Source of the DNA: an uncultured Acetatifactor sp.
GTDB taxonomy: Bacteria > Bacillota > Clostridia > Lachnospirales > Lachnospiraceae
Assembly (NCBI GenBank): GCA_934394665.1
Contig: CAKRRS010000025.1
Location: forward strand, 1-32,571
Length of the DNA stretch: 32,571 bases
Reading direction: 5' to 3'
This document shows, one piece after another, positions 1 to 32,571 of the stretch. The translations under genes were made by a program, and so were the position numbers. Numbering within the stretch: the stretch's first letter is position 1; each line of letters begins with the position of its first letter. The notes under the pieces are model-generated. The model ran no database searches. It was not told where the DNA came from and saw nothing but the letters and a program-made list of their open reading frames with translations.

Positions 1-397
1 TGCATACAAATTCCAGGTGATAACTCTTCTGCGGGTCGCTCATAGAACCAATGCAGAGAAAAGCTCCTCTTAAAAATGCCCTTTGACAGCAGGAATTTTT
101 AATCAGCAAAGGGCTTACCGGCTCCGACAGATCTCCGATCTTGTCAATCACACTCCGCATTTGCTCCTCGCCGATTTTAACATCAGTATCTATATTATAT
201 GTTTTTTTCAATAATGTAAAGCCTTTTCTGACAACCGCCGCGTTTTCCGTCTGGAAACCGATCATAAAATCTCCGTCTGCAGAGCGTCCGTACTGACCGC
301 TAAAGTGCATGATCGCCGCCAGCTCCGCAATCTGGCAATGTCTTGCCGGGCTGATGTGCTTCGCCAGTTCTTCCTTTACTTCACTCGAAAACGACAT
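1..397 (-). CDS. whiA: WhiA sporulation/division regulator, N-terminal part (cut by window edge)
   Basis: This is the first 132 codons of WhiA (DUF199), a DNA-binding protein with a homing-endonuclease-like N-terminal fold and a C-terminal helix-turn-helix. The visible part starts MSFSSEVKEELAKH and contains the family hallmark CCQRAFLRGAFLCIGSMSDP followed by KSYHLEF. The C-terminal HTH lies beyond the left edge of the window. The ATG is preceded by AGAAGGAA inside the end of rapZ, and only one base separates the rapZ stop from this start, so the two are translationally close and surely co-transcribed. In Bacillus the yvcK gene lies between rapZ and whiA; here there is none. In Firmicutes WhiA affects cell division and chromosome segregation; its exact targets cannot be read from the sequence. 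Confidence 0.9.
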   Translation of the reverse strand, partial: MSFSSEVKEELAKHISPARHCQIAELAAIMHFSGQYGRSADGDFMIGFQTENAAVVRKGFTLLKKTYNIDTDVKIGEEQMRSVIDKIGDLSEPVSPLLIKNSCCQRAFLRGAFLCIGSMSDPQKSYHLEFVC

Positions 398-398
398 G

Positions 399-1265
399 TT
401 AAATTCCTTCTCTGGGGACATCACGGTGATACAGCTTGATACCGTAATGCCCTTCTGCCTTCATACGATCATACAACTTGTTTGCCAGAGTGACACTTCT
501 GTGCTTGCCGCCGGTACAGCCGATGGCGATCACCAGCCGGTATTTTCCCTCTTTGATATAATTCGGAATCAGGAATTGAATCATATCCGTCAGCTTGTCC
601 AGGAAAATTCCGGTCTCTGGGAAGCTGCAGACATAATCCTGTACTTCTTTGTCGTTACCGGTCTTCTGCTTTAATTCTTCTATATAATAGGGATTCGGCA
701 GAAACCTTACGTCAAAGACCAGATCCGCATCCGCAGGGATTCCATGCTTAAATCCGAAGGACATTACTGTCACCATAAGGCTGTTGTATTCTTCGTTCTG
801 AACGAAGATACGATCCAGCTCTTCTTTCAGCTCTCTGACCAACAGATTGGAAGTATCAATGACATAATCCGAATTCTTGCGGATCGTCTCCAGGATCTTA
901 CGCTCCTTGTGAATACCGTCTTCCACTCTGCCGTCTGCTGCGAGAGGGTGCACACGTCTGGTCTCCTTATACCGTTTTATCAGAGCATTGTCGTCGGAGT
1001 CCATAAACAATATCTCGAATTTGTAGCCTTTTTCTTTTAACTGCTGCAAAATACGGGTAGCATCCGTAAAATTCTGGTCTGCACGGACATCCAGTCCCAG
1101 TGCGACCTTGCTGATCTCGCTGCCGGGCATGGCGATCAGCTCTACGAATTTATCAATCAAAGATACCGGCAGATTGTCTACACAGTAAAATCCGGCATCC
1201 TCCAAAAGCTTTAGCGCAGTTCTCTTTCCCCCACCGCTCATGCCTGTTACTACTACAAATCTCAT
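399..1265 (-). CDS. rapZ: RapZ/YvcJ family nucleotide-binding protein
   Basis: The protein is 288 residues, the usual family length. The N-terminal P-loop reads GMSGGGKRTAL and the C-terminal domain carries the conserved GCTGGKHRSV followed by LYHRDV, both diagnostic of RapZ (YvcJ in Bacillus). In E. coli RapZ is an RNA-binding adaptor controlling GlmZ and thus glmS (glucosamine-6-phosphate synthesis). In Firmicutes YvcJ is a nucleotide-binding protein with a less clear role. The P-loop is odd because the Ser/Thr that normally follows GK is Arg. I chose the ATG at 1265 (MRFVVVTGMSG) over the in-frame GTG two codons upstream, because GAGAGGTG then sits at a normal distance. It lies in the order murB-rapZ-whiA and is probably part of the hprK-led operon. 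Confidence 0.93.
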   Translation of the reverse strand: MRFVVVTGMSGGGKRTALKLLEDAGFYCVDNLPVSLIDKFVELIAMPGSEISKVALGLDVRADQNFTDATRILQQLKEKGYKFEILFMDSDDNALIKRYKETRRVHPLAADGRVEDGIHKERKILETIRKNSDYVIDTSNLLVRELKEELDRIFVQNEEYNSLMVTVMSFGFKHGIPADADLVFDVRFLPNPYYIEELKQKTGNDKEVQDYVCSFPETGIFLDKLTDMIQFLIPNYIKEGKYRLVIAIGCTGGKHRSVTLANKLYDRMKAEGHYGIKLYHRDVPREGI

Positions 1266-1294
1266 ATGCACCTCTCACCTGTTGTATTACAAAA

Positions 1295-2203
1295 TTACGA
1301 TAGGAATTTTATTTCAGGTTCCAGTTCTACCTGAAAACGTTCCTTTACCCTTCTTCGTACTTCCCAGATCACATCTTTTACATCTTCCGCGGTTGCATTC
1401 CCTGTGTTGACGATAAAACCGCAATGCTTCTCGGACACTTTAGCTCCGCCGACAGAATAGCCGCGCAGTCCCGCCTCCATGATCAGCTGCCCTGCAAAAC
1501 GTCCTTCGGGACGTTTGAAGGTGCTGCCGGCACTGGGATATTCTAACGGTTGCTTTTCTCTGCGGCGTTTTGCAAGGTCCGCCATTTTTTCCGCGATCTG
1601 TTCCGGATCTCCCTGTTGCAGCCGGAAAGTCACTTTCGTGACAACAAAAGGCTGATTCTGGATCACGCTGGTACGATAACCGAATTCCATGGTGCTGTTA
1701 TCCAGCTCCATGATCTCTCCGTTACAGTTGACAACGGTTACGGTCGCTACTACCTGGCTCATTTCCCCTCCATAAGCCCCGGCATTCATCACGACTCCGC
1801 CGCCTATGGTACCGGGAATCCCGGCTGCGAATTCCAGACCTGTAAGTCCGTGTTCTTTTGCCGTATTGGCGACCTGGCTCATCAGGGCTCCGGCCTCCGC
1901 TTCGAGATGACAGTCCTTCACCGTGATCTTACTCATATATTTTCCGATGGCCAGGACAATTCCACGATATCCGCTGTCACTGACCAGCAGATTGCTTCCG
2001 TTGCCGATCACGGTATACGGTACATCTACCAGGCGCAGATATTTCTGGATCTTGCATAACTGCTCTTCATTTTCCAGATAGATCAGACAGTCGGCCGGTC
2101 CGCCGATGTGAAATGTCGTATGCATTTTCATCGGTTCCTGCAACCGTATTCTTTCTGTGGGTACAATTTCTTTTAATGCTTCTATCACTGCTGCACTTAT
2201 CAT
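1295..2203 (-). CDS. murB: UDP-N-acetylenolpyruvoylglucosamine reductase
   Basis: MurB is the FAD enzyme that reduces UDP-GlcNAc-enolpyruvate with NADPH to UDP-MurNAc, the second committed step of peptidoglycan precursor synthesis in the cytoplasm. The protein has 302 residues. Visible motifs are FHIGGPAD near residue 31 and AGIPGTIGGGVVMNAGAYGG (FAD-binding region), YPSAGSTFKRP (catalytic Ser region) and the C-terminal LEPEIKFL with the catalytic Glu (about residue 297). Length and loop pattern fit the Gram-positive type II MurB. The start has only a weak Shine-Dalgarno (AAAGAG), which may mean translation partly coupled to upstream genes. It lies 29 bases upstream of rapZ. Confidence 0.95.
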   Translation of the reverse strand: MISAAVIEALKEIVPTERIRLQEPMKMHTTFHIGGPADCLIYLENEEQLCKIQKYLRLVDVPYTVIGNGSNLLVSDSGYRGIVLAIGKYMSKITVKDCHLEAEAGALMSQVANTAKEHGLTGLEFAAGIPGTIGGGVVMNAGAYGGEMSQVVATVTVVNCNGEIMELDNSTMEFGYRTSVIQNQPFVVTKVTFRLQQGDPEQIAEKMADLAKRRREKQPLEYPSAGSTFKRPEGRFAGQLIMEAGLRGYSVGGAKVSEKHCGFIVNTGNATAEDVKDVIWEVRRRVKERFQVELEPEIKFLS

Positions 2204-2230
2204 ATTCTGGCTGCTCTTTCTATTATGATA

Positions 2231-2245
2231 CCTATCGGGGATAGG
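2231..2245 (-). promoter_or_regulatory. Small hairpin in the glucokinase-murB gap
   Basis: CCTATC-GGG-GATAGG is a perfect 6-bp stem with a three-base loop in the 91-base gap before murB. On the minus strand it is not followed by a T-run, so it is unlikely to be a full terminator. It may affect mRNA processing or murB translation. Its function is unknown. Confidence 0.3.
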
Positions 2246-2294
2246 TTTTCATGTCTTTCTCTTCTACTATGATATATAGTTATTCCAAGACACT

Positions 2295-3239
2295 CTACTT
2301 TAATACCAGAGCTGCCGCGCCGAAGATTCCGGCATCATTTCCAAGCTTTGCCAGGGCAAATTTTGCCTGTTTGCAGGGACCGAACGCACATCTCTTATAG
2401 GAAGGCTCTATGTATTTGAATAAAATGTCTCCTGCTTTGGATACACCGCCACCGATGACGAAGATCTGTGGGTCGACCACGGCGGATACCGCTGCCAGTC
2501 CCTTGCCCAGATATTCTCCGAACTGTTCTGCGATCTCGACAGCTACCTGATCTCCTGCCTTTACCGCATCGAATACTGTCTTGGCAGAAATCTCGCCACC
2601 TCGCAATACGCTGGGTGCGTCGTCTTTTGCCAGGCGTCTGTTTGCCAGACGGGTAATGCCGGTAGCGGATGCATACTGCTCCAGGCAGCCCTTGTTCTTA
2701 CAGCCGCACTCTTCCGTCTCGCTGTCTTCGATATGGATATGTCCGATCTCTCCGCCGGCACCGTTGGTTCCGGTGAGGATCTTGCCGCCCAAGATGATGC
2801 CGCCACCGACACCGGTTCCCAGGGTTACGGCTACCAGATTGGAATAGCCTTTGCCGCCGCCCTGCCACATTTCGCCGAGGGCTGCCACATTCGCATCATT
2901 TCCTGCCTTCACCGTCACCGGCAAATTCAGTTCCTTCTTCAGTTCGTCTGCCAGATGAAACGATTTCCAGCCGATGTTGACTGCACCGTTTACCATATAG
3001 CCGTCATCATTGACCGCACCGGGAGCGCCGATGCCGACGCCTACCAGTTCTTGCGCGGTAATGTTCTTTTCCTGCATTTTATTCTTAATGGATGCTGCGA
3101 TATCCGGCAGCACCTTCTCACCGCCGTTGTCCTTGACCGTGGGGATTTCCCACTTGTCCAGAACCTGTCCTGCATCATTGAACAGTCCCAATTTTACTGT
3201 GGTTCCGCCCACATCTACTCCAAATGCATATTTACTCAT
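2295..3239 (-). CDS. glcK: ROK-family glucokinase (possible N-acetylhexosamine kinase)
   Basis: This is a 314-residue ROK sugar kinase. The N-terminus shows the phosphate-binding DVGGTTVKLG. The central part has GNDANVAALGE with the catalytic Asp and GTGVGGGIILGG. The ROK zinc motif region is CGCKNKGCLEQYAS. It phosphorylates glucose at C6 with ATP in the cytoplasm in most Firmicute orthologues at this locus. The start is ATG 3239 because the DVGG motif follows immediately and a GAGGAGGACGAGGA ribosome site precedes it; upstream in-frame starts would fall inside hprK. The ATGAGTAA junction overlaps the hprK stop by eight bases, so the two are translationally coupled. Because the window also encodes a GlcNAc-disaccharide pathway without an obvious GlcNAc kinase, a wider substrate range is worth testing. 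Confidence 0.9.
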   Translation of the reverse strand: MSKYAFGVDVGGTTVKLGLFNDAGQVLDKWEIPTVKDNGGEKVLPDIAASIKNKMQEKNITAQELVGVGIGAPGAVNDDGYMVNGAVNIGWKSFHLADELKKELNLPVTVKAGNDANVAALGEMWQGGGKGYSNLVAVTLGTGVGGGIILGGKILTGTNGAGGEIGHIHIEDSETEECGCKNKGCLEQYASATGITRLANRRLAKDDAPSVLRGGEISAKTVFDAVKAGDQVAVEIAEQFGEYLGKGLAAVSAVVDPQIFVIGGGVSKAGDILFKYIEPSYKRCAFGPCKQAKFALAKLGNDAGIFGAAALVLK

Positions 3240-4179
3240 CTTCCTCGTCCTCCTCACGTCTTTTTGCCAGAGAGTTCTGTACACGGGTGTACAGCTCTTT
3301 TGCTGCATTGTAACCCATCTTCTTCTGACGGTGGTTAACGGCTGCCGTCTCACAGATGACTGCCAGATTACGTCCGGGACGGATCGGAATGTTATGACAT
3401 ACTACCTTATTCCCCAGATATTCGGTATAGTTCTCTTCCAGTCCCAGTCTGTCGTATTCTTTATCCTTGTCCCAGTCTTCCAGTCGGATGACCAGATCAA
3501 TATTGGCGGTATCTCTGACGCTGGATGCACCGAACAGTGCCTTCACATCCACGATACCGATACCTCTCAGTTCAATAAAGTGCTTCGTGATATCCGGTGC
3601 GGAACCTACCAGGGTATCGTCACTTACCTTACGAAGTTCTACCACATCATCGGTGACCAGACGATGTCCTCTCTTGATCAGCTCCAACGCTGCCTCGGAC
3701 TTACCGATACCGCTCTCGCCTGTGATCAGGACACCTTCACCGTAGACATCCACCAATACACCGTGCACGGAGATGCAGGGAGCCAGCTTTACGTTCAGCC
3801 ATCTGATGATCTCCGACATGAAGGAGGAGGTAGATTTCTTGGTAGATAATACAGGAACTTCATGTCGGATCGCTGTCTCCAGGAAAATAGGATCCGGCTT
3901 CAGGTCACGGCTGAACACGATACAGGGAATATCATAGGACATCAGCTTCTCATACGCTTCCTTACGGGTGTCGTCCGTCATTCCTTCCATATAAGTATAT
4001 TCCACAAATCCGATGATCTGCAGTCTGGTGGCATCAAAATGTTCAAAATAGCCTGCCAGCTGCAATGCCGGACGGTTGATATCCGGCTGTGTGATCTTCA
4101 CATGCTTCACATCGATCTGAGGTGTGAGATTTTCCAGTTTCATTTTTTCGATAACACGGGTCAAACTTACACTTGCCAT
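3232..4179 (-). CDS. hprK: HPr kinase/phosphorylase
   Basis: HprK phosphorylates and dephosphorylates Ser46 of HPr, the signal that turns on CcpA-mediated carbon catabolite control in Firmicutes. The protein has 315 residues. It shows the conserved His139 in SVHGVLVDVYG, the P-loop GESGIGKSEAAL (about 154-165) and the HprK signature IELRGIGIVDVKALFG. The ATG at 4179 (MASVSLTRVIEK) is preferred over one four codons upstream, since the upstream ATG is itself part of the GGAG ribosome site. It is the first gene after the hairpin-rich gap downstream of uvrC and overlaps the glucokinase gene by eight bases. Its place next to glucokinase joins glucose phosphorylation with catabolite signalling. Confidence 0.96.
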   Translation of the reverse strand: MASVSLTRVIEKMKLENLTPQIDVKHVKITQPDINRPALQLAGYFEHFDATRLQIIGFVEYTYMEGMTDDTRKEAYEKLMSYDIPCIVFSRDLKPDPIFLETAIRHEVPVLSTKKSTSSFMSEIIRWLNVKLAPCISVHGVLVDVYGEGVLITGESGIGKSEAALELIKRGHRLVTDDVVELRKVSDDTLVGSAPDITKHFIELRGIGIVDVKALFGASSVRDTANIDLVIRLEDWDKDKEYDRLGLEENYTEYLGNKVVCHNIPIRPGRNLAVICETAAVNHRQKKMGYNAAKELYTRVQNSLAKRREEDEEDE

Positions 4180-4200
4180 ACTAATCTCCATTCCGCAGAC

Positions 4201-4323
4201 GATTCCTTTCGTCGGAGGAATCGCGAATCAAATTTCAAATTTGATTCTGCGATAAAGGCTACTTTGTGACGCCTGCGGCACAAATAGCCGTGTGAAAAAT
4301 AAGCTACCATGCTTATTTTCACA
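4201..4323. repeat. Cluster of four consecutive hairpins between uvrC and hprK
   Basis: Four inverted repeats follow each other with almost no spacing. (1) 4201-4222, GATTCCT arms. (2) 4221-4252, a TCGC/GCGA outer pair around perfect GAATCAAATTT / AAATTTGATTC arms with a one-base loop and one bulge. (3) 4257-4289, GGCTA and TTTGTG pairing with CACAAA and TAGCC, one bulge. (4) 4290-4324, GTGTGAAAA(A)TAAGC / GCTTATTTTCACAC. A short minus-strand reading frame crosses this DNA but resembles no protein and follows the palindromes, so I treat it as non-coding. It could be a palindromic intergenic repeat element, or the structured 5' leader of the hprK operon. Confidence 0.6.
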
Positions 4324-4422
4324 CTTATCTCCATACCTTTCCGCGAAGAACCCGCCCCGTACACATTTTTTGAAGGTTCCCGCCTCATTATCGTATTGTA
4401 ACTTTTGAAGTTACCATATTAC

Positions 4423-6318
4423 TTATGATTGTACCACAGGCGGTCGCTTCTGTGAAGCGAAAAAGGCTACAATCTCCTGTGCCGTACGCTCATTCATTTC
4501 GGGAATTTCCATCAGTTCTTCCACGGATGCCTGTCTGATCTCCTCTAAGGACTTGAAGTGCCGCATCAGGGCTTTTCGTCTGGTGGGACCTACCCCGGGG
4601 ATATCATCCAGTACGGATCTCACCTGGGTCTTACTGCGCAGGGATCTGTGATACTCGATGGCAAAACGGTGCGCTTCATCCTGGATCCTGGTGATCAGTT
4701 TGAAGCCTTCCGAATGGGTATCTATCGGGAGTTCAATGTTATGGTAATACAGACCTCTGGTACGGTGGTTGTCATCCTTGACCATACCGCAGACCGGAAT
4801 GTCAATTCCCAGTTCTTCCAGTACGGACAGTGCGATATTTACCTGGCCGCGGCCGCCGTCCATGAGGATCAGATCCGGGAACTTGGTAAAGCTGCCATAC
4901 TCCCGGTCCATCTCCTGTTCTTCCAGTTCTTTGCTCTCCTCCATGCCATGGCGGAACCGTCTCGTCAATACCTCTCGCATGCAGGCATAATCATCCGGTC
5001 CGGAGACACTCTTGATCCTGAACTTGCGATAATCGCTGCGCTTGGGTTTTCCCTTTTCGTATACGATCATGGAGCCTACGTTTTCAAAACCGTTGATATT
5101 GGAAATATCGTAAGCCTCCATTCTCGCCGCGCCCGTGAGCGGCAGCTGCAACAGATCCGAAATCTCTTTCACCGCGCCGATCGTACGGCCTTCCTCTCGC
5201 TTCAGTTTCTCACGATCCTGGGACAATACCAGCTTCGCATTCTGCGCTGCCAGCTCCACCAGTTTTTCCTTGCTGCCGATCCTGGGCACTTTCAGATAGA
5301 CTCGGCTGCCCTTGCGTTCCGACAGCCATTTTTCGATCAGTTCCGCATCCTCGATCTCATATTGCAGCATCAGTTCTCTGGGGATAAAAGGAGTTCCTGC
5401 GTAGAACTGTTTTACAAAATCCTGCAAAATTGCCGGTTTGTTATTTCCCGGTACATGTGTCATATAGTAATGTTCTCTGCCGATCAGTTTGCCATCCCGG
5501 ACAAAAAATACCTGCACCACCGCTTCCGTCTCATCCTGATACAGTGCCAGGATATCCTTGTCCTCACCAACACCTTCCGTGATTTTCTGCTTCTGGGATA
5601 CCTGGCGGACACTGGAGAGCAGATCCCGGTATCTCGCCGCGTCCTCGAATTCCATAGCTTCGGCGGCTTTGTTCATCTTCTCTTCCAGGTCTTTTAAGAT
5701 CGGACTGTAGTTGCCGTTCAGAAATTCCAGTGCGCCCGCCACCTGCTGCCTGTATTCCTCTTTGCTGACATACCCCTGGCAGGGCGCCAGACACTGCTTG
5801 ATATGATAATTCAGGCAGGGACGCTCGATGCCGATATCTCTGGGCAGCACCCGGTTGCAGGTGCGAAGCTGATACAGCTTATTCAATAGTTCTATGGTGT
5901 CCTTTACCGCAGCTGCACTGGTAAAGGGGCCGAAGTAGCGGGATTTATCCTTTTTCATCGTTCGGGAGAAAAGAATCCGCGGATAATCCTCGCCGACCGT
6001 TACTTTAATATACGGATAGGTCTTGTCATCTTTCAAAAGGGTGTTGTACTTCGGAGAGTTTTCCTTAATCAGGTTGTTCTCCAGCACCAGTGCTTCCAGT
6101 TCCGAATCCGTCACAATGTATTCAAACCGGGCGATGAGCGACACCATCTGGTCGATGGCAGGGCCTCTGCCGATGTTTTCCCTAAAATATGACCTTACAC
6201 GATTGTGCAGGTTAATGGCTTTCCCGACATATAAGATGACATCCTTGTCATCACGCATGATATAGACTCCCGGCTTCTTGGGGAGCTTTTTTAATTCTTC
6301 TTCAAAATTAAATCCCAT
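4423..6318 (-). CDS. uvrC: Excinuclease ABC subunit C
   Basis: UvrC makes the two incisions in UvrABC nucleotide excision repair. The protein has 631 residues. In order: a GIY-YIG nuclease domain ([19 protein letters not shown]), a four-cysteine cluster region (RTC, then [16 protein letters not shown]), a UVR motif that binds UvrB ([20 protein letters not shown]), the RNase-H-like second nuclease ([18 protein letters not shown]) and a C-terminal helix-hairpin-helix ([18 protein letters not shown]). ATG 6318 ([17 protein letters not shown]) is chosen because GAAGGGG precedes it and the family starts here. Its first 11 bases overlap the end of the upstream AAA ATPase gene, so its original promoter may lie inside that gene or further upstream. 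Confidence 0.96.
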
Positions 6319-7660
6319 GACTACCCCTTCTTTGTTCCAACGCCAAACCAATCAACCTATCTGCCTGATCCGCCATAAACAGCGGTATATTCAACATATC
6401 ATCATCTAATTTTAAATTTTCCAAAGAGAATCGTATACGGAGTTTCACCTTATCCGGAAACAATTCTTTGAATTTCTTAAGGCTTTTACCGGATATATTT
6501 GTTTCAGCTTTTACTTCAACCGGGAAAATATCATTTTCTCGCTGAATAAGAAAATCCACTTCATACGGAGGATTATTCTGTGTCCAGTAACGGGGAGTCA
6601 CCTCAAATTGTGTTATCAATGTCTGCAGCACAAAATTCTCGGTCAATGCGCCTTTAAACTCCGTAAACAGACGATTTCCCTCACCAAAAGCAGTGGGAGC
6701 TAACTGTGCCAGGCGGCGAAGCAATCCCACATCTACCAGATAAATTTTGAAAGCTGACAAATCATCATAAGCTGACAATGGAAGTCCCGGCGCAGAGCAG
6801 CGATAGATTTTATGAACCAGTCTCGCATCTACCAGCCACTGCAAAGCATCCTCATATTCCCGGGCTCTGGCTCCTTCTTTTACAACCTTATAGATAAATT
6901 TCTTATTCTCTCTTGCCAACTGAGAGGGTATCGATTTCCATACCATAGAAATCTTCGGAAATTCACCGGTGTCCGGATGTTTTGCGAAATCACGCTCATA
7001 GGCTCCGATAATATCGGACAATGCTTCCTGCATAGCAGAAACATCACGGGTATTCGTCCACATAAAAACAGGTTCCGGCATACCGCCTGTTACATAGTAC
7101 ATCTTCAGTTTCTCGTACAAAGGATTAAAAAAAGCATCCGGGATCGGCTCAAGAGCATCCACGCTGTCCAAATAGGCAGCCAGATTTTCATCTCCGTTCG
7201 CAATTAGAAATTCAGTAAATGTCATAGGATCGATCTGCATGAAATTCACCTTGCCCACGGGGAAAGAAGAAGGTTTTGCCAGTGCAGTACCCAGCAGTGA
7301 ACCTGCGCAGGCAATGTGATACTGTGGCGCATTCTCACAAAAATACTTCATTGCATTGATTACTTTGGGGCAATCCTGCACCTCGTCAAATATGATTAGT
7401 GTTTTTTCCGGTACAATCTTCTGTCCGCTTGCCAGCATCAGATTTTGCAAAATGCGGTTCACGTCTTTGGTCGTCTCGAAGAACTGCTTGTATTCCTCGT
7501 TTTCATCAAAGTTAAAGTATGCCGTATTTTCATAATAACGCTTGCCGAATTCCTTTAGAATCCATGTTTTTCCCACCTGACGCACGCCTTTCAGGATCAG
7601 TGGCTTACGATAGGGAGAATTCTTCCAGGTTAACAATTTTTCCATAATAAATCGTTCCAT
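6308..7660 (-). CDS. AAA ATPase with DUF4143 C-terminal domain
   Basis: The 450-residue protein belongs to the widespread ATP-binding/DUF4143 family. The N-terminal AAA module has Walker [10 protein letters not shown] (about 25-33) and Walker [10 protein letters not shown], then a sensor-like IACAGSLLG. The DUF4143 region follows. Near the C-terminus EVDFLIQ...FPVEVKAE resembles the PD-(D/E)XK nuclease core. The cellular role of the family is not settled; members are scattered and often lie near mobile DNA. Here the gene lies between an IS30 element and uvrC and overlaps the uvrC start by 11 bases. The start has GAGGG six bases upstream, and a good promoter lies at 7712-7740. The flanking DNA is AT-richer than that of the uvrC side, which hints at acquisition. 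Confidence 0.85.
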
Positions 7661-7711
7661 AAGCTTCCCTCACATTTTTATGACGTTTTTTGTGTATTTT
7701 ATCACACTTTT

Positions 7712-7740
7712 ATTATATATTTATGTTTATCAAAATACAA
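7712..7740 (-). promoter_or_regulatory. Predicted promoter of the DUF4143 ATPase gene
   Basis: Read on the minus strand, TTGTAT (-35) and a perfect TATAAT (-10) are separated by 17 bases, about 50 bases upstream of the ATPase start. A TGTG...CACA dyad lies just downstream of the -10. Confidence 0.5.
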
Positions 7741-7762
7741 TATGTGATTTATTTTTATTATT

Positions 7763-7776
7763 TCCTGATTCAAATT
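7763..7776 (+). repeat. Left copy of 14-bp direct repeat flanking the IS30 element
   Basis: TCCTGATTCAAATT occurs here and again, perfectly, at 9603-9616, just outside the inverted-repeat material on both sides of the transposase gene. It may be a long target-site duplication. Most IS30 elements make 2-3 bp duplications, but IS1630 of Mycoplasma fermentans is known to make duplications of about 19-26 bp. Confidence 0.5.
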
Positions 7777-7784
7777 GGTAAATA

Positions 7785-7850
7785 GCAAATTTAACTTCCG
7801 TTTTGCAAAAGTAACTTCTGTTTGAATTATTTTTGCAAGATTAACTTCGG
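7785..7850 (+). repeat. Three direct repeats GCAAnnnTAACTTCnG at 20- and 30-bp spacing
   Basis: GCAAATTTAACTTCCG (7785-7800), GCAAAAGTAACTTCTG (7805-7820) and GCAAGATTAACTTCGG (7835-7850) are same-strand copies. Start-to-start distances are 20 and 30 bases, close to two and three helical turns. A weaker copy, GCAAGGGAAACTTCCA, lies at 8033-8048, and an inverted copy, GAAAAAGTAACTTCCA, at the right end (9582-9597). The layout suggests protein binding sites, most simply for the transposase. Confidence 0.5.
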
Positions 7851-8093
7851 AATCAGCACCTTTAAAACAGAAATAAGTCTTGCGAAAACAGTGCCAACTG
7901 GAAATTAGTATTGCAGGAGTGGACTTTAGTATTACAAACCGCTTGAAATAGGACTTTTTAGCGTGTTACTATACTCTTGAAGTCATATTTTACTGTATGC
8001 AAATAAGAAGTCGTCGCTTCGTTTGCATGTTTGCAAGGGAAACTTCCACCTCTGGGATATGGGTGACATGATCAGGAGATGACATTAGCAGTT

Positions 8094-9416
8094 TTACTTC
8101 AGCAGTTCAGGTTTTAGTATGATTTCATTAGCAGGAACAGCTTCCAGGTTAAGCTTAGAGGCTGTATCCGCGCCATAAAAGAAGCTGAATAGTTGATGTG
8201 CGGATCGATTATTCAGCTTCTTTCTTGTATAGGAGTTAATGTGACTCATCATCAGGTTGACTTTATCCTGTGTAAGAAAAGCAAATGATGTTTTCTTAGG
8301 AACAATCCTTCTGATGAATTCATGAGTTACTTCAATACTTCCTTTTTGATCAGGACGTTGCGGATCACAGTAAAACACATAGGTTCTGCGTCTTCCATCC
8401 TCATCAAACTCTATTGCCAACGGATCCGTAAATTCGCTTCCGCGATCTGCTAAGATGACCTGGAACATCTCACAGAATTGTTCCCGCCCAAGTATCTCAT
8501 AAAGATGGTTCACCGCTTCTGTTACCGACTTGGCTGTATTCGCTTCCCTAAGATATGCCAGCATAAGGGAACAGTTTCTAAAGAATACTGTAAGCAGCAC
8601 CTTTGTGGAATCCCTGGTGCCTTCTACCGAATCCATTTCCACCACGTTGAAATCAGGATGTCCTTTCATAAAAGCTTCAAAATCTTCGTAGGTACGCCCG
8701 ATATGGCATTTTTTATCGACACGTACAACCTTTTTGGATTTGCGTTTTTTATAACGCACTTTTCTGGGAAGATCTATATTTCCAGCAGAAAGTATGCCGG
8801 CATCTATGTAGTTATAAATGGTCCTTTCATCTACCATGATTTCTGCTGCATTGTTCATACAAATTTGATGAATCGACTGGCCTTGTCTGATAAGAGGCGA
8901 AAGGATGGCATCAAGCCGATCCAGTTCTTCTGGTGTTATATCGATACCCTTACGGGAATCAGAACGTGTCTTTTCGTATGTTTTATGAGCTTCCTTTGCA
9001 TCATAGAACTGTTTGGCAAGAGTACAGGAACGTACCTGTTTACATGAATTGCAAACATAGGGTGCTTTCTTTAGACTTGAACATTTTTCCTCTTCAAAAT
9101 CAGGACAATTGACCATGCACAAAGCACACTCAGAACAGTATGTTTTTCCGTGCCATAACCGATTAATAAACCCACAGCTATCTTCGCCACAGATATACTG
9201 CTTAGTGCATCTCTTTCTGTGTCTGCATGGATTATAGCCTCTGGAACGCGTACCAGTATTTCGATAATCAAGATGGGCTTTCACTTCTTTAGAAACAGTT
9301 GATGGATCCTTGCCTATCAGAGCGCCTATTTCAACGAACGTCTGCCCCTCTTTTAAAGCTTTCTGTATGGTAATGCGATCATCCAGTGTCAGATGCTTAT
9401 ATTTATAGGATGACAT
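8094..9416 (-). CDS. IS30-family transposase
   Basis: The protein has 440 residues. It starts with an IS30-type HTH (YKHLTLDDRITIQKALKEG, then GKDPSTVSKEVK). A cysteine-rich, probably zinc-binding stretch follows (CSECALCMVNCPDF and CNSCKQVRSC, about residues 102-131). The DDE integrase core has Asp262 (VVEMDSVEG), Asp324 (LADRGSEF) and Glu362 (KGSIEVTHEF). The ATG at 9416 (MSSYKYKHLTL) is preferred over an upstream in-frame GTG, since AAGGAGG lies eight bases before it. All three catalytic residues are present and the frame is uninterrupted. It catalyses movement of the surrounding element and has no link with its neighbours. Confidence 0.93.
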   Translation of the reverse strand: MSSYKYKHLTLDDRITIQKALKEGQTFVEIGALIGKDPSTVSKEVKAHLDYRNTGTRSRGYNPCRHRKRCTKQYICGEDSCGFINRLWHGKTYCSECALCMVNCPDFEEEKCSSLKKAPYVCNSCKQVRSCTLAKQFYDAKEAHKTYEKTRSDSRKGIDITPEELDRLDAILSPLIRQGQSIHQICMNNAAEIMVDERTIYNYIDAGILSAGNIDLPRKVRYKKRKSKKVVRVDKKCHIGRTYEDFEAFMKGHPDFNVVEMDSVEGTRDSTKVLLTVFFRNCSLMLAYLREANTAKSVTEAVNHLYEILGREQFCEMFQVILADRGSEFTDPLAIEFDEDGRRRTYVFYCDPQRPDQKGSIEVTHEFIRRIVPKKTSFAFLTQDKVNLMMSHINSYTRKKLNNRSAHQLFSFFYGADTASKLNLEAVPANEIILKPELLK

Positions 9417-9602
9417 GTATTTATCCTCCTTAGTCTTGCTGCCATCTCCTGACACTACTGAAGTGATTACCATTATTACACAAAAAAGAAAAGGAAGATC
9501 ATCTATTTACAAGACTATCTTCCATCTTCATGTTTGTATGACTTATTTCTGTTTTATAAAATATAAAAACCTTAGTAACTGGAAGTTACTTTTTCAATTG
9601 AG

Positions 9603-9616
9603 TCCTGATTCAAATT
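9603..9616 (+). repeat. Right copy of 14-bp direct repeat flanking the IS30 element
   Basis: Perfect second copy of TCCTGATTCAAATT. Joining the flanks at one copy would restore a continuous AT-rich intergenic sequence upstream of the serpin gene, without touching the serpin promoter. Confidence 0.5.
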
Positions 9617-9636
9617 TACTAAATCCAGATTTGGTA

Positions 9637-9666
9637 TTGAACAACCGGATGGATATCAAGTATAAT
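9637..9666 (+). promoter_or_regulatory. Predicted promoter of the serpin gene
   Basis: TTGAAC (9637-9642) and a perfect TATAAT (9661-9666) are separated by 18 bases. The pair lies 57 bases upstream of the serpin ATG and just outside the IS boundary, so the serpin gene should have its own sigma-A-type promoter. Confidence 0.6.
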
Positions 9667-9723
9667 TTTCTCAGATATTTGAGTCAGCTCCTGTACAATA
9701 AACACTCAGAAACGGAGGTTATT

Positions 9724-11022
9724 ATGAATCAGAGATTAATCAGTCTATTCCTCAGTGCTTGTCTGTGTGCCGGTCTGTCCGGATGCGGAAAAACTAATAT
9801 CGATGGCGGATCCGGTATCGCACGACAGTCTTCTGCCGTCAAAGAACTCGGAAGCGATATCGCAGTCGGCGCGAAGCCGGCACCGGTCGATTCCTATGAG
9901 GAATTGAAAAACGGCGTCAACAAATTTGCATTTGCCCTGTATGATGCCCTTCCAAAAGACAGCAACTGCTTCTATTCTCCTTACAGTATTTCCAGTGCAC
10001 TGTCCATGCTGGATCAGGGTGCCGGAAGTGATACGAAAACAGAACTGGAATCAGTACTTGGTATCGCGGATCTTTCTGAGTGGAATCACGAAATGCAAAG
10101 CTATCTGAATAAAGAATGGTCCGAGCAGACATTTGTCAATACTGCCAATTCCATCTGGATGACAGATCAAAAGGAATGGGCAGCAAATATCTCCGACGAT
10201 TTCCTGCTGCCGGCAAAGACATATTACCATGGTGAAATCTACGAAGCAGACTTCACAAATCAGGCGGATCAGGTTGTGAAGGATGTGAACGGCTGGGTAT
10301 CGGGACATACCAATCAGATGATTCCCTCCATCGTAGATGAACTTCCGCCCGCTACCGTTATGATGCTCATAAATGCTGTTTATTTTGAAGGGAAATGGCA
10401 GACACCGTTTGTAGAAGAGGATACTTATGATGATATCTTCCACGGAACTAACGGCGATTCCACCATACCTATGATGCATCTGTACGGGGAACAGTTCGCT
10501 TATATCGATACCGGTTCGATCAAAGGTATCATGCTTCCCTATGATGGCGATTCCGTAGTGATGAAGGTTTTCCTACCATCCCAAGAAGGCGATACCATCT
10601 CCGCTCTGTTCGATGCCTTAAGTAATGATGAAAAGCAGGCTTTGATCGATTCTCTGGATACTGCGGATGATAAAGAAATACAGACAGTACAGCTTCCGAA
10701 ATTCACCGATGAACAGGGAATTAACGGGCTTGACGATATTCTGAAGAACCTTGGCATCCGGTCAGCCTATACTTCGGCAGATTTTTCCAGGATTGCAGAT
10801 GATATTGCTGTGTCTTCCGTCACCCATAGGGCAAAAGTGATCGTGGATGAGAACGGTACAAAGGCTGCTGCCGTAACAGATATCATGGTTGACGGGGCCG
10901 CCGCCATGGAAACGGAAGAACCCTATACCTTTATCGTCGACCGGCCGTTTGTCTATGTGATTGAAGATCAGGATACGGGGATGATCCTGTTTGTGGGTCG
11001 GGGAAATGACCTGGTCAAGTAA
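9724..11022 (+). CDS. Secreted serpin lipoprotein (serine protease inhibitor)
   Basis: This 432-residue protein is a bacterial serpin. A lipoprotein signal peptide ends in the lipobox LSGC (Cys21), so it should be anchored outside the membrane. The serpin fold is visible in NCFYSPYSISSALSML, INAVYFEGKWQTPF and the C-terminal DRPFVYVIEDQDTG followed by ILFVGRG. The reactive-centre loop lies at about 375-403: the hinge GTKAAAV has the small residues needed for loop insertion, so it should be inhibitory. Counting hinge Gly as P15 gives Ala at P1 in VDGAAAMETEE, but this loop is about five residues longer than in alpha-1-antitrypsin, so P1 is uncertain. Ala at P1 would suit elastase- or subtilisin-like proteases. 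Gut Eubacterium serpins (siropins) inhibit neutrophil elastase and proteinase 3. The ATG has GGAGG six bases upstream. Confidence 0.92.
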   Translation: MNQRLISLFLSACLCAGLSGCGKTNIDGGSGIARQSSAVKELGSDIAVGAKPAPVDSYEELKNGVNKFAFALYDALPKDSNCFYSPYSISSALSMLDQGAGSDTKTELESVLGIADLSEWNHEMQSYLNKEWSEQTFVNTANSIWMTDQKEWAANISDDFLLPAKTYYHGEIYEADFTNQADQVVKDVNGWVSGHTNQMIPSIVDELPPATVMMLINAVYFEGKWQTPFVEEDTYDDIFHGTNGDSTIPMMHLYGEQFAYIDTGSIKGIMLPYDGDSVVMKVFLPSQEGDTISALFDALSNDEKQALIDSLDTADDKEIQTVQLPKFTDEQGINGLDDILKNLGIRSAYTSADFSRIADDIAVSSVTHRAKVIVDENGTKAAAVTDIMVDGAAAMETEEPYTFIVDRPFVYVIEDQDTGMILFVGRGNDLVK

Positions 11023-11077
11023 AAGGAATTTGACCATCTTTCACCCGTCAGAGCGCATTCAGGGGGATACAAAGAAA

Positions 11078-11104
11078 CAGCACACCCTTTTTGCGAGTGT
11101 ACTG
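11078..11104 (-). terminator. Probable terminator of the ACT-domain gene
   Basis: On the minus strand CAGTACAC pairs with GTGTGCTG (one mismatch) around an 11-base loop, followed by TTTCTTTG. It lies 30 bases past the ACT gene stop. On the plus strand it could also weakly stop serpin transcripts, but a T-run is missing there. Confidence 0.45.
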
Positions 11105-11133
11105 CCTTCTCTGTTCCTTATGGGTTCTTGCAT

Positions 11134-11538
11134 CTAGCACATCTTAAAGCCCTTAGCCTTCAGGCAAATCTCCACTTCCTCGGGATCTGCGGTGTGCAGG
11201 ATCATGACAGGAGTCGAGGAATCACGGTTGAAGGACAGGTAGGTGTAGTCCACATTGACATTGCTGTCTAACAGTGCGGTCAGTAAGGTGTTCAGTGCGC
11301 CGGGCTTGTCCTCGATCTCGACTGCCAGGACATCCACGAAACGGCAGAGGTAGCCCTTCTCTGTGAGGACCTCTTTTGCCTTGTCGGGATCGGATACGAC
11401 CATACGGTTGATGCCGTACTCGGCTCCGTCGTTAGTCACAGAACCCCAGATATTGATGCCTGCCTCATAGAGGGCATTAGTCATGGTCTGCAGCGCTCCT
11501 TTTTTATTTTCAGCGTAAATAGATAACTGTTTTAACAT
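11134..11538 (-). CDS. Tandem ACT-domain protein
   Basis: This 134-residue protein is made of two ACT domains (about 1-66 and 68-134) and nothing else. The first begins LKQLSIYAENKKGALQTMTN and the second AVEIEDKPGALNTLLTALLD; each has the ligand-loop Gly at the start of the first helix. ACT domains bind small molecules, usually amino acids, and double-ACT proteins of this size are common in Clostridia, where related ones often lie beside phenylacetate-CoA ligase genes. No such partner is present here. AGGAGG precedes the ATG, and a good promoter lies upstream, so it is probably a single-gene transcript. Its ligand and target are unknown. Confidence 0.85.
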   Translation of the reverse strand: MLKQLSIYAENKKGALQTMTNALYEAGINIWGSVTNDGAEYGINRMVVSDPDKAKEVLTEKGYLCRFVDVLAVEIEDKPGALNTLLTALLDSNVNVDYTYLSFNRDSSTPVMILHTADPEEVEICLKAKGFKMC

Positions 11539-11584
11539 TTCGGTATTACCTCCTCATTGCGATCTGACTGATAATGCAGTCTGT

Positions 11585-11599
11585 CCGGGAATCTCCCGG
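11585..11599 (-). promoter_or_regulatory. GC-rich hairpin in the ACT gene leader
   Basis: CCGGGA-ATC-TCCCGG is a perfect 6-bp stem directly downstream of the predicted -10 of the ACT gene, so it would be near the mRNA 5' end. It may protect the 5' end or be part of a control element. No terminator T-run follows. Confidence 0.4.
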
Positions 11600-11608
11600 C
11601 ACTTTATT

Positions 11609-11637
11609 ATGATAAAGCATTCTTATAAAATAATCAA
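11609..11637 (-). promoter_or_regulatory. Predicted promoter of the ACT-domain gene
   Basis: Minus-strand TTGATT (-35) and TATCAT (-10) are separated by 17 bases, about 70 bases upstream of the ACT gene ATG. Confidence 0.5.
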
Positions 11638-11681
11638 CCCAGAGTTATACTTTCCTAATTTTATTTTATCGCTTACATCCC

Positions 11682-11727
11682 AAAAATGACTTTAATCTAA
11701 ACTCGAGTTTAAATTAAAGTCATTTTT
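11682..11727. terminator. 46-bp near-perfect palindrome, ftsH terminator
   Basis: AAAAATGACTTTAAT...ATTAAAGTCATTTTT centres on CTCGAG at 11702-11707. The arms are 23 bp with a single mismatch and end in five T on either strand, giving a bidirectional intrinsic terminator. It lies about 65 bases past the ftsH stop and insulates the ACT gene promoter from ftsH read-through. Confidence 0.75.
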
Positions 11728-11790
11728 CCATAATTTTTCTTATTTGTGCCTCTCAAAAAGGCTTTATGTTTACAACATCACCATTTTCCG

Positions 11791-14157
11791 TTATGACAGT
11801 GTTCCGTGGGAAAACAGTCCTACCGGTCCCTGGGGAGGATCCGTAGGATCCTTGGGATCCTTGGGATCTTTGGAATCCTTCGATTCTGCGGAAGTCTCAC
11901 CGGCAATTTCCTTCGTCGTATTATCCGAAGCTGTCTGCTCTTTTGCTTCCTGCAGACTGTCCTCAAAGGCAAGCGGCTGAAATGTGGGATCCGTAGAGGT
12001 CATGACCTGCTCACCGATGGTCACGTCAACGTTGTTTCCCTTCATTGCGTCTGCAACGGTATTATCTGCCTCATCCTTTTTTATCTCAGCCTTTTGACCG
12101 ACAGTGCCTTCCGCTGCGTCCTTCTTCTCTTCCTCAGGATTGGGTAATCCTTTCTCCTTGCGGAAAATCTCCATGAACTCTTTACCGGTGATGGTCTCGC
12201 GCTCGATCAGGAACGCTGCCAGCTTATCCATCAGTTCACGGTTCTCGCGGAGCATCTGCAATGCCTTGTCATAGCTTTCCTTAATGATAGATACTACTTC
12301 TTCATCGATCGCTGCAGCAGTCTCATCACTGCAGTTCAGTGCGGTTCTGCCCTCCAGGTACTGGCTTTCTACCGTAGCCAGGCCGACCAGACCAAATCTC
12401 TTGCTCATACCGTAACGGGTCACCATGTTGCGGGCGATATCCGTAGCTTTCTCAATATCATTGGCTGCGCCGGTGGTAACGGTATCGAATACCACTTCCT
12501 CTGCCGCACGTCCACCGACCAGACTTACCAGCATATCGCGAAGCTCTGCCTCGGTATTGAGGTATTTTTCCTCCTCCGGCACGTGCATTACGTAACCCAG
12601 CGCACCCATGGTACGGGGAACGATCGTGATTTTCTGTACCGGCTCGGAATTTTTCTGTAACGCGCTGATCAGTGCATGACCTACTTCATGATAGGATACG
12701 ATCCGACGCTCCTCTTTGCTCATGATGCGGTCTTTCTTTTCCTTACCTACCAGCACCTGTTCCACCGCTGCGAACAGATCCTGCTGGTTCACGAATTCTC
12801 TGCCTTCCTTGACAGCGTTGATGGCAGCTTCGTTGATCATATTGGCCAGATCGGAGCCTACCGCACCGCTGGTCGCCAATGCAATGGCATCCAGATCTAC
12901 AGTTTCGTCCATCTTCACATCCTTGGAATGTACTTTCAGGATCTCCACACGGCCCTTGAGGTCAGGCTTATCTACGATGATCCGTCGGTCAAAACGTCCG
13001 GGACGTAAGAGCGCCTTATCCAGGATCTCCGGACGGTTGGTCGCACCCAGGATCAGAATACCTTTGGAGCTGTCGAAACCATCCATCTCGGACAGCAGCT
13101 GGTTCAGCGTCTGTTCTCTCTCTTCATTGCCTCCGCCGTACTTGGAATCACGGCTGCGGCCGATGGCATCGATCTCATCGATGAATACAATACAAGGGGC
13201 GTTCTTGGTCGCTTCCTTGAACAGGTCGCGGACACGGCTGGCACCCACGCCTACATATAACTCAATAAAATCAGAACCTGTCAGAGAGAAGAACGGTACA
13301 TGCGCCTCTCCTGCCACAGCTTTTGCCAACAGGGTCTTACCGGTTCCGGGAGGTCCCACCAGCAACGCACCCTTGGGAAGCTTTGCACCGATCTTGGAAT
13401 ATTTCTGCGGATTATGCAGGAAATCCACGACTTCCACCAGGGATTCTTTCGCTTCATCTTCACCGGCTACGTCCTTGAAAGTAACACCGGTCTCTTTCTG
13501 TACATATACTTTGGCATTGCTCTTGCCCACGCCCATGGGACCACCGCTGCCGCCCATTCTGCGGAACAGGAATCCTGCCACGATCCAGATCAGCACTACC
13601 GGAAGCACTACTGTCACAAGGATCTCCATCAGGAAACTTGACGTATTACTGCTGATGCGCGTTCCTTCCACATCATGCTCCTGCAGTCTGGCGGTCAAAG
13701 TGTCCAGATCTTCCATTAACATCGTATAATATACCGTCTGGGAAGACTGCATTGCCTTCTGGGTAATCCCGTAGAAACTAATATAACTGTTCGGAGCCGG
13801 CGTTGCCGCTGCCTCCTGCTTCAGCTGCACGGTGATCACACCGCTCTCTCTGTTGACCTCCACTGCCGCAACCTTGTCCGCTTCCAGATCCTTCAGGAAA
13901 TCGGTATAAGCAACTTCAGTCCCGCTGTTGGTTCCGAAGAAAGCATTATACAGCATCAGCACCAGAATGATCGTAGTAAGTCCGGACAGGATCATCATTA
14001 AAATACTGGGGCGTCTCGGTGGGCGGTTGTCATTCCCATTACCGCCATTCCCATTGTTACCGCCTCTGCCGTTATTGCCGCTGCCGGGAGCACCGTTGCC
14101 ATTGCCGCCGTTACCGGAGCCATAGCCGTTATTATATGATTCAGATAATATTCTCAT
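11791..14157 (-). CDS. ftsH: ATP-dependent zinc metalloprotease FtsH
   Basis: FtsH is the membrane AAA protease that degrades damaged or unassembled membrane proteins and regulators. The 788-residue protein has, in order: a Gly/Asn-rich tail (about 10-45), a membrane segment (51-72), an extracytoplasmic domain, a second membrane segment (175-198), Walker A GPPGTGKT (268-275), Walker B IVFIDEID, the second region of homology around ATNRPEILDKALLRPGRFDR, the zinc site HEVGH (490-494) with Asp about 567, and an acidic C-terminal tail of over 100 residues ending in DP-rich repeats (KDPKDPKDPTDPP). It is much longer than Bacillus FtsH (637) because of both tails. GGAG lies six bases before the ATG. 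A strong promoter is at 14291-14319 and a terminator follows the gene. Confidence 0.95.
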   Translation of the reverse strand: MRILSESYNNGYGSGNGGNGNGAPGSGNNGRGGNNGNGGNGNDNRPPRRPSILMMILSGLTTIILVLMLYNAFFGTNSGTEVAYTDFLKDLEADKVAAVEVNRESGVITVQLKQEAAATPAPNSYISFYGITQKAMQSSQTVYYTMLMEDLDTLTARLQEHDVEGTRISSNTSSFLMEILVTVVLPVVLIWIVAGFLFRRMGGSGGPMGVGKSNAKVYVQKETGVTFKDVAGEDEAKESLVEVVDFLHNPQKYSKIGAKLPKGALLVGPPGTGKTLLAKAVAGEAHVPFFSLTGSDFIELYVGVGASRVRDLFKEATKNAPCIVFIDEIDAIGRSRDSKYGGGNEEREQTLNQLLSEMDGFDSSKGILILGATNRPEILDKALLRPGRFDRRIIVDKPDLKGRVEILKVHSKDVKMDETVDLDAIALATSGAVGSDLANMINEAAINAVKEGREFVNQQDLFAAVEQVLVGKEKKDRIMSKEERRIVSYHEVGHALISALQKNSEPVQKITIVPRTMGALGYVMHVPEEEKYLNTEAELRDMLVSLVGGRAAEEVVFDTVTTGAANDIEKATDIARNMVTRYGMSKRFGLVGLATVESQYLEGRTALNCSDETAAAIDEEVVSIIKESYDKALQMLRENRELMDKLAAFLIERETITGKEFMEIFRKEKGLPNPEEEKKDAAEGTVGQKAEIKKDEADNTVADAMKGNNVDVTIGEQVMTSTDPTFQPLAFEDSLQEAKEQTASDNTTKEIAGETSAESKDSKDPKDPKDPTDPPQGPVGLFSHGTLS

Positions 14158-14290
14158 GTCATCTCCATTTTCTACTTTATTCTATTGTCTCCAGCTTTCT
14201 TTGTTCTGAGACAGCAAACATATCGCAATGATTCAGGAAACGTTGAAAAATAATATTTTCACATTTATCCGGATAATTACAATCTATTTC

Positions 14291-14319
14291 ATTATAGAGA
14301 TAACTTATTGATAAATCAA
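14291..14319 (-). promoter_or_regulatory. Predicted ftsH promoter
   Basis: On the minus strand TTGATT and a perfect TATAAT are separated by exactly 17 bases. The leader to the ftsH ATG would be about 125 bases and contains an AT-rich TGAAAAATA/TATTTTCA dyad near 14245-14263. Confidence 0.6.
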
Positions 14320-14375
14320 TAGTTCAAATGTGAAAAAAATATGAAAGACAGCATATCTCTGTGTCTACAGACAAA

Positions 14376-14409
14376 TGCCCGGAATTCGCAAAAAGCAAAC
14401 TTCCGGGCA
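14376..14409 (-). terminator. Hairpin terminator after nagA
   Basis: TGCCCGGAA and TTCCGGGCA form a perfect 9-bp stem around a 16-base loop, 32 bases past the nagA stop. On the minus strand it is followed by TTTGTCTG, a weak T-tract. It probably closes the long GlcNAc-disaccharide operon. Confidence 0.6.
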
Positions 14410-14441
14410 CCTGCCTGCAACAAACAACTTACAACAAACAA

Positions 14442-15575
14442 TTATAGAATCACACCCTTCAGAATGACCTGACGGCGATGCAACTCTTTGTCGGCAATTA
14501 CGATATTCGCGTATTTGCCTGCTTCCAGGGATCCTACCTCGTCAGAGGCTCCGATGCTGACTGCCGGATTGATGGTAGCCGCACGGATTGCCTGCTCCTT
14601 CGGGATTCCCATTTCCACGGCCTTACACATACAGTCATACAGATTCGTGGCGCTTCCGGCAATGGTTCCGTCTGCCAGGGTAGCTAAGGCTCCACGCACG
14701 GTAACATCCTGACCGCCCAGGGTGTACTGTCCATCCTCCATACCTACGGCACGCATGCTGTCACTGATGAGGATCATACGGTGTGCACCGAACAGCCGGA
14801 AGGTATTCCTTACCATACAGGGATGAATATGGATACCGTCGCAGATCAGCTCCGGCATGACTTCCGGATCATCCGCTGCGGCTCCCACTACAGCAGGTTC
14901 TCTGTGGGTCGGTACGGGCATGGCATTATACAGGTGGGTAATATGTTTGGCTCCTGCCTGTATTGCCTTGACGGCAGTGTCATAATCTGACATCGTATGT
15001 GCGACAGAGAAATGGAACTCATTCCCCAGTTCCCGGATACAGTCGATGGCTCCTTCTGTCTCCGGTGCGATGGATACCAGCTTTACCAGTCCTTTTGCGC
15101 ATTTTTGTAATTCCTTCAACGCTTCCACGCTGGGAGGGATAACATATTCTTCCTTCTGGGCACCCTTTTTTGCTTTGTTGATAAAAGGACCTTCCAGATG
15201 TACTCCCACTAAGCTGTCCGGCTTATCTTCTGACACTTCCGTCAGGATACGCTTCAATTCTTCCACCGGCAGCGTCATGGTCGCAGGACAGATACTGGTG
15301 ATTCCGTGGCTGTTCTCATAGGCTTCAATGGCACGATACGCTTCCTGTGTCCTATCACAGAAGTCATATCCCGCTGCTCCGTGAAAATGGATATCTACCA
15401 GTCCGGGCAGCACCAGCATCCCGCGTTCTGCTTCACTTAACTCTCCCTTGGTACAGAAGTCTACTTCTGCGATCCGGTCTCCCTCGATGCGGATTCTGCC
15501 CGGACGGAACTCATAATCCGCAGTATATAATAGTCCTTTTACTTCTTTTATTTGTTTCGCACCCTCTGCTGCCAT
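14442..15575 (-). CDS. nagA: N-acetylglucosamine-6-phosphate deacetylase
   Basis: NagA removes acetate from GlcNAc-6-P to give GlcN-6-P in the cytoplasm. The 377-residue amidohydrolase shows the metal site HFHGAAGYDF (63-72), Glu128 in HLEGPF, His193 in VAHTMSD, His214 in HLYNAMP and the catalytic Asp272 in ILISDSM; all are the expected family residues. AAGGAGGGG precedes the ATG, 18 bases after the nagB stop. It is the last gene of the cluster that begins with the GH94 phosphorylase, and supplies the step between GlcNAc-6-P made by the pathway and NagB. Confidence 0.95.
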   Translation of the reverse strand: MAAEGAKQIKEVKGLLYTADYEFRPGRIRIEGDRIAEVDFCTKGELSEAERGMLVLPGLVDIHFHGAAGYDFCDRTQEAYRAIEAYENSHGITSICPATMTLPVEELKRILTEVSEDKPDSLVGVHLEGPFINKAKKGAQKEEYVIPPSVEALKELQKCAKGLVKLVSIAPETEGAIDCIRELGNEFHFSVAHTMSDYDTAVKAIQAGAKHITHLYNAMPVPTHREPAVVGAAADDPEVMPELICDGIHIHPCMVRNTFRLFGAHRMILISDSMRAVGMEDGQYTLGGQDVTVRGALATLADGTIAGSATNLYDCMCKAVEMGIPKEQAIRAATINPAVSIGASDEVGSLEAGKYANIVIADKELHRRQVILKGVIL

Positions 15576-15593
15576 TTTGTCCCCTCCTTAACT

Positions 15594-16310
15594 TCAGCCA
15601 AGGCAGGCTTCGTCGCCTACCAGAATCACGTTATTGTGAAGCTGTAATACCGAAGCGGGAACCTGAGGACAGATCGGTCCCCAGAATGCTTTCTTTACGA
15701 TTTCTTTTTTATCTGCTCCGCATGCCATAATGAGGATCATCTTCGCCTGCATGATGGACTGGATACCCATGGTATATGCCTGCCTGGGCACCTGATCTTC
15801 AGAATCGAAAAATCTTGCATTCGCTTCGATAGTGCTTTCGCTCAGATCCACGCAATGTGTAGTCTTGGAAAACTCCTCTGCGGGCTCATTAAAACCGATA
15901 TGCCCGTTATGTCCAAGTCCTAAAAGCTGTAAGTCAATACCGCCGGAACGCTCCAGCTTGGCATCGTACTCACCGCATGCCTGGGTGGGATCTTTTTTTC
16001 CGTCGGGAACATTGGTGTTTTCTTTTTTTATATTTACATGATCAAAGAGCTGATGGTTCATAAAGTAGCGGTATCCGTTGGGATTCTCGCCGTCCAACCC
16101 CCTGTATTCGTCTAAATTCATGGTCTTCACCTGAGAGAGATCCAACTCTCCGGCTTCGTATTTTGCGATCAGTCTCTGATAGGCACCGATGGGTGTGGAT
16201 CCTGTTGCCAGTCCCAGCACGCTGTCCGGTTTTAATAAAATCTGTGCAGCGATCAGATCTGCCGCCAGCGTGGATGCTTCCTCATAATTCTTCGCACAAT
16301 AAACTCTCAT
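15594..16310 (-). CDS. nagB: Glucosamine-6-phosphate deaminase
   Basis: NagB converts GlcN-6-P to fructose-6-P and ammonia, feeding amino sugars into glycolysis. The protein has 238 residues. Visible are GLATGSTPIGAY (phosphate loop), NLDEYRGL with catalytic Asp67, and GLGHNGHIGFNEP with His137 and Glu142. The start is ATG 16310 (MRVYCAKNYEEAS) because AGGAGGAG lies just before it; an in-frame ATG six codons upstream lacks this. It lies between the response regulator (62-base gap) and nagA (18-base gap). It has the short C-terminus of the Gram-positive enzymes, without an obvious allosteric extension. Confidence 0.95.
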   Translation of the reverse strand: MRVYCAKNYEEASTLAADLIAAQILLKPDSVLGLATGSTPIGAYQRLIAKYEAGELDLSQVKTMNLDEYRGLDGENPNGYRYFMNHQLFDHVNIKKENTNVPDGKKDPTQACGEYDAKLERSGGIDLQLLGLGHNGHIGFNEPAEEFSKTTHCVDLSESTIEANARFFDSEDQVPRQAYTMGIQSIMQAKMILIMACGADKKEIVKKAFWGPICPQVPASVLQLHNNVILVGDEACLG

Positions 16311-16372
16311 ATTCGTCTCCTCCTGCACGCTCTAAAGGTCATGCATAAGGAACTCTATAGACGGTCACAGAC

Positions 16373-17146
16373 TCAGCTTAAAGTATTTCGATACTCATTG
16401 GCCGAGATTCCTTCCAGCTTTTTGAATACCCGGGAGAAATGGGCCAGATCCTGGAATCCCACTTCTTCTGCGATATCATAGATTCTGCGGGAAGGATCCT
16501 GTAACAGTTCCTTAGCTTCCGCAATACGTGCTTTGTTCAGGGCAACGGAAAAATTCTCGCCCGTATGCTTATTTAACAGCTTGCTCAGATGCCACTGGCT
16601 CACATAACAGTGATCCGCCACATCCGCTAGCTGGATTCGTTCTCTGGAATGTTCTTTGATATATTCCAGTGCTTTTGTCACCACAAAATTATTCGCTTCG
16701 CTATTGTACAGTACGGCATCATCCCTGTCTTCTTCCGTAGGTTCCTCTATCTCTCCTTCTTCCATGGGGAACATCTTCAGCTTCTCCGTCATGGTCTCAA
16801 TAGCTTCGTACAATTCATCCATCTTGGATGGTTTCAGCAGGAAGGCCGACACCCCAAGTCGGATAGCTTCCTGCGCATATGTAAATTCACGATACCCCGT
16901 AAGAATAGACACCTGCATGTACGGGAATTCTGATTTCAGACCGGCGATCATGGTCAGTCCGTCCATTTTCGGCATACTGATATCGGAGATGACGATAGCA
17001 GGCTTCTCCCTGCGGATCACTTCCATCCCTTCGATTCCGTTATAGCCGAATCCCACGACCTTACAATTCCAGTGCTCCCAGGGGATACTCCGGGACAGTC
17101 CCTCCACGATCAGCGGTTCATCATCAATAATCACTACCTTGTACAT
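16373..17146 (-). CDS. AraC-type response regulator (YesN-like)
   Basis: The protein has 257 residues. An N-terminal receiver domain shows IIDDE (acidic pair at 8-9), the phospho-acceptor Asp55 in ISDISMPKMDG and the conserved Lys in FLLKPSK. An acidic linker follows (GEIEEPTEEDRDD), then an AraC double helix-turn-helix from about 158, including GFQDLAHFSRVFKKLEG. Such regulators activate neighbouring sugar-uptake genes once phosphorylated by a YesM-type kinase. The likely partner is the kinase at 20546-22321, on the far side of the transporter genes. The ATG at 17146 has GAGAGGTG upstream; earlier in-frame starts would overlap the permease gene. Its DNA target is probably upstream of the phosphorylase gene, where the promoter has a poor -35. 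Confidence 0.92.
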   Translation of the reverse strand: MYKVVIIDDEPLIVEGLSRSIPWEHWNCKVVGFGYNGIEGMEVIRREKPAIVISDISMPKMDGLTMIAGLKSEFPYMQVSILTGYREFTYAQEAIRLGVSAFLLKPSKMDELYEAIETMTEKLKMFPMEEGEIEEPTEEDRDDAVLYNSEANNFVVTKALEYIKEHSRERIQLADVADHCYVSQWHLSKLLNKHTGENFSVALNKARIAEAKELLQDPSRRIYDIAEEVGFQDLAHFSRVFKKLEGISANEYRNTLS

Positions 17147-17225
17147 ACCGGCACCTCTCATATGTTCATCTGTCATGTTCGTTAAGCAGATGTTATTAAG
17201 CAGAACCCATTCGCTTAATAGCATT

Positions 17226-18080
17226 CTACCCCTTAACGGCACCTGCTGTCATTCCTTTTATGATATATTTCTGTAAGAAAATGTACACGATTACGACCGG
17301 CACAACTACCAGGGTAACGGCTGCTGCCATCAGTCCGTAGTTCGTTCCTTCCTGGCTGGTCAGTTCATTCAAAAGTCTTGTGATGGTACGCATCTCCGGA
17401 CGGCGAAGGAAGAACATCTGTGTAAACAGATCATTGTAGCTCCACAGGAATGCGAAAATAGCTACCGTAGCGAAAGAAGGCTTGGTCAACGGCATGATGA
17501 CCTTGAAATAAATCTGGAATGCATTACAGCCTTCCATGTACGCTGCTTCTTCCAGTTCCAGCGGCAGGCTCTTCATGTACCCGGACAACACTACGATGGA
17601 GAATGCCAGGTTACCGGCTACCTGCGGCAGGATCACAGACAGCATGGTCAGTCCCCAGCTGCTGGTATTAACGATCCCCCAGGAGGTCTCCATGGAGAAC
17701 ACCGGGATGATGGTGGCGAATACCGGGAACATCATAGCGGACACTACCATGGAATACAGGAAGCTGCTTCCCCGGAAACAATATCTTGCCAGTGCATATG
17801 CTGCCATACCCGCTAACAGAATTACTAACAGTGATACCATCATGGAGATGAAGATACTGTTGCGGTAAGCTCCGAAGATATTCAGATTACCGAATGCCTT
17901 ACGATAGTTGGCTGTGGTGAACAGATCCCCCACCGGCAGAGAGAAAGAATCTGCAAGGATCTTATCCTTCGCCTTGAAGGAGTTCTGGATGACCCAGATG
18001 ATCGGATAGATCGTAGTAAAAGCCCAGATGGTCAGGAAAAGGTATACCAATATGGATCCAACGGATATTTTTTTCTTCAT
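17226..18080 (-). CDS. Carbohydrate ABC transporter permease, MalG type
   Basis: This 284-residue inner-membrane subunit of a CUT1 sugar importer has six predicted membrane segments and the cytoplasmic EAA loop EEAAYMEGCNAFQIYFKVIM, which docks the ATPase. The ending, FLQKYIIKGMTAGAVKG, is typical of MalG-like permeases. AGGAGGG precedes the ATG in the 11-base gap after the partner permease, so the two are co-translated. No ATPase gene is in the cluster. CUT1 systems of Firmicutes often share one MsmK-type ATPase encoded elsewhere. The substrate is inferred to be a GlcNAc disaccharide from the neighbours. Confidence 0.93.
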   Translation of the reverse strand: MKKKISVGSILVYLFLTIWAFTTIYPIIWVIQNSFKAKDKILADSFSLPVGDLFTTANYRKAFGNLNIFGAYRNSIFISMMVSLLVILLAGMAAYALARYCFRGSSFLYSMVVSAMMFPVFATIIPVFSMETSWGIVNTSSWGLTMLSVILPQVAGNLAFSIVVLSGYMKSLPLELEEAAYMEGCNAFQIYFKVIMPLTKPSFATVAIFAFLWSYNDLFTQMFFLRRPEMRTITRLLNELTSQEGTNYGLMAAAVTLVVVPVVIVYIFLQKYIIKGMTAGAVKG

Positions 18081-18091
18081 GGTCTTCCCTC

Positions 18092-18979
18092 CTAGTAATC
18101 TTTTTCTTTGAAGATGGCATTTACCACCTTAGCCAGTACGATGCCGAGTACTACGATCAGTACTGCCAGTGCGGAACCGTAATCTACATTCTTAGTCTCC
18201 ATGGTGTGATAGTACATGTAGGTTCCGGTAAGGAAGGTGCTCTTTAAGGGCATTCCCTTCGGGAACATGGTCCAGGGCAGGTCGAATACTTTCAGGGCAC
18301 CAGTGACTGCCAGAACGCTGCAGGTACAGATCACGTTGTGTAACAGTGGTATGGATATGTATCTTACCTTCTGGAATGTAGAAGCTCCGTCAATTCTGGC
18401 TGCTTCATACAATTCATCGGAAATATTATTCAGTCCCGTGATCAGGATCACGAAATAGAATCCTACATACTGCCACATAACCGGCAGCATCATGGTGAAA
18501 AGTGCGATCCCTTCGCCCTTCCAGTCTGTCAGTCCGACCTTACCCAGTTTTTCCAGGATCTGGTTCAGCATACCCTTGTCATACAGGAAGATCAGGTTGA
18601 ACAACAGACCAAGTGCGGTAGCAGAGATCACGATAGGGAAGAAGTATACCGTCTTGAAAAAGTGTTTCCCGTGTGTAATATTATCTACCATCAATGCCAG
18701 GACAATAGCGATTCCCACCTGACCCACCAGCGTAACCAGCATCATGATCAGTGTGTTTTTCAGGGAAATCCACATAACTTCATCATGAAACATCTCTACA
18801 TAGTTGCTGTACCAGGGATCCAGGAATCCTTCACCGCTGCTTCCCAGCTGTCGTATATTCTGAAAACTATTCCAGATATTCTGTAAGAACGGGTAATACA
18901 AATAGACAATCATGAAAAGAAAGGCGGGGATCAGGAAAATTATTGCCGGTTTCTTATTCTTGTATATACTTGCTCCCAT
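18092..18979 (-). CDS. Carbohydrate ABC transporter permease, MalF/UgpA type
   Basis: The 295-residue membrane subunit forms the channel with the MalG-type permease. It has about six membrane segments, starting with PAIIFLIPAFLFMIVYLYYP, and the EAA loop DELYEAARIDGASTFQKVRY. GGAGG lies just before the ATG. It follows the binding-protein gene after a 77-base gap with a GC-rich stem-loop, an arrangement known to let the binding protein be made in excess over the permeases. Confidence 0.93.
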   Translation of the reverse strand: MGASIYKNKKPAIIFLIPAFLFMIVYLYYPFLQNIWNSFQNIRQLGSSGEGFLDPWYSNYVEMFHDEVMWISLKNTLIMMLVTLVGQVGIAIVLALMVDNITHGKHFFKTVYFFPIVISATALGLLFNLIFLYDKGMLNQILEKLGKVGLTDWKGEGIALFTMMLPVMWQYVGFYFVILITGLNNISDELYEAARIDGASTFQKVRYISIPLLHNVICTCSVLAVTGALKVFDLPWTMFPKGMPLKSTFLTGTYMYYHTMETKNVDYGSALAVLIVVLGIVLAKVVNAIFKEKDY

Positions 18980-19010
18980 ATGCTTCCTCCATTCACTTTC
19001 CTGTTGAAAT

Positions 19011-19036
19011 CAGCCGGAGGTTTTATCCCCCGGCTG
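19011..19036 (-). terminator. Stem-loop between binding protein and permease genes
   Basis: CAGCCGG and CCGGCTG form a perfect 7-bp stem around a 12-base loop, about 20 bases past the binding-protein stop. No T-run follows on the minus strand, so it is better read as an mRNA-stabilising or partial-termination structure than as a full terminator. Confidence 0.55.
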
Positions 19037-19056
19037 AGCAAGAAATCTTTTTTATT

Positions 19057-20436
19057 TTACTGCTGTGCGTGATACAGCTTCAGTCCTTCTTCCACTGCCT
19101 CAGCTGCGTCCAGCTTACCGGTTACGATCTCGGGCATGCCGTCAAAAGTAGTTACACGGCAGTCACCCATGAAGATGTCCTGTACGGCTCCGGTCAGGGA
19201 TGTAACACCGGACATCATATCCATAGCTTCGATCTGCAATGCATTGAACTGACTCTCGTCTACTGCAGGAGCGTTCTTCAGAGCGCTTGCGGTATGCTGT
19301 GCAAATACGGGAACTAATTCATCAGAGGTCATGTAGCTTACGAAATCAACAGCTGCTGCTCTCTTGTCGGGATCCTCCCATGCTTTTCTGGTGATGTAGT
19401 AACCCATGGACAGACCACCGATCAGATCGGTTGCCTTTCTGTCACCATTGCCGGGTACATAGGTAACGGTAAAGTTAGCCAGCTTGTCAGCATCCAGGGT
19501 AGAAGCATCCTCGGGATCGGACTGGCATGCACTTACAATACCGCCAACCTTCCAGGAACCATCGATCAGGAATGCAGCCTTGCTGTCTACGAACATTGCA
19601 AAAGTCTCATCATCGGTAGCGGATAAAGTGTTGTCAGGGAAATATCCCAGTTCATACAGTTCTTTGATATCCAGCATACCGTCTACCCAGGAAGTAGCAT
19701 CCTCAATTCCTGTGGGAACCTGTACATGATTCTCAGGGGTGTTATGATTAAAGATCGCATACTCCCACCAATAATGAGGGATGTTGCCCAGAGCTGCTGC
19801 AATCGGAGTATATCCTGCATCCTTGATCTTCTGGCAGTCTTCCTTGAACATGTCCATGGTGTAATCAGCGCCGGGTACTTCTACGCCTGCTGCATCCAGG
19901 ACTTCTTTGTTCACGAACATTGCTTCCCAGAAACCGTTGACGGGAACTGCGTATTTTTTGCCGTCTACCAGAGAGTCAGCGATCAGATCATCATTCATGT
20001 TAGATGCATAATCGGGATACTCTGCGCGGATCTCATCAATAGAAACTACCTTGTCAGCTTCGATGAAGCTGTTTGCATCTGCTCCGTTGAAGAAGAACAG
20101 TACGTCGGGTTCGGAGCCTGTCTCGAAGTCAGTGATTACTCTGGTCTTGAAGGTCTCATCAGAAGTAGCAGAGGTATCTGCCACAGTGTTACCGGTCTCG
20201 TCACACCATGCCTTTACGGCATTTTTGAAATTCTGTGCGTTACCATCTTCACCTGCGAAGGTGGTGGTTACATTCAGTTCTACAGGCTTTGCTGTAGCTG
20301 TTGTTCCCTCGGAGCTTGTCGTACTTTCTGTTTTTGTGCCGGTCGTCTCTACGCCCCCGTCAGACGGCTGGCTGCCACATGCTGCAAGAGAAAAAATCAT
20401 GGTACCTGCCAGCATTGCTGCAATAAATCGTTTCAT
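19057..20436 (-). CDS. Extracellular sugar-binding lipoprotein of the ABC importer
   Basis: The 459-residue protein has a lipoprotein signal peptide with lipobox LAAC (Cys20), then a low-complexity Ser/Thr-rich linker (about 24-50), then a type-1 extracellular solute-binding domain (LNVTTTFAG onward, with GSWKVGG and DLIGGLSMGYYITRKAWEDP). It captures the sugar outside and delivers it to the two permeases downstream. The ATG has GGGAGG upstream. The gene follows the sensor kinase with a 109-base gap that contains a possible extra promoter. The ligand is inferred as chitobiose or a related GlcNAc oligosaccharide only from the linked phosphorylase, nagB and nagA. Confidence 0.9.
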   Translation of the reverse strand: MKRFIAAMLAGTMIFSLAACGSQPSDGGVETTGTKTESTTSSEGTTATAKPVELNVTTTFAGEDGNAQNFKNAVKAWCDETGNTVADTSATSDETFKTRVITDFETGSEPDVLFFFNGADANSFIEADKVVSIDEIRAEYPDYASNMNDDLIADSLVDGKKYAVPVNGFWEAMFVNKEVLDAAGVEVPGADYTMDMFKEDCQKIKDAGYTPIAAALGNIPHYWWEYAIFNHNTPENHVQVPTGIEDATSWVDGMLDIKELYELGYFPDNTLSATDDETFAMFVDSKAAFLIDGSWKVGGIVSACQSDPEDASTLDADKLANFTVTYVPGNGDRKATDLIGGLSMGYYITRKAWEDPDKRAAAVDFVSYMTSDELVPVFAQHTASALKNAPAVDESQFNALQIEAMDMMSGVTSLTGAVQDIFMGDCRVTTFDGMPEIVTGKLDAAEAVEEGLKLYHAQQ

Positions 20437-20463
20437 ACACTATACCTCCCAAATTTTGTTTTC

Positions 20464-20480
20464 CAGATGTTCTTCATCTG
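20464..20480 (-). promoter_or_regulatory. Leader hairpin of the binding-protein gene
   Basis: CAGATG-TTCTT-CATCTG is a perfect 6-bp stem with a five-base loop, about 30 bases upstream of the binding-protein ATG. It would be near the 5' end of any transcript from the possible promoter just upstream. Confidence 0.35.
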
Positions 20481-20490
20481 TTGTAACTAT

Positions 20491-20517
20491 ATAATAGTAT
20501 GAATGGGGGAAAATCAA
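20491..20517 (-). promoter_or_regulatory. Possible internal promoter before the binding-protein gene
   Basis: On the minus strand TTGATT is followed after 15 bases by TATTAT, a short spacer. If used, it would raise transporter expression relative to the kinase gene upstream. Confidence 0.3.
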
Positions 20518-20545
20518 AATTGTTGCCTTTGGCTTTTTTTGCCTA

Positions 20546-22321
20546 TTATTGTTGTCTTCCTTCATCAATTTTGACCAAAATTGTACTAACTGTATGATTA
20601 CTTTTGTTATTAGTGATGAACAATCCGCACTCCGGACCGTACATCATGCGAAGTCTTTGGTCAACATTACGGATTCCAAGGCTTACACGGTGTTCCTTTT
20701 GTGGATTCGGTTCTTCCTTTAACAGCTTGTGTATCTTCGCCTGATCTTCTTCACTTAAAGCGCGGTTGTTCTCAATCTCGATACACAACAGATCTTCCCG
20801 CTTGCGATACAGACGGATCACCAGCTCCCCTTCTCTGGTAATGCTCATGCCGTGTTCAATGGCATTCTCTGCAATGGGCTGCACGATCAGGCGGGGAATC
20901 TTATAGTTTAACAGGCTCTCATCTATTTCTTTTCGACAGGTGAATTTCTCTCCATACCGCTGTGTGATGATATAGAGATATGCATCCACATATTCCATCT
21001 CCTCCGCCACAGTATTGTAAGGATCCGCCTTACGGTTCATGGTGGCTTCCAGCATAGTGGACAGTGCCTCGATCATCTGACTGACACGCATATTACCGTT
21101 CAGGCGTGCCTCCCAGTTGATGATCTCCAATGTATTATTCAGGAAATGTGGATTGATCTGTGACTGCAATGCCATGATCTTTGCATCCCGCAGTGCGATC
21201 TCTTCCATGTAGATTTTATCAAACTGCTGCTTCAGCTGGGATGACATATAATTAAACGATTCTTCCATATGATAGAATTCTTCGCTGTTTGCCATATTCT
21301 CTATCTGGGTGCCGTACTCCCCGGCTCTCACCACATCAAATACCTTAATGAGATCCTGCACCGGTCTGTTGACCCGTTTATTCAGGAAATTATAAATAAT
21401 GAATACCAGCGGCAGTGCAAACACCGCCAGAATTCCGTATACATAGCGGATTGTCTTAATCTCTGCATAGATTGCCGACCGGTCCAGTTCTACCACACAG
21501 TCTAACGTGGAATGGTACAGCTTCAGCCTCTTATATACATAAGGGTTCTGCCTGCCGCTCGCATGCTCTATAAAGCTGCCATTTTCCGCAAGCTGATTCT
21601 GCTGTTCTTCGCCATAGTGCAAGCTGTCGCCCCCCTCCAGGCTTAAAGCATGTGTGCCGTCGAGATAAACCACAGCGTTTTCATAACCCCAGACACTTTT
21701 TAAACTCTCCATCAGAGATTCTTCGTTCAATTCGATCGCGAGGATTGCAAAAGGGTGGAATTTGGAGTCCACCAGGTTACGGATCATATACAGTCGTCCG
21801 TCGTAGCTGCGCAGTTCCGTCCGGGTATCCAGGTCATCCATCTCTTCTAACAGATCCTTTGCCACATAGGTCTTGAAATAAGTGATGTCACGATAGGTTC
21901 CGCCGGTACTGTTATTGTAGGTGTAATAGATATCATCGGGATATTCCCGGAATACCAGGTTCACAGCCTGGCAGTTTTTATGGAACATATACTGCTGCTC
22001 CAGGAAGGTAAATACGGTTGTCTGGAAATCCCGTCTGTTTCCGCCATTCTGATACGTCAGATATGCTTCCCGGATCACGTTCAGATAGGAAGCATTCTTG
22101 GATGCGGTCTCACTCTCTGCCAGCTGCAGCTCCATGATCTCTGCCGCCTTTTCCATGGACGTCGTCACGGACCGATCGATCTGGGTATGTACTTTCCGTG
22201 TAGCCATAATGCTCATGATGCCGTTAGTCAGAAGCAGCGGCAGGAACCAGCCGAATAACAGTAGGAAAAGCATACTCCATAGCAAGGATTTCCGTCTGCA
22301 GATTTTTTCTTTTGTCTTCAT
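20546..22321 (-). CDS. YesM-type sensor histidine kinase
   Basis: The 591-residue membrane kinase has one membrane segment near residues 12-36, a large extracellular sensor region (about 40-300), a second segment (about 300-321), a HAMP linker (KRVNRPVQDLIKVFDVV) and a His_kinase/HATPase module. The phospho-acceptor is His392 in SQINPHFLNNTLE; many relatives have Tyr where this has the first Asn. The ATP site shows QPIAENAIEHG and LGIRNVDQRLRMMYG. The ATG at 22321 is chosen over one two codons upstream, which would directly touch the GAGGGGG ribosome site. It should sense extracellular sugar, perhaps through the binding protein, and phosphorylate the AraC-type regulator at 16373-17146. Confidence 0.92.
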   Translation of the reverse strand: MKTKEKICRRKSLLWSMLFLLLFGWFLPLLLTNGIMSIMATRKVHTQIDRSVTTSMEKAAEIMELQLAESETASKNASYLNVIREAYLTYQNGGNRRDFQTTVFTFLEQQYMFHKNCQAVNLVFREYPDDIYYTYNNSTGGTYRDITYFKTYVAKDLLEEMDDLDTRTELRSYDGRLYMIRNLVDSKFHPFAILAIELNEESLMESLKSVWGYENAVVYLDGTHALSLEGGDSLHYGEEQQNQLAENGSFIEHASGRQNPYVYKRLKLYHSTLDCVVELDRSAIYAEIKTIRYVYGILAVFALPLVFIIYNFLNKRVNRPVQDLIKVFDVVRAGEYGTQIENMANSEEFYHMEESFNYMSSQLKQQFDKIYMEEIALRDAKIMALQSQINPHFLNNTLEIINWEARLNGNMRVSQMIEALSTMLEATMNRKADPYNTVAEEMEYVDAYLYIITQRYGEKFTCRKEIDESLLNYKIPRLIVQPIAENAIEHGMSITREGELVIRLYRKREDLLCIEIENNRALSEEDQAKIHKLLKEEPNPQKEHRVSLGIRNVDQRLRMMYGPECGLFITNNKSNHTVSTILVKIDEGRQQ

Positions 22322-22352
22322 GAACATCCCCCTCAGAAAATTTTTGTATATA

Positions 22353-22395
22353 GAAAGATGATAACACAGTTCTCCACTGTGTTACCATCTCTTTC
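22353..22395 (-). terminator. Long stem-loop between phosphohexomutase and kinase genes
   Basis: GAAAGATGATAACACAGT (22353-22370) pairs with ACTGTGTTACCATCTCTTTC (22376-22395) around a five-base loop with one mismatch and one bulge. It begins 20 bases past the mutase stop. The minus-strand 3' side runs into TTTCTATATAC, a weak T-tract, so partial termination is plausible and would lower kinase expression relative to the enzymes upstream. Confidence 0.55.
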
Positions 22396-22415
22396 ACCAA
22401 ATTATGATAATCCAT

Positions 22416-23834
22416 TTACTTTTTCAGCAATAAGTAATCCTCGAAGATCTCGCAAAGCTGCTTTGCATCTTCCGCTTCCGGCATCTCACAGAAGATTCGA
22501 AGTAACGGTTCCGTACCGGAGAACCGTACAGAAATCCATCCACCGTTTTTCAAATACAGCTTTACCCCGTCAAGGTAAGAAATCTGCTCTACTTCGTAGG
22601 GAATCTCCGGCAATTTCTTTTCTTCCAGCAGATGCTTCTGAATCGCTTCCTTTTTCTCCTGACTGAAGCGGTAGTCTCTCTCTTCCAATGCAAGCTTACC
22701 GTACTGCGCATGGATCTCTTCCATGATCGCGGAAAGCTTTTTGCCGGTGACAGCAAGCATTTCCACCAGCAATGCAGATGCATAGACACCATCCTTACCC
22801 TTGATATGACCACGAACCGTCAATCCACCTGATGACTCTCCGCCGATGACAGCATCCGTTGCATACATTTTCGCAGAGATATGTTTAAATCCTACGGGAA
22901 CCTCATAGCATTTCTCACCGAAGCTCTCTGCCACGCGGTCCAGCATATGCGTGGTGCAGATATTGCGGACTACGGGGCCGTGCCAGCCCTTGTATTTCAT
23001 CAGGTAATAGTACAGCAGTACCAGAATGTCATTGGGATGCAGAAAGTTTCCCTTTTCATCGATGACACCGATACGGTCCGCATCACCGTCGGTTGCGATT
23101 CCCATGTCGCATTTTCTGTCCAGAACATAGTTCTGTAAAGCACGCAGCGTGTCTGCTGTAGGTGCCGGCAGTTTACCTCCAAACAACGTATCATGACGCT
23201 CATGAATAGTCTCCAACTCGCATCTCGCAGTCATCAGCACAGTCTTAATAGAGGTCTCGCTGACGCCATACATGGGATCCAGTGCCACGCGCAGTCCCGC
23301 TTCACGGATAGCTTCCATATCCACTGCGGCAATGATGCTGTCCAGGTACTCATTCAAAGGATAGATTTCTTCGATCAGTCCGGCTTCCAGTGCTTTCTGA
23401 TAATCCATTTCATTCACGGGCAGATCCGTCACCTCATTAATAAACTGCTCGATCTCCATGGTCTGTTTCTCGTCTGCATCTCTGCCGCCGTAGGTGAATA
23501 CCTTAACTCCATTGTAGATTGCCGGATTATGGCTCGCCGTGATCATCATACCGTACTGGTAATCATGCTTCATCACATAGAACATTACCAGAGGTGTCGG
23601 TACGGATTTATTGATCAGTTTTGTATGTATCCCTTCTGCCGCAAATACCATTGCCGCCCACTGCATGGCTTCCTTGGACAGGAAACGTCGGTCATAACCG
23701 ATGACCATTCCGGTGTTCTCCACACCTTCCTTTTTCATCTTATCGCACAGTGCCTTGGACAGGATCTGGATATTCTCCTTCGTAAAATCTTCTCCGATGA
23801 CGGCTCGGAAACCACCGGTACCAAATTTGATCAT
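22416..23834 (-). CDS. Phosphohexomutase, proposed GlcNAc-1-phosphate mutase
   Basis: The 472-residue protein is an alpha-D-phosphohexomutase (phosphoglucomutase/phosphomannomutase family). It shows the catalytic phosphoserine loop TASHNP (Ser101), the metal loop DGDADR (249-254), the sugar-recognition loop GGESSGG (331-337) and the phosphate-binding RFSGTEP near the C-terminus. All four active-site motifs are intact. The sugar loop differs from the usual GlmM form. Family membership alone does not fix the substrate. Directly downstream of the chitobiose phosphorylase, the simplest role is converting GlcNAc-1-P to GlcNAc-6-P for NagA. The Vibrio chitobiose operon pairs the same two enzyme types. 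AGGAGG precedes the ATG. Confidence 0.88.
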   Translation of the reverse strand: MIKFGTGGFRAVIGEDFTKENIQILSKALCDKMKKEGVENTGMVIGYDRRFLSKEAMQWAAMVFAAEGIHTKLINKSVPTPLVMFYVMKHDYQYGMMITASHNPAIYNGVKVFTYGGRDADEKQTMEIEQFINEVTDLPVNEMDYQKALEAGLIEEIYPLNEYLDSIIAAVDMEAIREAGLRVALDPMYGVSETSIKTVLMTARCELETIHERHDTLFGGKLPAPTADTLRALQNYVLDRKCDMGIATDGDADRIGVIDEKGNFLHPNDILVLLYYYLMKYKGWHGPVVRNICTTHMLDRVAESFGEKCYEVPVGFKHISAKMYATDAVIGGESSGGLTVRGHIKGKDGVYASALLVEMLAVTGKKLSAIMEEIHAQYGKLALEERDYRFSQEKKEAIQKHLLEEKKLPEIPYEVEQISYLDGVKLYLKNGGWISVRFSGTEPLLRIFCEMPEAEDAKQLCEIFEDYLLLKK

Positions 23835-23909
23835 AATGCTGCCTCCTTATATATTATCTTTTTTGCTTTTGTTCCGTGCTACGCACTACCACTTCTCCGC
23901 TCCGGTCCC

Positions 23910-23956
23910 AAGGTCTTTCACCCACTTATGAGCAAGCTCATGTGGGCTTAGACCTT
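23910..23956 (-). terminator. Composite stem-loop between phosphorylase and mutase genes
   Basis: Three collinear arm pairs make one long hairpin: AAGGTCT/AGACCTT outside, CCCAC/GTGGG in the middle and ATGAGC-AA-GCTCAT at the tip; GGTC/GACC may extend the base. No T-run follows on the minus strand. It lies 16 bases past the phosphorylase stop and may protect the upstream mRNA from 3' decay or partly terminate. Confidence 0.55.
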
Positions 23957-23972
23957 TTGACCCTGACATCAT

Positions 23973-26378
23973 TTACATAATGACGAATACTTCATGTTCT
24001 GTGCCTGCGCGGAATACGGGCACTTTATCTGCCTTATGTCCGTCCACAAGGATCTCTTTTATCCCATGCATCACCTTGCTGCGGTTTTCCACCTTAATAT
24101 TGTAAGTTGCTCCACGCCATCTTCTGGTCACCTCGAAGCCTTCCCAGTCTGCCGGAATGCAGGGATCGATGATCAGGCAGTCATAATCCGGACGGATTCC
24201 CAGCATATATCTGGTAGCGCTGAAGTAGGACCAGCCGCCGCTGCCTGTCATGAATGGATGTCTTGCTCTGCCGAATGCTGTGTGATCTTTGCCTGCAATA
24301 AACTGACAGTAGGAATAGGGTTCGGATTCCCGGATCTCGATCCTATCATTCTGCCAGTAAGGGCACAGCGCATCGTAGAATTTCATTGCCAGGTCGCCTC
24401 TGCCGCAGACGCAGGCTGCTGCCCATGCCCAGGGATTGGGATGGGAGAAAATAGCTCCGTTTTCCTTCAGACCCGGATATACCCTCGTTACAAATCCGAT
24501 ATCATCATCGGGCTTCGTATAGGAAGGAGTGTTCAGCAGTAGACCATACGGTGTATACAGATATTCGTCGATGGTCTCCAGTGTCTTTGCACTCTTCTCC
24601 GGATCTGCCACGCCGGACAGAATTGCCCAGGCGTTGGACTCCAGATGTACCTTGCCCTCTGCGTCTTCCTTGCAGCCGATCTTTTTCCCATTCTTCGTGA
24701 TGCCGCGGATGTACCAGTCACCATCCCACAATACCGCATCGCAGGCTGCCTTTACCTTATTTGCCAGCTGATGATAATGCTTCGCATCCTCTCTCTCCCC
24801 GAGGATCTCCGCCAGCATGATAAAATGCTGCAATGCCCAATAGTGCAGGAAGCTTACCATAGCGCTCTCACCGCCGCCCAGATTCAGGCAGTCATTCCAG
24901 TCAGCTCGAAGTCCCTTGCAGATTCCGTCGTTGCCGACCTGCTCCGCGCTGAAGTCCAGAATCCGCTTCAGATGTTCATATACGCTCTCCGTTACTTTAT
25001 TTCCCAATACGTAAGTATCTGCATAGGTGAACTCTTTTCTGGCAAAATTCAGGTCTCCTGTTTCTTTTATGTACTCTACCACTGCACCCACAAGCCACAG
25101 GGCATCATCGGAGCAGGCATCCTTGATTCCGTGGATCATGCTCTGTTTGTCCGGCTCCGGGATCACCGTCGGTGACTGGAACGGTTTCTCTCCGGTCTTT
25201 TCCTCAAACCATTCCGGTGAGAACAGGTGCAGACCGTATCCTGTGGTGGTCAGCCCCTTTAACAGCTGTTCGATTCTTTCCCGGCACTTATCCGGATTGG
25301 AATGAGGGATCGTCATGGCATCCTGTGCCGTATCACGATATCCCAGTCCCACACGACCTCCGACCTCAATAAAGGATGCAAAGCGTGAGAACATGACGTT
25401 GATCTCCGACTGGTACAGTGTCCAGGTATTGATCAGTGTATTCATACCTTCATTCGGAGTCTTGATCTGCAGTGCATCGTATTTTTGTTTCCAATAAGCT
25501 GCCAGATCGGTATAGACCGCATCCACTCTCTTCAGGTCACTGTATTTTACGCGGATCCGTCTGCCTTCTTCGCGATTGCCCTCTCCCAGCATGATCACGA
25601 AGCGGGCTTCCTCACCGGGCTGCAGTTTGAAGTTTTTCTGTAAACTTCCGCAGTGGTTGCCTCCCAGTTCTGTGGAACCGGAGAGAACTGCTCTGTCCAA
25701 TCCCGCAGGATGGTCTTCGGTGCCATACACCCCTAAGAACTTGTCTCTTACGCAGTCATAGCCATCCGGTGTGAAGCTGGCAGTAAGATACTGATACCCT
25801 TTTTCCTCGTAAAACAGGTCTTCCTCGATGATACCGTCTTCGTAGGAAGAACCGGCACAGTACAGACTCATCTGGAAATTCTGGTTGTCGATCATAATGT
25901 GATGGAAAGAAAATTCCATGTAAGTAAATAAGGAAAGATCCCTGACGGCATCTGTGGTGTTTTTCACCTTTACGTCCCACAGCAATACATTCTCCCCACG
26001 GGGAATGACCATAGTCTGTGAAGATGCCAGTCCGTCATACTCACTTTCGTAGACCGTGTAAGACAGTCCGTGACGGCAGCGGTAGCTTGCCTTGGACAGG
26101 TCCTTCGCCACCGGCTGCCAGGAGATGGAATGGTAATCCTTCTTCTCATTATCTCTGATGTATACATAGAATCCCGGCCGGTCCATGGGTACCCCATTCC
26201 CACGGAAACGGCTGATCCTGTGATACTCGGGAGTTTTGTAGAACAGATAACCTCCCGCCGTGTGATTGATGACCGCTGCCATGTCCTCGACACCCAGATA
26301 GTTGGTCCAGGAACAGGGCAGAGCCACGTTGTCGATGACATATTCTCTTTTTTCATTATCGAAATAGCCGTATTGCAA
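23973..26378 (-). CDS. chbP: GH94 N,N'-diacetylchitobiose phosphorylase
   Basis: This 801-residue GH94 enzyme should split chitobiose with phosphate into GlcNAc-1-P and GlcNAc inside the cell. It matches the Vibrio proteolyticus enzyme, as I remember it, along its whole length: YGYFDN at the start, NYLGVED, SISWQPVAK, SFIEVGGRVGLGYRDTAQDA, CSDDALWL, GLRADWNDCLNLGGGESAMV (catalytic Asp in RADWND, about 491-496), SFLHYWALQ, HLESN, IGFVTRVYPGLKENGAIFSH and PCIPADWEGFEVTRRWRGAT. Cellobiose phosphorylases differ at several of these places. The start is TTG 26378, preceded by GGGAGGGA; no ATG fits. There is no signal peptide, so it acts on imported sugar. It leads the cluster ending with nagA. Exact sugar preference is inferred, not proven. 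Confidence 0.9.
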   Translation of the reverse strand: MQYGYFDNEKREYVIDNVALPCSWTNYLGVEDMAAVINHTAGGYLFYKTPEYHRISRFRGNGVPMDRPGFYVYIRDNEKKDYHSISWQPVAKDLSKASYRCRHGLSYTVYESEYDGLASSQTMVIPRGENVLLWDVKVKNTTDAVRDLSLFTYMEFSFHHIMIDNQNFQMSLYCAGSSYEDGIIEEDLFYEEKGYQYLTASFTPDGYDCVRDKFLGVYGTEDHPAGLDRAVLSGSTELGGNHCGSLQKNFKLQPGEEARFVIMLGEGNREEGRRIRVKYSDLKRVDAVYTDLAAYWKQKYDALQIKTPNEGMNTLINTWTLYQSEINVMFSRFASFIEVGGRVGLGYRDTAQDAMTIPHSNPDKCRERIEQLLKGLTTTGYGLHLFSPEWFEEKTGEKPFQSPTVIPEPDKQSMIHGIKDACSDDALWLVGAVVEYIKETGDLNFARKEFTYADTYVLGNKVTESVYEHLKRILDFSAEQVGNDGICKGLRADWNDCLNLGGGESAMVSFLHYWALQHFIMLAEILGEREDAKHYHQLANKVKAACDAVLWDGDWYIRGITKNGKKIGCKEDAEGKVHLESNAWAILSGVADPEKSAKTLETIDEYLYTPYGLLLNTPSYTKPDDDIGFVTRVYPGLKENGAIFSHPNPWAWAAACVCGRGDLAMKFYDALCPYWQNDRIEIRESEPYSYCQFIAGKDHTAFGRARHPFMTGSGGWSYFSATRYMLGIRPDYDCLIIDPCIPADWEGFEVTRRWRGATYNIKVENRSKVMHGIKEILVDGHKADKVPVFRAGTEHEVFVIM

Positions 26379-26446
26379 AACGCGTCCCTCCCGTATATAG
26401 TTTTTTGCTTTTTCAGAACTTTTTTGTTCTGTTTTATTGTAATTTC

Positions 26447-26475
26447 ATTATAGAAAAGAAGGCCTTTGTTTAAAA
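26447..26475 (-). promoter_or_regulatory. Predicted promoter of the chitobiose operon
   Basis: On the minus strand a perfect TATAAT lies about 70 bases upstream of the TTG start, but the -35 position at 17-base spacing reads TTTTAA, a poor match. A good -10 with a bad -35 fits a promoter that needs an activator, here most simply the AraC-type response regulator. The 251-base divergent gap is AT-rich and also serves the DUF1846 gene. Confidence 0.45.
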
Positions 26476-26572
26476 TTGCTCATTATGTGATTATTTGCCC
26501 AAATTTGTTAGATATAATAATGATTTCCAAAAAAAATTATACTTTTCAGTAGATTTTTGGGAAACACTAAAC

Positions 26573-26578
26573 TATAAT
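26573..26578 (+). promoter_or_regulatory. Predicted -10 of the DUF1846 gene
   Basis: ACTATAATAG contains a perfect TATAAT 52 bases before the ATG. The -35 position (TAGATT at 17-base spacing) is weak. Confidence 0.4.
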
Positions 26579-26629
26579 AGAACATCATGGGATTTTAGTT
26601 GCAAAGATCCATAAAGAAAGGTGTCAGCA

Positions 26630-28114
26630 ATGTACAAGATAGGTTTTGACAATGACAAATACCTCAGTCTGCAGTCTGAGAAGATTAAGGAGCGTATCGC
26701 GAAATTCGGCGGCAAGCTGTATCTGGAATTCGGCGGCAAGCTATTCGATGATTATCATGCTTCCCGTGTTCTGCCCGGTTTCCATCCGGACAGCAAGATC
26801 AATATGCTGGCACAGTTAAAGGACGAGGCGGAAATCGTCATCGTCATCAATGCAGCAGATATTGAGAAGAATAAAGTCCGTTCCGATCTTGGCATTACCT
26901 ATGATCTGGATGTGTTACGTCTGATCGATGCTTTCCGTGGCTATGGTCTGTATGTCGGCAGTGTATGTCTGACTCGCTTTGCCGGGCAGCCCAGTGCCAT
27001 TGCTTATCAGAAAAAACTGGAGTCTCTGGGTATGAAGGTATACCGCCATTATTCCATTCCCGGATATCCTTCCAATATTCCGTTCATCGTAAGTGATGAA
27101 GGTTACGGTAAAAATGATTATATTGAAACCACCCGTTCTCTGGTAGTCGTTACTGCTCCCGGACCGGGAAGCGGCAAGATGGCTACCTGCCTCTCCCAGC
27201 TGTATCACGAATACAAGAGAGGCATCAAGGCCGGTTATGCCAAGTATGAGACTTTCCCGATCTGGAATATTCCGTTAAAGCATCCGGTGAACCTGGCTTA
27301 TGAAGCCGCTACCGCAGACTTGAACGATGTCAATATGATCGATCCGTTCCATCTGGAAGCTTACGGTGAGACCACGATCAATTACAATCGTGACGTGGAG
27401 ATCTTCCCCGTAGTCAGCGCTATGTTCGAGAAGATCATGGGCAGCTGTCCTTACAAGTCTCCTACTGACATGGGTGTCAATATGGCAGGCTTCGGTATTG
27501 TCGATGACGAAGCTGTCCGCGACGCCGCCAAACAGGAAATCATCCGCCGCTACTACCACACTCTGTGCCAGAAGCGCCAGGGTACCGCCGGTGACGACCA
27601 GATCTTAAAGCTTGAGCTTCTGATGAAGCAGGCAGGTGTCACCATCGACGATCGCGCAGTAGTCAGTGCAGCCAATATCAAAGCAGAGACCACCGGGGAA
27701 CCGGCAGCTGCGATCCAGCTTCCGGACGGCAGAGTCCTCACCGGACGGACCAGTACTCTGCTGGGTGCTTCTTCCGCATTATTATTAAATGCCTTGAAGG
27801 CTCTGGCCGGCATTCCGGACGAAGTACAGCTGATCTCACCTACCGCCATCGGTCCTATCCAGGATCTGAAGACGAACTACCTGGGGAACCGCAATCCCCG
27901 GCTGCATACGGATGAAACACTGATCGCGCTTTCCATCTGTGCAGCTACGGATGATACTGCGAAGGCTGCTGTGGAGCAGTTGAAGAACCTGAAAGGTTCC
28001 GAAGTGCACTCCAGCGTGATCCTGTCCCAGATCGACATGAATACCTTCCGCAAGTTAGGCGTGAATCTGACATGCGAACCTCATTATCAAAACCAGAAGC
28101 TTTACCACAACTAA
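26630..28114 (+). CDS. DUF1846 family protein of unknown function
   Basis: The 494-residue protein belongs to DUF1846, a conserved cytosolic family in Firmicutes and Actinobacteria without a settled function. It begins MYKIGFDNDKYLSLQSEKI. A glycine-rich loop, TAPGPGSGKMATCLSQLYHE (about 175-194), looks like a nucleotide- or phosphate-binding loop but lacks the Ser/Thr after GK of a true Walker A. Other conserved-looking stretches are NAADIEKNKVRSDLGITYD and YKSPTDMGVNMAGFGIVDD. There is no signal peptide or membrane segment. ATG 26630 is preferred to the GTG three codons upstream because AAAGGTG is then properly spaced. It is divergent from the chitobiose operon and ends in a strong terminator, so it is a single transcript. 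Confidence 0.85.
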   Translation: MYKIGFDNDKYLSLQSEKIKERIAKFGGKLYLEFGGKLFDDYHASRVLPGFHPDSKINMLAQLKDEAEIVIVINAADIEKNKVRSDLGITYDLDVLRLIDAFRGYGLYVGSVCLTRFAGQPSAIAYQKKLESLGMKVYRHYSIPGYPSNIPFIVSDEGYGKNDYIETTRSLVVVTAPGPGSGKMATCLSQLYHEYKRGIKAGYAKYETFPIWNIPLKHPVNLAYEAATADLNDVNMIDPFHLEAYGETTINYNRDVEIFPVVSAMFEKIMGSCPYKSPTDMGVNMAGFGIVDDEAVRDAAKQEIIRRYYHTLCQKRQGTAGDDQILKLELLMKQAGVTIDDRAVVSAANIKAETTGEPAAAIQLPDGRVLTGRTSTLLGASSALLLNALKALAGIPDEVQLISPTAIGPIQDLKTNYLGNRNPRLHTDETLIALSICAATDDTAKAAVEQLKNLKGSEVHSSVILSQIDMNTFRKLGVNLTCEPHYQNQKLYHN

Positions 28115-28190
28115 ATATGCTGTTTCGTGATTTGGAATCAGATTGTTTTTCTTATTTTGCATCATGTAATTTTGAATCAGACAGTTATTT

Positions 28191-28230
28191 GAGCGAAGGC
28201 GCTCCCCAAGGGGAGTCCCTCGCTCTTTTT
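28191..28230 (+). terminator. Intrinsic terminator after the DUF1846 gene
   Basis: GAGCGA pairs with TCGCTC and an inner CTCCCC with GGGGAG around a two-base loop, followed by TTTTT and an AT-rich run. It is a textbook terminator 77 bases past the stop and isolates pyrG from upstream transcription. Confidence 0.85.
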
Positions 28231-28277
28231 ATATATAACTATTTTACAGCATAAGCTTCGTTATCACCAAATATTCA

Positions 28278-28321
28278 CAGTGCATCACTTCATTTCTTGA
28301 TTGCATCTCGGACATGCACTG
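28278..28321 (+). promoter_or_regulatory. Inverted repeat in the pyrG leader
   Basis: CAGTGCAT (28278-28285) and ATGCACTG (28314-28321) are perfect 8-base arms around 28 bases, ending 45 bases before the pyrG ATG. It has no T-run, and the initial G-stretch used in Bacillus pyrG attenuation is not visible, so its role is unclear. Confidence 0.35.
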
Positions 28322-28366
28322 AGGTTTCAAAGCTTTGCTGAGATATATCAAAAGGAGGAGAAAATT

Positions 28367-29983
28367 ATGGCAGTAAAGTATGTGTTTGTGACCGGAGGCG
28401 TCGTATCCGGTCTGGGAAAAGGAATTACCGCAGCTTCCCTGGGAAGACTGTTAAAAGCAAGAGGTTACAAGGTAACCATGCAGAAGTTTGATCCGTATAT
28501 CAACATTGACCCAGGCACCATGAACCCCATCCAGCACGGTGAGGTATTCGTCACGGAGGATGGTACGGAGACTGATCTGGATCTGGGACATTATGAGCGT
28601 TTCATTGATGAGAACCTGGATAAAAATTCCAACGTGACCACCGGTAAGGTCTATTGGTCCGTATTGCAGAAGGAGCGTCGCGGTGACTACGGCGGAGGCA
28701 CCGTGCAGGTCATCCCTCATATCACCAATGAGATCAAGAGCCGTTTCTACCGCAATTTTACCGATGATGAGACCCGTATTGCCATCATCGAAGTCGGCGG
28801 TACCGTCGGTGATATCGAGAGCCAGCCTTTTCTCGAGTCCATCCGTCAGTTCCAGCATGAGGTAGGTCATGAGAATGCAATTCTGATCCATGTTACCCTG
28901 ATTCCTTATCTGAGTGCTTCCCAAGAATTGAAGACCAAGCCCACCCAGGCCAGTGTCAAGGATCTGCAGGGCATGGGTATCCAGCCGGATATTATCGTAT
29001 GCCGGAGCGAGCATCCTCTGGACCAGTCCATCAAAGACAAGATTGCGTTGTTCTGTAACGTACCTGAGAGCCATGTATTACAGAATCTGGATGTGGAATA
29101 TCTGTATGAAGCGCCGCTGGCAATGGAAAAAGAGCATCTGGCACAGGTAGCCTGCGAATGTCTGCATCTGGATTGTCCGGAACCGGATCTGACCGACTGG
29201 AAGAAGATGGTGGAGGATCTGCGTCATCCCACCGATGAAGTGCAGATCGCTCTGGTCGGAAAATATGTCTCTCTGCATGATGCCTATATCAGTGTCGTGG
29301 AGGCTTTGAAGCATGGCGGTATCACCAATCATGCGACCGTACACATCAAATGGATCGACTCCGAGACGGTAACGCCTGAAAATGTGGATGAACTGTTAGG
29401 TGACTGCAACGGTGTCCTAGTACCCGGCGGCTTCGGTTCCCGGGGTATCGAAGGCAAGATCCTGGCGATTCAGTATGCAAGAACCCATGGAGTTCCCTTC
29501 CTGGGACTGTGTCTGGGAATGCAGCTGACGATCGTAGAATATGCAAGAAATGTCATCGGGTATACGGATGCCCACAGTGTGGAACTGGATCCTAACACCA
29601 CACATCCTGTGATCGCTCTGATGCCGGACCAGAACGGCGTCGAGGATATCGGCGGTACCTTAAGACTGGGTGCATACCCTTGTGTACTGGATAAGGATTC
29701 CCGTGCTTACCGGCTCTACGGACAGGAGAACATCTCTGAGAGACATCGTCATCGTTACGAGGTCAACAACGATTACCGTGCCGTCCTCACCGAACACGGT
29801 CTTCGTCTGTCCGGTCTGTCCCCTGACGGACGTATCGTGGAAATGTGCGAGCTTACCGAGCACCCCTTCTTCGTAGCCACCCAGGGACACCCCGAGCTCA
29901 AGTCCAGACCCAACAGACCCCATCCGTTATTTAAGGGATTCGTGGAAGCAGCTTTGGAGAATAAACACCGCGATATGAAATAA
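28367..29983 (+). CDS. pyrG: CTP synthase
   Basis: PyrG aminates UTP to CTP using ATP and glutamine. The protein has 538 residues. The N-terminal synthase domain shows [40 protein letters not shown] and [14 protein letters not shown]. The C-terminal class I glutamine amidotransferase has [12 protein letters not shown], the nucleophile Cys in LGLCLGMQ and the His-Glu pair in [14 protein letters not shown] 28367 is fixed by AAAGGAGGAG just upstream and by the family start [11 protein letters not shown]. It stands alone between the DUF1846 terminator and the repeat-rich non-coding region. Confidence 0.97.
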
Positions 29984-30205
29984 GAGTGACAGCGTTTTTT
30001 GCTGACAATCTTATGAATAGCGTGGCTCATTGCGGAGAACTGCCAATAAATGTGGAGCGCCCTTTGCGACACATTTATGAATTGGGTGCATGGCTCATAA
30101 CGTAGGGGGCCGTAAAATCCACGCAGAAAGGACTGCCCGCCTCAGCGTGGGCACAGGTGATAGGAGCAAGCTTCTCTGTACCCTTCTTCCTCCTCAGCGT
30201 GAATA

Positions 30206-30358
30206 GTTTATGGGTATGAGAAGCTTGTTTTGTTGCTGATACCCACGCTACGAAAAGTTTGAGGGTATGGGAAGCTTATTTTGTTGCTGATACCCACGCT
30301 ACGAAAAGTTTGAGGGTATGGGAAGCTTATTCTATTGCAGATACCCAAATTGTGAAAA
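30206..30358 (+). repeat. Tandem 51-bp repeat, three units
   Basis: Units lie at 30206-30256, 30257-30307 and 30308-30358. Each contains GGGTAT...ATACCC arms around a loop with AAGCTT. Units 1 and 2 are nearly identical; unit 3 diverges in its last third. A decayed unit may precede them, since CCTCAGCGTG recurs 52 bases apart at 30140 and 30192. The period is a multiple of three, but an in-frame stop in unit 1 and no ribosome site argue against translation. Confidence 0.8.
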
Positions 30359-30409
30359 CCGGAAGGTATAACAAGGAATATATTCTAAAATGTTCGTCGT
30401 GGGCGTTCT

Positions 30410-30470
30410 GCATTTTGGGCCTATATAGAAAAACTGAGTTGTGAGATACTAAATTTGCTATAAATAACGC
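30410..30470 (+). repeat. Decayed copy of the palindromic element
   Basis: CTATATAGAAAAACTGAG...GAGATACTAAATTTG parallels the left half of the intact 92-bp element (CTATAGGAAAAAAACTGG...GAGATACTCATTTTG), 70 bases upstream of it. The right half is not recognisable. Confidence 0.45.
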
Positions 30471-30482
30471 ATAAAAAGATGA

Positions 30483-30574
30483 ATATGGGTCTATAGGAAA
30501 AAAACTGGCTCTGAGATACTCATTTTGAAGAAATTGAGTATCTGGCAAGCGAATTTTTCGCTATAGACCCATAT
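30483..30574. repeat. 92-bp palindromic element with 14-bp perfect terminal arms
   Basis: ATATGGGTCTATAG (30483-30496) and CTATAGACCCATAT (30561-30574) are perfect arms. Inside, on exactly the same centre, AGATACTCA (30514-30522) pairs with TGAGTATCT (30535-30543), and an A-run pairs with a T-run. The whole element folds into one rod. A further terminal fragment, TCTATAGACCCAT, lies at 30630-30642. Multiple copies at different stages of decay suggest a small non-autonomous mobile element or REP-like sequence. Confidence 0.7.
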
Positions 30575-30732
30575 TGTTTAGTTTTTGTTTTTTACTCGTC
30601 CCCCAAAGTACCTACAGGAAAATTTATCTTCTATAGACCCATGAAGCTTTTCAAGAAATCAGTAGCCCACAGCTTCGGTTCTTAGCCCCAATGCTGGCTA
30701 CGGGGATTCGATAGCATTTCTTCACTAACTTT

Positions 30733-31152
30733 CTATTTCTTTTTATCATTTCGCAAATACATCAAAATCCCATGAATCACTCTGCCAAGACATGCTCCCA
30801 CCACTGCTCCGGCAATGGTGATTCCCAGTATTTCCACATAGCGAAATCTGTTTGCCGAAAATGCCCATACGCATGCTACGACGCCGCACAAAACGATCAA
30901 TCCGATATAGATATCTTTTATACTCTTATTCTCCCTCGAACTCCCGGATGACATCGCGTCATTTCCCACCAGTTCATCAATGCTTATGTCAAATTGCTTC
31001 GATAAGAGAATTAATTGCTCCGGGTTCGGCGACGTCTCTCCTAATTCCCAGTTTGATATCGTCTGCCTTGTAACATTGATTTTTTCTGCCAGCTTCTCCT
31101 GCGAAAGTCCCTTCTTTTTTCTTAAGGTCTGAATATTGTTTCCTAACTGCAT
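30733..31152 (-). CDS. XRE-family regulator with membrane anchor
   Basis: The 139-residue protein has an N-terminal XRE/Cro HTH (about 4-60: NNIQTLRKKKGLSQEKLAEK, then VTRQTISNWELGETSPNPEQ), a short hydrophilic linker, and two predicted membrane segments (about 81-98 and 107-132) with a basic end. Firmicutes have many such small membrane-tethered HTH proteins; most are uncharacterised. AAGGAGAGG precedes the ATG. A palindrome at 31179-31190 overlaps the likely -10, so autoregulation is plausible. It lies 180 bases downstream of the DUF3592-like gene on the same strand. Confidence 0.85.
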   Translation of the reverse strand: MQLGNNIQTLRKKKGLSQEKLAEKINVTRQTISNWELGETSPNPEQLILLSKQFDISIDELVGNDAMSSGSSRENKSIKDIYIGLIVLCGVVACVWAFSANRFRYVEILGITIAGAVVGACLGRVIHGILMYLRNDKKK

Positions 31153-31175
31153 CCGTCACCTCTCCTTTCGCAGGA

Positions 31176-31204
31176 AGTATAGCATGCTATCGCCATGCAG
31201 CGCT
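31176..31204 (-). promoter_or_regulatory. Possible operator/promoter of the XRE gene
   Basis: ATAGCATGCTAT (31179-31190) is a perfect 12-bp palindrome overlapping a minus-strand TATACT (-10-like, 31176-31181). GATAGC motifs repeat just upstream and GCATG/CATGC form a second dyad. The -35 position is poor. It suits a self-repressing XRE protein. Confidence 0.35.
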
Positions 31205-31332
31205 ATCAACATCTCCGGGAAATTGCGCAAAGGAACTTAACATTTCCGCAAACCTCAGAGTTTCTACTGATTTACCGGTTTCTCCGGTATTCGGCATTGT
31301 CCACATGTTCCGAGTGTTCCTATGTACCATTT

Positions 31333-31893
31333 TCAGGATTGCTGCCACAAAATTGCTACTACCAAAAACATAATTGCAAAACCAAATTCAATCACTGTCG
31401 TGAACCTGATTCTTCTCTTCAAAACACATACTCCCGGATGTTTTGAATGAATATAGATGGGATAAGTGTTTCCTTCTGTCATCCTCCGCAGCAGGCGATA
31501 GGGTACTGTCAATGTGGTCTGCTCATGGTAAGCCGTGCCGTTACAGACGTATTCAAACACCGGTGCATAGCTGGTAATCCCATAGCGTCCAGGGTAGCTG
31601 TTATATCCGCAATAGATAGCTTCTATCTTCTGATTGCAGCAAAATACAGCATAGATATCATTCATACCCAGTAAAAACAGAAACAATCCAAACACGCTCA
31701 TAATCAGCAGCGCTTCGAGAGCTTCATTCCCTACAAACAAAATAACAAATGATGTGATGGCAAAACCAGCAAATGTCAGGATGATGTCCAGACATATAAA
31801 AGGTACAACCTTATATCTCTTATTTTTTATAATGATAACGGTAGATACTCCAAACAATAATGTCAATATGTATACCAGAGCTTCCATTACCAT
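31333..31893 (-). CDS. DUF3592-like membrane protein
   Basis: The 186-residue protein has two or three N-terminal membrane segments (YILTLLFGVSTVIIIKN, then FICLDIILTFAGFAITSFVI and ALLIMSVFGLFLFLLGM), a small extracytoplasmic or cytoplasmic beta-rich domain (YAPVFEYVCNGTAYHEQTTL, then PIYIHSKHPGVCVLKR) and a C-terminal membrane segment. The YAPVFEY...G and Y.I..HP spacing is that of DUF3592, whose function is unknown. ATG 31893 is chosen because GGAGGAGAGG lies upstream. It begins 30 bases after the hydrolase stop, so the two are probably co-transcribed. Confidence 0.7.
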   Translation of the reverse strand: MVMEALVYILTLLFGVSTVIIIKNKRYKVVPFICLDIILTFAGFAITSFVILFVGNEALEALLIMSVFGLFLFLLGMNDIYAVFCCNQKIEAIYCGYNSYPGRYGITSYAPVFEYVCNGTAYHEQTTLTVPYRLLRRMTEGNTYPIYIHSKHPGVCVLKRRIRFTTVIEFGFAIMFLVVAILWQQS

Positions 31894-31923
31894 ATCCCTC
31901 TCCTCCGATCTAATAAGCAAAAT

Positions 31924-32550
31924 TTATGAATTTTTCATTACCCAGGCAAATGCCTTCGCAGTCCGCAGGCCCGGATCTCTGAAATGATTCCCCGGATTCC
32001 ATTCCAGCGTACTGCCGATCCCACACTGCTGCAGCCACGCATGTGCCTCCCGGATGCAGTCACCCACAGTAGCCATAACAAGATTTCTGGTCTTTTCCTC
32101 TTTGTCCCCCAGGCTTAAGTAAACTGCCCGACTCTGATTCTCATGCTCTTTCATATAGGGCAGAAAACCGGGGAACCACACCGAGGGCGATGCCGCCGCT
32201 ATCCCCGCAAACCGGTCCGTCTGATAAGATGCCCACAGAGAAAACAGCCCGGCAAGTGAATATCCTCCGAGATAATAAGTTTTACTTTCATCCGAACATA
32301 AACGCAAAATTTCTTCTAACAACGAGGCTGCACCATCGCCAAAATCCTCATTCCCGAACACCGCTGGTGATCTCCACGGAGACAGATCGAGGTTCCAGTC
32401 ATCCACTTTCACCGCAATCATTTGAAAATCCAATGCTGTCAGCTTCCGGATCTGTGCCACTTCGCCCTCTATTTCCGGCAGATCATGATCTCCTACCGGT
32501 TGGATCAAAACAATGGGAGCCTCCGGATTCCCATACTTATATTTAGTCAT
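31924..32550 (-). CDS. Alpha/beta-hydrolase, putative esterase
   Basis: The 208-residue protein shows the nucleophile elbow GGYSLAGLFSLWAS (Ser in GxSxxG), then AGIAAASPSVWFPGF, a turn with LSLGDKEEKTRN likely giving the acid residue, and GNHFRDPGLRTAKAFAW with the likely catalytic His. This layout resembles the esterase D / siderophore-esterase branch of the superfamily. There is no signal peptide, so it should be cytoplasmic. The substrate is unknown. I chose ATG 32550 (MTKYKYGNPEAP), preceded by AGAGGACGG; an alternative TTG start lies at the very edge of the window, so the gene is probably complete. Confidence 0.8.
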   Translation of the reverse strand: MTKYKYGNPEAPIVLIQPVGDHDLPEIEGEVAQIRKLTALDFQMIAVKVDDWNLDLSPWRSPAVFGNEDFGDGAASLLEEILRLCSDESKTYYLGGYSLAGLFSLWASYQTDRFAGIAAASPSVWFPGFLPYMKEHENQSRAVYLSLGDKEEKTRNLVMATVGDCIREAHAWLQQCGIGSTLEWNPGNHFRDPGLRTAKAFAWVMKNS

Positions 32551-32571
32551 GCCGTCCTCTTTCTCTATCAA

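Follow-up and report, generated by a model that had tools for sequence, protein, structure and literature searches.

Does a nine-gene cluster in the genome of an uncultured Acetatifactor sp. encode a complete route for the phosphorolytic breakdown of N,N'-diacetylchitobiose (chitobiose), as an original prediction had claimed? The window, by which we mean the whole stretch of 32,571 nucleotides that was analyzed, carries all nine genes on the minus strand between positions 14442 and 26378 (Table 1). Coordinates and Pfam/NCBIfam searches confirm the predicted gene set, i.e., a GH94 phosphorylase, a phosphohexomutase, a CUT1 importer, a YesM/YesN pair, nagB and nagA. From gh94 to nagA the genes are spaced by 138, 88, 109, 77, 11, -17, 44, and 18 bases, and they are presumably transcribed as one unit. 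The YesM/YesN pair is complete in the Pfam search, with a PF06580 sensor and a receiver–AraC-type regulator; by eye, the true start of yesN is probably an internal ATG. Judged from gene content, from the clade and specificity residue of the GH94 protein and from the co-localization of the genes, the cluster is very probably a catabolic operon for chitobiose.

Table 1. Coordinates of the cluster genes and of two further features in the window
Feature	Position	Strand	Evidence
GH94, N,N'-diacetylchitobiose phosphorylase-type, 801 aa, TTG start	23973..26378	-	Pfam GH94 domains, bit score, residues, clade
Phosphohexomutase, putatively dedicated, predicted GlcNAc-1-P to GlcNAc-6-P	22416..23834	-	four PGM_PMM Pfam domains
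YesM-type sensor histidine kinase	20546..22327	-	PF06580 His_kinase; HAMP below its own cut-off
Extracellular solute-binding lipoprotein (SBP), predicted chitobiose-binding	19057..20436	-	PF01547 SBP_bac_1
CUT1 permease, MalF/UgpA type	18092..18979	-	PF00528 BPD_transp_1; GlcT/UgpA-like below cut-offs
CUT1 permease, MalG/GlcU type	17226..18080	-	PF00528 BPD_transp_1; GlcU/MalG-like below cut-offs
YesN-type response regulator	16373..17242	-	PF00072 receiver, PF12833 and PF00165 AraC-type HTH
nagB, glucosamine-6-phosphate deaminase	15594..16328	-	TIGR00502 270.4 vs cut-off 236.9
nagA, N-acetylglucosamine-6-phosphate deacetylase	14442..15575	-	TIGR00221 276.5 vs cut-off 225.65
Upstream region, from the cluster to a divergent DUF1846 gene; contains promoter-like TATAAT sites	26379..26620	-	consensus matches
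ROK sugar kinase outside the cluster, candidate for released GlcNAc	2295..3353	-	PF00480 245 bits

The GH94 protein contains the catalytic and supersandwich domains at full length (PF17167, 544 bits; PF06165, 238 bits), and no NCBIfam model matched it. Over its full length it aligns with the chitobiose phosphorylase of Vibrio proteolyticus (1v7v) at 1053.6 bits, the next best PDB match being the best cellobiose phosphorylase with 467 bits; the aligned identity is 55.8% to 1v7v, 34.4% to the cellobiose phosphorylase 3qde and 37% to 8bou. The equivalent of D492 of 1v7v, which we take to be the catalytic aspartate, is D in the window protein and in all 82 sequences counted. These 82 comprise the window protein, 80 loci and a duplicate record (L001, the same record as L003), which was kept in the alignment and removed from the tree. 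V631 is described as a crucial specificity residue in GH94 in the available part of PMC10318527. Here all 82 sequences have V, against Y in 3qde, in 8bou and in the paralogue L002 from the nearest genome (G001); of six further GH94 proteins of the family Lachnospiraceae, three carry Y and three F. R343 was rejected as a specificity marker, R being found also in 8bou and four other GH94 proteins. The tree called for by the original prediction, with one proven chitobiose phosphorylase (1v7v), 3qde (named cellobiose phosphorylase in the PDB) and 8bou as references, splits the cluster proteins together with 1v7v from nine other GH94 proteins with a support of 0.971, so that the window protein lies in the 1v7v clade and apart from the glucan phosphorylases. 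A chitobiose specificity is thus well supported at the level of sequence.

The mutase matches all four PGM/PMM Pfam domains and passes no NCBIfam cut-off. In the nearest genome it is a third paralogue beside GlmM and a phosphoglucomutase-like protein, and the motifs TASHNP, DGDADR, and RFSGTEP occur in 76, 75, and 74 of 77 cluster mutases. In loci with at least 1.5 kb of sequence the mutase is the next gene after gh94 in 72 of 75 cases. The three misses are L062, L023, and L067; the last two have no mutase, and L062 does carry one, whose open frame overlaps gh94 beyond the limit of the search script. A dedicated mutase is well supported, and its predicted reaction is the conversion of GlcNAc-1-P to GlcNAc-6-P. 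Of the 59 loci whose downstream sequence reaches 9.5 kb or more, 45 carry the seven core genes on a single strand (gene order was not enforced); with the mutase adjacency this shows that the genes are not associated by chance. The lower nag steps, predicted to be built in, are so in the window cluster; among the relatives, 30 of 59 loci have nagA and/or nagB, 13 of them solely on the opposite strand, and the two genes are an optional appendage of the cluster.

A profile built from the window SBP and 28 of 57 relatives, which excluded divergent SBPs about 31–36% identical to the window protein, ranks NagB1 (7.2e-26) and NagB2 (4.8e-25) at the top of the PDB matches; with the window SBP alone as query, the ABC transporter chain 4g68 scores slightly above NagB2. 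No ABC ATPase is encoded among the nine genes. The nearest genome has one ATPase over the cut-off, of the UgpC type, and the importer may share such a MalK/UgpC-like (MalK/MsmX-like) ATPase encoded elsewhere. The SBP gene keeps its place between yesM and yesN also in 6 of 59 loci that have no permease gene behind it. Upstream of gh94, promoter-like matches by consensus only are found at 26563–26536 and 26474–26447; the region holds 26 such matches where 18.2 (sd 4.4) are expected. Upstream 7-mers are common to up to 33 of 65 sequences compared with 15–17 in mononucleotide shuffles, and the words shared by the 65 loci consist of A+T-rich stretches and of -10-like words, with no clear regulator site among them. 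The single cre-like match is at chance level and far from the cluster, and the window contains no Rfam family at threshold and no tRNA.

Pfam and NCBIfam detect no sugar kinase among the nine genes. The most likely candidate for phosphorylating the released GlcNAc is the ROK protein elsewhere in the window, which scores 323.4 against the ROK glucokinase model TIGR00744 (cut-off 260.35) and only 142.8 against the GlcNAc kinase model (cut-off 380). A search of the ROK, BadF, and APH families in the nearest genome did not find a dedicated GlcNAc kinase. Two ROK proteins lie over the cut-off and one below it (19.3 bits); of the pair, the glucokinase exceeds its own NCBIfam cut-off and the ScrK-like (fructokinase-like) protein does not. 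The BadF search gave two strong matches within one 1430-residue frame and a further two that stay under the cut-off, at 27.9 and 20.8 bits. The single APH match was rejected: it comes nearest to CotS, a spore coat family (163.9 vs 172.7 bits). This leaves the glucokinase-type ROK protein as the only plausible candidate among these matches. ROK and BadF queries against 2894 frames of the 80 fetched loci hit only L035, L014, and L075 (a 412-aa frame), in each case upstream of gh94; the L035 kinase, whose end lies 767 bases ahead of gh94, exceeds the cut-off of the glucokinase model. Several phosphorylase-bearing genomes among the matches listed have BadF proteins of about 310–345 aa, and four scanned out of six fetched reach 60–87 bits with NagK_SO3507 (cut-off 370).

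Since no GlcNAc kinase was found and the importer ATPase must come from elsewhere, calling the pathway complete was too strong. Good support for the GH94 specificity, the dedicated mutase, the import and the steps of NagA and NagB comes from the sequences, the tree, the specificity residue and the conserved neighborhood. We propose that the lipoprotein and the two permeases would import chitobiose, powered by the shared ATPase, and that the GH94 enzyme would cleave it with phosphate to GlcNAc-1-P and GlcNAc. The mutase would convert GlcNAc-1-P to GlcNAc-6-P, from which NagA and then NagB would yield GlcN-6-P and fructose-6-P. YesM/YesN would turn the operon on. More tentatively, the SBP might also serve YesM as a co-receptor for chitobiose, in a pathway that has no dedicated GlcNAc kinase, where one sugar enters metabolism without ATP and the other is left to a ROK glucokinase of broad specificity or passed on to neighbors.

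Could the GH94 protein be a glucan phosphorylase (acting on cellobiose, cellodextrin, or mixed-linkage glucan) that would merely bear the chitobiose phosphorylase name? Precisely this holds for 8bou, which the PDB lists as an N,N'-diacetylchitobiose phosphorylase although it is a beta-glucan phosphorylase of Blautia producta, and automatic names in GH94 are therefore unreliable. The window protein, however, has V where 8bou and 3qde carry Y, shares 56% identity with the proven enzyme and 37% with 8bou, falls on the opposite side of the tree split from 8bou, and is encoded beside nagA/nagB and an SBP of the chitin-oligosaccharide type. On clade, identity and V631 we reject the glucan reading, which we hold to be very improbable. 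GlcNAc-1-P is a direct precursor of UDP-GlcNAc, and the cluster has no kinase for the second half of the sugar, as one would expect if its main role were to supply cell-wall synthesis and not catabolism. But 72 of 75 loci have a dedicated mutase adjoining gh94, and 30 of 59 have nagA or nagB close by, which indicates breakdown and makes a supply role improbable.

For the source of the disaccharide the original prediction had left chitin fragments, the N-glycan core and the cell wall side by side, and our data favor the first. In a relative (locus L139 of genome G100) the gene of a GH18 chitinase that carries CBM5/12 modules and matches a solved chitinase B with 737 bits lies between the mutase gene and yesM. 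Chemoreceptor, importer, phosphorylase, and nagB join the chitinase in this locus to give a single, self-contained chitin unit; this chitinase has no relatives among the 2894 frames of the other loci. GH18 matches of at least 125 bits, a threshold chosen after the scores were known, are found in 9 of 29 phosphorylase-bearing genomes and in 2 of 29 that lack the phosphorylase (Fisher p 0.041). That another GlcNAc-beta-1,4 disaccharide, e.g., from the N-glycan core or cell wall, is the natural substrate would suit the gut or rumen origin given in the titles of at least 8 of the 80 records, the 20 of 29 phosphorylase-bearing genomes with no GH18 match of at least 125 bits, and the nearest genome, whose single GH18 is of a partial kind (87 bits). 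Against it stand the chitinase within the G100 cluster, the GH18 enrichment, the similarity of the SBP to chitin-oligosaccharide binders and the lack of a GH85 match in the nearest genome, and we regard it as rather unlikely. The organism of the nearest genome, which has neither a GH20 nor a GH85 match and only this one partial GH18, would probably scavenge chitobiose made by others.

The Vibrio chitobiose operon includes genes for a mutase and an amino-sugar kinase. With the systems of V. furnissii and V. proteolyticus the cluster shares a GH94 chitobiose phosphorylase for imported (GlcNAc)2, and the adjacency of phosphorylase and mutase described above; it differs in its CUT1 importer, in the YesM/YesN control, in the attached nagB–nagA and in having no kinase. 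Hence the predicted likeness to the Vibrio operon extends to the phosphorylase beside the mutase but not to the amino-sugar kinase. Plasmid searches returned no Vibrio cluster among the matches listed.

The SBPs are nearest to the (GlcNAc)2-binding proteins NagB1 and NagB2 of Paenibacillus sp. FPU-7. As given in the available sections of PMC8233162, nagB1 of this strain adjoins a two-component system and nagB2 two permeases, and a GH3 enzyme hydrolyzes (GlcNAc)2, whereas here sensor and permeases are joined in one cluster and a phosphorylase with a mutase takes the place of hydrolysis. BpGH94MLG of Blautia producta (8bou) is likewise a GH94 phosphorylase that a Firmicute combines with an ABC importer, and it differs in its beta-glucan substrate, the Tyr at the specificity position and its 37% identity (excerpts of PMC10318527). 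In the chb/nag cluster of Lacticaseibacillus paracasei, too, a Gram-positive bacterium has nag genes together with the capacity to use N,N'-diacetylchitobiose, and the text available from that report mentions a phosphorylase for Vibrio only (PMC12791066). A 2022 review names, in the part available, three characterized chitobiose phosphorylases, drawn from two species of Vibrio and from Ignavibacterium (PMC8950772). The Gram-positive version of the cluster seems to be uncharacterized so far, the enzyme type being known from marine Vibrio. The residue and the tree together separate likely chitobiose phosphorylases from glucan phosphorylases of the same name, and whether Firmicutes of the gut and rumen feed on chitin fragments becomes directly testable. 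Among the relatives that carry the locus are cultured ones, e.g., Kineothrix alysoides KNHs209 and Lachnoclostridium phytofermentans KNHs2131. Among the matches listed for 250 sampled genomes of the family, no other GH94 protein exceeds 40% identity, and a chitobiose-type phosphorylase (at least 62% identity) is present in 29, so that the energy-saving phosphorolytic route is predicted in about one in nine.

The nine genes very probably form a catabolic operon for N,N'-diacetylchitobiose, and the families originally assigned to them were all confirmed with Pfam and NCBIfam. Among the solved relatives of the window's GH94 protein, the chitobiose phosphorylase of Vibrio proteolyticus (1v7v) ranks at the top with 1053.6 bits over the whole length, followed by a cellobiose phosphorylase with 467 bits; the aligned identity is 55.8% to the Vibrio enzyme, 34.4% to the cellobiose phosphorylase 3qde and 36.6% to 8bou from Blautia producta. 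According to passages of the paper on the Blautia enzyme (PMC10318527), Val631 of chitobiose phosphorylase replaces a tyrosine of cellobiose phosphorylase and is crucial for specificity. This position is a valine in 82/82 sequences (the window, 80 loci and L001, a duplicate of L003), a tyrosine in 3qde, 8bou and the second GH94 protein of the nearest genome, G001, and a phenylalanine (three) or a tyrosine (three) in six other GH94 proteins of the family. In a FastTree tree the window, the 80 loci and 1v7v, again 82 sequences, stand apart from nine other GH94 proteins with a support of 0.971. The PDB molecule name of 8bou is N,N'-diacetylchitobiose phosphorylase, yet passages of its depositing paper (PMC10318527) describe a beta-glucan phosphorylase, and GH94 names alone are therefore no guide. 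Several close relatives of the window's protein bear the N,N'-diacetylchitobiose phosphorylase name in the databases, others being called GH36-type or GH116.

Of 250 family genomes covered by a protein search, 29 had, among the matches listed, GH94 proteins with an identity of 62% or more, and the remaining matches had at most 40%; in G023, a genome from the genus of G001, the match is 35% only. G001 (99% complete) has 30% of the sampled words in common with the window and a GH94 protein of 99% identity. In a record that is listed as a plasmid of Subdoligranulum variabile, a 64%-identical GH94 gene adjoins a 60%-identical mutase gene. The hairpin-like sequence past nagA may be the end of the operon.

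Features in and around the cluster, in the window unless a locus or accession is named
Feature	Position	Strand	Remarks
Nine-gene cluster	26378 down to 14442	minus	spacings of -17 to 138 bases
ftsH	after the cluster		named by reading the sequence
DUF1846 gene	before the cluster	divergent	
Hairpin-like CCCGGAA...TTCCGGG, then T-rich stretch	14340-14420		just past nagA; by eye, long loop
Serpin (serine protease inhibitor) gene	9415-11022	plus	535 aa
ROK protein	2295-3353		glucokinase type; TIGR00744 323.4, cut-off 260.35
GH94 and mutase genes	OY725836.1:107111-110958		
Methyl-accepting chemotaxis receptor	L139:1335-3461		Pfam-confirmed
Methyl-accepting chemotaxis receptor	L032:4184-6328		Pfam-confirmed
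Methyl-accepting chemotaxis receptor	L053:9808-11883		Pfam-confirmed

For each disaccharide split by phosphorolysis one GlcNAc is left free, and this needs a kinase. The original prediction had called the pathway complete; its family calls stand but completeness is not supported, since none of the nine cluster genes encodes a GlcNAc kinase. As judged from sequence, the best candidate is the ROK protein, which scores 142.8 against the GlcNAc kinase model (cut-off 380). Its gene comes after murB and adjoins, by eye, an HPr-kinase-like frame; the sole neighbourhood hint is a similar ROK gene ahead of gh94 in locus L035. Besides the cluster mutase, G001 has two paralogues of it (30% and 29% identical), a GlmM over its cut-off and a 573-aa protein that resembles phosphoglucomutases and passes no cut-off; from the context we infer that the cluster mutase acts on GlcNAc-1-P.

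As a lone query the solute-binding protein matched 4g68 and NagB2 about equally. A profile of this protein and 28 of the 57 cluster binding proteins of suitable length, divergent ones being left out, put the (GlcNAc)2-binding NagB1 (7.2e-26) and NagB2 (4.8e-25) at the top of the PDB, the next match having 1.1e-20. In Paenibacillus nagB1 adjoins a two-component system and nagB2 two permeases (passages of PMC8233162). In G001 one ATPase has a MalK OB domain that passes the Pfam cut-off; it is of the UgpC type.

A single scan of the species genomes in GTDB yielded 183 encoding stretches, from which 80 loci were kept. The mutase gene lies next to gh94 in 72 of the 75 loci with at least 1.5 kb downstream, or 73 counting L062, where its open frame overlaps gh94 beyond the counting limit. 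With at least 9.5 kb downstream (59 loci), the full core of seven genes was found on a single strand, in any order, in 45; besides gh94 it comprises the genes for the mutase (present in 58), YesM (58), the binding protein (56), the permeases permF (51) and permG (50), and YesN (54). Thirty of the 59 have nagA or nagB (19 both), on the strand of gh94 in 17 and only on the opposite one in 13. Six (L009, L010, L025, L063, L064, L081) carry yesM, the binding protein gene and yesN with no permease gene after them, and there the binding protein looks as if it served sensing; in L009, L010 and L081 other permease-like genes lie upstream of gh94.

As to the source of chitobiose, G001 gave no match to GH20 or GH85 and a single GH18 match (87 bits, part of the profile). 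GH18 matches of at least 125 bits, a threshold in a gap (125.9-112.4) noticed afterwards, occur in 9/29 phosphorylase-bearing versus 2/29 other family genomes (Fisher p 0.041), the latter (13 with no GH94 match at all, 16 with weaker matches only) being picked in handle order at ≥90% completeness and ≤5% contamination and the bearers without that filter, so that some are larger or less complete. The other 20 bearers, G001 included, look like scavengers of fragments produced by others.

The GH18 positions in this comparison led to one strong match near the phosphorylase, in G100; in the remaining eight genomes the two lie on different contigs. The G100 stretch, L139, carries on one strand gh94, the mutase gene, a GH18 gene, yesM, the binding protein gene, two permease genes, yesN, a chemoreceptor gene and nagB. 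The 806-aa product of the GH18 gene combines a complete GH18 domain with CBM5/12 modules, matches a solved chitinase B with 737 bits and, by eye, starts like a signal peptide; no relatives were found among 2894 frames of the other loci.

Because of this chitinase our confidence in a chitobiose operon rises slightly. It also reduces the odds that the natural substrate is a GlcNAc-beta-1,4 disaccharide other than chitin-derived chitobiose, which we regard as unlikely, and slightly those of a main purpose in GlcNAc-1-P supply for the cell wall rather than catabolism, which seems improbable indeed. Among the papers listed from the open-access literature, judged by titles, abstract starts and passages, none describes experiments on a chitobiose-phosphorylase cluster of a Firmicute. 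In a passage of a Roseburia comparison (PMC7478625) a chitobiose phosphorylase is named on the basis of annotation, at moderate confidence, and passages of a study on L. phytofermentans report two strongly induced GH18 chitinases and mention a cellodextrin phosphorylase (PMC4230839). Given this literature and the database names, the enzyme type is already known, and the arrangement of the cluster represents a Gram-positive variant, with a predicted function.

Besides the three loci with a confirmed chemotaxis receptor in or beside the cluster, L029 and L067 have one there by sensor-part similarity only, which suggests that chemotaxis is tied to chitobiose use in the loci with a receptor.
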